A stretch of 64,000 nucleotides of DNA. Source: Anastatus disparis. Its lineage: Eukaryota > Arthropoda > Insecta > Hymenoptera > Eupelmidae. Shown in pieces: positions 1 through 64,000 of the stretch (position 1 is its first letter; each line of letters begins with the position of its first letter). The position numbers and the translations under genes are program-made. Where the stretch lies: contig JAFFSR010000218.1 in the NCBI GenBank assembly GCA_017163975.1, positions 7,009,501 to 7,073,500 on the forward strand, in the 5' to 3' direction. A model generated the notes under the pieces. It did no database searches, had not been told where the DNA came from, and was given only the letters and a program-made list of their open reading frames with translations.

Positions 1-1355
1 CGATAGTGGAAAATCAATGAAATTTTGCACATGTGTGTGCATGCACGTCGGTATATCTAAACTCGTGTGAAAAGTTATAAATCTAACTTTAACGCCGATT
101 GAGCGAACAAGTCATTTTTCGATTTATAAAAATTTTTCTATAGAACGGTGTTAGATGTAGGAAATAGAGTGATAAAAAGAAAATATAAAAATTTAAGAAA
201 GAAGAAAAAAAAGAGTTTGATGATGTACGATAAGGGGCATTGAAAACGATCGTAAACTACTTTGTGGTCTTTATGAAATTTGCAAGAAGTTATGTACGCT
301 TCATCGTTTATTAGCCTAATGAAGCCAAGATGAACTTTTTTTTTAATTCTACCCATATCTATAATGTTTTTATGATGAGATTATCCAACGCGAATAAATA
401 ATACATAATTTGAATACTTCAAAGATAATATATAAATTGAATCTTCTGTTATTCGCAATAAATCAATTTTATTATATGATTGAAGTACTTTTAAACATAA
501 TGACAAATTAAATCTTTGATACTTGAAATACTTTCAGAAATTATAGGATTAACAAATTCAATGAATAAATAATAAAATCAAGATTAACGTGTTATTAAAG
601 TAATTGAAATAATTAAACGCGCTTACCCATAAAAGCAATTTAGTACTTTAAAACTTATCATTAATGACAGCAACAATAATAACCGCGCGCGCTAATCTTT
701 CCCATACGACATTAACCAATTTTCCATCATCAAGCGGTGATAAACATTAAAATCTAGAATAACGCGAAACAAGCGCACGCGTTTATTATACCCCAATAGA
801 GCTGTCATAAAATTTTGTTAAACCTCAGACTTATGGTGTTCCGAATGCACGCGTATATGCGCGCGCAAGTTTAAACCGCGAGAAATTCTTTCTTTTTTTT
901 TTAGGTTATGTATATACGCAACTAACAGAATGCGGGATATTTTAGAGAAGGTTTAAAAGCTAAGCGGATATAACGGCTTAATCTATACGTATACAAATCC
1001 ACAAAATCGATTCTACAACGCAGACAACATACTATGCTTATGTATATAACACATATAGAATTATAACATTTTGTAAGGTATGCCTTTTGTGTGTATGTGG
1101 TGTATGCAATTACATTCTAATATGCTTTTGTGAATTTGATTTTATCATAGTTTTATGATTCGGATGAAATGTGGTTATTTTCTGGATGATTTAGCTTAAT
1201 ATTTCATTTAAAAAAAATATTTTTCTTTTATTGAAGATAACAATTCGAACGGAATTTCAGAATGCTGAAAATGTGAAAAATTTTTTATCGATATTTCATT
1301 GAAAATAATTTTATTGAATATAATTAGTCATTTAATTATTTTAATGTAGCATTAA

Positions 1356-1561
1356 GGCGGCTTCGGAGATTAGGTTAAATTTTCATTTCGTAGTTTACAA
1401 TTTACGTTTTTAATTTATAAAATTGTTTGGATTTTTAAATTATTTACTGTTCTGCGAGTTTCAAAAAGTGATAAAAAATTAAAAGATATAAAAAATCTCA
1501 TATATTAAAAGCATGATTTGTAAATTAAAAAATGCAACCTAACGTAATATCCGATGTCGCC
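1356..1561. mobile_element. TTAA-flanked MITE (GGCGRCWTCGGA termini)
   Basis: Flanked by TTAA (1352-1355, 1562-1565). Ends are inverted: GGCGGCTTCGGAGATTA against GGCGACATCGGATATTA. TTAA target duplication suggests the piggyBac superfamily. No coding capacity (206 bp). Confidence 0.65.
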
Positions 1562-3218
1562 TTAAATTAAAACATAATTAATGTGCATAAAAATTTAAGG
1601 TTGGGTGTATCAAATAGGTTTCAAATAAAAATCAAACATGCAGACTTATATATACTCGCATACACGCGCGTATACACAAAATTTATAAAACTATCACTTT
1701 CTGACTTTTAGGAATATAAAAAACATTTTCACGTTAAAATTTGAAAAAAAATAGAAAAAAAATTGTTACATCAAGCTCTCTTTGCGCAAAAACAAAACTA
1801 CCCGCTAGGAAAATTTTTTACAGCGTGTAACTAAAGTTTGAAACTTTTCTAATAATAGTAAAATATACAATATACTAAAATTTCAAAGTTTAACGAAAAA
1901 ATAATACCTTCCCACCCCGCGGCAGAGGTTAACTTTCATTTGAAAATATTGTATATTTACCGACAAAAAAAAATATTCACATTAGAAAAGAACTATCCAG
2001 CATAATTAGAGTATATCCGCTTATATATTTTCCTTTAGTCGCGTGTCATGCACCCTTTTGAAGTATATATTTTTTTTTACTTTTTTAAATGAGAAAAAAT
2101 TCTTTTTAATAACCTTTCCTCCAAAGCTGACACGTTTTAATATGATTAAACAGTCTGATAAAAACATAAAAAAAAAGGGAGAAAGTGAAGATAGGTTTAT
2201 TTAACGAAGCAATTTTCATAACGACAAGAGGAAGATGAGAAGAGGAGAGATGAGAACACAAAAAACTTCTTTTTTTTTTTGTGTTCGCTGGTTTTATATA
2301 AAGCTAAGGGTAAAAATTATTATATTTTCACGCGTTTGTTAACTCGTTGAATTATATTATTTCGGCGATGAGAAAATTATGTGAATTGGAAAGAAGTTGG
2401 ATGAGATTACATTTGCGCTCTTTAGTTTTTTTTTCTTTCTCCTCTTTATACGAAAATGAAATAAGCGGATGAAGTTTTTTTTTTAAGGTTAATCCGTTAT
2501 TCGACGTAATCTATATTTTTTAGTTTAATTAAAATTTTTTCCCTTATTATATTCTGCATTGTATTTTTGTAATTTAGTTTTATCGTTTTATAGCTACTTT
2601 GAAATTATCTCGAGTCTTAAATATCAAATTCTAGTTATATAAAAAATTGATTGTTTGATGAAATTTTAGATAATGAAAATTGATGATTTGTTTAATGAAC
2701 AATTATTAAATTTTTTCTAAAACACAGTTTGATTTATTTAATTATCCGAGAAAAGAGAATTGTATTGTTATTATTCTAATCCGTAAAATCCATTTTTATT
2801 TTGAAAATATTGGATGCCGGTATGCTATAATCAGGAAAAAACAATTCCTTCATGAACAACAACTGTTTTTTAACTATTCTTTTGAAATAGAATATTTTAT
2901 TCTTCTAATAATTTTTAAAGTTAATGAAAAATGAAGAAGAAAATAAATTAACAGAAAAAGAAACCAAAAAAGCTTGGCATGACTCGGATTACAAGTTAGC
3001 CAAGTTCAAGGAGTTCAGTGTAAGTCAGGAAAACTCTTGGTTTATATGACTTGTGCTGGGACTTTTAAGATAATTTAAAGGATAAAAAGAAAGAAAAATG
3101 TATAAAAAGTATGGTTGTGTGGATTAAAAAAAGGCTGTGAAACAGCTTGAATTTTAAAGACCAAACTTGTGTAAATTTGCCTGAATATGTAAAGATGAAA
3201 CGTTGGTAACTTGCCGAC

Positions 3219-3236
3219 GAGGCACTATCACGCCTC
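3219..3236. repeat. Single degenerate GAGGC palindrome
   Basis: GAGGCACTATCACGCCTC with the same CTTGCCG flank as the unit at 35205. Confidence 0.5.
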
Positions 3237-3384
3237 TTGAAATAATTTTAAGTGATTTTTGGATAAAAAAGCATTTTATTTCTGATAGAATCTATATAAA
3301 CGAAATAAATATTGATTCGATTAATTTTTTTCAAGGCCATTGACGTTTTTGATAAGGTATTGAATTAAAAATTTTATTTTTTAA

Positions 3385-3500
3385 ACAAACAAAAGATGAT
3401 TTCATTTTATTTACTTCAAAATACTAAGATAACAAACTTTTTTTTATTGCAAATAAAAGATGACTTCATTTCGTTCGTTTCAAAATACTAAGAAAACAAA
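3385..3500. repeat. Imperfect tandem duplication of about 62 bp
   Basis: AAAAGATGATTTCATTT...TTCAAAATACTAAGATAACA is repeated as AAAAGATGACTTCATTT...TTCAAAATACTAAGAAAACA. Confidence 0.6.
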
Positions 3501-5939
3501 TTTTTCAAATTTTTGGAATTGTACCAACAATGCTTCTGAAAATCAATATTAATCTATTTTCAATTGGAATAAGAAAATTCGAAAAAGTTAAAAAAACGTT
3601 TAAATTACAATAATTTTCTTCCAACGTCATAAACTACGAAAATTATTTTGTAATATTCAAAACTTTCGTAATATTATCGAAATTCGTTTTTATTTGTAAT
3701 ATTTACAAGAGAACCTATAGATTTTTTCCGATAATTTTTATCTGAATCTTTATGGCAATGCCGTTTCCGTGTTTCGCCTTTACAAAAACGTTTCTGCATT
3801 AAGATATTCCTAGATGATTCTCGATTTAAAACTTTTTAATGCTTAACTTCTGTTTATATGTTCATAAGCTTTTCACATGAAAGTATATTATTATTTTTTT
3901 TTTTTTCTTATATCTTAGTCAGGTACAATTTAATGATATACAACGAAAAAGGTAAATTTTATTTTCTAATTTGAAATAAAAGTAAAAACTAATATTTTTT
4001 TTTATATCAAGTTGGTTGATAACGACGAAACTTTAAAATAACATGCGAATCGTGTATTTTTCAAACGCTTTTCGAGCAGCATTAAAAAAATTTTCGCATA
4101 AAATAAAGCTACTAATATTTTCTCTGTACGATAAAAGTAAAATAAAGCAGAAAATAAAGGAAAAATTCACTTTAAAATAACTTAGACAACGAGCATAAAC
4201 TCATATCAAAAGCAACGACATCAACAGTCCAGCCAACAAACATTCCAAGCCGAAAAACTTTTGTGCTATACCGCCCGAGCTTAATATGCTGAAAAACACT
4301 ACATCAAAGATAACACGACTTTCTCTCTCCTTTCTCTTTTCGCGAAAAGCACGTGAAAAGCAGCGTTTTATATGCACACGCATACACGCGCTTGTGCTCA
4401 CGTATTATGCACTTGGAGCTTCAACTTTTCCATAATACGAACTACTGTTTCTCTTACTCACGCTGCGCAAAACTTTCAGTCTGCGCTCGTACCTCCATAA
4501 AGATCTACATTATTTTGTACGACTATATATATATGTATAGACAGCTATATATAGTGTTTGGTATGGTATAGACTCGGTATATACATATAACTATCTCTGA
4601 GGCGATATCGTTGAAGCGAAAACTCTAATTGAGTTGAGGCTATCGTCGTCTACCGCTTTTGCGTAAATCCGTGAAGTGGGACTTTATATATATATATATA
4701 CATTGGTTTATACAGAAAAGTATGGATCTCTCTTTCTTTCTTCCCTTTTTTTTCTCTTCTTTCTTTTTTTTACTTTCTTCTCTCTTCTTCTCTCTTGAAT
4801 TCGACTTGGCAACGGGCCATTCGTATCTAGCTCTTGAAAAATTGGAAAGACCAGTGCCTCTCTTTTCTCTCTAGCTTTTTTCTCTCTTTCTCAATTTTTT
4901 CTTTTCTCTTTTTTCATTCTGTTCCTTTTTTCAGCATTTTTCTACAGAACGAGGCAAACATGTATCGAACGCCAAAAGAGTAAGAACTTTTTAGAGAAAA
5001 ATAGTGCATACATGTGTACGTATACATACAGAAACGTGTACGTGTATACAGATGCATTGGATATACACAGAATGTAAAAAAAAGAGGAAAGTTCCTGTAT
5101 ACCGGAAGAAGGTTAGAGAAGAGGATATACACTTTATGGTGATGGAGCCTTGGAGCTTGCAACTGACTCTGCACTATTTTCGGTTAAAGAAATAACATTC
5201 TGTGTATACGTATACAGCGCTCGTCGGCTCAATGAATAAAAGCTCCGGGAAGTATTTTAAGAAGATTTTACTCCGAAGTTGAAAAAAAAAAAAAAGAATC
5301 TACTCTTTTTTCTTTTGAAAAAATACTTTTTGCATAATGATGCATTGATACTTTTGCTTGGGTTTGCACTTTTTTTATACGTACGCGTAGCCTCTAAATT
5401 AATAGTTCTGTCATGATGACTTTATTCCTTTCTTTTTTCTTCATTTTATTTATACGAGTGAGTGATAGTTTGGATCTTGAATTATAGTCGGTCGAAGTTG
5501 TGGCTGAGGAATTTGAAATGTAAAAAAGATTTAAAATTTTTTCGGAATATTTGAAATTCAAATTTCGAGGGGAGGATTTTCTTTCGGGAAAAGTTGTATG
5601 ATAGGTCTATTTGACGATAGTGCCATTCGTTTTGTTCAGCATGAGAGTTAAATGTAAAGCAGTCAATTATTTCTGGTTTATTGCTTATATTATTTGACGC
5701 AACAAGAGAAAAAGAAATCATATCTTATTGAATCCATCAGCATTTTTTCTTTATTCGAATTCATAAAACATCGATGAAAACATTTCTTTTATATCAATAT
5801 GTCATTTTTTTAGCATATGGAAATTTAAGCAATAATAAAAGATGTACTGAGATATGTTTTCTAAAAATTGCAATGACTTTATAATCATTGAACAGACTGT
5901 CGTCATTATGAGTATTTATTTATTTATTGGCTTACGGAA

Positions 5940-6475
5940 CCAACAAGGAGAGATCCGGGTCACCGATTTGAATGAAACTTTGGGGATGGTTTTCAGGTAT
6001 AGATTAATGAAAAAAGATGCTCATAATTTAATCGCATAGGCCCTTTTAATCCCTATAATCATAATTTTAGAGATTTATATAGAATTTTATGTATAAGTTT
6101 GGAATTTCATAATTCAATAAAGAAAATAAAAGTAAAGAAAACCAGCTTTAATTTGCGAGTTTTGAAAGTCAAAAGCTTCATTGGTTCAAAGGTTATGTTT
6201 AATTAAATATTTATAAAATTTAGGGGACGAAATAAGCTGTTGTTTCTAGTAGACAACTTACCCCAAAATCCTGTTAAGTATTCAATCAAACATAACTTTT
6301 GAACCATTGAAGCTTTTGACTTTCAAATCCTTATATATAAAATTCGATATAAACCTCTAAAATTATGATTATAGGGACTAAAAGGGCCTATGAGATTGAT
6401 TGATCTTTTTTCATTATTATATATACGTTTCACTCAAATCGATGACCCGGACTTCGTGGGCTCCCCTTGCAAGTC
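5940..6475. mobile_element. Fold-back element with arms of about 230 bp
   Basis: The two halves are imperfect reverse complements. Shared blocks include TCCGGGTCAYCGATTTGA, TAGGCCCTTTTARTCCCTAT, and GAAAGTCAAAAGCTTCAWTG. A short loop lies at about 6240-6265. The only open frame inside is short and is not a gene. Confidence 0.7.
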
Positions 6476-9400
6476 TATTTACATACTTAATATTCATAAA
6501 AAAAACATTAGTTAGTCAGTATATAATAAGGATCATCTGGTCTACGCTAATCAAATTAACAAAACTCGAGTAAAGATTGTAGTAGTTCTTTAAAGATAAA
6601 GATTAATAAAGAATCTTTATAAAATTTATAATAATTTATATTAAGAGACAAATTTGTTCTATAAACTGAAAATTCCTATATAATTAGCTTATCAGTCATT
6701 ACCATGATTCAATGTGAAATCGTTTTAAAGTATAAAAAATATAATATACTGAAAATTACCATTAAATTAAAATTGATAAATAAATAAATAACAACAACGT
6801 CAATGACAAGCATGCAATTTTTAACAGAGTATATAATCTCATTGATTGATTTCCAAAGAGCTTAACTAATTAATTCTCTTAGCTTAATTGAACCATTCAT
6901 CCTTTTGAACTGTTTTCGAGTTAACTGATTCCCCCAGTATACATCGATTAGGTTTAACCAGATTACTTTGGTTTTGAGATAGCAACTAGAAAGTTCGAGA
7001 TTCATAGATATGTTAAAGTCTCTCTCGATAACTTTATTTTCAACGGACGTTTAATCCACAGCCTAAAAGCCGATTAATTTCGTTGATAAAAAGTCATTTT
7101 TTATAAATTTGATTTATTTTATAAATTAAATTTATTTTTGTAAATTAAATTTATTAAATGCATCAATTAGGTTCATTGTCATTAGTTTTTATTTATTTTT
7201 CTCAAATTAATCGCGACTAGAACAAAACGCGAGATATTTAAATTTCGGTAAAAGCGATAAAAAATGAAGTTCCGTTATGAATTTAGCGCTTAAAAGTTAA
7301 CAAATATATGCAAATTGTATGAATTATACTTTGAAATTCATTCGAAAAGTTTTGAAATAATTTGCATGGCTAATTATTCTTAATTAGTAGCACGTGTTAT
7401 AGCTGTAAGAACAAAATGTTTCATTACACTTTAACTACGATTTACATTGCTACTTCATTTTACTCGCGACTTGATTTAACGTTTGTTTAACTAACATCAA
7501 ATAATCGATAGTTCGTTTATTAAAAGAATTAATTTTTAATCTGAAACTCGAGCATTTAAAATCGTTATATTATAAATTAAACCACTGAAGTTTCATGTAT
7601 TAAAATAAAAGAAGAAAAAAGTAGAACATCAACACCTTCTCGTACGTTTTTTATTCCAGTACACGCAACATGACTATACGATCTCTCCGCATTATGTGCG
7701 AGAGATATGACGAACAAAAAAGAAGAGAAAAAAAAAAGGTATAGGGAGCAGAGACAAGCGATAGTACCAGCGAATACAAAAGACGGTTGGAAAAAAAAAG
7801 AAGAAAAAAAAAAAGGAGAACGAAAGTGGCAAGTTGCGCTTTTTTTCCCAAGTTGTTATACATATACATACAATTCGTGCGGTACAAAGGTATATACGAT
7901 CAACTATGTACCATGTGTTGTTGAGATACACTCGGTTTCTTTCTCTTTGCACACGTGCATGTTAGATGCTTTTCTTTTTCTCTCTTATTTTTTTTTTTTC
8001 ATTTTATTTCTTCTTTCTTTTTTTTCTTCTTTTGTATCGCACAGAAGGCTTTTGTTGGGATAAAGAGGAAAATTTTTCGAGATTTTCTTTGATGTTAAGA
8101 GTAGGTATTTTTAAACTGACGTTATTGAATAATAGTAATACGTTATTGAGAATTTTAATTTTACCATTACATTTTATTAAATTTTTTTCTGAATTGACGA
8201 AGCGATGAAATTTAATTAAAAATTTTTAATACAAAAACTCGGAAAGATTTTCTAGACAAATGTTGAAAACACATTTTACTCATAATTTAGATTAATGTTG
8301 CGTTCTATTCTTCCTTTTTTTTGCGTTTGAAAATGAGGTCGCGCGAATAGATGCGATTGATTAAATTTGTTCAGTTATTGCTCGATGCTGAATAATTTTC
8401 AAATTCAAACGGAATATTTGGCATAATCGAGAAGCAGTATTCGAACAAATAACCGCTTTAGGATTTCATCGTAACCATACCATAAACCGAAAAAAAAGTA
8501 AAGGGGCTAATAAACTCGCTCTCTGCAAAAGCTTTTACAAAATTGTACTGTTACTTTAGCAGCATTGGAAATTGTTCCATTAGAATTTTCCTTAAAATTT
8601 AAAACAAAAAAAAGCAGAAAATTCAAATGAAGAAAATTAAAACGTTTACAAGAATTCTGATGATGTCGTGCATTAAAAGAATAAGTTTAATATCAAAAAG
8701 ACAAGTTTAGTTTTCTTCTTTGGCCACTTGAAAAAGTATTTCGAACTTTATACGAAGGTCTTTCCAGTGAAAAATGTAAAATGGGTAAGAAACAGGGACG
8801 TTAAAACGCATTTCCGGATTAAATTTACTTTTGTCTAATGCACCGTAATTGTAAAATGTGATGGTATTGCAACTTAGAAGGAGATAAAGGAAAGGACGGA
8901 GAGTAAAATGTAAAAGTACTTTGGTATATATATTCTTCCAAGTACTTATTATCTTTTCTCCTCGTGTTCTATCCCGCTCAATGTTGCAAGGATTTTATCC
9001 TTTTTTTCTTCTTCTTCTTTTTTTTCTCTCTCTCTACTTTCTACTTCGCTACTGACTAATGAGATCTCGTATTTACGTAGAATATATCTTGAAACTGACA
9101 TTTTACCTTTTGTTTTATAGAAAGATTCATGTTTGTCTTTTCACTCATATTTTATTTCTAGGCGCGACAATGGCACCACTGTCTTCAAATTTTTCTCTTT
9201 ATTTTTTCTTCTTTTCGTCAACTCATAAATAAACTGAAATCAGTATTATTTAAACGCTATATATATTGAACGTAAACTATAAAATGCAAACATTTCTTAA
9301 TTTAATTAATATCAAGAATCTTTAGAAATTTAAATAATTCAGATAACAATTGAGCATCGTGTGTAAAGATAGTCTGACAACACACGACTTATTCTACTTA

Positions 9401-12400
9401 TTTTATATTACAATCAGTTTATTTCTATTTAAATGTTATCTCTCGGTAGTTTTACTGTAAAGTTGATGAAAATTTTATTTTGCAAAATTTATAGCGGGTA
9501 TTATTTTACTTAATATAATTTTAGATCGATTCGCCAAGAGAAAAACAAATGAAGATATAAGCTTGTATTTGTTTTATTTTTAGGCGAAAAACTATAAAGC
9601 TTCAGTGAGATATAAAACTACGATGAAATTTCCTAAAATAACATCAACATGGAATAAAATCTACAATATTCGTGTGGATGTATCAAAGTAAATGAATGTG
9701 AATGTAATACAGAACAAAAATGACACGTCCTTATTAAAGTTCATGGCGTAATACATTAAAAAAACTAGCAAAAAAAAAATAAAAGAAGAAGAAGAAATAA
9801 GCATTAACAGAAAAAAAGCAAAACGAAATTCTCATCTTCGCAAAGAGAGAAAGAGAGAAAATTTCTATTTTGTCTTTTCACATTCTATTTCGTGAATCTT
9901 GGTTTCGAGCCAAGCTGCCCTCAACGATTTGGTGACGTAAAACGCTTTTCTTCGGAGGCCTCTTTATGCTTATGAAAAAGAAAAAAGAAAAACAAAGAAA
10001 CAAAAAAAAAAGTAGAACAAGATACTCAAGAGGTTTCGCATAAACTTGTTAAATCCATTGTTCATTTGCATATGAATAAGTTGTTGCAAAAAAATTTACT
10101 CTTATTCACTGCCATAAACAATAAATTGTTGAGATTTTGAATAATATTACTCGGTGGATTTAATGTATTAGCTTTTATTGTAAATAAACGGTAAACAATT
10201 TTTTTTGTTGCAAACAAACTTAACGATGATTATACTAAAAATTGAATATTCAAAAAGTACATTAGTTACGTAGCCGTTCAACTAAAAGATAAAGTTTGAT
10301 AAATTTGTTTACTTTGCTTATGAAGTATGACTTTACGATCGAATTAAAATTATTTAAAATAACATTAATACTTGTTTCGAGCTGTACTAAGAAGATCGAA
10401 AAACGTTGCTTCACTGCCTGAAAAATTAAGGTACTTTATTATCCCATTGAGAACATTATAGGAAAATACATAAAATGTTATTTGTACCATCGATAAATAA
10501 ATCAAGGGAAATAAAGTACATTACAATCTCCGAAGTAGCAGTATATTTCAAAAACTCGAAACAACAAAAAAAAAAATGTAAAACTCCATTATAGTTTAAA
10601 AAATACAAAAATCATGGATTTTCAAATGCAATTCGTGCTCCCTTTTTCGCATCAAACTTTTTCCGCTTGTTGTTTATCTCATTCTCAAGAGATACGCGAA
10701 CAAAAAAGAGAAAAGTCCAAAAAAAGAGAGTGCAAAAGAAGGGAAAAAAAAGTAAAAGGTATAGAGAGGCAACGATTCTCGTGATAAAGTTACTGGCATT
10801 CCTTTTTTTTTCTTCTTATTTGGCGTGACTTGCATCTTATATACGATAAAAAGAATCGTTACGCCGATGTGTATATACGTATACTTCAATGTTTGAACAA
10901 AACTGCCCTTTAATCTTTGGCTTGAGTGTATACAGAATGGAGGATGGAGAGAGAGAGAGAGAAAAAGAAATGCCACACAATTTTCTGTGTGCACGGATCG
11001 ATCTTTAAAGCTTTAGTTTCTATATACCCTCGTTTTATTTTCTCGTTTCTTTGAGATGTTACATAGCGTGGCTTTTAATGTTTATTCTGTTGTTGCTGGA
11101 GGAGCTCGGATATTTTTGTGTATTGATATTATGTCTGGATGGGAGTTTAGACTGTCCTTTTTTTGTCATTTATTTTTAATATTTTAATTAAATGCAGTAC
11201 AAAGTAAATACATTAGAATCCAATGACATGTTGTGGCTTTATTACAAAAGATTTTTCTTTTCAAAAATAGAAAACTTGTTTTGGGAAAAAAAGGGAAACA
11301 AAAATGTTCATTAATAAAGTAAAATTATGCCATTAGATTCAAACGTATTTATTTTAAATAATTCACTGTGATTAGCTTCAATCCTATAATAAATTTAACG
11401 TATTTTATGTGGTGTAAGATTTTGTTGTTTAACAAAAGGTAGACTAAAGGAGAACGAAATTCCAAGTATTTTTATTATTTAATGCCATTGGCATTTAAAT
11501 TTAATTAAACTACAATGTTTAAGTTTAAACGAATGTAATCAAGGCTTTCTTTTTCATTTTCTTCAAATGCTGAAATTTAAGGTCAATGGTAATGGTAAAG
11601 GCTTATGTAATTTAATTACACGTACATTCCGTTGTAAACAATTAAACAATCCGATCGTTCAATTCCGGATAATTTGGTATCCCACCAAAAATCACGTCAA
11701 TTAAATTTAATGATTTTCTTTTTGATATTTTTCGAGGTTTTCTCAAATTATGTCAATTTTATGATTCAGAATAAGAAAGTAAATTTATCACTTTAAATTG
11801 AAAAGTTGTACTTTATCGGCAATTGGCAAACATCACTTCTAACGGTTAACCTTATTGTTCGAAGCTGTCTATTTGTCTCTTAACCTAGCAAATTGTCAAT
11901 TGTCTGCTCGGTCGATGAAATTGACAAGAGTTGCAAAAAAAAGAGGAGAGAAAAAAAAAACAAAAAACCGAAAAGAAAGAAAGAAATTCAGAGAGATAAT
12001 TATCAAACGGTTGACTTGGTTTTTTTTTCTCCTATACACTCTCCAAATGATTTGCTGCTAATCGCGTGACTCTACACCATGTCGACATTTTCTTTCTTTT
12101 CCTTTTTCCTCTTTTTTTTTGGCGACAATAGGAGAAAAAAGTCGCCAAGAGTGCTACTTTATTCTTCTCCCTTGTGTCGGAGAGCAAGAAGAAGAAGAAG
12201 AAGAAAAAAAAAAGTTACTTAATTTGAAGTAGCCTACTTTTTTCTTCTTCTTTTTCTTCTTCAATTTCGTCTCAATTGTTCATTACGTCTTTTATTAGAA
12301 AATTCTTAATTAGGCTACTTCATTATCGCGATCAATCAATAAATAAAGTTTTTTCTTTCATGATTTTTATAACGAATTTTGTTTATGCAAAAAGGTTTAT

Positions 12401-15180
12401 AAATCCTTTACTTTCTAATTATAAAACAAATTATTATTTGATATTGCGCAAGAAACAATTGCAGGTTAATGAAATTCCTGTCCGATGAAGAAATTTCAAT
12501 TGGGAATAGAAAATCTATAAAAATTAATTATGATTAACCACTGATAAAATTCAATCTTTTCGCAAACAACGATATTGTATTCACGCAAGAATGTTAATTA
12601 TCAAATCAGATTGAATTTTATATAAAAAGAAGGTAAGCTTTTTTTTCCACAAAAATTTGTAATTTCGATACATATATTTTCCGATAACCGCTTTAAAAAA
12701 GAAAAAGTTTATTTAATACGTCAAATTCCTACTGGAATATTTTTCTAAATTAAAATTCACGTTATCCGATCGTGTGCAATATAAACCGTACTCTACATTT
12801 GTTATATTGTTGCAGTGAAATCCTCCGATAGCCAAAACTTTAATATTTTTCAATCAGAAAAATTTTTCAACTTGAGATTCGTTCTCTTTTTTTTTATTGT
12901 GTGTTTTTATTATTTAGACAGCTGCAGGTGTTTTCAACGATATTAAAGAATTTATAGGAAACCGAAACCGTTCGATGCGCTTTCCCTCCGAGGCGCCATG
13001 CAAAATTTATACAAAAACTTGACGGCATCTGATATTCCTTTCTTATCGCGAATATCTTCACGAGGAAATATTGTTTATTTTGTCACTTCTTTCTTTTTTT
13101 TCTTTTTGCTACATGAATGTAACGATTGTTATTGAGAAATGTGTAACGTCGGTTTTCTTGTATATTTTTAAAGAGTGAAGCTCTTGATATTTTTGTTTTA
13201 TCTTACATACAGAATATGTTACAAGGTAAAAGCTTCTTTCTTACATTGTAAATATTAATGTACACGTTTCAACGATATAGAAAAAGAAAAGAATCAAACG
13301 ATATTTTATTAATTCGCGCAAACAACGTGTAAATCTGATGAATCTTTGACGAGGCGATATCTCGAGAGCTTAATAATAGCCGGACGAAGTTGTGTAAGTT
13401 AATTTAAGAAAGTTTCATATTTTTCATCGCCGAACCAACGAAAAATTTTACATTATCCCTTTGGCTAAGATATTTTCTGTCGAATAATCGCTGGATAAGT
13501 TGATTTTGGTTATTTGTTGGAAAAAAAACTTATAATGCATGTACGTTGTACTTTAAATTTACATAATTTATAAGTTTTACGTTGAAGCAAGAAATTCTTG
13601 CTGGTAAATAAATTTGTAAAATGTTCTACTGTATTTTAAAATTATTGTTAAAATCTTTTTAGTTATTTTAATCCTAATAAATTTTATGAATAGTAGAGTG
13701 TTAATTGGATGCAAATACGAACGGATCCATTTCGGCGTTTTGTATAAACAGTAATTTTTGGTAAACACGTAAATACTTGACGAATCCCTCGGCGTTTCTA
13801 TGATGTCAAATGGTAAATAAACTTCAAACGATCGGCGTTGTTTTCTCACCAGGAGCGAGAATTCCCTCGAGCTTGCATTCTTTATGATTTTTTGCTTCTT
13901 TTTTTGGGATACAGAATTAAATCAACAAAGTATTGTTTACGTGCGGTAGCTTTATTTTATCGTGGCAATACGTTTTATACCTGACACCAAATCAGATATT
14001 CATATCGATTGTTTTTTCTTTTATTTTATTGTCTCTCAAATATTGGCGTATTTACCTGGGTGTTTAAAATTTTGACAAAAATTTTTATTAAATTTTTGAT
14101 GATAAAATATATTTCGATAAATGCGAGTGTTTTTAAAGGCATTATCTATTGATTTTGAAAATTTAATCTCTCTCGATTTAAATTTATTTTTATTTGCATT
14201 TAACGGTTTTACTACAATATTTTACAATCGTGCGAAAAGTAACAATACGATACTATTGATTATGAACGTTTTTATTACACGTTAAATTAACAACAGTGAA
14301 ATTTAATACCGAAGTTGAAATAAGAATAAAAATTTTACTGTTAATGATAGGAATTAATGATGTTTACACTACAACTCTAAGATTATAGCCAATTTCTTTC
14401 TAAGTATCAAAAACTCAAAATTCATTATCAGCCCAAAACTAAAATAAATCATCGCTCTACCTTTATTTTTCGTTTAATAAAATAATTTCAATCTTACGAG
14501 AACAAAGAAACAAATGGCAAAAGTTTTAAACAACAAAGTTTTAAATAAACTTATCAAATATCTGTTTCCGATATTATGTCACCTGGCAAACAAATAAAAT
14601 AAAAAAAGTCTCCATTTTATTAATAATTAATTTTCATTATTACAAGTTAAACGTACTTCGCATCTTCGCTGTCGTACTAATACAAATCTATCCAAATCCC
14701 AAAATAGTCGAATCTATAATATTTAAACGGATATACAAAATCATGAAAAATATATGTATTTATCGACTAACATTTGCGACTCTATAAGCTACAATGGTAA
14801 TAAATAGATCAGCAGTGTTTACCCAATAGAATTTATTATTGATATACGATTTGCCAATACGGCGAGTGTAATAAAACCTTGTAATTTCCATATATTGAAT
14901 TTCGTTGCATTATATTCTAAAATATATATATAAAAAAATAGAAGAGAAAAAGAAAAAAGGAAGAAGCTTGTAATAAACTTAAAAAGACAAATAAACGTCT
15001 GCGTTGAAAAGCTCATTAATAACTTTGAACTTTATTCCACACACATGCACGTTCTTACATGCGCGCATGGTTATATACTCGTTGAGCGACGTTATAAGCG
15101 ATGAATGAAGCCGGTATATATGTCGCTGTATGTATACACATATACCAGTGGCGTTGACCTTATTTCCGAATCGGAATGTT
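6476..15180. other. Noncoding AT-rich DNA
   Basis: No exon, RNA gene or TE protein recognised. Pyrimidine/purine-rich islands at about 7650-8050, 8880-9060 and 10670-11000, and the GAA/TTC hairpin at 12181. ORFs are poly-K or poly-F artefacts. Confidence 0.55.
12181..12265. repeat. (GAA)n / (TTC)n hairpin
   Basis: A GAA run with A-tract (12187-12213) and a facing TTC-rich run (12238-12262) can pair. Just upstream, GGCGAC...GTCGCC (12121-12146) forms a second small hairpin. Confidence 0.5.
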
Positions 15181-15250
15181 ACTTCCCCCTATGACGTAAT
15201 GTTTAAAGCCTTTCTCTAAAGGCTCTGACGTCATTCGCGAATATTGCGAA
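15181..15250. promoter_or_regulatory. CRE-containing candidate promoter or enhancer
   Basis: TGACGTAA (15192-15199) and a perfect TGACGTCA (15226-15233) flank a small hairpin (AGCCTTT-CTCT-AAAGGCT). The island 15030-15260 is richer in GC and CpG than its surroundings. CREs in arthropods are bound by CREB/ATF factors. The island lies 3.9 kb upstream of the first recognised DPP10-like exon, so it could serve that gene; this is inference. Confidence 0.4.
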
Positions 15251-18200
15251 CGTTTGTGTGTGTGTGTGTGTATAGATGGAAATGAAAAATAGAGAAAAAA
15301 ATAGAAAAAAAAATTGGCAATACGCGATGAAAGTTTTTTGTTCGATTAAGTGGATAATGATGCTGTTTTTGCGTGATATTAATTTTTGAAAAAAAAAAAC
15401 TTTGTATTAAATGTGTCGATGTACGAATATGAGATATAAAATTTTTGAAATTTTAACATTCTAAGCTCGCTTTTAAAGCTCATCTTTAAACACCTGGGTT
15501 GCGCTTGTATTTTTAGTTTGATTTACGATGTGGAATATGTCAGTAATATTAATAAGTTCAGTGTATTCTTAGTGCTTAGTTTTCAACATGATTTATAATA
15601 AATTATTTATTTTCTTGAAATAAGAGTTTATCTCTATATGTTATTACTGTAATCATTTATTTTTCTTTAAAAATCATTTTTTCATAAAAAATAATATCTA
15701 ATTATCTTAAAAATGAAAAATTGTTGCTCAGTCAACACGTATTAATTAATTTGACTATTCCGTAACTGGTTTGTTCACCTGTAAGAATATTATGTTTACC
15801 GGCGTTTATAAGACTGATATTATTGCGTCCCTTTATTTATTTATGTATTTTTGTCGCTTGATTTACTATTCACGTGTTTTTAATTTTGCATCATGCAATA
15901 TTTTTATTTTTATTTTTATTTGACGCAGGACTGTCTTGATTTTACTCATTTTTAATTAATGATCTATTTAACGACGCCTTTGTTTAAATAATTCTTGAAG
16001 AGAGTAACAAACCAGTTATTAGAAATTTAACTCGTAAAGCAGTTTTCTTCATTTTCATAATAATTATTAGATATAGATGTATATTTCTTTTGTAATAAAG
16101 TGTAAAAAGGTGTGTAATAAAAGGCATAAAATTTTACATGATAATATAAATATTGCATATAAATTTTAAAAAAAATCAATCGTACAATATCCATCAGTCA
16201 AAATTTTAAAATAAAATTATTAACTAGTGCCTCCAACATTTACTTTAAAAATATTTCTAAAATATCTTTACATTTTCAATTAATTTTTTAAGAAATTTTT
16301 TTTCAAATTTTTAACAAATATTTATTCAAACTATAACTGTCAATAATTCGATTAATAATCAAACAAGGAATGTTTGATCATTAGCAAACAAAATTTCAAA
16401 TAATCAACGAGCGTACGAACAAAATATCCTAATTATTTATCGACTTTAAAAATAAAAGTCATCGAAGAATTCAATACGTTTTGATGGAATTAGCTGATAT
16501 TTCCAGCGATATACAACGCGCATAGCGTATATAAGGTAAAAGAAATAAAAAAAAAAAAGAAAAAAACGACCGACGAAGCTATCGTTGACTATCAAGCGCG
16601 AATGGAATCCTATTAATTGTTCGGGAATTCGATCTCGTTTTTGCGCGTTAATTCCCAAGAGATTTTGATGCCAATGCCCCGGGAGAACGAGTGTAAATAT
16701 AAATTTACATAAAGATTCGCGTAGCTTTTTTTCCCTCCCTCTTTCTCTCTCTCTCTCTCTCTTGTCGCTGTGTGCTGACTCAAATCAAATCATTGAATTG
16801 GACATTGTAAAGAGGAACGGAAAAGTGTGGAAAAAAGAGAGAGGTGGTTGATGAAAAAAAAAGGGACGGTAGGAAATATTTAATCGATTTTTCACAACGT
16901 GTGATGAACCAATTTTATTTTTTTTAAAAAAAAAAAGGACTTTTTTGTCGACCAACAGAATATTCGATTGCGGGTACATTTTATTCATAAATTTACTGAG
17001 TAGTCAAGTATTTTAATAAGACCATTTCATAAGCTTATTTATTTAATTACTACTTTTCGAAAATAATCTAGATATTTTTTCTTTTGAAATCGAACATCGG
17101 AAATGCAAATAATAATGCTCTGTTATTAAATGTGAATCGTAATGATAGTCAATAGCGGATTATATCGGCAAACTGATTATATTTGTTAATGCACGAAAGA
17201 CTTTGGGATTTTATTATTACGTTATTGTACGATAAATTGATCAAAACGAATGGAAATATAAAATGACGTTGAATATTTAAAAACTTTAATGATCTTTGAT
17301 ATTTTTTGCGCCAAACTGCAGTAATTATTCCTATTATTGAAGAATGATGGCCGGAAGTTTGAAGCCGGAAATTCTGTCGCCGAAATAAAAGCTTTCTAAT
17401 TGGTAATGAACTAAAGCGTTCTTAAATTATAAATCAAATTCCAGATTGTAGAAATTAATTGTTAATTAATTATTGTGAAATTTCCATCCATCCCTACGAA
17501 AATCCTATAATTTATTGTGTTGCATTTCTACGTATAAGGTTATTGCTATTGCAGTGAATATAAAAACATAAATGTATTAATAAAAATATTCAATAAAAAT
17601 AATCATCTAATGAACTTTGTAAAATGTCAGTTGACTGAAATGTTAAGTTTGAATAATCAAACGAAAAATATAAATTTTTTTAAAGGGAATGGTATCATAT
17701 ACGTGAAAAATTTAACTATTTTATAACCTTAAACTTTTCGTGTGATTACTGTTACAATAGCTATACACGAAATTAAAAAATTTTCATCCCTCTTAAAGTT
17801 GAAAACTTTAAAATAAAAGTTCACTCTCATTGTGTTAACTTTTCAATAGTAACATAATTATTACTAGAAATATTATCTTATACGAAGATAATGCTCATTT
17901 ACTAAAATCGCTTGGTACATATATAACCTCCAAAAACAAAAGGCTTATATACTATGAATAGAATGTAGGAACAATATCTAACATGGATATATAATGTCGA
18001 ACTTCATTATTTACCGCAGCAGAAAATATCTTTCAAAGTTTTATCGGAACCTACGTGATTTGGGATTTGGCAAGTCTTCATTATTTATTGTATAACCTCT
18101 TTATTATAATTTTTTTTATGCAGTAATTTTTGTATGCTGAAATTTTGTCTTGATTTCCGAGTTAAATAACATCATATTTTCAGAGTGAGTTTTCTGCTTT

Positions 18201-19140
18201 AATGAGGTGAAAAATTAAAAACTTAAACTCTGAGTAATAAAGTGATAACGTCACTTTAATAATGAGTGGAATTTCATTGTATTTTATTTTTTTTTTAATA
18301 CGGTTTCTGATTAATATTCTACTTTACTCATGTATACAAAAAAGTTTTGTCTACACTAACTTAACTTTTTTAAGTCTGTTTAGTGTATGGAAAATTTTTA
18401 TTCTCATTTTAGATGACAACGCTCAAACTGATATTTTACCTAGACATGCTTTGCATTTTTGGTGCGCGAAGTATTACTTTGCACACCGAATATTTTCACT
18501 GATTACTCCAGGCAATATTACTAAAATAAAAGAATTGAACATTCGCATACATCAAACAAGTTTAAAAATAGTAAAGCTGCTTACGTACTTAGAAAAATAA
18601 TGTATACAACTAAGATATAAAAAATTTGACTTATACGAGAATTATTTATTTTGCACACTTGTTGCGTAATAATAGTTATTTTTAATACGAGTGCGAGAAA
18701 GTGATTTAAAACCGTGGACGTTTGCGCTCGAGCGAAGCGAGAGTGGAAAGTATACAAGTGGTTGAAATCACTTTCTATCTCTGGTATAGATCAAAATTTT
18801 TTCATACAATGTGCAAAAAGCTTGTTTTTAAACACACATTTTTATAAAACAAGCTTTGCGCCCGGAACGCGAGAAACTATATTTTCGCTAAAAGTGTCCC
18901 CTGATATTTCTTTATTTTGTAATCTTAAAAAGTAATTAATGTTATAATAAGTTCTATAAGCAGCTCTTTTTATTGGCATATTTAGTTATTGTCATATTGG
19001 TTCATTTGATCATTTTGCATAATTTGCAACCAAATAAAAAACTATCCTCAAACTTAAATCTTAATTACATTAAAAATCCACATAAAAATATATTACATAT
19101 AAAAAACTAATGATATTTTTAATTTATTATTAAAATTTAG
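15251..19140. other. Noncoding DNA upstream of the first DPP10-like exon
   Basis: A (GT)n run at 15254-15270, a (CT)n run at about 16741-16763 and the hairpin at 18694. A 112-codon open frame at 18262-18600 has no recognisable features and I do not call it. A noncoding leader exon of the DPP10-like gene may be hidden here. Confidence 0.5.
18694..18778. repeat. Hairpin with GAGCGAAGCGAG loop
   Basis: GAGAAAGTGATTTAAAACC pairs with GGTTGAAATCACTTTCT. The loop holds CTCGAGCGAAGCGAGAG, itself an inverted repeat. The loop motif recurs at 37054 and 60571. Confidence 0.5.
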
Positions 19141-19443
19141 GCGCAGTATCGGAGCAGCTCCAGCGCCATGACAATGAGCAGAGAGACGATGATGACAGTA
19201 ACATCTGGACTGGCAACGCTTTGTTAAAAGAGAACAAGTAGAAGGTAGAAAAATATCTCAGTAGTCTCGGTGAACCAACAGCTTTATTAAAGTTTGTTGG
19301 TACGTTAGGCGTTAAGGCGCGCCTTATTTTTAATAACGGGTTAGGCCGCTATGAACGCCAGCGTTAACGTCGAAAGAAATTCATGGCGGTTGCCTCCAGA
19401 TGAAACCGTCCAAGTCGCTGATCCTCGTTCTAAATCTGCTCAG
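19141..19443 (+). CDS. DPP10: DPP10-like first exon a (5' leader plus first 31 codons)
   Basis: Coding starts at the ATG at 19351 ([12 protein letters not shown]...), and 31 codons end in phase 0 at 19443 before gtaaaa. The same frame has a stop at 19225, so the upstream part is leader. The leader seems to start at an acceptor (AG at 19139-19140), which would require a further upstream noncoding exon not located here; a transcription start close by is the alternative. The leader is clearly less AT-rich than its surroundings, holds an upstream ORF (19168-19227) and two hairpins. The 31 residues are hydrophilic, as expected for a cytoplasmic tail. Splices in frame to 28728. Confidence 0.75.
19168..19227 (+). 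promoter_or_regulatory. Upstream ORF in the exon-a leader
   Basis: ATG at 19168, 19 codons, TAA at 19225-19227, 123 bases before the main ATG. A second reading frame through the same exon (to TAG near 19240) also looks hydrophilic and gene-like, so the local high GC may reflect conservation. It would be expected to reduce initiation at 19351. Confidence 0.5.
19271..19326 (+). promoter_or_regulatory. DPP10: Two hairpins in the leader immediately before the exon-a start
   Basis: ACCAACAGCTTTA (from about 19273) pairs with TAAAGTTTGTTGGT, giving an imperfect 12-bp stem. It is followed by the perfect 14-bp palindrome TAAGGCGCGCCTTA at 19313-19326, only 24 bases before the ATG. The palindrome is GC-rich in a region that otherwise is not. 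Confidence 0.5.
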
Positions 19444-22400
19444 GTAAAAGAGGTAAACTATCAAAAAATCAAAGAACAAGCAGGCAAACAATATTTTATT
19501 TCATTTTTTATGAATACGTTTGTTTTACTTTCTTTTTTGTGAGTGTTATTTCTTTCTTTGTTGGTTTTATATTTCACTTTATTTGTGTCGATACATTCCA
19601 TAATGATTCGTTTGAGTGTAAATTGTGTGTCATATGTAACTAAAATTTAATAAAACTATGAGTTATAGAGCAAAGGTTTGGATATGGCATGAAAAGGTAC
19701 GATCACGCATCGTGATACGAATAATCAAAACTAGAATAATTCTAGTCTCCTAAAATCAAATTATTTATCGAATTGTGTGATTTACATAATAGAAAGTTCG
19801 TTTTGCTCACTGTATAGAATGTAAATTTATAAAAAAAAGAAGTTTTCCTTCTTTTTTGTTTTCAACTTTTCATCTGTATTTATCACAGCATCTTTTTTCT
19901 GTATCGTTTTAAGCATGTGTTTGAAAAGCGTGACAAATGTAACATAAAAAATAAAAATAATATTTTATAAAAATCTCTTTGTAAAACAATAGATCAAAAT
20001 CGATTTAATATAAAAAGATTAATGAATGCAGAATAATCATAAGAGAAAAAACTAATAATTTTACAATTTAAAACAAAAAAAAAAAAAATACATATCAGTC
20101 AAAAATTTTCAAGCTTAATAAAATAATAAAATCTTCTAATATGTTGAGAATTATGCTTGAGAATTAAGGTGATGTAAACGCATAAAAGGATATTGCCTTA
20201 TCAACAAATAAGTAATTATATTCATAATTATGATTAAAAAAAAGTAATTATATTGATAATTAGAATAAAAAAATAATTTTAAATTAACTTTAGTTCATAG
20301 CATGATCAATAGTTTTTTTTTTTAATTTTATTTAACGTCGCTATATTTAAAGCTATCATTGCGATGCTAATCAGCGACGGAGATTTTCAGTGTTTGCGAA
20401 CAGAGCACATGTAAGTACAGTGGTGCTTGCATAAATCGGCCGAGAGCGGGAGTCGAACTCGGAACCTCGAGATTATGAATCCATCGCTCTACCGACTGAG
20501 CTACTGACACCTCAAATCTTATAAGTCAAGTTTTGAAACGCATTCATTTAGTAGTTACGGAAAATTATAAATTTCTGATCAGTATGATTTTTTTACTTTT
20601 TTTAAATTTTTAATTAAATAATATTCATAAAATATCAATACTTTAATTACAAAAACCCGAAATTCTCCGTAACTAAGAAATGAATGTTGAAAATTGAAAA
20701 TTTGACTGTATAATATTTATGGAACATGCGATAAATTGATTCATTTTGTTTTCTAAAATTATTAATTTTAATTGTAATTATTATTATAGTTGTATATTGT
20801 CAGATAAAGGAGGATCTTTCTACGAAACTATATCGTATTAAATAACACTTCTATGGAAAAATTGAAGAGTACAAATTTTTTTTCTTCAATCAACACCTTT
20901 TTAATCGCAATCTCATATGTGTCTCATTATTAAAAGGAAAATAATTTTCTGGATGGTAACAAAAATACAATAGATTTATAAACAAGTTGTTTTCAAACAT
21001 CACATAAAATATACTAACCTATCTAAAAACCCCAAGATACGTCTCCTTTTCTTCTTCAATATGACGTTCTTTTTAAATAGATTATATGCATAACGACGTC
21101 TCCGTGACGAGTGAGAAAAGCTCGTACAGCCGAGCTAATCAGCTGGAAAGGATGTTAGCCCGTGTGAGTGCTTAAGAGGGTATGAAGTCAGTTGGAAAAT
21201 TTATGATACGCGTGCTTGATAAAAGAAATATTTTTTGTGCAATTTTTTTTTCATGAGTATTGAATATATGTGAATGAAATAATTTTTTGATTGATATTTT
21301 ATGAGGTTCGGTGTAGAGATTTATTCTGATAAATTAATCGTGAATTAAGAGATGGAGTAAGCTATTAATTAAAGGCCTTAGAAATATCGTAATTTATGGA
21401 AGTTTCAGAATTAATCGTATCGAAGTTAATTGATTAGAAAATGATTTTATTGAATTCAATTCAGTGATTATAAAAATATTAAATAAATAAAAGATTTAAA
21501 AAGCTAATTTCAAAAACTTCAATTAAAAAGGAAAAAAAAATCGCATAAAATGTTATCTCTTTTTTATGAAAAAATGAAAGAAAAAAAAAAGTTTTAATTC
21601 AATCAGAAAAGATTTAACTTGGATAACCACCAGATTCATTTTCAAATTTAAATTAATATCTTTTATTAAAATGATAATTTTAAATATCGCTAAGCTTGAT
21701 TTATGTAAAAGATCCATCCCTTTTTTTCATCTCTATTAATAAAATCGTAATAGCTTTATTTCAATTTTAATTTTCATCTAGCTAATCCAAAGTATTTAAT
21801 TAAATATAATTAAATTTTTAATTAAAGTAATTTAAGCTTTAAATAGACATATAAATAAAAATTCATGTATGTAATAAAAAAATAAATACATTTTAAATCT
21901 TATTCAAAAAATAATTTAAAGACTTTAAATAATCTCTTTTTCTCTTTTAATTTCTTTTATTTGAAGTATCATCGACTTCTATTTAAAATATATTTTAAAC
22001 GTTTAAAAAGTTAAAAATCACGTATATTAAACAGTAATTTTATAGAGAGAACACCATAATCCCCTTTTCTTCGACGATGATTCAATCCAACAGAACGAAA
22101 CGATTGTTAACTGCAATCAACATAATCTTTTGAAATAAACATGTCCAATATACAAACATGTAAAGCTCCTTTGCCTCGCTTCAGCCACGTAGCTTTTAAG
22201 AAAAAAAGAAAAGACTCGTGAAAATCTTACACAATCTCCATATTCTCTCGAGTGCATATACGAGCTGGAATCCGTTTTACAAATGTAATGGCAAATAGAT
22301 TTTGTAACGAAATAAACATTTTCAACAATTCATACAAGGAATATTCTCTTTGCTACTAACTACGCTGCGTTTATTCGATTTTGGCTGAACTTTACAGTAC

Positions 22401-25400
22401 TTGCGCAGGAACGCAGATTCACACATATGCACACGCGTACAGCGGAAAACAAATCAGTGACATAAAGCTTTTAGCGGATTGTATTTTACATAATGTATAA
22501 GGGATTTTATGCTTTCCAAAATGCTTTAAGAGAATGATGTAATGTTATGTGTCGGTAAATTTTCGGCGAAAGTTAGGAAATTTTGGCCGAACAATTTTCG
22601 AATGTAATAAACTTTGGTAGAAATTTAATTCGTTGAGAAACTGTGTCTTAATTTATTTTATTGCAATTTTTATGGCTTTTATTCTGTTTTTTTTTTTTAA
22701 TAAGTCATCGTTTGGAAGATAATTTTAGTTCGGAACCATATATAATTTTGAATTCTAACCTACATGAAATTATACATGCGTAATTTCATATATTTTATAA
22801 TTTAAAGAAAACTTGGGATCATTGCATTATTTAGTAACTCATAAGGGTTAATTAAAAAAATAATAAAACGTACTCCCGTAAGGGTTAATTAAAAATAATA
22901 GAATAATAAGTAATTAAAAAAAAATAAAACGTAAAACTTGTTTATAATAGTAATATTTAACCCTTTGATGCTGGACACCTTGTATTTTCTAAAATTTAAT
23001 TATTTTATATTCTTAGTGGTGTTAGAAATAAAGAGAAAATACTAAAAAAATTATTTTTGTACTTTCATGTACATTTGGAAATGTCAAGGTCATTTTCATG
23101 ACATAAACAAGCAAATAATGTTCGAATAATATTATTTACATCTTCAAAAAGAGATTCTAAGAAAAAAGAAGTTAAAGAAAATAAAAATATATCACAGAAA
23201 TATAAATTAAAGTTATTGTATCATATATGATATGCTGGGCATTAAAGGGTTAAATAGAAACATACCGCAAAAAAATAAAAAATTTAAATACGAAAACTTA
23301 AATCTTCACGTTAACTTGATACATATCAAAGTAGCGCGTATATAACAGTATCCGTAATGGTTGGCCAGTATAGGGTAAAACTAATTAACGTTTAAGCTTA
23401 CTTCTGCGGTAAAGATACTTTATTTAATGAGACAGAAGCGCTACAAAACCTCTTCTCTTTCTCTGGATTTCTAGCCTTACATGTGTACATGTGTATGTAT
23501 ATCTGTATGTATCAGACACTACTGTATTGGATGTGATTATAAGCAGAAGGTATACAAGGAAAAGCTGTGATTACCATTGCTACGAGGTTTGAATGCTTTT
23601 GCTAGAGTTATTTTATCGAGACGAAATTTGATAGGATGGAAAATTTTTTTTATTACTTTTCAATTTAACGCTTTGGAATTTATATTTATGAAATAAACGG
23701 ATATTTTTATTGATTAAATTAATAAAGAGATGGATTGAGAATTCAAAGAATGTAATTTAAAATGAATTTATTTTGATTAAATCTATTTATATCATTTTAC
23801 AGTTTAAAGGGTGAATTTAATATTTTTTTAATCTATGTTTAGAAATATAAGAATCGAATATTTAAAATAAAAATGCTTTAACCCTTAAACAGCTCACTGC
23901 GAGTTTGGTACCCAGAGCAGTAGTTTGAATGTATTTTGTGTAGCTGGTATTGAGTATTTCGTTACTAAAAAAATCCGATATAGAATATATATATATATAT
24001 TCTATAAAATGAAATTGATTTCATTTTTAAAGATATGTGTTTAAAAAAAATGAATTAATGAATATTGACCTCCAGGTATTTAATTCCCATAGTGCAGTTT
24101 AAGGGTTAATCTATATTATTTACTAAATCAAGTAATTAATAAAAATATCATTCGACAAATCTTAATATTTACAAAATTTTCATGCATACTAACAATCCCT
24201 TCTTAAACTCGAACTTTAATAAGATATAACGTATTAAGAACTTAATTTCAAAAATTCCCAAAGTTTACATTGAATAAAAATCAATTATATTCCATTCGAT
24301 AATGATGAGCCTCGTCCTTTCATCTTCATTTCTCGGCGTAAACTAATTTTATATCTCCATCCTCGAGGAGGGGAAAAGAAAAAACTGAGAAAAGAAAAAC
24401 TTTTGTAACCTAACTTTTTCCATTAAAATTCACGACTTTATCATCATATCTCATCAGTGATATAACCTCTTAGAATAATTTTTTTCGAATTCTTTCTTAC
24501 TTTGAGGCGATATAACTACATGGATCCTACCTTATCGGCTAATATTCAATTACATTAATAATTACATATGAAGCAATAATTTTAGATAAGAAATACGTTA
24601 AATTGTTATGAGATTTATAAAAATTATACAGCTTATTTTTCAGTTAAATTCATCCACTATTTTTAAAGAATTTTGGGTTCTGGTAGTTGAATAATGATAT
24701 TATAAAAATCCAAAATTCTCCGAAACTAGCAAATGAATTTGCTTGAAAATTTAACTTAATAATCCTTGTTGGCCACACTGTACGCTAATGTATTTTATTT
24801 TTAAAATGATTTCTTTAGTTGTAATTACTTATGTAATTGTTTATTAGTCGATAAAGTAGAAACTTTTTTTAGAATTACATCTTGTAAAGAAAAATTTATT
24901 TATTTACAATTTTCTTATTTTAATAGGCTGTGGTATATCGATAACAACCTTAAACTCCTACTCTTAATTCTCAAAGAACAACAGACCAAAACCTTCTAAT
25001 GACTACTTAAACCGATTAGTGTTTCTAACCGCGTGACTTTCAACTAGCAGAGCTTCTCTATCTCTTCTGCTTTAGGAAAAAAAAAAATAAACCACAATGC
25101 GTGTGAATAGACCAGTAAAAAAGAAAAAGAATGAAAATAAATAAGGTTTGAAATGCCAGTGGTTGTTTTGTCATTATACATCGGACGTTTAGCACAGCTA
25201 GTACGGTTTTAGTTACTTTGCTAAAACAATATACGTTTTATTCGTGTGTGACAAATGACGCCTTACGACAATCCGATTATTGATTTTGACGAGGTAAGAG
25301 GAACCAAGAAAGAAAAAATATAGGGCTTTAGCTATTTTTTTTTTCTCTTTTTTGTTTTTTTCTTGTTCTCAGTTTGACGTGTAACGTTGTAAACGGCTAG

Positions 25401-28400
25401 TCATGGTTCGTTGCGCTAATGTCTGTTTGGTAGGTGATTATAGGTTAGATTCGCTAAGTGGATTTGGACAGACGATTTTTTTCGGGAGTGATTTAACGTG
25501 CCTTTTTTTTTCTTTTACTCAAAGAGAATTTGTGAGAATAATCAATGTGATTTGGAGTAATTCGAGTACAAAAATTTTTTTGATTTCCAACGAATTGAAA
25601 ACACAAATGATTATAATCAGTGAAAAATTTTAAATGGAAAATTTTTAATGGAGGACGATAAATGTGTGTCGCGTGTAAATGAATTAAAAATCTATTCTTT
25701 AGAGTAAACATTAAATAAGTAAATAGAGTTTAAATGCTTTAAATAAAACATTAATCAATTTTCGATAATGTTATTAAAAAAATAAAAAATTTTGATAAAA
25801 TTCTGCTACTACCTGATAGAAAATTGACCATATCTTGATGAGAATTTATGGTCAACATAAGTTAATATGATATTTATTTAGACATTCTAGACACTCTTTG
25901 AACAAAATTTTTGGACAAATGTCATTAAAACTTATGTCGACCATGAATTCTGCCCAAAACATGGTCAATTTTTTTTAAGAAGGCTTTAAGATTAAATATA
26001 GTGTAAAAAAATTACATTTTAACTTATTCTAAAACCAATAATAAAATTATTTCTATAAAAATTGAAAAAAGGTATTAGTTCAAATATTCTTTTAAATACA
26101 AAATAAATTAGCTCTAATTACTTGGTTGAAGTGAGCATAAGCTAACTTAATATTCTTTTCTGTCTAAATAAGGAACTTAATAATAGCTTATTAATTTAAG
26201 TTAGATTTTTGTCGATCGTACGAAATAACGTATACATCAAATTTAGAAAATTAATCCTTATACTGAAAATAATAAATCTTCCCATTTCCATCAATAAATA
26301 TAAAAGCTAATGCAGTTCCGATGTACGAAACACTTAAAACGACAGTAATAAATTCTTTCACCTCACAAAAAAATAATTTCTTTTTATAATCTCAGTGCAA
26401 CGAAAAGAAAAAATTCTAACCGAATGCACGCATATAACGTACATAACGCACGTATACAAGCGTCGCCTTAAAGCACGTTTCGTCAAATTAGCAATTCAAA
26501 TAATTCGCATAAATAAATGCACATAACGAAAGGACATTATACATAACTAAAAGTAAGATATACGAAAACTTAAGTTTGTCAAGAGCGCGTGTCGCTGAGA
26601 CCGTAATAAATTGCGTAAGAGCAAAATACCTTTCTTTTTGTTAAAAATGAAGATGATGTAAATCATTATGAATATTTATAAGAATTTTAATCTTAAGTAC
26701 AATAAATTTGAATCTCGTTCGTTAAATAAAGTAAACATTAAAGAAAAAATGCAAAATTTGTAACTTGAAATCGCTTAAAAAATAAAGAAAGGTGTAACGA
26801 CGGAAGAAAATCGTTCAACATTTATTTATCTTCAATTCCTTCTTTATCCTTTGTCTTTCGTGTCATCAGCTTTATCGGCTTCTTACTCTTCTTTTATGTA
26901 TACTTTTTCTTCTTTTCTTCTTTTTTTTTTGTCGTCATCATCCCTTGACGTGAATGCGCACTCAAATAGAATGCTTAACATTGTGGCGGGTACAATAGCA
27001 GATGCACATCCGGCCTTGTTTAGGATTCAGTGCTGCAAGTTTTCTCTCTATTGAGATATATATGCGCTTCTCTCACTCTATACTTGATTCTTCTTCGTTC
27101 CCTTACCCTTTTTCTATATCTTTTTTTTTTTCTTTTTTTTATCAGGTGGCTGAATGTCGTAATCTTTTATGCATTGTGCACGGTTAATCGACGCGTGAAT
27201 TTTTAATAAAGTTTTCTGGAATTTTCTTTCCTTTTTTTCTCCTCTCTATCTCTCTTTTTTGGGTGAATTTTAAAGTTGGAATGGAAATTTATGTTGTTAT
27301 TGGTGTTCTTTTCCTTTTTCTTTGTCTTATTGATGTTCTCGTTAAATGTTTACTTGTTTTTGATGATTTTTGTGTCTGTTGTTATTTTGTTTTAATGAAT
27401 ACGAAATTTTTCATCCACATCATGTAACACTTTTTTATTAAAATTTTCATTTTTTATTAAAAAATTGTACAAGTCTCAGCGTTAATAAAAAAAACTTGTG
27501 TCTTGCTTTTGTATTCTTTAGAAAAAAAAACCTTAGAATTCTATTTCACCTAATGAAACTCAATAACTTTCGCACCTTTTCACTAAATATTAAATTAGCA
27601 AACGCTCACCAGAGCACGCGTCAAGTTTCATTCTTAACACGTAGACGACATTTAAATGGCGTTGAATTCCAGGTGCGAAAGAATACTTTTTATTCCACGT
27701 GCTTGTGTATATGTATACCCGTGTGTACACGGAAAATTCCTTAGCTGACGCGAATATTCATCTTGTATACATCAAGCTCTCATGGTGAAAAGACGAGAAC
27801 TTTTCAATACTCTTCTTTTTATTTTGGTGTTGGATTTTATAGTGGAATGGAATGTTGGGAAAGGAGAATATTTTGGGTAACTGTTGCGAATTATTTTCTC
27901 TTTGAAGAGGAGATCGATAGTGTCGGTGGAAAAGAGAATTTGGTAGTATTCAAAAGTTTAATATGAGGTTTTCTCTATTTTGTTCGTTCAAGAAGATTTT
28001 TGAATTAAATAAAATGTATTTTTTTTTTAATTGAAAAAATTTACAATTCGTATCTTTGTTTTTGAATTCATAGAAAATTTAAACGATTATTCAATATTTT
28101 AAATATCCACTCAATTTCACTCTACAAAGAGAATAATAAAAAAATCTCATCTTACGCAAATAACTTCAACAATTAATAATCCTGCTAATTAATGACATCT
28201 TAAGAACACATATCCAGAATTCAATGAACCTCAATACTCGTGAATCGAGTGTATTATTAAATGCATATCACGAAATCATAAAAAAAAATAATAAAAGAAA
28301 GGGTAAAAACGTTACATCAGTTCTGTTTGCACTTACAAGTGAAACCTTCCCAGTGGATCAATATATACATCCGAGTCCAGCCATTCAAAATATTATAACC

Positions 28401-31400
28401 GAGGAGTTACCTTGTTTATCTTGATTTTACCACACAATTCCAGTTTACATTTCTGTTTATTTTCGTTTACAAGCTTTAGTTTAACCTTACACGTTTTTTT
28501 TCCTCTCGAGATTGTTACACCGTTTGATGCAATAATCTTCGGGGGTATTGTTACCTTTTATTTCTTTCTTTCTATCTTTTGTTTTTCGTTTTCGTTGTTA
28601 TTGTTGTTGCTGTTTGAATGCTTGTCTGCATTTTTGATAGTCGTGTTTGAATTACAAAAAAAAATAAAAGAGAAAAAAAACATAACATTCACCATATTGT
28701 ATGAATAAAATTAATCTTTTTTTACAGGATCTGTCTTACTCTGATGGTGGTCACAATTGGCGAAGTATAATCTTTTCGTTATTGGTCATTGGCGCTGTTA
28801 TTGCCGGCATTGTTACTGCCATTTATTTACTCGGGTAAGTTGACAAAAAAAACATATTACGGATGAAATTTAAAAAAAAAAAGGATATTAACGTTTAAAG
28901 TTCAGCGACACGATGAAAAATGTAAACACGTTTTGCATAAGTTTATTTAAAATATAAATCAACGTCAAATTTTCGAGGAATTTAATTATGTTAAGCGTGT
29001 ATTTTTTCGCTTGGATAAGTGAAAAAAAAAATATTGTGTATATATATTAAAAAAAATAAAAAAAAAAAAAAGATAACAATGATGAAAGTTCAGATAACAT
29101 GATAAAAATGTAAATGTCTGCTTTACATAATCGGTTTATTTTTAAAAAATGAATCAACGTTGAGTTTTTAAAGCATTAAATTTTGCTAAGTATATTTTGT
29201 GTTGCGTTTATTATCAAATTATTTTACAAAAAATGTACGATTAATAAATTAAAATTTTTTAATTGTTGAATAATAATCAAAATATTTGAGAAAAATAAAG
29301 TAAATATTATTATAGTAATATGAAAAGAGGGATTCCCATGAATTTATACAAAAAAAAGAAAATGTAGAAAAACGTTAAAAGACTGTTTATCAATGCTAAA
29401 ATTTAGTAAAAATATGGAAATAAGAAAAAATTAATGAATAGAAACGTGATAAAACAAACAATCAAAATTACAAAAACAAGTGAAAAAATCAATATTTCTT
29501 CCGACATCTGGAACAAATAATAGAATAATTACATATACTTACATTTTTCCAATACGAAATTAACTAATTTAATTTAAAGTTTCTACAGAATTATAAATTC
29601 TCTGATAATAAAAAGATAAAAGCTATTTCATACTAAGATTTTACAAATTACCTCAAGGGCATCCTCCTTTAAGAGGATATCGCATATTTCTGTCTTATTG
29701 TAAATCGAGAATTTACTTTTTTGCCAAAACCAGTAATTGTAGGCAAAAAATATAAATATTTTTTTTGGTGAAGAAAAATTAATCGTTTATTTTATCGTTT
29801 TATTTAAAAAAAAAAAATTGTTTACCCTTATCTCTATCTTTAAAGTTCTTCTCGAAAATGAAGTGATAGTATTAATTGTTTCTCATCAAAAAAAACATTG
29901 CTTTTCATTTTTTTTTATTTTATATTATTTTAATTATCACTTTTAGCAAAAAGGTAAATTATTTTATCAGAAAAAGACAGAGATATGTAACCCACCCATA
30001 ATTTTTAGTAAATCGATGCACAATATTCAAAATTGAAAAAAGTTAATATATTTTTCTACTTATTTTCTAACAAACAAACAGCTACGTCGACGAGCTCTTA
30101 TATTGGAGCGGCAGACGTTTAACACTAGAGGAATGTCTCCACGGTGATTTAACACCGACCAGACTACCACCAGCCTGGATATCGCATGATAAATTTGTTT
30201 ATCAAGCCGATGATGGCTCTCTTGCACTTCTCGATACTTCCAACAATTCAGTATCACTTTTAGTATCTAATCATACATTGGTAAGTTTGCTGTTTACCTT
30301 ATTTCTTATTTTTTTATTGTTTTTGAATTTTATTAGATTCGGTAAATGGCTTGTTAAGGGGATGTTAAAATGAGTTTTATTAATGCTGTTTAAGAGATGT
30401 TTTCCTTATAGAAAAATATTAAAATAAACCAGAAGTATAAACTTAATGCTTGATAGCTTTGGAGCTAAATGGTACAGTAAAGATAAAATTTTATAGAGCG
30501 CAGTAAAAATTTAGCATTGTTTTAAAGGACAATAAATGAGCAGATGCTTGTACTGCGGGGTCCATCAAAATTATACGATGAAATAGGAAAAAAATAAAGA
30601 TTCAATTTGAGCCTTTTTGCGTGGAAGCATCAATTTGTTGAAAAGTTATAAACAATGAAAAATTATAGGGAAAAAATATATTACGTTTCTTATATTAGCT
30701 AAATAATAATGTTGGTTTTCGTAAATTTTTAATCTGAATTTTTTATTATTTATGAATTTGAAATAATTTAATCTTTATAAACGCAAAAAAGTTGTAACTA
30801 TACTTAACCGATAATTTTGGTGGATTATAGAAGACAAACAAGTGCTCATTCCTGGTCATTTATAACAGTGCTTTAACTTTTATTTCGTAGAATGATCAAT
30901 ATTTTATCACCTATATAATGTGTAAGGAAAAACATCTTGTAGTTTCAAAAGAATTTGTGGTCCAGAATTCTGGTATTCTCCTAGTTAATATTTTTAAATG
31001 AAATGATTTTTGATTAAAATGATTGTGACTAACTACATTTTCAAATATATTTTTGAAAATCATATAAAATTGTCTGATTCAAATAAAAAACATGATTAAT
31101 AAAAGTAATTAACTTCAATTACAATATTTTCCTCACAATTAAATTTACAGCTTTGAAAATTGTAAACCTGTTTTTGACAATTGTAATGAAATAGTTGTCA
31201 CGATAATAATCGATTAAATAGCGCGCGCAAATTAATGTCATTATATCGTGCTCTAAATACAGCTTTAAGCTTAAATGAATATGATTTTACGAAAATGAGA
31301 CCGCAATTACATACAATAATTTACCAGTCCAGTCGTATATATACACACATATATATTGATTAAAACATTGGAAATCAAATTACCCGCAAGTTTAGATAAC

Positions 31401-34400
31401 GATAAATGAAATATCAAAAGATTGAATTAACAATTAAGCGCAGGAGGACCGTATTCAATTGTTGACTTACTTATGTAATATACAAGTTTTAATTATAATG
31501 AATTTATACATTGAAAATTTTAACCCTACCAGTCACAGAAACCCACTTTTTCTTTTATAGTTTTTTGGTATTAAAGCATTTTTTCACAATAAGCATGTAC
31601 TTTGTTTCTTTACAATAAACTTTCAGAATATTAATAAATAGTGAAAACTAGTATTTTTTATGAGAAAAATATGAGACTGAAAGATGTGAATTTGAAGGGG
31701 TTAAATACTTTAAATCATTAATAGCAATATTTTTCATGCAAGTCTGAAAGAGTTAAATACTTTAAAGCATTAATAACAAAAATTTTCATTAGACATGTCA
31801 AATATCATTTATCTCAAAATCTCTCACCTAATCGTATATAAAAGGCTTTGACATTTGATTCTTGAGTGCACGAGCAACAACAAGAAAAAAAGGCCATCGT
31901 AACAGTACGCGCGTGTTACGATATCGAAATAGATGAAAATTTACAATCCGTCTCTATACACGTACATAGATGATAAAACCACGATATATGCGCTGTTGTG
32001 TCGAGAAAACTTTCAAGTGAAATTGGATGAATTCTTTGCTGTACACTACACTTTTTCATCCATTGTTTTTTCAACCTCTTCCTCTCTCTCTTTTTTTTTC
32101 ACTGAAAGTATCGATTTACATTGATTCTAATTGTAATTGAATGACGATGTTGATTGATTATCAAAGAAAAAAACTGTATTTAGGATAAATGTAATATAAA
32201 ATTTTTTAATTTTCAGTTTCAATGCGTAGATTTCATTCTACTTTTTGTAAAAATATATTGAAACAATATTTTTAATAGCAATTTTTTATTATTATTATTA
32301 GAATATTTTTATTTTAATTATTCTTTAACTTCTTTTTTTATATAGAATATTCATTATCGGTTTTCCAATACTTTAGTTACAATAAAAATTTAATTAAAAT
32401 TTTCACGTCTAAGAAAAATTTAATTTAATTGCACAAATTTAATAACCAAATTAAAAATAAAAACTATAATTATAATAATTAAAATATTTACAATGAAATG
32501 ATAATGATATTTATTACAAATGATTCCAATGTAACGTACACCTTAAATATCACATAATCTCTTAATTTGAAAAGCAAACGAATTTAATTTAACGAATTCG
32601 AATCGAATTTATACATCATTGCATTAAATCAGCCCGAAAATTAATACTTATTACTTTTCATTGTATCACATACATTTATCACTAATGATTCTCATTGAGA
32701 TAATAAAATCATTGATTAACCTATACGTTTAATTAAGGGCAAATTAACGTAGCGAAAAAAATTGATTGATAATAAATCATCGATATTTATTCATCAATGA
32801 AAATTAAGATATAACGTTGATGTTTATTTATAACCTTATACGCGCGCATGAATATAAACATTAATTATCATGTTTTGCATAAATTAAGGGCGTTAATCAA
32901 TTCATCGCTGTCAGGTAATTTTCAATAAACAACACTTAAATACATATTATGCCTCGTTTACTCAAAAAAAGGAGGAAAAAAAAAGTGTAATCGCTTACAC
33001 GGCTGATGCGAGAGCGAGTAAAGGAGTAATGTAGCTTTCAAAGTATATAGACACGTATATATACGCTACCACATATTCTTGTATATCCCGGAGGGCTTAA
33101 ATTTGAAATTGCTATTTCGCTTAGGTTGCATCTATGGCCTCGAGTGTTATACATCGACTTTCTATATACCCTTTAAAACTCTGTGTATGACTTAGCTCTC
33201 GTACGCGCATACACGGTAATACGTATAATGTTACACGTATAGATATGATAGATGTACGTCTATGATTAGACTCATACTAATGAAGATTGTTATACGTGTA
33301 CACATGCTTGATATTTGCAGGCGGTAATTAATTACTTTTTCAATGTATTTTTATTGCATGCTTGGTACTTTTATAAATTAAAAAATTATTGCTCTGAAGG
33401 TTTTTTATAGTACATAGTGATAAAGGAAACAAAACTGAAAAAAAATGTGGATGATTTTTTTAATATTTAATATACTACATTTTTCGTTATTTATATATTA
33501 AGATCCCAAATTATGAATTGATTGAAATACTTTATTCTGTTTATAAATAAATATATAGAAAATAATCATGCTTAGAGAAATATTTGTATTAAAAATTACA
33601 TAATTTATAGTAACGTTGTCACAGACTGCCATCACGGCCAAAACAAATTTTACAATTTATTATTGTAAGTTATTCGTAGAGCACATTGAGTTTGAGTAAT
33701 TTGATTTTATTATTTTAAATGTGATTTTAATGCAAATGTCCCTATCCACTGCATCGAAGGCTGCCTTAAGATCCACGGAAACTATATAAATGTTATTCTT
33801 CCTTACTTTTGCCATTTGCATTATGTGATTTTTTTTTTTTTTTTTTTTTCATCCCTATGCATTTTGTACATGTTTGCGTAAAATAGAAAAAAATGGAAAA
33901 TATTTGCAATAGCAAATAACTTGCATACAAATTTTGGAGCAAATCCATCAAATGGTTTTCGTAAAATAAAAAAAAAATAAAAAATGAAAATTTTTTTCAA
34001 AAATTTCAAAATGCTTCAAAATTAAAACTACGCTAAGAAAACCAATTTCAATAGCTTCCCCTAAGTTAGACAAAAAAATAAATTATTTGCAAAATTTGAA
34101 ACAAATCCATCGAATAGTTTTCAAGATTCAATTGGCTAAATGAATACACACAAATACAGAAATTTTCTGAAAACCACTTTTTTCGACTCCCTAAGTCCAA
34201 ATATGCATTAATGAAAATATAGAAAAAAATTTTTTTTTATCGATACAATGCTTTCTCTGCGAGAAAGCAAAAAGAAAAGACAATAATCCCATCCATGCTT
34301 ACGTACCCATACATATAATGATCCTCGAAATAACAAGCATCACAAAATTCTCGTCATGCCGAATCACACATGTACACCACCTTCAGTGAGTTTCATTTTC

Positions 34401-34552
34401 ATTCTCTCATGTATCCACTGTGTTCGCCTCTTTTACCTTCCAAGCGAATTAGACCGGACGCCCATTATACGTATATACATAACCTATATCTATGTATATA
34501 CCCAAAGCATAGTTTTCGATGGCAAAATGCACTTGCATTCTTCTGTGCATTG

Positions 34553-34606
<54 letters not shown>

Positions 34607-37600
34607 CTATTTCATATATATATGTGAAATAGTTAGATATGCGTGTATTAGGCTATATCCGCGTATACGTCGTCGCATAAGCCGATGTTTGAAAGGATTA
34701 ATTTTCGACGAAGGCTTTTGAACTATGTATATACACGCTGGCATATATGTCTATACTTGGCTTAACCTATAAAGAGAGATGCTATGGATATGATATGTAG
34801 GCGTATTGAATACACGCGCTAATAATTTTAGAAGTAAATATTTTACTTACTTTTTCTTGAAATCGATTATGCGTTAAATTGATAATTAAGTTTGTCTAAT
34901 TATAGGTTATTTTCATATTAACTCGCTTATCTTGTTTATCTATAATTGATAAATTTATATTTAATAATATATAATCAATGATTTATTATTTTTTCTAATT
35001 TATTATTTTTCATAAGAGCTTGTAATAAATTTAATGTTTACAATATGTTTTCAATCTAATAAGTTGAGCTTATAAATATTTTTAATACTCTATGATTGGT
35101 TAATTGCTTATTATTTTAGATATATATTAACACTGTAGGTAATAATTTTCAGCGTTTAAATTATCCGTGTAATTCTTGTCAAGTTATAATTTAAAGTAAG
35201 TTGAACTTGCCGTAGAGGCGCGATCGCGCCTCTTGATCTATTTTTTAATAATTTTAATTATTAAGTTATAAGTATACGCCGTCGAGGTGCTGCCGCGCCT
35301 CTTCATACCTATGTAAAAAGTTTTTTGTTTTAAAAAGGAATATTTAAAAAAAAAGTATTTAATACAGATAAAAAGAATGCCTAGTAACCGTTGACATTTA
35401 TATGATTTTTGTATATTAGTGTACGTAGTATTAAAAGTTTTTACTGTACAAAAATAATTATCAAAAATTCTAAAAAGTATTAATTTTTTAATTAATATAT
35501 TTTTGCAATGAAAAAGGTAAAAAAGACGAACAATTCTCATTTTATGAGCATAAAAATATCAGCATATCGAACAACACTGACAAACAAAGAATACGAAAAA
35601 ACGGATGTAATTCCCGTGATAAAATTTGCTTCTCATCTCTTATATGAATTACGAGTTGGAATCTGACTTGAATTTTACACTTTTTTTCTCTCTCTCTCTC
35701 TCTTTCTCACGTATATACATATATTTTATGCACAAATAATAAAAAGAAGAGAATGAAAAAAAAAGAGAACGAATAGATCATTTTTCCGCAATTTTCCACT
35801 CGATAGGCCTCGACTATCTTGCGCGTTTCTGCGGACGATTGATCTCGATGGGGAAAAAAAGGGTAAAAAAAAAATATAAAGTGAAAAGAACAGAAAAGAG
35901 AATTGAAGAGAGGTTCAATAGATGTAAAAAGCTTTTATTGAGATGAATAATGAAAAATAAAAAAAGGAAAATATCGAAGCGAGATGCAAGTAATTATGTG
36001 AGTTCATGATTTTTCTACCCCGATATTGGATAATAAATGCCGTTTATTGTCGTCGTTATTATAGACAAATAACTTTTCTAATGGTTATGTGTTTACCCTG
36101 AAATTTTAACGAACCAACCTTTTTTTTACGTTTCAATTTCATTGTTTTATTAATATTTAGTTAATAATGATTCATATCCTTTGTTTGTCCAGCTGTCATT
36201 TCAAACACAAATGATAACCGTGATTATTGTTTTTTTTTTTAAAGCTGTTCATTTACGAAATAAATCACTCGTTTACTCGATTATCGTAAAAAAGCACTTC
36301 ATAAAAATTGAAGAACTCGCAGCATAAAAACCGTCGTCAAAAGAAATCACGCAATTATTTTTCTTTTCCCCCTTTCTTTTTTGCCGTCGTTACTTTTACG
36401 AGCTTTCATTAATCGAACAAGCATATTTTTCTTTTACCCGGACTACCGTGAGACGCTCGTATTATAAACTCTTAAAAATTAATAAGTAATGTTTTATATT
36501 GTTTTTTTTTCAACACGATAATATATAAAAATTTATCATTGACTTGATACACATTTATATTATATTTTAAAATTTATCGAATCTATCAAATGAAAATAAA
36601 TGACTATTCGGATAAATGGTTTTGTATACGCTATACAATTTTTTTTATTTTCAATTTCTCTAAAAATTTTATCTTTTTTTCTATGAATCTGACAAACGAA
36701 GCAACTTGTTTGTTTGTTCAGTCGTAAGCGTATTGCTCACTTGGCAGAATCGGCCTGAATAATAGTGATAAAACGTCGCTTTTAAAAGAATATTAAATCA
36801 TTGCGCTTATATCACTTTTTTTTCATAACACAGAAGAAGAAACTGCACTTTGTAAAAATCATGATTATTTTTTGTGAAAACGAAAATTTTGTTAATTTAT
36901 GCACATATCATTTTAAAATTAAAGCCATGTGTGCAGCTTTATATTATTTGACTTTATTAAATATATTCTTTAAAATTTCATTAATTCCAAAACTACATTG
37001 TGTGACTAGGGAATAAAGTCGCATATTTCTCCCGAGAGAGGAGTTTGCGACCCGAGTGAGCGAAGCAAAGCGAGGAGAGTAAATATTCAAGGGAGAAGTA
37101 GGCTTTATAATCCTGAGTTGATGCTTTATTTCTACCGCAATGACAGTTACTGTAAAAACTTAAAAAAAGCGGGCTCAATGAACAAAAATTTAAATGGAAA
37201 TTTAAAAATTTTAATATATTGATAATTATCATTGGAATTAATATTTTTTAAATTATTTTTATGAATTTATTTGGTTATTCATAACAAATTTTAGTAACGT
37301 CAGTGTCACTTTTTAAGTTAATAAAGTAATTATTATAATGAAGATAGTATTAATTATGGTATAATCGTTGTGTCTACATTTAATTTGTAAATATATTCAC
37401 AAAAAATAATAATCAATTATTATAAAAAAAATCTTAAACATAATTTTGTATGATACTAATATTTAATGTTCATAACAATTTTAATTATAAAATGGAATGT
37501 AACAATCAACCCATTAGTAACAACTTTGGTTTCAGCAAACTAAATTAGAAATACCGAAATTTACAGTACTGGCCCTTCAAAATTTACAATGTTTGAGTTG

Positions 37601-38861
37601 TATACTGAGTGTTCACACTTCAACGTACTTGAATTCTAGAATAAAGTATTTATGTTGATCTTTGGAGAATCTTTTGTTATTGAAATTGTTTAACGCTCGA
37701 AATTCTACACTTTACGATGGTAGTTTGTAGCATACATTAAACCATGATTTGAGGTTATATAAATCAATTTATTTTTTATTCATGTTGGTATATTTAATAA
37801 ACTTTTCTATTACATTCAAATATGAGATAAAAAGTTTCCTAAATTCTACTCAATTTTTTAAGAGTTTGTTCGTTTTATTAAACGATTTTCAAACGTTTAT
37901 ATGTAATAACTTGAATATAACAACAAAAATTCTATAACGTAATTTTGTTATGATTTTTATTACTTTTTATGATAAATTTCACTATGAAGAGTCGTAGTTT
38001 TTCGTGGATTTTGTTCCTTTGAAATAATGTGCGGTTAAATCCACGTTATGATGCGGAAAAATGATTCTATTGTATGCGTACTTTAACAGTTCACCATAAC
38101 CTCTAAATTTAACTTTAAAATTTAATAATAAAACTACGAGATAAAAGTGTAAATTATTAATTATTATAATTTTAGATTTCAAAATAGAAAATATATCTAT
38201 TTTTGTTGTACATACCAGACTAATAGGTGATTAACTAAAATACTTTTTTGTCATTCTAACCTCAAAATTACAACTTTAATATGATTATTCGGCTCTTATG
38301 GAATAAAATACATTTCGCAACGGATGTGTAAAGCCTTTTTTATGAAACTTGTTATAGCCCTTGCCTCAGGCTCGGGCTGCAAAATTTTCGTTTCGTAAAT
38401 AAAGCCTTTCAATATTCGTAATGAAAACAAAATTTACTATAAAAAATTAAAAAAACAGCTATTTATATTGATACAAAAGTACAATAATTAAAATGAACCA
38501 AAACGTTACTAGTTTAACGAGTTTCGGAAACAAAATATTCAAAAATAAAACTTCAACATCATATCAATACATCAAAAAAATATTCAAACTCAAAATTCAG
38601 TTCCCGGAAAAATACTATTTCTTTCAATTTTTTTACAATCCAAACTAATAGCAAAATCTAACAGAACAATATGTGCAAATATATCTATTTCTGTCTGCCT
38701 TGCACTTTATCTTATCAATAAAAACTTACACAACTATATGTTATATGCCAAATGAAAAAAAGTAGCGATTACGCCCAACCGAGCACAAGTGAAGCGCTTT
38801 CACGTATACCGAATAGTGGAAACCTTCCAAAATCCTCATTCCTTTCTTTTATTATATATAC

Positions 38862-38908
<47 letters not shown>

Positions 38909-38979
38909 CCACACCCACCCACACATCCAGCCACATACACGCACTTGTAAAAAAATGTGTAAAAACATATAAGTACATG

Positions 38980-39030
<51 letters not shown>

Positions 39031-42000
39031 TCACTTACATAGCAACATTTATATGTAGTTGTTAAAATTCGAGGCCAGTAACAGAAAAATGCGCTATTCA
39101 CGCCGCTGCTCACGCGCATTGATCCACGCGCTGGTTATAAAACGTATATAGCTGCCCGGCAACACCATCGAGAGCTTTTTTTTTGGCGCGTAAGTTTTAT
39201 GTTACTACAACTGCATTCGCTCTCTTTTTTTTTTGTTTTTGAACTTCCTTTGAATGAGAACGAAGGATTTATTGTTATTGGAGAGAGAATCATTGTTATG
39301 GGATTAAAGTAATACATTAGTTTTTTTAACTTTTTTTTAACAAGAATCATTGAGAAATTAGATATTTACGTTTGAAGTAATGTTTGTGAGTTGCAGTATA
39401 CAATTTATAAGAATATAAAGTAGTGAAAAAAAAGAAAAGTTTTTTTCATTGAATAAATTATATTGCAATAATGTAAACAATTTTTTAATATTAAGATTCT
39501 TTTTTTTTCAAATAGCTGATATTTATAAATTAAATATTTTACATTAAAATTAATTTTCTTCTTAGCATAAGAGAACTTTTAATCTATTGCGGTCTATAGT
39601 CTTTTAAGAAAATATTACGTTTAGGAGAAAGTCCCTCCTAAGTGAAGTCCAAAATCATGAGTTAGGTAGAATATTAACATCACATCTTTTTCTTTATATT
39701 TTTATAAAATTATTTATTTGCAATCCAAATAATTGACATTTTTTCTATTAGCACAAAAAATGATATTTAATTTCTTTATATTTTAAAAACAAAAATTTCA
39801 AAATCTGGAGTATAATTTTCTTTGTTTATTTACTGTTTAACCAATTTAAAATCATATGTTTTAATAGAAACCCGAAGATATGTCTACGTATTCAATACTA
39901 CTCGTTTATTCTTTCCTTCTATTTCAGTTACAGTTGTTTTTATTAATTAAACATTTTGTTCAAAGATATCCTTATATGACATTCACATCTTGGGTGCCCT
40001 TCCCAAAAGTAACCATTTTCACAACTCTTTACTGATCCAAACGGACACAAATATTTACAATAATCATAATTAGTTGCACAAAGCCAAGGCCATATGACAA
40101 CCCTAAGGCATTTGATTTCTGTAAACAAATATGATAAATAATTATAAATATTTTTATAATTAAATATAATAATAATGAATAAATATGTCACAATGATTTC
40201 CAGTATTAATTACCTTGAACGACTATCAAGAGAATAAGACAAGTAAAAATAAAAATACGTTCCATTTTGCTTATACAAAGTGTTTTGAAAAGTCTTTTTT
40301 CGATATTTTGATCTTAAGTAACGAATAATTGAACTGACTGCTGATTGTTACTTCGGATGTTTATATACACCACTTGATAATCATTATCTATTTTTATATT
40401 GGCGGCGAAGATTCGTATATGAAATTAAAAAATTATTCGATTTGTCTTATCGTCATAAAATATGCTGAATATTATCGAGAACGACGCAAAAACTAAACTG
40501 CAGAATAATCAAATAAATCTGGAATTCCCGAATAGCTGATTGATAAGTTGACGATTTTTATCGATTTTCGCTTCGATGAAGTTTCAAAAACGCTTTCCTC
40601 GAAACAGTGTTTTTCAAATTCATATACAACGTACAGGGCCGTTCATAATCTTTTGACCTTCAAAAATTTATACGTTATATTATAAGTTCAAATTTATACG
40701 TTACTAAAATAAAGTTCATAATAAATGAAAAAATTTTCATTTAATTTACAAAATTATAAAAATAATTCATTGAAAGCTCATTCTAAGGACTAAAAAAAGT
40801 GCTTCTTTTATTTGTGGTTTTCCTCCTTTTTTTTAGCCATAGAGGCACTGTCCGTTAATTTTTCATTCAACTCTTCCGTCTCTCTTTTCTATTTCGTCTC
40901 TATATTTTTTTTTCTTTTGTGTTATATACGTGTATCTCGTTTAACTGCCGACCGGCTGCTGGCTTCAAGGCCGAAAGAAAAAGAATTGCTGCTCGTGATT
41001 TTTAACGCCAAAGAGAAGAAGAAGAAAAAAAAGGAAAGAAAAGAAGAAGGTAAAAGCTCAACACCGATTTCTCTCTTTTATACCGTTGAACCACAGTACA
41101 GACTGCTACTTTTACTTCTACTACTGCTTCTTCTTCTTCTTTTCTTGGCTTTTACAAATTTATTCGTCGCATTAGACGTTCGTTGTACCTTTGGGAGTGC
41201 GTTTTTATTTATTTTCTTTGTTCTTAGCTTGTTTTAGAGAAAGAAATGAACGAGGAAATGTAAAACTTAATGAAAGCGTGGGAGAGTAAGAAAAATCTAA
41301 TGTAAATGTTTAGGGTTTTTTAAGACTTTCATTAACTTCTTTTACTTTCACGTGAATGAAATATTGCAGTACTGCTTAATATTGAAATATTTATTTGGAA
41401 TGAATTTTTTGTTTTAAAATATTGTAAAGTTATTAAAATGATAGAAATTTTCAGTTTATGAATAGATACTACTACTAAAAATTATGGTTACAAAGAAAAA
41501 TTCTTTATAATTTTATTACGTATCATCTGTTAAAATGAATAATTTGAAAAAATTTGTTTCATTACAACTTTTATGTAATAGAGTTAAAATTTTATGAAAA
41601 ATATATTCTTTTTAATTAATATTTTTTTCAATAGCATAGTTTTTCATTGATTTACTGTTTTTCGTTGAAATATTTTTCTATTAATAACAGTTGAATAGAC
41701 AAAAGTTATTAATTAAATATTTTTAAATGAAATGTAGATTATAAAAGAATTCTTTTTTCGTTTCACTGCACAATCGTCAGTGTAATTTTAAAATTAGTCA
41801 ATATTATTTCTAAATTAGTCAATATTATTTTTTGAAGCCAATGGCAGGAAATTATGAATACGAACTTGAAAGATTTATATCGATTAAAAAAATTGTATCC
41901 ATTTAAATTATAAAACATATTTTCAGTGTGTTGAGGAGCTTAAGTTAAAAAAATATTTAGCACGAAATTTCATTACGACAAAAAATGTTAATTATTACAA

Positions 42001-45000
42001 AAAATAAAAGAATAAGAGAATTTAAAATTAGCAAAAATTACTAAAATGTCTCCAAAATTTAAACTATGCCGTGGAAAACATTTATAAGCAGCTTCTCCTT
42101 TGTACATAATTGCCATAATTCCGGCTCGTAAATAATTGAATTAAACTTGGGTGCTAAATTTGGAACAAACACACAGAGTAGTTTCAAATAGTAACTCAGT
42201 AACGAAATGCACACCCACGCATCACTTTTTTGTACTCTCTCAGTCAAAATATATATTTATATTTAGAAACTGAAAAAATAGAAATAATAATTTTTTATCG
42301 ATACAACGTTTTTTATTTTATGAGAAAACAAGTTAAAAATAATTTAATAGTTATACATATTAATTGAATGCAAATCTAATCTAAATATTTTATTTTTAAT
42401 TTACAGAAAAATATATACCTGAATGGGGTAAGAATTGTTATTTGTTAAGAAAAAGAAGTAAAATTATGTACTTCTTATTATTTCAGATGAATATGACTAC
42501 AATGGAATAAGTGAAAGAATTTGAAAAAAAATAATTTTGAGTATAATTTATAATTTGAATTTCATTGATCAATTGTAATCGATAGCAGCACTGAATATGC
42601 CAAAATTATTATATGTATATGTTTGTTCGATTAGCATTAAATAAATATGTACAAAATTTAAATAATGTTTTTCTTTAAATATAGATTAAATGCATCTTAA
42701 TTATAATTTTCTTGCACCAAAAACTAGCTGATGCAATTGAAAATCTTTATGTAAATCAATTATTTTATAAAGTCTCAACAAATTAATAAAAATAGTTAAA
42801 TGCATATTTCGAGTTTTGTTTTATTCTAGTTTGAGCGTAAACGCATGCGTATGTACATTAAAAATGATTTAAACCAAGGGAAAAATATATTTTTTAAACT
42901 GATTAAGTAAAATGCTTGAAAAAAAATTAGTACCATATGGATAACTGAAGCAAATTGCAAGTATAACATCAAATTTTTATGTATTTGTAGATTAATTTTT
43001 ACAGCGTGTTTCCGCAAACGACTATAAAAGAGTCTTATCAATTCACGATAACATCCTTTGTTGTTGTTTTTCTACGCAATTAAAGATAAAGCATTTTTAA
43101 ATATTGACAAACATGAAAAATATTGCGTACATTGTTTTAATAATCAAGCTTATTTAATATAATCTACCTAAACTAAATATTTCACAGTTAAAAGTTTAAC
43201 TCTCTCATTCCATATTTACATCATCCAAAAATGTCCTTTTACAAAGAATTTAATCCAGGCCAATTGTGTAACAGCTTCCAATCAAGCTCTCTTTTTTTTA
43301 TTCTTTTTACTACCTGCTCTCTCATCTTATACTGAAAATAGTCTGTGGACTAGTAGTTGGCCGCAATCATTTTTCCACTTCGTAACACAGCTATTAACGA
43401 TTACAGTGTCCGTTGAAAATAAAGAAAGAAAGAAAAAAAAAAAGAAAATCGAGAATAATAGAAAAAAAAAGAAAATCGAGAATAATAGAAAAAAGGACAC
43501 GTTTGCCAAGTTTTTATTTAAAAGAAAAGAAAAAATTGAAGTCAAACATTTCTCTTCCACGTGAGCGGTAAATACGTATGAAATCTCATGTCTTTTTCTT
43601 CTTTTACTTGCAGAGGCAGCTAAATGTACAGGGTTACCAATGCAGTACGGACTTGCGTTACGTACTCTTCAAACATAATGTCAAGCCAGTGAGTAAACGC
43701 AGTATTCGAGTTCGCTTAATTATAAGCTTAAATGCATGAATAAAAATACAAGGTGTACTCGTATTTTTTCATTAAGGAAGATAAATTAATCAATTCACGC
43801 ATAGATTCAGAATTTATAAATGAAAAATTATTATTTCTAAATAAATAAAAAAAAAGAATAAAAAAATCAACTCATTAATTACATCGTTCTTAATATATTT
43901 GAAAATCAATTTTTAGACACGAGCGCTACACGAAGTGCCTTATATTTTTATTTAGTTTATGATTAATTATAATTTTTCAAATTCATCATAATTTTAGAGC
44001 GTGTTGTCAATCATTTCGTGCATCTTCTCTCTCTATTCCGGGAGATTAAAAAATATTATAACAAATATTCAAATAAATTCAAATAAATTCAAATATTTAT
44101 CATTTGAATAATTATGACTGCCGTTATTGAAAATTACGGTTAATAAAAACTACATAAATTATTGTTTATTCGAATTTAAATTATAAACTTTGAAATAGTA
44201 AGCTTCAAAAAAGACATCCAAAGCATGCACAAAATAATTTACAGCATATCGCGTGCCAATAATAAATACACATATACGCGCGCGCAAATTAGTGTATTTA
44301 TATACGTGTTTAACTAAAAGTTTTGCTTTTTCAGGTGTTCCGGAATACGTTCACTGCTCACTACACCGTTTACGATGTCACGAACGAGTAAGTTTCAAAT
44401 CAACAAACGTTATAGTTTTATAAATTTATAATTATATATACTTTTATGAGTCTTTATTCCATAAATTATTGACGATAATTTACAAAACAACAAATAACAC
44501 TTTTAGTACGTACATTACTAGTTTTATACAGATAGACTTTATGGAATTAACATAATTTTTGCCTTTGATTTTCTACACACTGAGAAAAAAGCAGCAAGTT
44601 CTATTTTGTACCTAACTAGATTCTCCTTGTCAGAGTTAAATAACACGTTTTCACTAATTTATTTAGCCCTATTTAATATTAAAGTCATTAATGATAATTT
44701 TTAGAGTTAAATTCAGGAGAATAATATTATAATAAAAGTAATTTATAAATTATATGTCAAAATTATTCTCAAATTCAAATATTTATCGTTACTGAGAATC
44801 ATAACCGCACTTTGACCACATCAATATTAATACTACTACATAGTTAATTTCAATTTAAAATTCATTAAAAATTTAATTCATTTGATATCTTTTTAATATG
44901 TTAAGAGAAATATTATTAACAATTTAGTTTTTGGATATAATTACATAAACTTACAAAAATTTGTTACTGAATTTGCCAAACAGAATCTATTTAGATAAAA

Positions 45001-48000
45001 AATAAAACTTGCTGTTTTTTTTCTAAATCAGTAAAATATTAAAATTTTTGAAAAATTAAAATTAAATCTATAAAAAGAATTGAAAAAAAATTTTTAATTT
45101 TAGAATACATGTTTTTAAAATTTTATAAAAAGCATCGCTAAAATTTTCAACTGTATTTGACAATGAACATGTTAAATGTAAATAAATAATTAATAAGGCT
45201 TCGAGTTCTAATTAACTATGCGAGTAATTAGGTTAAAACATTAAATTACGCCAGTTTGATACAACTGCACATTTATTTTAATTAAAGTCTAAAATTATGT
45301 TCGTTAAATTAGTTATAATATATTAGCAATATTATATTAACAAATTATCAAACCTGTTTACTAGCAAAGCCTTTAGTTTTAGCAAACTATTGTTCTATTC
45401 TATACATAATTTTAATTGAAAATTCAACCCTTTCAGACCTCAATTTATTTATTTTTTCAAAATATTCTGATAAGAATTGAGGATCTAGAGAGGAAAAAGG
45501 CATATAGCTAATGTTATTCAAATTGGCTGTAAATATTTCTCGTTTCCAGATCCTCAATTTTAGAATGATTGGCGTTCATTTTTAAATCAATTTTTGCCAT
45601 AAAAATGTTTTTATGTTTTTCTTAAGTTTTGTCAAGCACAATAACTAATACATATGGTCAATGTCCCAATTGCTACTCACGAACCTATTACTAGCCGTTC
45701 ATTGTTAAAATTTTTTTTTGTATCTAAATAACATTGAGCGGTTAGTAATAGGTTCATTTCTAACAGCGAGTAGCAATTGGGACATTGACCATATATTTAT
45801 TTTAAAAATTTTCAAGTTGCTTTTGCACAACTTCAAAAACTTCAAAAATTATTAATGCACATTGTAATGTAGATTGAGTCTAAAAGGGTTAATGATAGAT
45901 ATTGAATAAAAATGATTGTATTAAAATTTTAACAAAAGCAATTAATCTTGATAACAGCCTGGCATACTACGCAAACAAATTAATGGATTCTAAATCATTT
46001 TTGGGCGCAATAATAGATTCCATCAGTTTAAAATATCTCGCTAGCTTAGAATTAAACTTTAATCTTAAATTATGGATGTAATTAAGGTCGCTTAAAACCC
46101 ATATAGCCCCTCCCAACAGCATAAAGTCCTTATAATCAGATCTAAATTTTAAGCTTTATAATGTTACAGTGAAAATTTAGATAAGAAAATTAATCAATAA
46201 CAAAGGATTAATCGTGCACACAATATTTTAACCTCGTAAATATTCATAGAGGAACATTAACAGGTTTATAGATTTACAGAGCATGATAAACAAGCTTTAC
46301 TAAAAATTTTTTTATGATATTCAAAGAAAAAAAAGATAAAAGAACATAGTAAAGTTATACACAGTTTGATTAACGATTACACGAACTCTAGTATTATATC
46401 AACTTGTCGCCTATGCTTCAAGCCACAAGCTCAATTATCATTTAGCTCATGTTGTACAAGATAAACTAAGCGCACCCCCACCACCTTACCCTGGAATATC
46501 CGTTCGTCAAACTTCAAAATCCTTGACTTTCTCTCTCTCTCTCTAACTCATTCAGTCTATCTATCTGGCCCTCGTATATACACCACAATTTAACCTTCAT
46601 GTTAACCTAACACACAACACACCAAATGTACACGACACAAGGTAGACACAAGAGGAGAGGGATATAGGGTGGAGGATGAGGAGGTTGTATATGCTTTTAA
46701 ACCACATTTGCACTTGTCTCTTGTATAGCCATCATACGCCTCTACGGCTTCAAGCATCTTCGCGTATACAGCAGACGCGGTTACAGTATGCAGCCTGGCT
46801 TGGTAATACAACGGCTTTGCTGATGATATCTGATAACGATATATACGTCAAAGGAACGCCAAATTCAATTGAAGATACTAGATTAACCGACACAGGTTTG
46901 CCTGGTATTATTTATAATGGCGTGCCTGATTGGTTGTATCAGGAGGAAGTATTACCAAGGCCTGATTGTACTTGGCCAAGTCCTGACGGATCACATTTAC
47001 TTTTTGCGAGTTTCAATGATTCTAAGGTAGATATTTTTTATGTTAATATGATGCATTGTTGAAAAAGGCATGAAATTTAATGTGTATTTTAATTTTCAAT
47101 GGAAGTTTTACATTAAATTTAATGTGTTTGGATCATTTGAGTGATATTAATGTACAAAACGCATGAAAATTAATGTCTATTAACATAAATTTAATACTGA
47201 ATACTATAAAAATTAATATATTTTACTGTGATTTTATTATAAGATTATGCCATATGATTCAACAGTAAAATTACAAATTTCTGCATTAAATGTCATGTGA
47301 TCCAACGGTAAAATTACAGTAAGATGTATTAATTTTTATGCAAACTAGCATTAAATTCAAGTTAACGATCATTCATTTTCATGCGTGTAATACTTTAATA
47401 TGCGGTTGAAACACATAAAATTTCTCGTACAAATTTCGTTGAAAACTGCATTAAATTTCATATTTTTTTTAATGGTGTACCTCTTTAAATTTATTTATAA
47501 TTTTGGGAAATTCGAGAATGTCGAATTTCGATCAACAGCGTTTGGAATCGGATTGATATGGTCATATATAAAGGGTTTTATGAAAATTCTTCTGTTTTAC
47601 AATTTAATGTAGTCCAAACAAAAGTTAAATTAAAATATTTATTACTAGTTAGATTGAACTATAGTTTTAGTAATTTATCTTAGTTATTTAGAGACTTTAG
47701 ATTAGCAATACTTATTTAAATATTAAATTTAGATGAATTCATCATGATATAATCTTTTTCAAGATCATAATAATTAATACTCTCATAATTATTAAAATCG
47801 TTGTAAAAGAATTAAAGTTTTCTTTTTGTACTGATTATCATAAATAATGATTAAAAATAACATTAATTTAACCAAAACTTAGGTCACGACATTGGAATTT
47901 CCGTGGTTCGATTCGTCACCTAACGCCGATGTAAACCGTAAAGGCGTATTTCCATCATCGAAAACAGTGAGATATCCAACACCTGGCTCACCAAATCCAG

Positions 48001-51000
48001 AAGTCGATGTTTGGATGGTCGACTTTTCCAATGTAACAACTGGTTATAATAATGCAACCAATGTTACTAGTTCAACGCCAGTCAAAATCAAACTTAAGCC
48101 GCCACCTGTTTTCGATGGACAGTGAGTTAACTAACAAATTATATTATTATAATGTAACATAGAAAGGAGGATGCCCACGGGCATGTAAAGAATAAGGGAA
48201 CGCAAGGAAATGGATAAAACTGTTATTGATACTTGAACGTAAAAATAAAAAAAAGTTAACATGGGAAATTATTGGGAAAATATGAAGAAATAATTAAAAT
48301 TACAAAAATAAGTGAAAAAGTCAATATTTCGTCAGACATTAAGAACAAATTATAAAATAATAAAATGTTCTGTTTCATTTTCCCAATACGAAGTTAACAA
48401 TTTAGTTTGAATTTTATATAACTTCATAAATCTCCTGATAATTAAGATAACACTTTTATATCAAGATTTCATATCATGAGCATCCTCTTTATTTAAATAA
48501 ATTATTAATCAATGTTAATTTGAAGTTTAGTTTTAAAAATTTGTTTATGAATTATTTATATGAACTAGTTGAATCATTTTTCACTGATAAGAAATTGAAA
48601 GTAAAATTTTCAAATGTGGAAACATCAAAATTTAATAATGCATTTGAATATAATTTTATTTTTAAAATTGGAGATATATTTGAACTTTCGTAACTGAATT
48701 CATGCTTATGTAATACAAACTAGGTAGTAAACTTTTTCAATGCATAATAATATATTCAGAGTTGTTGTTACAGTTCTCGCTTTACACATAGCAAACTATT
48801 TATATCTGTTTCATAACTGTTACATGACTTTTTTAAATGCTCAAAACATGTCTTTGTTATTTGTTTGTACGTAAAAATAAATGGGAATTCATGTAACCAT
48901 TGTTGAATAAATAAACGCCTCGATTTTTCATTGCATTAAAATGTGCTTTTTTATTATAAAACGAAACAATAATATGGTACATATTTATTTGAAATATACA
49001 AATTTTTTATCATTTAAATATCATAATTGATTATCATAAAAATTTATTAACATACAATGAATCGATCAATTACAGGGAATACTACTTAATATCGGCGGGT
49101 TGGATAGGCGAAGATTCAGCTCAAGTGGCTATTGTTTGGATGACGCGTTCGCAGAATTTATCGGTAGTATCGGCATGTCGAGCCCCAAGTTGGGAATGCG
49201 AGGAAACGCATTCTGAAAGAGCACCAGAGGGCCAATGGCTAGATGCTCAGCCACATCCAGTCTTCGCGCCCGATGGTGATAGTTTCCTACTACTTGCTGC
49301 TGTACAGGAAGGAGATCAAGAACACTTTACTCACATCAAGCACGTTACTCTTACCCAACAAAGGATAGCTGTATTATCGCATGGACGATACGAGGTAGGA
49401 CTTAATTTTATTATTATGTAATGTTACTATAATGTTACTATAATATTACTATAATATTACCATAATATTATTATAATATTATCATAATATTATTATAATA
49501 TTACCGTGATACTACTATAATATTATCATAAAATTACTCTAATATGTTATTTTTATATGATATCACTGTAATATCACTATCATTAAATATTACGATAATT
49601 GACAACTATAATTCATATAATAATATTAAATCATTGAGTGAGAAATTATTCCACATTCCAAAATATTTTACGTGACATTGTAATAAGGGATTATTTTACT
49701 TGACATTTTAAAAAGTAAATATACTATTGAACATATTGATTGATCTTAAAATTAGATTTCAAGATCAATCAATATGTTCTAATTATACCCTGGTAGAAAT
49801 TATTCCATTTAATGGCTAGTTAATCCCTAGTAAAAATGGATTTAATGCTATTTCTTGGCTTGTAACCATTTTAAATGGGTAAATTTCTACCAGGGTACTT
49901 CACAACAAATATTTTTCAAAATAAAAAATAATAATGAACAATTTTTTATTTAAAACGTTACATCATATGGTTTTAACTTTAAAACGCGCAGTAAATTAAC
50001 TACTTTTTTATGGCCTTCCAGAGCAAAATTTCGTAAATAAGGAAAAAGAATATAAAGACATCTTTAACTTTACAGAAAAAAAATCATTCTTTCGAACTTA
50101 GTAAAATTGTAAAAATAGTATATTACGCATCTAGGGAAGTAAAGAATTGATTAATTTATATGTAATTTAAAATGGTACTTTCGATTCCGGCTTCGAAACG
50201 CAAAAGTGATATTTTCGGCCCGGGTATGATGAAAAATAGTATACGCATCACGGAATGGCGACCTCATAAATACCAACGAACATAAACGCTTATAGAAGCG
50301 TACTTCTAAATGAGGAATTTCGTCCAAAAATGAGTCATTTCTCTGACCTAGCTACTTGGAGGCACCACCAAATCCCATGAATTTTTATATCTGTATATAT
50401 ATAGCACATATAAACAATGTTAAAGTGTTACACCCAAGCCGAAGGCAAGGCTCGCCAATTTTTTACCTCACTAGATGCGTAATATGCTATTGTATCATCA
50501 GAATTATAATGTCGAAAAAATTTTTAATGACAACGTAACACATTCTGTAGAATTAGCAATGTCTTTTTTGCGTTTAATTATAATATTTAAATTGTATTCA
50601 TATTTAAAAAAAAATATTGTTCTCATAGGTAAGTGAAATCTTGGCATGGGATACAAGAGCTCACTTAGTGTATTATCTGGCTACGAGGGAACGAAGTCCT
50701 GGCCAGAAGCATTTGTACGTCGTAAAGGATCCTATAGCGGATGATCCACGAAGGGTAGAGCCACTTTGCATCACATGCGACATTGGTGATAAACAGTGGA
50801 ATTATCGGTACAAATTCACGAAATTCAATAAGATTAAAACAATTTTTTATAAGAATTATATTTGATATCATTATATTTAGGAATCACTATACAAACTGTA
50901 CACATTTTGGAGCTTCGGTAAATCCACCAATTCTTGATGAACAGGCACACGAAGAGCCTAAAAACGACGATGATCTAGGATATTATGTATTATATTGCGA

Positions 51001-53258
51001 GGGTCCGGGACTACCACTCGCTGCTCTTCATTCCATAAAGACGAATGAATTCGTCCGAATCCTCTACGATACGAGGATTCAGAGGGCGGAATTGCTGTCA
51101 CAGCTTGCTCTTCCCAAAAGACAAAGTTTTGAGGTAATGTGAAATTTATTAAATAAAGCTTTCCAAAAGTTAAAGTTTTGAATTAAATTGCAACGAATAA
51201 TCACTTATTCAATTCTAGCGCAAAGAAACCTGCGTTTTTTTACTACTATTCTGTTTTTATCTATATTGAATTTATAATTAGTATTTATATTAAATTAATA
51301 AAAAATAACGAAAATTCATATTGCGAAATCTGAATAATATTTAAAGTTTACTCTAAGTTTTAAATCTGACATTTGAATATTCTCTTGATACATATTCAAA
51401 TGAATTCACAAACATAAATTTTTATTAAGTTTTAGCAGTTTCGAAATCTTCCATCAAAATAATATTACTACTTTTTATGAATGACGATATCAACAGGTAC
51501 CACTACCACAAGGTTGGCGAGCTCAGGTTCAGTTACTTTTACCTCCTTCGTGGCGTGAGGAACTGCGTGACGCTGCATTTCCGGTACTAGTCGAAGTAAA
51601 TGGCAGACCTGGCAGTGCTTCAGTGACGGATCAATTCAGAATTGACTGGGGTACTTATATGTCTAGTCATAATGATGTTGTATACGTGAGACTAGATGTA
51701 AGAGGTGCTCGTGGTCAAGGCAAACGTGCCCTATATCGACGCATCGGTGGCGTTGAAATCCAAGATCAAGTAACGGTACTTAGGCATTTATTGGATACCC
51801 TAAAGTACCTAGATGAATCACGAGTTGGTGTCTGGGGTTGGGGTTATGGAGGATATGTCACCTCTATGGTACTCGGTAGTCAACAGAACGTGTTTAAGTG
51901 CGGTGTTGCCGTCAATCCAATCGCTGATTGGCTATATTATAGTAAGTCATAATGTTACATTTATTTAAAAAATAATTTGTATTACATTATACAAATTAAC
52001 AGAGGAATTCTTTTTTCTAATTCAAGCCACTACTAGTGTATTCTTAAGAAGATATAACGCATTACAGAATCCTACTTTATCAATTGATAAGCAATTACAA
52101 TTTTGTAAACAAAGTAAAAATAATATTAGAAAACAAAATACGTTGGCTTGGAATGAGATCTATTAATATTATTCAATTTAACTTTCAAGCAAATCCATAC
52201 ATTAGACTCAGAGAATTTTGGATTTCCAAATAAGATAACATTTTTTAAGTCCCAATAAGTCACTGCTTCAACAATATTATTATTCAAATTACAAAAACAC
52301 AAAATTCTTCGAGATTAATGAATGAATTTGATTAAAAGTTTAACTGAATAATATTTATAGATCACATTACAAGCTTATGTATTTAGTTTTCTAAAAATAT
52401 TGCTTTAATTGTAATTATTAATGTAACTGAATATTGACCGATAAGGTAGGATATTTCAGTGTAGTTACAATGCTTTAATTTATATCCTCCCAAATTATAA
52501 TTTTTATCGAATCTTCTAAATACTTTATTTCTCCTTTAGATTCGGCTTTCACGGAGCGCGTATTAGGCTTACCAGCTGAAAATTACAAAGGCTACGTGGA
52601 AGCTGACCTTACACAACGAGCAAGACTGGTGCCTAGCCACAGCTTATATTTACTACACGGTATGGCAGATCTCTCGGCGCCTTATACACATGGCATGTCC
52701 TTCGCCAAATCCCTTACAGATTCTGGCATCATTTTTAGATATCAGGTTTGTCTTTCATCTTGTTACGTTTAGAAATAGGTCAATACGGCATGTGGATAAT
52801 TTCAAATTTTAAAATTACTTATGACTTCGTTCAAAAATGGTTTCTAATGGAGAACAAATTCAAATCCTATTGATTATATAAATCAATTTTAAAGCATTGC
52901 CCAAATTGGATTATGGTATTGATAGTTTTATTTTGAATCCCAATTAGATCAAACGAATTGTAATTGAGATCAAATTTAAATCTAATTAGATCGATTTTAA
53001 AATATTGCTTTAATCGGATTATAATACTGACTTATTCCGTTTGAGCAAAAATATCACTTTGGTATACCAAATTAATAAAGTGATTTCGAAAATCCATTTG
53101 ACTTTCCTTTTCTTTTTGAATGATAACTTTTTAAATGATACGAACTTATTTTCCAGAGTTACGCGAATGAAGATCACGCTCTAAAAGGAGTACTAGAGCA
53201 CGCCTATCGTTCCATGGAGGACTTCCTTGCCGAGTGCCTCGCTCTGGATGCCTCCTAG
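19351..53258 (+). CDS. DPP10: Inactive dipeptidyl peptidase 10/6-like protein (whole gene, 13 coding exons in the longest form)
   Basis: Joined coding exons: 19351-19443, 28728-28834, 30082-30280, 43614-43688, 44335-44387, 46729-47026, 47883-48121, 49076-49394, 50629-50807, 50881-51133, 51497-51941, 52540-52745, 53157-53258. Every junction is GT-AG, phases agree throughout, and the joined frame is open for 855 codons. Layout: cytoplasmic N-terminus (1-43), one transmembrane helix (about 44-67), an eight-blade propeller region (about 70-600), and an alpha/beta-hydrolase domain (about 600-855). The S9B signatures are present: the double Glu after PDWLYQ (248-249), catalytic Asp in HGMAD (797) and His in EDH (829). 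The nucleophile motif reads GWGYGGY, so Ser is replaced by Gly at 721, as in vertebrate DPP10. By family knowledge such proteins are accessory subunits of Kv4 channels; here the partner would be Shal (inference). Active DPP4 is excluded by the missing Ser; choosing DPP10 over DPP6 rests mainly on Gly at that position. Confidence 0.9.
20391..20511 (-). mobile_element. tRNA-derived SINE, copy 1
   Basis: The minus strand carries a perfect pol III A box TAGCTCAGTCGG (20492-20503) and a B box GAGTTCGACTCC (20449-20460) at tRNA-like spacing. The acceptor stem does not pair, so it is not a working tRNA. It shares its full length, including about 45 bases beyond the tRNA part, with the copy at 60395-60517. 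Lies in the intron between candidate first exons a and b. Confidence 0.75.
20520..20845. mobile_element. MITE of the CCTACCTTATCG family, left-truncated copy
   Basis: Right end GTCAGATAAAGGAGGATC and the internal block AATTCTCCGTAACTA match the copies at 24505-24885 and 52050-52475. The left terminal arm is missing; the homology stops close to the SINE at 20511. Confidence 0.55.
21086..21163 (+). CDS. DPP10: Candidate alternative first exon b of the DPP10-like gene
   Basis: ATG at 21086 opens 26 codons ([13 protein letters not shown]...) that run in phase 0 to a GTGAGT donor at 21164. Joining to 28728 keeps the transmembrane exon in frame. A pyrimidine-rich tract ending TTTTTAAATAG lies just before it (to 21080), so the exon could be spliced from a noncoding leader. 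Reading through from that acceptor in phase 0 hits a stop, so the exon can only supply its own start. The tail is Ser-rich and hydrophilic and unlike exon a. The base before the donor is T rather than G, which lowers certainty. No transcript evidence is available. Confidence 0.55.
22961..23249. mobile_element. TTAA-flanked piggyBac-like MITE
   Basis: TTAA at 22957-22960 and 23250-23253; termini CCCTTTGATGCTGG and, inverted, CCCTTTAATGCCCAGC. 289 bp, noncoding. Confidence 0.7.
23882..24105. mobile_element. TTAA-flanked piggyBac-like MITE, related termini
   Basis: TTAA at 23878-23881 and 24106-24109; termini CCCTTAAACAGCTCACT and inverted CCCTTAAACTGCACTAT. 224 bp. Contains a (TA)n run at about 23985-24000. 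Confidence 0.7.
24505..24885. mobile_element. MITE of the CCTACCTTATCG family, full copy
   Basis: Long inverted termini: CCTACCTTATCGGCTAATAT at 24526, with the inverse ending near 24860 and homology extending some 20 bases further out on both sides. Related to 20520-20845 and 52050-52475. Confidence 0.65.
25255..25293 (+). CDS. DPP10: Candidate alternative first exon c of the DPP10-like gene
   Basis: A short open stretch of 13 codons, [13 protein letters not shown], ends in phase 0 at GAG before a good donor GTAAGA (25294). Joined to 28728 it gives an 837-residue protein with an acidic, proline-containing tail. The upstream 100 bases are less AT-rich than their surroundings, but I see no clear TATA box. 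The strong donor and the phase match to the transmembrane exon are the support. Confidence 0.6.
25294..28727. other. Intron before the transmembrane exon
   Basis: Fold-back element at 25812. Pyrimidine-rich stretches at about 26850-27260. No further phase-0 first exon that I would defend. Confidence 0.5.
25812..25990. mobile_element. Fold-back element (AAAATTGACCAT termini)
   Basis: AAATTGACCATATCTTG...TTTATGGTCAACATAAGTT on the left is the inverse of AACTTATGTCGACCATGAAT...ACATGGTCAATTTT on the right, with a loop of about 70 bases. Confidence 0.55.
28728..28834 (+). CDS. DPP10: DPP10-like exon 2: signal-anchor transmembrane helix
   Basis: Acceptor TTTTTTACAG, donor GTAAGT. Starts in phase 0 and ends with two bases of a Gly codon. 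Encodes [12 protein letters not shown] and then an uninterrupted hydrophobic segment ([16 protein letters not shown]...YLLG) of about 23 residues with no Lys or Arg. Arg precedes it, consistent with a type II signal anchor. In DPP6/DPP10 the tail and this helix are the parts that contact the Kv4 channel (family knowledge). All three candidate first exons join here. Confidence 0.92.
29323..29670. mobile_element. MITE with GGAGGATGCCC termini, copy 1
   Basis: Ends in AGGGCATCCTCCTTT. The body matches the element at 48163-48490 along its length and in the same direction, with blocks such as AAAATTACAAAAA(C/T)AAGTGA and TTTCCCAATACGAA-like words. Lies in the intron after the transmembrane exon. 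Confidence 0.65.
30082..30280 (+). CDS. DPP10: DPP10-like exon 3: start of the beta-propeller domain
   Basis: Acceptor AACAAACAG, donor GTAAGT. Completes Gly67 and runs to residue 133. Contains the family-typical start of the ectodomain ([18 protein letters not shown]) and the W-I-S-...-Y-Q pattern of propeller blade 1 ([19 protein letters not shown]). It ends in a predicted N-glycosylation site (NHT). The following intron is the longest of the gene, 13,333 bases. Confidence 0.93.
31524..31700. mobile_element. Possible TTAA-flanked element, degraded
   Basis: TTAACCCTACC on the left and GGGGTTAA on the right. The termini resemble the other CCCTT elements, but internal inversion is poor. A further partial duplication (GTTAAATACTTTAAAKCATTAATA) follows to 31790. 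Confidence 0.35.
31835..31867 (+). promoter_or_regulatory. Intronic TATA/Inr-like core promoter
   Basis: TATATAAAAGG at 31835-31845 and an initiator-like TTGAGT with A at 31865, 30 bases apart. A perfect 9-bp stem hairpin (ATCGTAACA...TGTTACGAT, about 31898-31924) and a 63-codon ORF from 31933 follow. The ORF has no recognisable domain. A cryptic promoter or a noncoding RNA start are both possible. Confidence 0.3.
33736..33825 (-). pseudogene. LINE reverse-transcriptase relic
   Basis: The minus strand encodes [20 protein letters not shown] followed by DAVDRD. This is the RT motif A region of non-LTR retrotransposons, pattern (V/I)D(F/L)KKAFDxV(D/P)R, with the catalytic Asp. About 30 codons are open; A-runs and unrelated sequence lie on both sides. 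Far too short to be active. Confidence 0.7.
34553..34636. repeat. (TA)n microsatellite with adjoining palindrome
   Basis: About 50 bases of TA followed by TAACTATTTCATATATATAT then GTGAAATAGTTA, an 11-bp stem palindrome. Confidence 0.8.
35205..35302. repeat. Tandem palindromic GAGGCGC units
   Basis: The perfect 18-bp palindrome GAGGCGCGATCGCGCCTC (35215-35232) and the degenerate GAGGTGCTGCCGCGCCTC (35284-35301) lie 69 bases apart with similar flanks. A third version, GAGGCACTATCACGCCTC, is at 3219-3236. Confidence 0.6.
37003..37117. repeat. Hairpin element with GAGCGAAGC loop
   Basis: CTAGGGAATAAAGTCGCATA followed by TTTCTCCC pairs imperfectly with GGGAGAAGTAGGCTTTATAA then TCCTGAG. The loop includes CGAGTGAGCGAAGCAAAGCG. 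Same architecture as the hairpin at 18694. Confidence 0.45.
38871..39028. repeat. Two (TA)n microsatellites around a CCCACA-rich spacer
   Basis: TA runs at 38871-38905 and about 38985-39028, separated by a strand-biased CACCCACACCCACCCACAC segment. Confidence 0.8.
39905..39910 (-). terminator. Polyadenylation signal of the nested peptide gene
   Basis: AATAAA on the minus strand, about 33 bases after the stop codon (39945-39943). A second AATAAA overlaps the stop itself (39944-39939). Confidence 0.6.
39943..40265 (-). CDS. Small secreted cysteine-rich peptide, defensin-like pattern; nested gene
   Basis: Two exons on the minus strand: 40265-40214 and 40118-39943, with intron GTAATT...TTTACAG of 95 bases; the split codon is restored as Glu. 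Product is 75 aa. Residues 1-17 ([17 protein letters not shown]) form a signal peptide. The remaining 58 residues contain seven cysteines. The last six are spaced C-x6-C-x3-C-x7-C-x11-C-x-C, i.e. the C-xxx-C ... C-x-C signature of the cysteine-stabilised alpha-beta fold shared by defensins and related peptides; an extra Cys lies ten residues before them. The gene has its own promoter and polyadenylation signals and lies antisense in the longest intron of the DPP10-like gene. I do not recognise a named family. Fold and antimicrobial role are inferred from pattern and promoter; a venom-type or signalling peptide is the alternative. The last eleven residues after the CxC are an unusual tail. Confidence 0.72.
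40332..40337 (-). promoter_or_regulatory. Initiator (TCAGTT) of the nested peptide gene
   Basis: Matches the arthropod initiator TCAGT(T/C) on the minus strand, with predicted +1 at 40335. It gives a 69-base 5' UTR before the ATG at 40265. Spacing to the TATA box is canonical. Confidence 0.75.
40361..40367 (-). promoter_or_regulatory. TATA box of the nested peptide gene
   Basis: TATATAA on the minus strand, 32 bases before the A of the initiator at 40335. Two GATA-type motifs (40375-40380 and 40384-40389) sit immediately upstream. Confidence 0.75.
40520..40529 (-). promoter_or_regulatory. Dorsal/NF-kB-type site upstream of the nested peptide gene
   Basis: GGGAATTCCA on the minus strand is a perfect match to the Dorsal consensus GGGWWWWCCM, about 185 bases before the predicted start. 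A TGATAAG motif on the plus strand lies 11 bases further upstream (40541-40547). kB sites close to GATA sites are a hallmark of insect antimicrobial peptide promoters (known for Drosophila cecropin genes). Confidence 0.6.
40541..40547 (+). promoter_or_regulatory. GATA motif next to the kB site
   Basis: TGATAAG fits WGATAR. Significant only because of its position next to the kB site upstream of the nested peptide gene; alone it would be expected by chance. Confidence 0.4.
43430..43495. repeat. Tandem duplication of 31-32 bp
   Basis: AAAGAAAATCGAGAATAATAG with its A-tract occurs twice in a row. Confidence 0.7.
43614..43688 (+). CDS. DPP10: DPP10-like exon 4
   Basis: Acceptor TTACTTGCAG, donor GTGAGT; exactly 25 codons, phase 0 at both ends. 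[19 protein letters not shown] corresponds to the DPP4 family segment in which a blade strand follows 'S.D...IL'. Because it is phase-symmetric, skipping it would keep the frame. Confidence 0.88.
44335..44387 (+). CDS. DPP10: DPP10-like exon 5
   Basis: Acceptor TGCTTTTTCAG, donor GTAAGT; 53 bases ending in phase 2. [17 protein letters not shown] matches the conserved family strand of the type '(W/F)R.S(Y/F)TA.Y.(I/V)YD'. Small exon, recognised by splice sites and family pattern. Confidence 0.9.
44579..45034. mobile_element. Fold-back MITE with arms of about 60 bp
   Basis: ACTGAGAAAAAAGCAGCAAG at the left end is the inverse of CTTGCTGTTTTTTTTCTAAA then TCAGT at the right. The arms continue through an AGATTCT block. 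456 bp in the intron after exon 5. Confidence 0.6.
45428..45888. mobile_element. CCCTTT-terminated piggyBac-like MITE hosting a second element
   Basis: Left CCCTTTCAGACCTCAATTT, right inverted CCCTTTTAGACTCAATCT; TTAA at 45889-45892 but TCAA on the left. It contains the 143-bp hairpin element at 45652-45794. Confidence 0.55.
45652..45794. mobile_element. Near-perfect hairpin element nested in a MITE
   Basis: ATATGGTCAATGTCCCAATT and TGCTACTC at the left pair with GAGTAGCA and AATTGGGACATTGACCATAT at the right. A second paired block (ACCTATTACTAGCCG...) lies inside. Arms of about 60 bp. Confidence 0.65.
46729..47026 (+). CDS. DPP10: DPP10-like exon 6: blade with the double-Glu motif
   Basis: Acceptor CTCTTGTATAG, donor GTAGAT. 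Residues 176-275. Contains LQYAAWLGN, then NDIYVK, and [12 protein letters not shown]. The last holds the Glu-Glu pair which in active DPP4 binds the substrate amino terminus (DPP4 Glu205/206). The pair is kept here although the nucleophile is lost. The opposite strand also looks open over 46602-46811 but is a shadow of this exon. Confidence 0.94.
47145..47400. mobile_element. Fold-back element with arms of about 85 bp
   Basis: ACGCATGAAAATTAATG... through ATATTTTACTGTGATTTTAT matches the reverse complement of the segment ending at CATTTTCATGCGT near 47385. Lies between exons 6 and 7. Confidence 0.55.
47883..48121 (+). CDS. DPP10: DPP10-like exon 7
   Basis: Acceptor CCAAAACTTAG, donor GTGAGT; residues 276-354, ends phase 2. 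Carries the family pattern 'R.Y(P/T)PG..NP.V..W(M/V)VD' ([20 protein letters not shown]). Three Asn-X-Ser/Thr sites are clustered (NVT, NAT, NVT) and suggest a glycosylated loop of the propeller. Confidence 0.93.
48163..48490. mobile_element. MITE with GGAGGATGCCC termini, copy 2
   Basis: Starts AAAGGAGGATGCCCACGGGC and ends GAGCATCCTCTTT. Its left end is better preserved than that of the copy at 29323-29670. It inserted about 40 bases after a DPP10-like donor site (48122). Confidence 0.65.
49076..49394 (+). CDS. DPP10: DPP10-like exon 8
   Basis: Acceptor TCAATTACAG, donor GTAGGA; residues 355-461. [27 protein letters not shown] matches the DPP4-family blade 'Y...V.W......V...W..R.QN', followed by the 'C......W......' segment. 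The donor is followed within 40 bases by a tandem AT-rich repeat. Confidence 0.93.
49423..49560. repeat. Tandem ATAATATTACT array
   Basis: About 12 degenerate units of 11-12 bases starting 29 bases after the exon 8 end (49394). Later units vary (ATCAT, ACCGTG). Confidence 0.75.
49729..49779. repeat. Perfect 19-bp inverted repeat
   Basis: GAACATATTGATTGATCTT (49729-49747) and its exact reverse complement (49761-49779), 13-base loop. Confidence 0.7.
49788..49895. mobile_element. 108-bp MITE with CCCTGGTAGAAAT termini and TA duplication
   Basis: CCCTGGTAGAAATT on the left and AAATTTCTACCAGGG on the right, flanked by TA on both sides. TA duplication suggests a Tc1/mariner-type origin. Very compact. 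Confidence 0.65.
50113..50492. mobile_element. Fold-back MITE with ATTACGCATCTAG termini
   Basis: GTATATTACGCATCTAGGGA (50118) is the inverse of CTAGATGCGTAATATGC (50471-50487); the arms run about 33 bases. Interior includes GC-richer sequence. Confidence 0.55.
50629..50807 (+). CDS. DPP10: DPP10-like exon 9
   Basis: Acceptor GTTCTCATAG, donor GTACAA; residues 462-520. [20 protein letters not shown]...LYVV and the C-x2-C pair (LCITCDI) match the family cysteine-rich blade that also packs against the hydrolase domain. Followed by the shortest intron of the gene (73 bases). Confidence 0.92.
50881..51133 (+). CDS. DPP10: DPP10-like exon 10
   Basis: Acceptor TTATATTTAG, donor GTAATG; residues 521-605. 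Family features: the 'C....AS.S' type strand ([10 protein letters not shown]), '[12 protein letters not shown]', and the linker to the hydrolase domain (ALPKRQSFE). Confidence 0.92.
51497..51941 (+). CDS. DPP10: DPP10-like exon 11: hydrolase core with Ser-to-Gly change at the nucleophile
   Basis: Acceptor ATATCAACAG, donor GTAAGT; residues 606-753. Typical S9B core: 'LLLPPSW', '[11 protein letters not shown]', '[14 protein letters not shown]', '[13 protein letters not shown]', then [18 protein letters not shown]. The nucleophile-elbow consensus is G-W-S-Y-G-G-Y; here the Ser codon is GGT (51842-51844), one transition away from AGT. The rest of the elbow is intact, so this looks like a fixed functional loss and not general decay. 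Confidence 0.96.
52050..52475. mobile_element. MITE of the CCTACCTTATCG family, copy in the last-but-two intron
   Basis: Left CCTACTTTATCAATTGATAA (52071), right TGACCGATAAGGTAGG (to 52450). Shares the AAAATTCTYCGARA(C/T)TA interior block with the other copies. It occupies most of the intron 51942-52539. Confidence 0.65.
52540..52745 (+). CDS. DPP10: DPP10-like exon 12: catalytic Asp region
   Basis: Acceptor TTCTCCTTTAG, donor GTTTGT; residues 754-822. Contains '[12 protein letters not shown]', matching the family pattern 'DS.YTER.(M/L)GLP', and '[16 protein letters not shown]', where Asp797 is the triad Asp position. Confidence 0.94.
52858..53035. repeat. Imperfect direct repeat, period about 117 bp
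   Basis: ATTTTAAAGCATTGCCCAAATTGGATTATG-type block (from 52885) recurs as ATTTTAAAATATTGCTTTAA then TCGGATTATA, inside the last intron. Confidence 0.5.
53157..53258 (+). CDS. DPP10: DPP10-like exon 13: catalytic His region and stop
   Basis: Acceptor TTATTTTCCAG; 33 codons and TAG at 53256-53258. [20 protein letters not shown] matches the family 'Y.DE.H......HLY..M..F' end; the triad His is at 829. The C-terminus (AECLALDAS) has the usual family length. Confidence 0.94.
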   Translation, partial: SYANEDHALKGVLEHAYRSMEDFLAECLALDAS

Positions 53259-53392
53259 TGCCTCAGACCAACAATCTTCCTTGTCGCTCATCATCAATTA
53301 AACGATAAGAGCGTTAAAATTATCATCATAGCTTATGGCCGTAGAGCCAAATTAACGACAAACAGCACCTACCAACCATCATCAAATCTTTC

Positions 53393-53398
53393 AATAAA
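53393..53398 (+). terminator. DPP10: Proximal polyadenylation signal of the DPP10-like gene
   Basis: AATAAA 135 bases after the stop codon; the first canonical signal downstream. Confidence 0.5.
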
Positions 53399-56300
53399 AC
53401 CAACTAAACTACAACTACTTCTTCACTCTATATTTAATTTTACTTTGCTAATTTTTATCTTCGTATATTTATCTCTATCTTTCTCTCACTCTCACTATTT
53501 AATATTATATGATAATAATATCACGCATAGAAGTAAGATGGTTGATCTGGTGCAGCGATATATTTTTTAGTACACTCACGGCTATAAATGGATCGAGAAT
53601 ATTTAGATGTCAATTCGCGTTGGAATGAAGTAGCGTTTACTGCGTATTAATGTACAGAAAAATTAAGGAAAAAAATAATAACAATTCAAATAAGGAATAA
53701 CTTGAAACGACGTTAAAGAAAAAAAAACTTCTTCCTCGCACCTTCCAAGCTTCTTCCACTTAACTAAGGCGATAAGTTCATTGCTATGTAACGGTTAATA
53801 AGGTTAACCTTAAATTATGATTATAAAGAAATAAATAAAATTAATTGTCAAAAAAAAAAAAAAATAATGGTGTGCGTGCTTTTGCGCTAGGAATGCAATA
53901 ATGTCGTGTGCGTTTAGATAATGCAATATATGGTGAGAGTGAAAGTATCGTTTAGAGATATAGCTTGTATTATAATTTTTTAATTCTATTTACAGAAATA
54001 GGATATACAGACGTATTGTTAAATAGTTGGGTTCTCTTTAAAAACGTTCCTAATCTTTAGTGTTGAAAGTACAACAAATTTGTAATTTTTATTTATAAAT
54101 ATGGTTAAATATGCTTCCGAATAATGTATAGGTATAAAATGCTTTTCATTAGTAATATTTATTTAGTTATTATTGCGTTAACTTATTTTTCAAAAGATCA
54201 CTGAATTTATGATAATGAACGAATCTTAACATCCTAAAGAATGTAAAAATGTAAATCAGGAAAAAATGAATGGCAATCAATTATTAAATTTTCTAATTGA
54301 ATATAAATCAATAATTAATAACAATTGAATTTAATTAAATTTGTATTAATAGGTTAAAAATTTTGAATTTTGTTTAAATACAAGTCTAATATTATGGTGA
54401 GATGTAGTCATTTAACAATTATAAATTTAAATTAATTAATTTATAACAATGCAGAGCTCACTGTGACATATATAGTTCCTATTAAATCCTGATTATTGAC
54501 GAACTGTTAATTGAATTTGAAAATTAGTTTCGTACAATATACATAAGTTAATATTTTGAAATATGAGATATTGATTGTTATTATTTATATTAACAAATAC
54601 AACGAGCATAAAAAGTGTAGATAAGTATAACAGTGGTTTAATAGTACGTTAAAAAGAGATAGATTACTCCTATTTTGGTCTAATAATACTTAATATGATG
54701 AACTATTAATATCTGCTGACTCATCAAATCTGACAAATGTGACCATATCCATTTAAGGTACTTAAAGATTTAAAAAGCTAATTCACTTTTTCCTGAATAA
54801 ATACAAAAAGAAAAGTAGAGCAAATGTCACTCTGTGAGTGCTTAAGCAACGAGTCGTCAAAAGTAACAGAAACTACGGAAAAAAAAAATTTTTTTTTTTT
54901 CTCGTATACAAAACCAGTTCTTTATATACACCCTCAATTTCTCTCTTTCATTCAATCTGGACGTAACTGCCGAATCATCATTACTATCAAACTCACTCTG
55001 TTGTCCAGATATGTCATATATATGTATTCCAACGAATGAAATGAATAATAATAATAAAATAAAGAGAGAGAAAGAAAAATCGCGATACAATCAAATTGAA
55101 AACGAACTGTCGATATTTATCAACTTCTCGTTTTTTCGAATACTATATTAACTATATATATATAAATATATATTATATAAATATATATATTCCTGGTATA
55201 TGATTTACTTTTTCGTCATCGCGTATAAGGCTTTTTCGCGCCTATGGTTAATACGTATTATAAAAAAATATAAAAATATGGCGTAAGAGGAGGAAAAAAA
55301 AAATAAAGGACTAATCGGTGATTCGTATAATCTGTAAATATATACATATAAATATAAACGTAATGTTTAGAGAGCGAGTTAATCCACCTTCGGCCTCACC
55401 ATAATTAAAAAAAAGGAAAATACAGAATTACAACTTAAAAATAAATAAATGAATAAATAAATAAAGAAAATGATATTTGTACATAATTGTTCAACGTGCA
55501 TCAATATTGTTATTATTATTAATTAGTATATATTATTAGGGAAAAGAAAGCAAAAAAAAATAAATAAAATAACGTCGAAAAAAAAAATTTTATCGTCATT
55601 AATTTGAATAGTATAGTTGTTACTGTTATTGTTATATAACTGTCATCCTCTTCATAAACACATTTGTCCATTTATTATATAAAAACGCAATTGCGTGTTC
55701 TCGTCATAATTTTTATTTTGTCGTCGATACGAGTCGCCCGCAAATGTTATTAAAATTCTTGCCGAAAGTGCTTATAATATTCATATGAAAAAAAAAAAAA
55801 ATTTTTTTTAGAAAACACGCAAATTTTTGTACTTGACATGCAAATTTTTAGCTGTTTTTTAAATAAATCATATAAATATCTTTGATAAATCAACGAATTA
55901 AAAGTTGTTCTTATTATGACTTTGCAAAAAAAATTTAAACGTTTTTATATTTAAGGCTGTCATGATTTTGTAATCAATCATAGTCAATCAAGTTTTATAA
56001 GAAGCAAGTTAACCTCTTTTTTTCTTTTTATTTTTCAACACAATCAAAAGGTCAGCAATTAGTATTAAAAAAGAATCGAGAAATTTTCTAATATGAATGT
56101 AAACATAACTTTAAAAAACAATATAATATATTTTTTTTTATTTTCTATTTTTTTTTTTTTTTACTATTTATTTGTAGCAGTACATTTGATGTCGCTGTTG
56201 AAGATTAATTAAAACAGATTAAAAACAATTTTTACAAAAATAATTACAAAAGGAAATCGGCCTTGAATAAACTTTGTATTTAAACCGATTGTTAACAATA

Positions 56301-59300
56301 ACAATTATTTTTAACCGATCATTTTTAACAGGGATTCAAAAACCACAACGACATTTTTCTGCTTACTCTAAAAATTGTCAACTTCCTAACCTCAAAATCA
56401 TTATGTCAAATCAGAAAATGTCATTTTTTAAACAAAGGTATTAACAATAAGAAAAAAAACAATTTTATACATCAAACGATGTACAAATTTTATATTAATT
56501 AAGGAAAAAAAATTTTTCAAAATACATGGGGAGCTTGGATCGAAAGGAGACAAATTTAATGAGATTGACGGGAACACAAAACAAAATAATCGCGCTCTAC
56601 AAAAAAAAAAGAAAAAAAAAATATAATAGCACGTCGCAATGATATGCTGTGTGCTAAACAGCCCTTATATGCCGACAATCAAGGCTAGTGCAAGTAATCA
56701 AACAATAAACAAATAATAAAAAAAAAAAACAAATATGGAAAAATAACTACTAATAAAAATAATAATAATGATTATTATTATCACATCGCTGTCATTAATT
56801 ATGATCATCTTAACGGGATAAGAAGAAAATAAAAGGTGTTGCTTATTGAACTTACATTTAAAGAAAAAATAAAAAACCTAAATAAATATAAATAAATAAA
56901 ATTAATTAATAAAATAATAAAAAAAAAATTTTTATTCACTCAAAGATAAAAGTAAAAAAAATGAAGCCTATGATAATCGCTGAAATTATAAATTTATCGA
57001 CCGAAGAAAGGTCTAGTTGAATCGAGCTTTCATCTTCACTTTTTATTTATTTTTTTCCACTATTTGTAAAATAATCAAATACTTTTATTCATACTTCTTA
57101 TTCAATAAAGTTTTAGTACAATAATAATGAATATTAAAAAAAAAAAATGATTTATTATCACTGTTATTTATACATATTAAATATAATAATAATAAAAAAT
57201 CAACTCATGTTCAAGTGCAGTCAATGTAATGTTAGCTAATGATTTAAGAAAAAAAAACTGGTGCTGTTGCTACTAGCTATAAAAAGAAAACGAGCCATGC
57301 GATCATAAAAAAAATATATAAATAATAAAATATTATGAATAATTAATTGTTCGTGTGTATTAGCGAGAATAAGGTGTGACATAAGATCGAACATTTGTGT
57401 GTGCATTGCAATACATAAAACAAAGTAAAGAAGTTTTCAATGTGTAAGTAAAAAAAAAATTAAAATTTAATGTGTATAAAAGCTATCGTGTATCACGCGA
57501 TTCGTTAAAAGTGACGTGAGGAAATTTTACTTTTTTCTTTCTTTTTTGTTTTTTTTTTCTCGTCATTGTCTCGATTCAATTAATTTTTCTTCGCTTAAAT
57601 CTGCATGCTCACGCATTTAATGGCGTGCGCAATAAAAAAAAACATTCGAAGGGTAAACGAACGTGTGACGCTTTAAAAAAAAAACTTTAATTGTATACTC
57701 TTATTTACCCGCAATTAATACATGAACAATTTAATTAAGTTTTTATGATTTATTACTTGATATCTTAACATTATTATTCAAAATAAAAAAAAATAAAAAA
57801 TATAATGGAAGTTAAAAGTTTGATAAAATACACCGCAAATAATAAATCAGATCGATAAACGTTTCATAAGAACACGTGCATTCAATAAATACACTACCAT
57901 GTTCCTTACGCTTCGAAGACAAAGTATAGATAAAAAAAAATCTGAGCTTGCGCGCGATTATTAATGGCATAAGGCATATTCTAGCTAAATAATGAAATAA
58001 AAAATTCTAAGTTTTTTGAAAGCATAACACGGCTCGTTTTTTTCTGTTTCACCCACGAGATGTAAATTTCGAAAAATAAAAAAAAAATAAAATGTTATGA
58101 CATGACGTGCGTACTTCGGTTCAACGTTTCTCAATTTTCCTCAAAAAATTTTTTTTGTATGCGGGAAATTCACGTTGTTCCTACCGAAGGCTGATTTATT
58201 GTAATTTAGTAAATGCTTTCTCGGTAAGAAATATAATATAATGAATAAATAATAAAAAAAAGAAAATTAAATTAAAAATTAAAATAAATAAATAAAAAAA
58301 AAGCGGAGATAAAGGAAGTTTAATGATTAACGTTGCTGCGATCAATTATTAAATGTAAAAGCGTATAAAAAAAGAACTAAGGTTTTGACCGTTATAGAAG
58401 AAATTAAAAAAAAGGAATATAATAAATTTTAAATAAGTGCAAGTTTGAAAAAAAAAAAAAAATTGGGGCTCCCAAAAGAAAAAGTTTTTATGAAACATTT
58501 ATTGCGTTTATCGATTGTCTATTTTAAAATATGATTTTACAAATTTCAAAGTAAGTTTAATACATTATTAGATTTATAGTAAAAAAAAAAATTGGATAAA
58601 TCTTATTAATTAGTACGTAACTACATTCAATTTTTTATAATTATTATTTTATGTACATTTGAGGAATTTATGAATTTAAAAGGATGAGAAAGGCATTGTT
58701 TTTATCACCGAAGCACTGAGATGTAAAAATATTAATTTTAAAAAGTTTATACACTATTAATAATTAAATATTGCATCGTTGAATTTTATAATAATTTAAT
58801 AATAAATTTTTTATTTACTTTCACTATATACTTAAAAAAAAGTTTAAAAAAATAATGTAAATGAACTTTCACATCCTCTTGAATTATTGCAATTGCAATT
58901 TTGAATAAGCTCGTTATCAAATTTTTCACGATATAGTGGCGATATTTTACACGAAAAAAAAAAAATAAAAGAGTTAATTGTAAAAAGTAACGAATTTGTA
59001 GATAAGAAATAAAAAAAAAAAGAATTTATTTCATCGTATATAAACTTCTCGTTATGATCACTTTAAATGAAAAGGAAAAAAAAAACAAAAATTAATGAGC
59101 CCAAAAAGAAAATTTGCGATAGGACGTAATAAATAAAAAAAAATATATGAATAAATAATAATAGCGCTCAGCGAGCGAGCGAGATAATGATTTTTTTTTT
59201 TGTTTTTTTTCCAGTAGCAGCGCATAGAGAATAATATTATAGCTTTGATAACGTAATAACAAAAATATTATAAAACGGCCGTTAAATCCAGGTTTAAATA

Positions 59301-60062
59301 ATCACAAAAAAAATCCGACACAAAGCGCGAAATTCAATCAAAAATAAAATCGTTTTAGGAATCTCAAATTTTCAAATTTTCTACTATTATACTTCGACAT
59401 TCTTTAAATCTTCTATGAAAAAAAAAATCTTGTAATTTTCTTTTGTAAAAAAAAGATTTAAAAAAAAATTTTAAAAAAATGACATTTGATCATTAATGAT
59501 AAAGAAAGTTGTAAAATTTGAGTTCTCTAAATGACATCCAAATATGGAAATTTTTACCTGCGCGCGGAAATAAACTCGCAAAGACGGCGCTGAATTTATA
59601 CAATACTTTGTAATAGCAAAAAAAAATTACTGCTTCAATCATCGTGACTTTAAAATTAAAAAAAAAGTGTTGAAAAAACTTTTGTACAGACTTTTGTGAG
59701 ACTGGTATCTTAGAACTACAAATACAAAAGGTAAAAAAGACGAAACGAAGACATCAACCATTAAAACTCGAGCAAGAGTCTACGTCAATTAAAAGAAAAT
59801 AATATAAAATGAAGAAATCGAGAAAAGTTAAAGAAGTGCAAGATGAGAAATCGAAAAAAAAAATAATGGAATGAAAGAATATTGATAAAAGTTTAATAAA
59901 AATGTAATAAATCAGCGCCGTCGGACTCGCGATATCAGCACATCAAATTATCTTCAACCCGTAACATTCACAAGATAATCATGTTACTATCTGCGTTTTT
60001 TAATATCAAATGCGAGGAGACGGAACTCGGCCCAGGTATTGTCGGGCAGACGAAATGTTTTC

Positions 60063-60068
60063 AATAAA
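60063..60068 (+). terminator. Candidate distal polyadenylation signal
   Basis: TTTTCAATAAACTG, followed about 30 bases later by TTTTGTGTGTACATTTTTT. The 60 bases before it are less AT-rich than the rest of the region (CGGAACTCGGCCCAGGTATT at about 60019-60038), as conserved 3' UTR ends often are. Confidence 0.5.
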
Positions 60069-60394
60069 CTGTTACATTACCTGAAAAATCATTTTGTGTG
60101 TACATTTTTTTTCTTGATATACACCAAACCTTTCTCTATATCTAAATTTTTTCATTACTTTTCTTTTATTCAATATTATTTGTTTAATATAATTATCTTA
60201 AAGTGACTTTATAAGTTAAGTAAAATAAAAAAAAAAATTTTTTCTCCAATGATGTTTTATAAAAAAATTTTGTAATCAATTACTATTTTTATTATAATTT
60301 ATTAATTCACAAAAAATATCTGCAATTTACTCTTGCTAGTGTTTTAATCATATCAATTTTAATCGATTTCTCAAATGATTTTATAAGAACTGTG

Positions 60395-60517
60395 TGTTTG
60401 TGAACAAAGCACATGTAACGTACAGTGGTGCTTGGCATGATTCAGCCGAGAGCGGGATTCGAACTCGAAACCTCGAGAATACGAATTCAACGCTTTAACG
60501 ACTGAGCCACAGACCGG
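60395..60517 (-). mobile_element. tRNA-derived SINE, copy 2
   Basis: About 85% like the copy at 20391-20511 by eye and in the same orientation. Box elements are recognisable on the minus strand (TGGCTCAGTCG; GAGTTCGAATCC). Located just beyond the presumed distal end of the DPP10-like transcript. Confidence 0.75.
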
Positions 60518-61644
60518 CTCATGTATATACTCGTCTTTTAAATGGCGTATTCTGGCACGGTGCAGTTATCGACCGAGCGAAGCGAGATAACACTTATATC
60601 ATAATATACTATTTTGTTTTATCGATAACATGGCATATTTTCGATGAATTTAAATTTTTAACAAAATCTAGTTTCATTTTTGGTTCATAAAAACTATAAT
60701 TTTATGACGAAGTTGTAAGCATAAATACAATTTTTGCTGTACGAACCGAGGTAAGAGCACATGTTAAATTTATAAATTTCAATAATTTCAATAATTTTGA
60801 TTTGGTCAATAACTTTGTATTTTTAAAATTGCTATGAAACACTAAAGGCTCGTACTTTTCTTCATATTTTTTTAATAAGTATCCTATTTTTCATTAATAA
60901 TTATCAGAATCACCTTAAGTTAAAATCATATATGATGAATATTTCACGATCAAATGACACAATAACAAATTAATCGATTTTCAATTTATCATAAAAATTA
61001 AGAGTTGAAAAGATTTAAACATCAATATATATAAAAATTTTCCTCAGAAGAAATGTAGCAAAAAGGTAGAAAGATGTTGATCCTCTAGCACTCTCCTTCA
61101 TACTTGTGTACGATGAATAAAAGATGAGATCATATTTACTTATCTGTTTTTGTGTCGTTAAGACGAGAGTTTTATCATTTCCGAAAAGTCGGCAGTAATT
61201 TAAATAAATAATTCATCGTATACAGCTCGAGTCTGATATAATCATAAGAAACCAATCCTTTAAATAATATTATCATAATTTTTTTCTCGTAATATTTAAT
61301 AATCATTCAATATTAAATCATACTTTGAGAAACATTGTTTTTTCTTTAGATAATTCAATAATATTGTATACCAATAAATATAAATGGAAATTATTTAATT
61401 TCAGTAGAATAATACGTCGTTCTTATTATTAAGCATTAGAAGAAACAATTGATTGTTGAATTAAAAATAAACATGACGTTGAAATTAAGGTTAAGAATTA
61501 CGTTAATTTATTTTGATTATAACAACATTTTAGATTAGAATTTGAACATTTTAGATTAGAATTTGATTAAAAGTGCGAATAAAAACATAATTAAAGTATA
61601 ATGTTTGCAAGAAGCTCAACTAAAGTTCGAAGTTTGTAAGAGCT
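60518..61644. other. Intergenic region between the DPP10-like gene and the small basic gene
   Basis: GTTATC-GACCGAGCGAAGCGA-GATAAC small inverted repeat at about 60564-60590. An AATAAA within GATGAATAAAAGATGAG near 61112 could be a further distal polyadenylation site. The rest is AT-rich without features. Confidence 0.5.
61527..61566. repeat. 21-bp perfect tandem repeat
   Basis: AACATTTTAGATTAGAATTT plus G, twice in succession, about 80 bases before the first ATG of the small basic protein gene. Confidence 0.7.
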
Positions 61645-62609
61645 ATGAAAGGATCAAGAAGTGAAAATGACGAATTACCAAGAAGAGTTTTACGAAGAAG
61701 AAAGAAATTGTGTTACAATGAGGGTACATTGAAAAAGTCGCAATTCACTCACCGAAGGTTCATTTATTTTTAAACTTTAGTATACTTTTATTTTGAGAAG
61801 TTAATTTTAATGGAAACTTTAAAGTTTCTTAAGTTAATATTAGAAATATAATTTACTTGTGAAATTTCTTAATATTGTTAACTTATTATTTTTGTATCTG
61901 CAAAAAGTAGTTATAGCATTATTTATTGAAAATTTTATGAAATATTTATAAATATAATAATAAATCATAATAGTTTTGGGGTAAAAATTAGCTCCATAAG
62001 CATATTTAAATTACATTTCAAAAATCACTAAAGAGCTTTACGTCTTACATGCGTTTAGTAAAATTTTAAATTTCTCAAAAATTTTAATTTTTGTAAAGAT
62101 TTATAAAATAATTAATTATTTCAATATAGAAAAAGACATCGATCATGGGATTCCGGAATCAAACTTAGAAGAAGTGCGTCTTTAATGAGATTTCGTCAGT
62201 GTTCTAGATCCAGTTCTGTGTCAAGTTTAGAAAGTGTTGTTTATTTGGGCAGGCATAAAAAAATTCCTCCGCTCATTGTTCTCAGCGACAGCAGTGACGA
62301 CGAAAATGAATTGAAAACTCCTAAACGAAAACTTCGCAAACTACGAAGTACCAACATAAGCTATTATGCAAAACCTAAAAAACGAAGAGAAAGAAAGCGA
62401 AATTCTGTCGAACAAAATTCGTAAGTATTTCAATATTTAGAAATTTAGAATAGGAAAAAGAATATGACAAGGTTTTTAAATTATAATTTATTTACAGTTT
62501 GCATAACGAGGTTGATCTTTTGAATATGCTTCGTGAAATGCGCGTCGATACTTCTTCAATGGTAAGTGAGGTTTTTAGATGTACTGATATGAGCGAGTGT
62601 CAACATTAA
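61645..62609 (+). CDS. Small basic nuclear-type protein with a SUMO-interacting-type motif (unrecognised)
   Basis: Three-exon model: 61645-61757, 62130-62420, 62498-62609, 171 aa. The second and third exons are strong (acceptors TTTCAATATAG and TATTTACAG, donor GTAAGT, phases agree). The first junction is uncertain: the frame-compatible donor AAG/GTTCAT at 61757 is weak, and a GG/GTACAT donor at 61723 would break the frame. Alternatively translation starts at the ATG at 62185. The third exon is read to TAA 62607-62609; a GTAAGT at 62562 could instead splice on. The product is rich in Arg, Lys and Ser (MKGSRSENDELPRRVLRRRK near the start). It contains PPLIVLSDSSDDENE, a hydrophobic core followed by Ser and acidic residues, i.e. 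a phospho-SIM pattern, then a Lys/Arg-rich stretch resembling a nuclear localisation signal. No named family recognised. Confidence 0.6.
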
Positions 62610-62685
62610 GAAAGCAGCGATTTTATGTTTTACAAGTCTTAGTAATGATTATACTGTAAATTTAGTACATGTGGTTTATTTGAAT

Positions 62686-62691
62686 AATAAA
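62686..62691 (+). terminator. Polyadenylation signal of the small basic protein gene
   Basis: AATAAA 77 bases after the proposed stop. It supports reading the third exon through to 62609 instead of splicing at 62562. Confidence 0.5.
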
Positions 62692-62975
62692 GTTTTAAAA
62701 AGTATATATTTTTACAATTTTCATAGTTTTTTTGTACTTTTTAAACAAACATAATTTTTCAAACAAATATTAAATTTCTAAATACATGAATTGAAAAATG
62801 CTTTAATTATATAATTATATTAATTATTAAGAATTTAATGGAATTAATTAATTTATTATAGCTATATTACAATATACACTGCGTAAACTAAGAATAAAGA
62901 GTGCTTAAAAAAGTGTAAATCAAATCAAGATGCAATATAATTTAAATTTTGCTTTTAAAAAATTAAATTTATAAC

Positions 62976-63270
62976 TTAAAGATACTCTTTGCTTTGGATT
63001 TTATTAGGAATATAACACTTTGTTAAATAACCTGGTTTACTAATTGACTCAATCTCAGCTTTGCCGGATTGCATTGCAATCAAATGCTGATGAAAATCAG
63101 CGTTTATGTAACTACGAGCTTTAAGACTTTCGATTTTTTTTCTATCTCGTAATGTCAGTTTTTCCCTTGGTATTTTTCGTGATATCAAGTCATGTTGATG
63201 AACACCTAACCACCTCATCTGAGAACAAATAAGATTCTCTCGGTATCCTGAATTATTAATAGTCCCAAAT
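62976..63270 (-). CDS. SPO11: SPO11 terminal exon
   Basis: Acceptor ATTTTTTTAG, 98 codons including stop. 'RFGTINNSGYRENLICSQMRWLG' continues the Toprim fold, and the end of the protein matches the usual SPO11 C-terminus. A TTTATT at 62853-62858 is a minus-strand AATAAA about 120 bases past the stop. Confidence 0.92.
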
Positions 63271-63864
63271 CTAAAAAAATCAAGTTTTCTTATTATTTAT
63301 GATACAAAACGTTACAAATAATAATAAAATAATGTTTAAATTCGATTTTAAATTAAAACTAAATTTCTAAAATAGAATAGGTTTATCATTTCAAGAAATT
63401 ACGAATACCATAAAAGTTAAATAATAAAGTCACTTTTCAATCAATAATCTAAGCAAAATCATTAAAAGCAAAAAAATTTATTTTAAACTTAATAAAAAAT
63501 TCTTACCTATAAACGCACATTATTTCAAATCCATACGGATTTGCGTCTACCAATGCATAAACTGGCAATTCCGCTTCGCGCGAAAGTATCTGAACGAGCA
63601 TTCGTGTCATTCTATCGGGATAACCTTTGCCAGTAATCAGAATGCACTTGTTAAATTTTGGACAGCCCTCGCTCAGAAGCTTTTGAAAAACGGAATCTTT
63701 TTCAACGACCAAAACGTACTCGGCGGTAGTACGGATGAGCGTTACGTTGGCGACGATATCTGGTACAGCGCGACAACTTTCAATATCGTAATTTATTATT
63801 TTCTCGGAACCACTGTAGAGACTCAAATCACCAGCCACTAGACCTTTGCTGGTAGTGATGAATC
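62976..63864 (-). CDS. SPO11: SPO11 meiotic double-strand-break transesterase, C-terminal part (partial)
   Basis: Two exons on the minus strand: 63864-63507 and 63270-62976 (stop). Intron GTAAGA...TTTTTTAG; the split codon is Arg. Earlier exons lie beyond the right edge. SPO11 is the Top6A-like protein that makes meiotic DNA breaks. Visible family features: 'SKGLVAGDLSL', 'VVEKDSVFQKLL' with the Toprim Glu, 'CILITGKGYPDRMTRML', 'YALVDANPYGFEIMCVYRFG', 'QMRWLGVHQHDL', 'LTLRDRKKIESL' and the C-terminal 'YIPNKI'. The second metal-binding Asp of the usual D-x-D is Asn here (DAN; AAT, one transition from GAT). The catalytic Tyr lies in the unseen N-terminal part. The first exon shown begins at the acceptor TATTTGTAG, not at the internal GTG. 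Confidence 0.93.
63507..63864 (-). CDS. SPO11: SPO11 exon with the Toprim Glu and DxD position
   Basis: Enters with two bases of a split codon, then FITTSKGLVAGD, and leaves after VYR with donor GTAAGA. All Toprim landmarks of the family fall in this exon, including the DAN triplet (codons within 63535-63550). Confidence 0.93.
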
Positions 63865-64000
63865 CTACAAATAAATTAAATATTTAGTGCATGAGGGATT
63901 CAATGAAATTTGTTATAAAAATTAAAAATAAAAACAGATTAAATTAATAGAATTAAATTTTATACTAAAAAATATAATAATCTAAACAACTGAAATTGTC

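What the first reader, a model, noticed from the sequence alone, without database searches (positions are those of the whole stretch)
39900..40550. Complete hidden gene for a defensin-like secreted peptide, nested antisense in a DPP10-like intron
Seen: signal peptide exon, 95-base intron with good splice sites, restored split codon, seven-cysteine mature part with C-x6-C-x3-C-x7-C-x11-C-x-C, TATA and TCAGTT at canonical distance, polyadenylation signal. The longest single open frame covers only the second exon and misses the signal peptide, so gene finders could overlook it. Known: C-xxx-C plus C-x-C is the core of the CSab fold. The x11 spacing and the 11-residue tail are unusual, so this may be a new family.
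Basis: partly seen in the sequence, partly recalled or inferred. Interest (0 to 1): 0.88.

Follow-up and report, generated by a model that had tools for sequence, protein, structure and literature searches.

The report
Hidden defensin-like peptide gene in wasp
DNA most likely from a chalcid wasp carries, backwards inside an intron of another gene, a small spliced gene that probably makes a secreted defensin-like peptide with unusual cysteine spacing and no relative found in the searches made.

Summary
Minus strand 40265-39943 encodes a two-exon, 75-residue peptide with a signal-like start and a 95-base GT-AG phase 1 intron. It is the only such model in the window; 0 of 300 shuffled windows gave one. 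It lies antisense in intron 30281-43613 of a DPP10-like inactive peptidase gene, whose protein is closest to Nasonia (83%) and three other chalcids. Correction: the best predicted cleavage follows Cys21, so the mature peptide probably has six cysteines, not seven. They fit the general CS-alpha-beta framework, but two spacings (x7, x11) fall outside the published insect-defensin motif and the GXC gamma-core is absent. No credible relative was found in Pfam, NCBIfam, PDB sequences or one protein-database search. Single-sequence folds are too weak to prove the fold. The window's only GGGWWWWCCM (Dorsal-type) site lies about 190 bases upstream. Gene architecture resembles the nasonins of Nasonia. 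Best reading: an unannotated, lineage-restricted defensin-like immune effector, a new variant of a known kind. Expression, fold and function are untested.

The parts
40520..40529 (-). GGGAATTCCA, Dorsal-type GGGWWWWCCM site, 185-194 bases upstream of the presumed start of transcription
   Evidence: only match to GGGWWWWCCM on either strand of the window; 0.58 expected per shuffled window, 0.05 for GGGAATTCC; picked after I had seen it; consensus from PMC3009591
40361..40367 (-). TATA box TATATAA
   Evidence: first base 32 before the initiator A
40332..40337 (-). initiator TCAGTT, presumed start at A40335
   Evidence: TATA-initiator pairs are not rare in number (0.99 per shuffled window, 2 in the real one) but this one is in place
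40266..40335 (-). 5' untranslated region, 70 nt (inferred)
   Evidence: between the initiator A and the ATG
40214..40265 (-). exon 1 coding part: [17 protein letters not shown] plus first base of codon 18
40119..40213 (-). 95-nt GT-AG intron, phase 1, G+C 13.7%
   Evidence: 3.1% of 95-nt stretches of the window are as poor in G+C
39943..40118 (-). exon 2 coding part: end of the signal sequence (to Cys21), six-cysteine domain, 11-residue tail, stop
39939..39944 (-). first AATAAA, overlapping the stop codon
39905..39910 (-). second AATAAA, the likelier polyadenylation signal
30281..43613 (+). intron of the DPP10-like host gene that holds the peptide gene on the other strand
   Evidence: tblastn of the Nasonia DPP10 protein: blocks 30080-30280 and 43614-43724 flank it; ends approximate, taken from the alignment

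Best explanation
A real, unannotated two-exon gene of a chalcidoid wasp encodes a pre-peptide of 75 residues. Residues 1-21 are a signal peptide; the mature peptide of about 54 residues has three disulfides in the defensin (CS-alpha-beta) arrangement: a helix with CxxxC pinned to a strand with CxC. Transcription starts from its own TATA/initiator promoter on the strand opposite DPP10, probably raised by Toll signalling through a Dorsal-type site, and the peptide is secreted into haemolymph or a gland. It acts as a small immune effector on microbes, through the aromatic 11-residue loop ([11 protein letters not shown]) and the cationic tail (HIRISLNK), which carries the net positive charge. Shown: gene structure, signal-like exon, cysteine framework, position, Dorsal-type site. 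Inferred: transcription, fold, cleavage, induction, antimicrobial action.
For: Complete gene model, 0 of 300 shuffles match. The framework C..CX3C..C..CX1C is what PMC5234102 calls a prerequisite for the CS-alpha-beta fold. The 45-residue core model (residues 23-67) has helix-strand-strand order: a helix through Cys38 ending one residue before Cys42, a strand with Cys50 and a strand with Cys62-x-Cys64. [quoted passage not shown]). The only GGGWWWWCCM of the window lies about 190 bases upstream. The host protein puts the window among chalcidoids, and in the chalcid Nasonia defensin-like peptides are unusually diverse: 18 of 34 homology-annotated and 6 of 14 putative novel AMPs (PMC3873987 passages). 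Charge at pH 7 of residues 22-75 is +1.9, without the tail -0.2.
Against: No credible relative by sequence. Models are of low confidence and Foldseek gave nothing at E <= 0.001; in the core model the helix also runs through Cys31, which a defensin would not show (inference). Spacings x7 and x11 lie outside the insect-defensin motif and the GXC gamma-core is missing. Charge is modest. No expression data. Of the nasonins only -1, -2 and -3 were induced by infection, and others may have non-immune functions (PMC3873987). Of five kappaB-type patterns counted, only GGGAATTCC and GGGWWWWCCM match here, and they are one site; GGGRNWYYCC and GGGRNYYYCC have no match in the window and GGRRNNYYCC none near the gene. 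By eye the site fits neither the Dif/Relish consensus of PMC3009591 nor the Relish consensus of PMC9496462. GATA sites are common here (3.3 per kb).
Confidence: 0.55

Rival explanations
1. A secreted defensin-fold peptide used on the host insect rather than on microbes: a component of venom or of the egg or larval secretion that damps host melanisation or acts on ion channels.
For: Many chalcidoid wasps are parasitoids (abstract of PMC3818564 in the listing). The nasonin group, which has a similar gene architecture, includes nasonin-3, reported to lower phenoloxidase activity (PMC11818254, figure legend seen; the original, Tian et al. 2010, was not read). PMC5116183 states that for a six-cysteine peptide of typical insect spacing the pattern cannot tell a toxin from an antimicrobial peptide.
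Against: A Dorsal-type site upstream fits immune regulation better. No venom data; no sequence relative of any kind was found.
Confidence: 0.22
2. A real secreted small cysteine-rich peptide, but not of the CS-alpha-beta fold and not defensive (for example a reproductive or signalling peptide).
For: Two spacings and the gamma-core depart from insect defensins; no fold match.
Against: Both invariant motifs CxxxC and CxC are present in the right order, and the low-confidence core model shows helix-strand-strand.
Confidence: 0.13
3. A chance open structure or a dead or very young gene that makes no peptide.
For: No relative and no expression evidence, so selection cannot be tested; ORFs with six cysteines within 45 residues are not rare in themselves (1.0 per shuffle).
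Against: 0 of 300 shuffles gave the whole model; exon/intron G+C contrast 29% and 34% against 14%; promoter elements and AATAAA in place.
Confidence: 0.1

Closest known systems
Nasonins (defensin-like peptides of Nasonia vitripennis, PMC2853521)
   Same: chalcidoid wasp; no propeptide; phase 1 intron near the end of the signal peptide (told for nasonin-1 and part of nasonin-2); n-loop shorter than in classical insect defensins; defensin framework
   Different: Refolded synthetic nasonin-1 weighs 3.55 kDa, the present mature peptide 6.49 kDa by computation
Insect defensins (C-X5-16-C-X3-C-X9-10-C-X4-7-C-X1-C, PMC3234185)
   Same: x6, x3 and the last x1 fit
   Different: x7 in place of 9-10, x11 in place of 4-7; no GXC; no Pfam defensin match
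Honeybee and Nasonia defensin 1 (royalisin, navidefensin1)
   Same: a C-terminal extension beyond CxC
   Different: those have a propeptide and a longer n-loop; here neither
DPP10/DPP6-like inactive peptidases (host gene)
   Same: host protein 83% identical to Nasonia inactive DPP10; GWGYGG in the window and in Nasonia in place of the catalytic GWSYGG (consensus recalled)
   Different: it is only the surrounding gene, on the other strand

Membership tests
CS-alpha-beta (defensin/scorpion-toxin-like) superfamily | cysteine framework C..CX3C..C..CX1C | tested here: met
   C31, C38-x3-C42, C50, C62-x-C64; framework from PMC5234102
CS-alpha-beta (defensin/scorpion-toxin-like) superfamily | helix plus antiparallel sheet fold | tested here: inconclusive
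CS-alpha-beta (defensin/scorpion-toxin-like) superfamily | disulfides 1-4, 2-5, 3-6 | not testable with these tools
   needs peptide chemistry or a structure
Insect defensins | spacing C-X5-16-C-X3-C-X9-10-C-X4-7-C-X1-C | tested here: not met
   observed 6, 3, 7, 11, 1; the 7 and the 11 fall outside
Insect defensins | GXC gamma-core motif | tested here: not met
   reads VKSC at Cys50; motif described in PMC5116183
Insect defensins | match to a curated defensin profile | tested here: not met
   Pfam at E <= 10, on the 82-aa ORF, gave only Fer4_5 at E 3.9, below its cut-off; NCBIfam none (a library for bacteria and archaea); HMMER filters drop weak matches
Nasonins | no propeptide | tested here: met
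   best predicted cleavage after Cys21, nine residues before the first framework cysteine (matrix recalled); nasonin statement
Nasonins | phase 1 intron after the signal peptide | tested here: met
   intron splits codon 18, just before the predicted cleavage site; [quoted passage not shown]
Nasonins | n-loop shorter than in classical insect defensins | tested here: met
   six residues; PMC2853521
Nasonins | sequence similarity to nasonins | tested here: inconclusive
   no protein sharing three 5-residue words in a collection that holds Nasonia proteins; nasonin sequences themselves were not obtained
Immune-inducible effectors | induction on challenge | not testable with these tools
   only a Dorsal-type site is seen

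The most novel reading that the evidence does not exclude
The founder of a separate, chalcid-restricted CS-alpha-beta family in which the usual gamma-core is replaced by an 11-residue aromatic loop, kept as a self-contained nested gene with its own Dorsal-responsive promoter inside the intron of a gene for an auxiliary subunit of potassium channels. Its transcription against DPP10 could also couple an immune response to lower DPP10 expression.
Probability: 0.25. Interest if true: 0.6.

Novelty: new variant of a known kind. Interest (0 to 1): 0.42.

Why it matters
Small spliced secreted peptides of fast-evolving insects are easily missed by annotation, and here homology search failed while gene anatomy succeeded. 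If expressed, it extends the already unusual diversity of defensin-like peptides in chalcid wasps with spacings outside the published insect-defensin motif, and gives a clean test of how far the CS-alpha-beta scaffold tolerates a long loop in place of the gamma-core.

Tried and rejected
A scan of viral contigs gave 5 pattern matches and no relative. PDB sequences gave three matches, at E 0.072, 0.075 and 1.9, to unrelated proteins. tblastn inside the window found no second copy: apart from the gene itself the best match has E 2.3 (list cut). The repeat finder on 39400-41100 showed only short or imperfect, mostly AT-rich repeats.

Rejected: GATA-like sites (40389, 40546, 40380) as evidence, since WGATAR occurs 3.3 times per kb in the window.

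Literature: nine library searches (one search found no paper). The listings showed no paper on this peptide, but no search could name it. Seen: PMC5116183 (outline, sections 5 and 6), PMC2853521 (outline, sections 8-11 and 20, passages), PMC3308954 (outline); passages only of PMC3873987, PMC11818254, PMC3234185, PMC5234102, PMC10531655, PMC13340311, PMC3009591, PMC4742911, PMC9496462 and PMC5506212.

Full report
What is there. On the minus strand, an ATG at 40265 opens a 52-base coding exon for [17 protein letters not shown], joined across a 95-base GT-AG intron (40213-40119, phase 1, codon 18 split G|AA) to exon 2 (40118-39943). The product is 75 residues. TATATAA (40367-40361), TCAGTT (40337-40332) and two AATAAA (39944-39939, 39910-39905) are present. 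G+C is 29% and 34% in the exons against 14% in the intron; 3.1% of 95-base stretches of the window are as poor as the intron, and 20% of 176-base stretches as rich as exon 2.

Is it more than chance? I scanned both strands for a signal-like first exon, a GT-AG intron and a second exon with C..CxxxC..C..CxC. One model was found in the window, this one; 0 of 300 order-3 Markov shuffles gave any, and the cysteine pattern alone averaged 0.01 per shuffle. The thresholds were set after the feature was known. Weaker parts are not rare: any ORF with six cysteines within 45 residues averages 1.0 per shuffle (2 in the real window), and TATA-initiator pairs 0.99 per shuffle (2 in the real window).

Where it lies. 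The Nasonia DPP10 protein aligns in 13 blocks along the plus strand from 19351 to 53255; blocks 30080-30280 and 43614-43724 leave a 13.3-kb intron that holds the peptide gene on the opposite strand. GWGYGG stands at the active-site position in the window and in Nasonia, so the host is of the inactive, DPP6/DPP10 kind (catalytic consensus recalled). The best four rows for the host protein are Nasonia (83%), Phymastichus (79%), Trichogramma (75%) and Eretmocerus (76%), all chalcidoids (classification recalled), ahead of the other listed Hymenoptera at 73% or less among rows covering 99% of the query; one partial Trichomalopsis protein reaches 77% over 69% of the query (best 120 of 237 listed). 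The window is therefore most likely from a chalcidoid wasp.

What the peptide is. The mature peptide then starts at Leu22 and has six cysteines, 54 residues, computed mass 6.49 kDa and charge +1.9, nearly all of it from the tail (core -0.2). The framework is the one said to be a prerequisite of the CS-alpha-beta fold (PMC5234102 passages). The single-sequence model of residues 23-67 has a helix through Cys31 and Cys38 that ends one residue before Cys42, a strand with Cys50 and a strand with Cys62-x-Cys64. The order suits the fold, but confidence is low and no library match supports it.

How it most likely works. The only GGGWWWWCCM in the window, GGGAATTCCA, lies 185-194 bases upstream of the presumed start; that consensus is quoted for Dorsal in PMC3009591. 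I noticed the site first and counted afterwards; two other kappaB patterns have no match in the window and a third none near the gene, and by eye it does not fit the quoted Relish consensuses. With a signal peptide and defensin framework, the simplest reading is a secreted immune effector, probably under Toll control. [quoted passage not shown] Nasonin-1 was active on two Gram-negative bacteria and not on Gram-positive ones or fungi, while nasonin-3 is reported to lower phenoloxidase activity (PMC11818254), which keeps a host-directed role open. Of the nasonins only -1, -2 and -3 were induced by infection.

What it is not shown to be. It fails the published insect-defensin spacing at two loops, has no GXC, and matches no curated family. 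Similarity to nasonins could not be measured. No protein in a collection that does hold many annotated insect proteins shares three 5-residue words with it, so no close relative is annotated there; distant ones cannot be excluded. Searches of the window's own assembly did not complete (11 calls, listed under steps to tell).

Verdict. A real and probably functional hidden gene, most likely a lineage-restricted defensin-like peptide: a new variant of a known kind, moderately interesting. Expression, fold and function remain to be tested.

Noticed in passing
51485-51952 (+): The DPP10-like host has GWGYGG at the active-site position, Gly for the catalytic Ser, as in Nasonia.
   Followed up: partly
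63503-63883 (-): An ORF matches the Spo11/topoisomerase 6A Toprim domain, E 3.5e-29.
   Followed up: no
38853-38905, 38980-39028 and 34556-34623: TA dinucleotide arrays in the same DPP10 intron, two of them about 1 kb from the peptide gene.
   Followed up: no
62116-62424 (+): A 102-residue serine- and arginine-rich open frame without a Pfam match at E 0.01.
   Followed up: no
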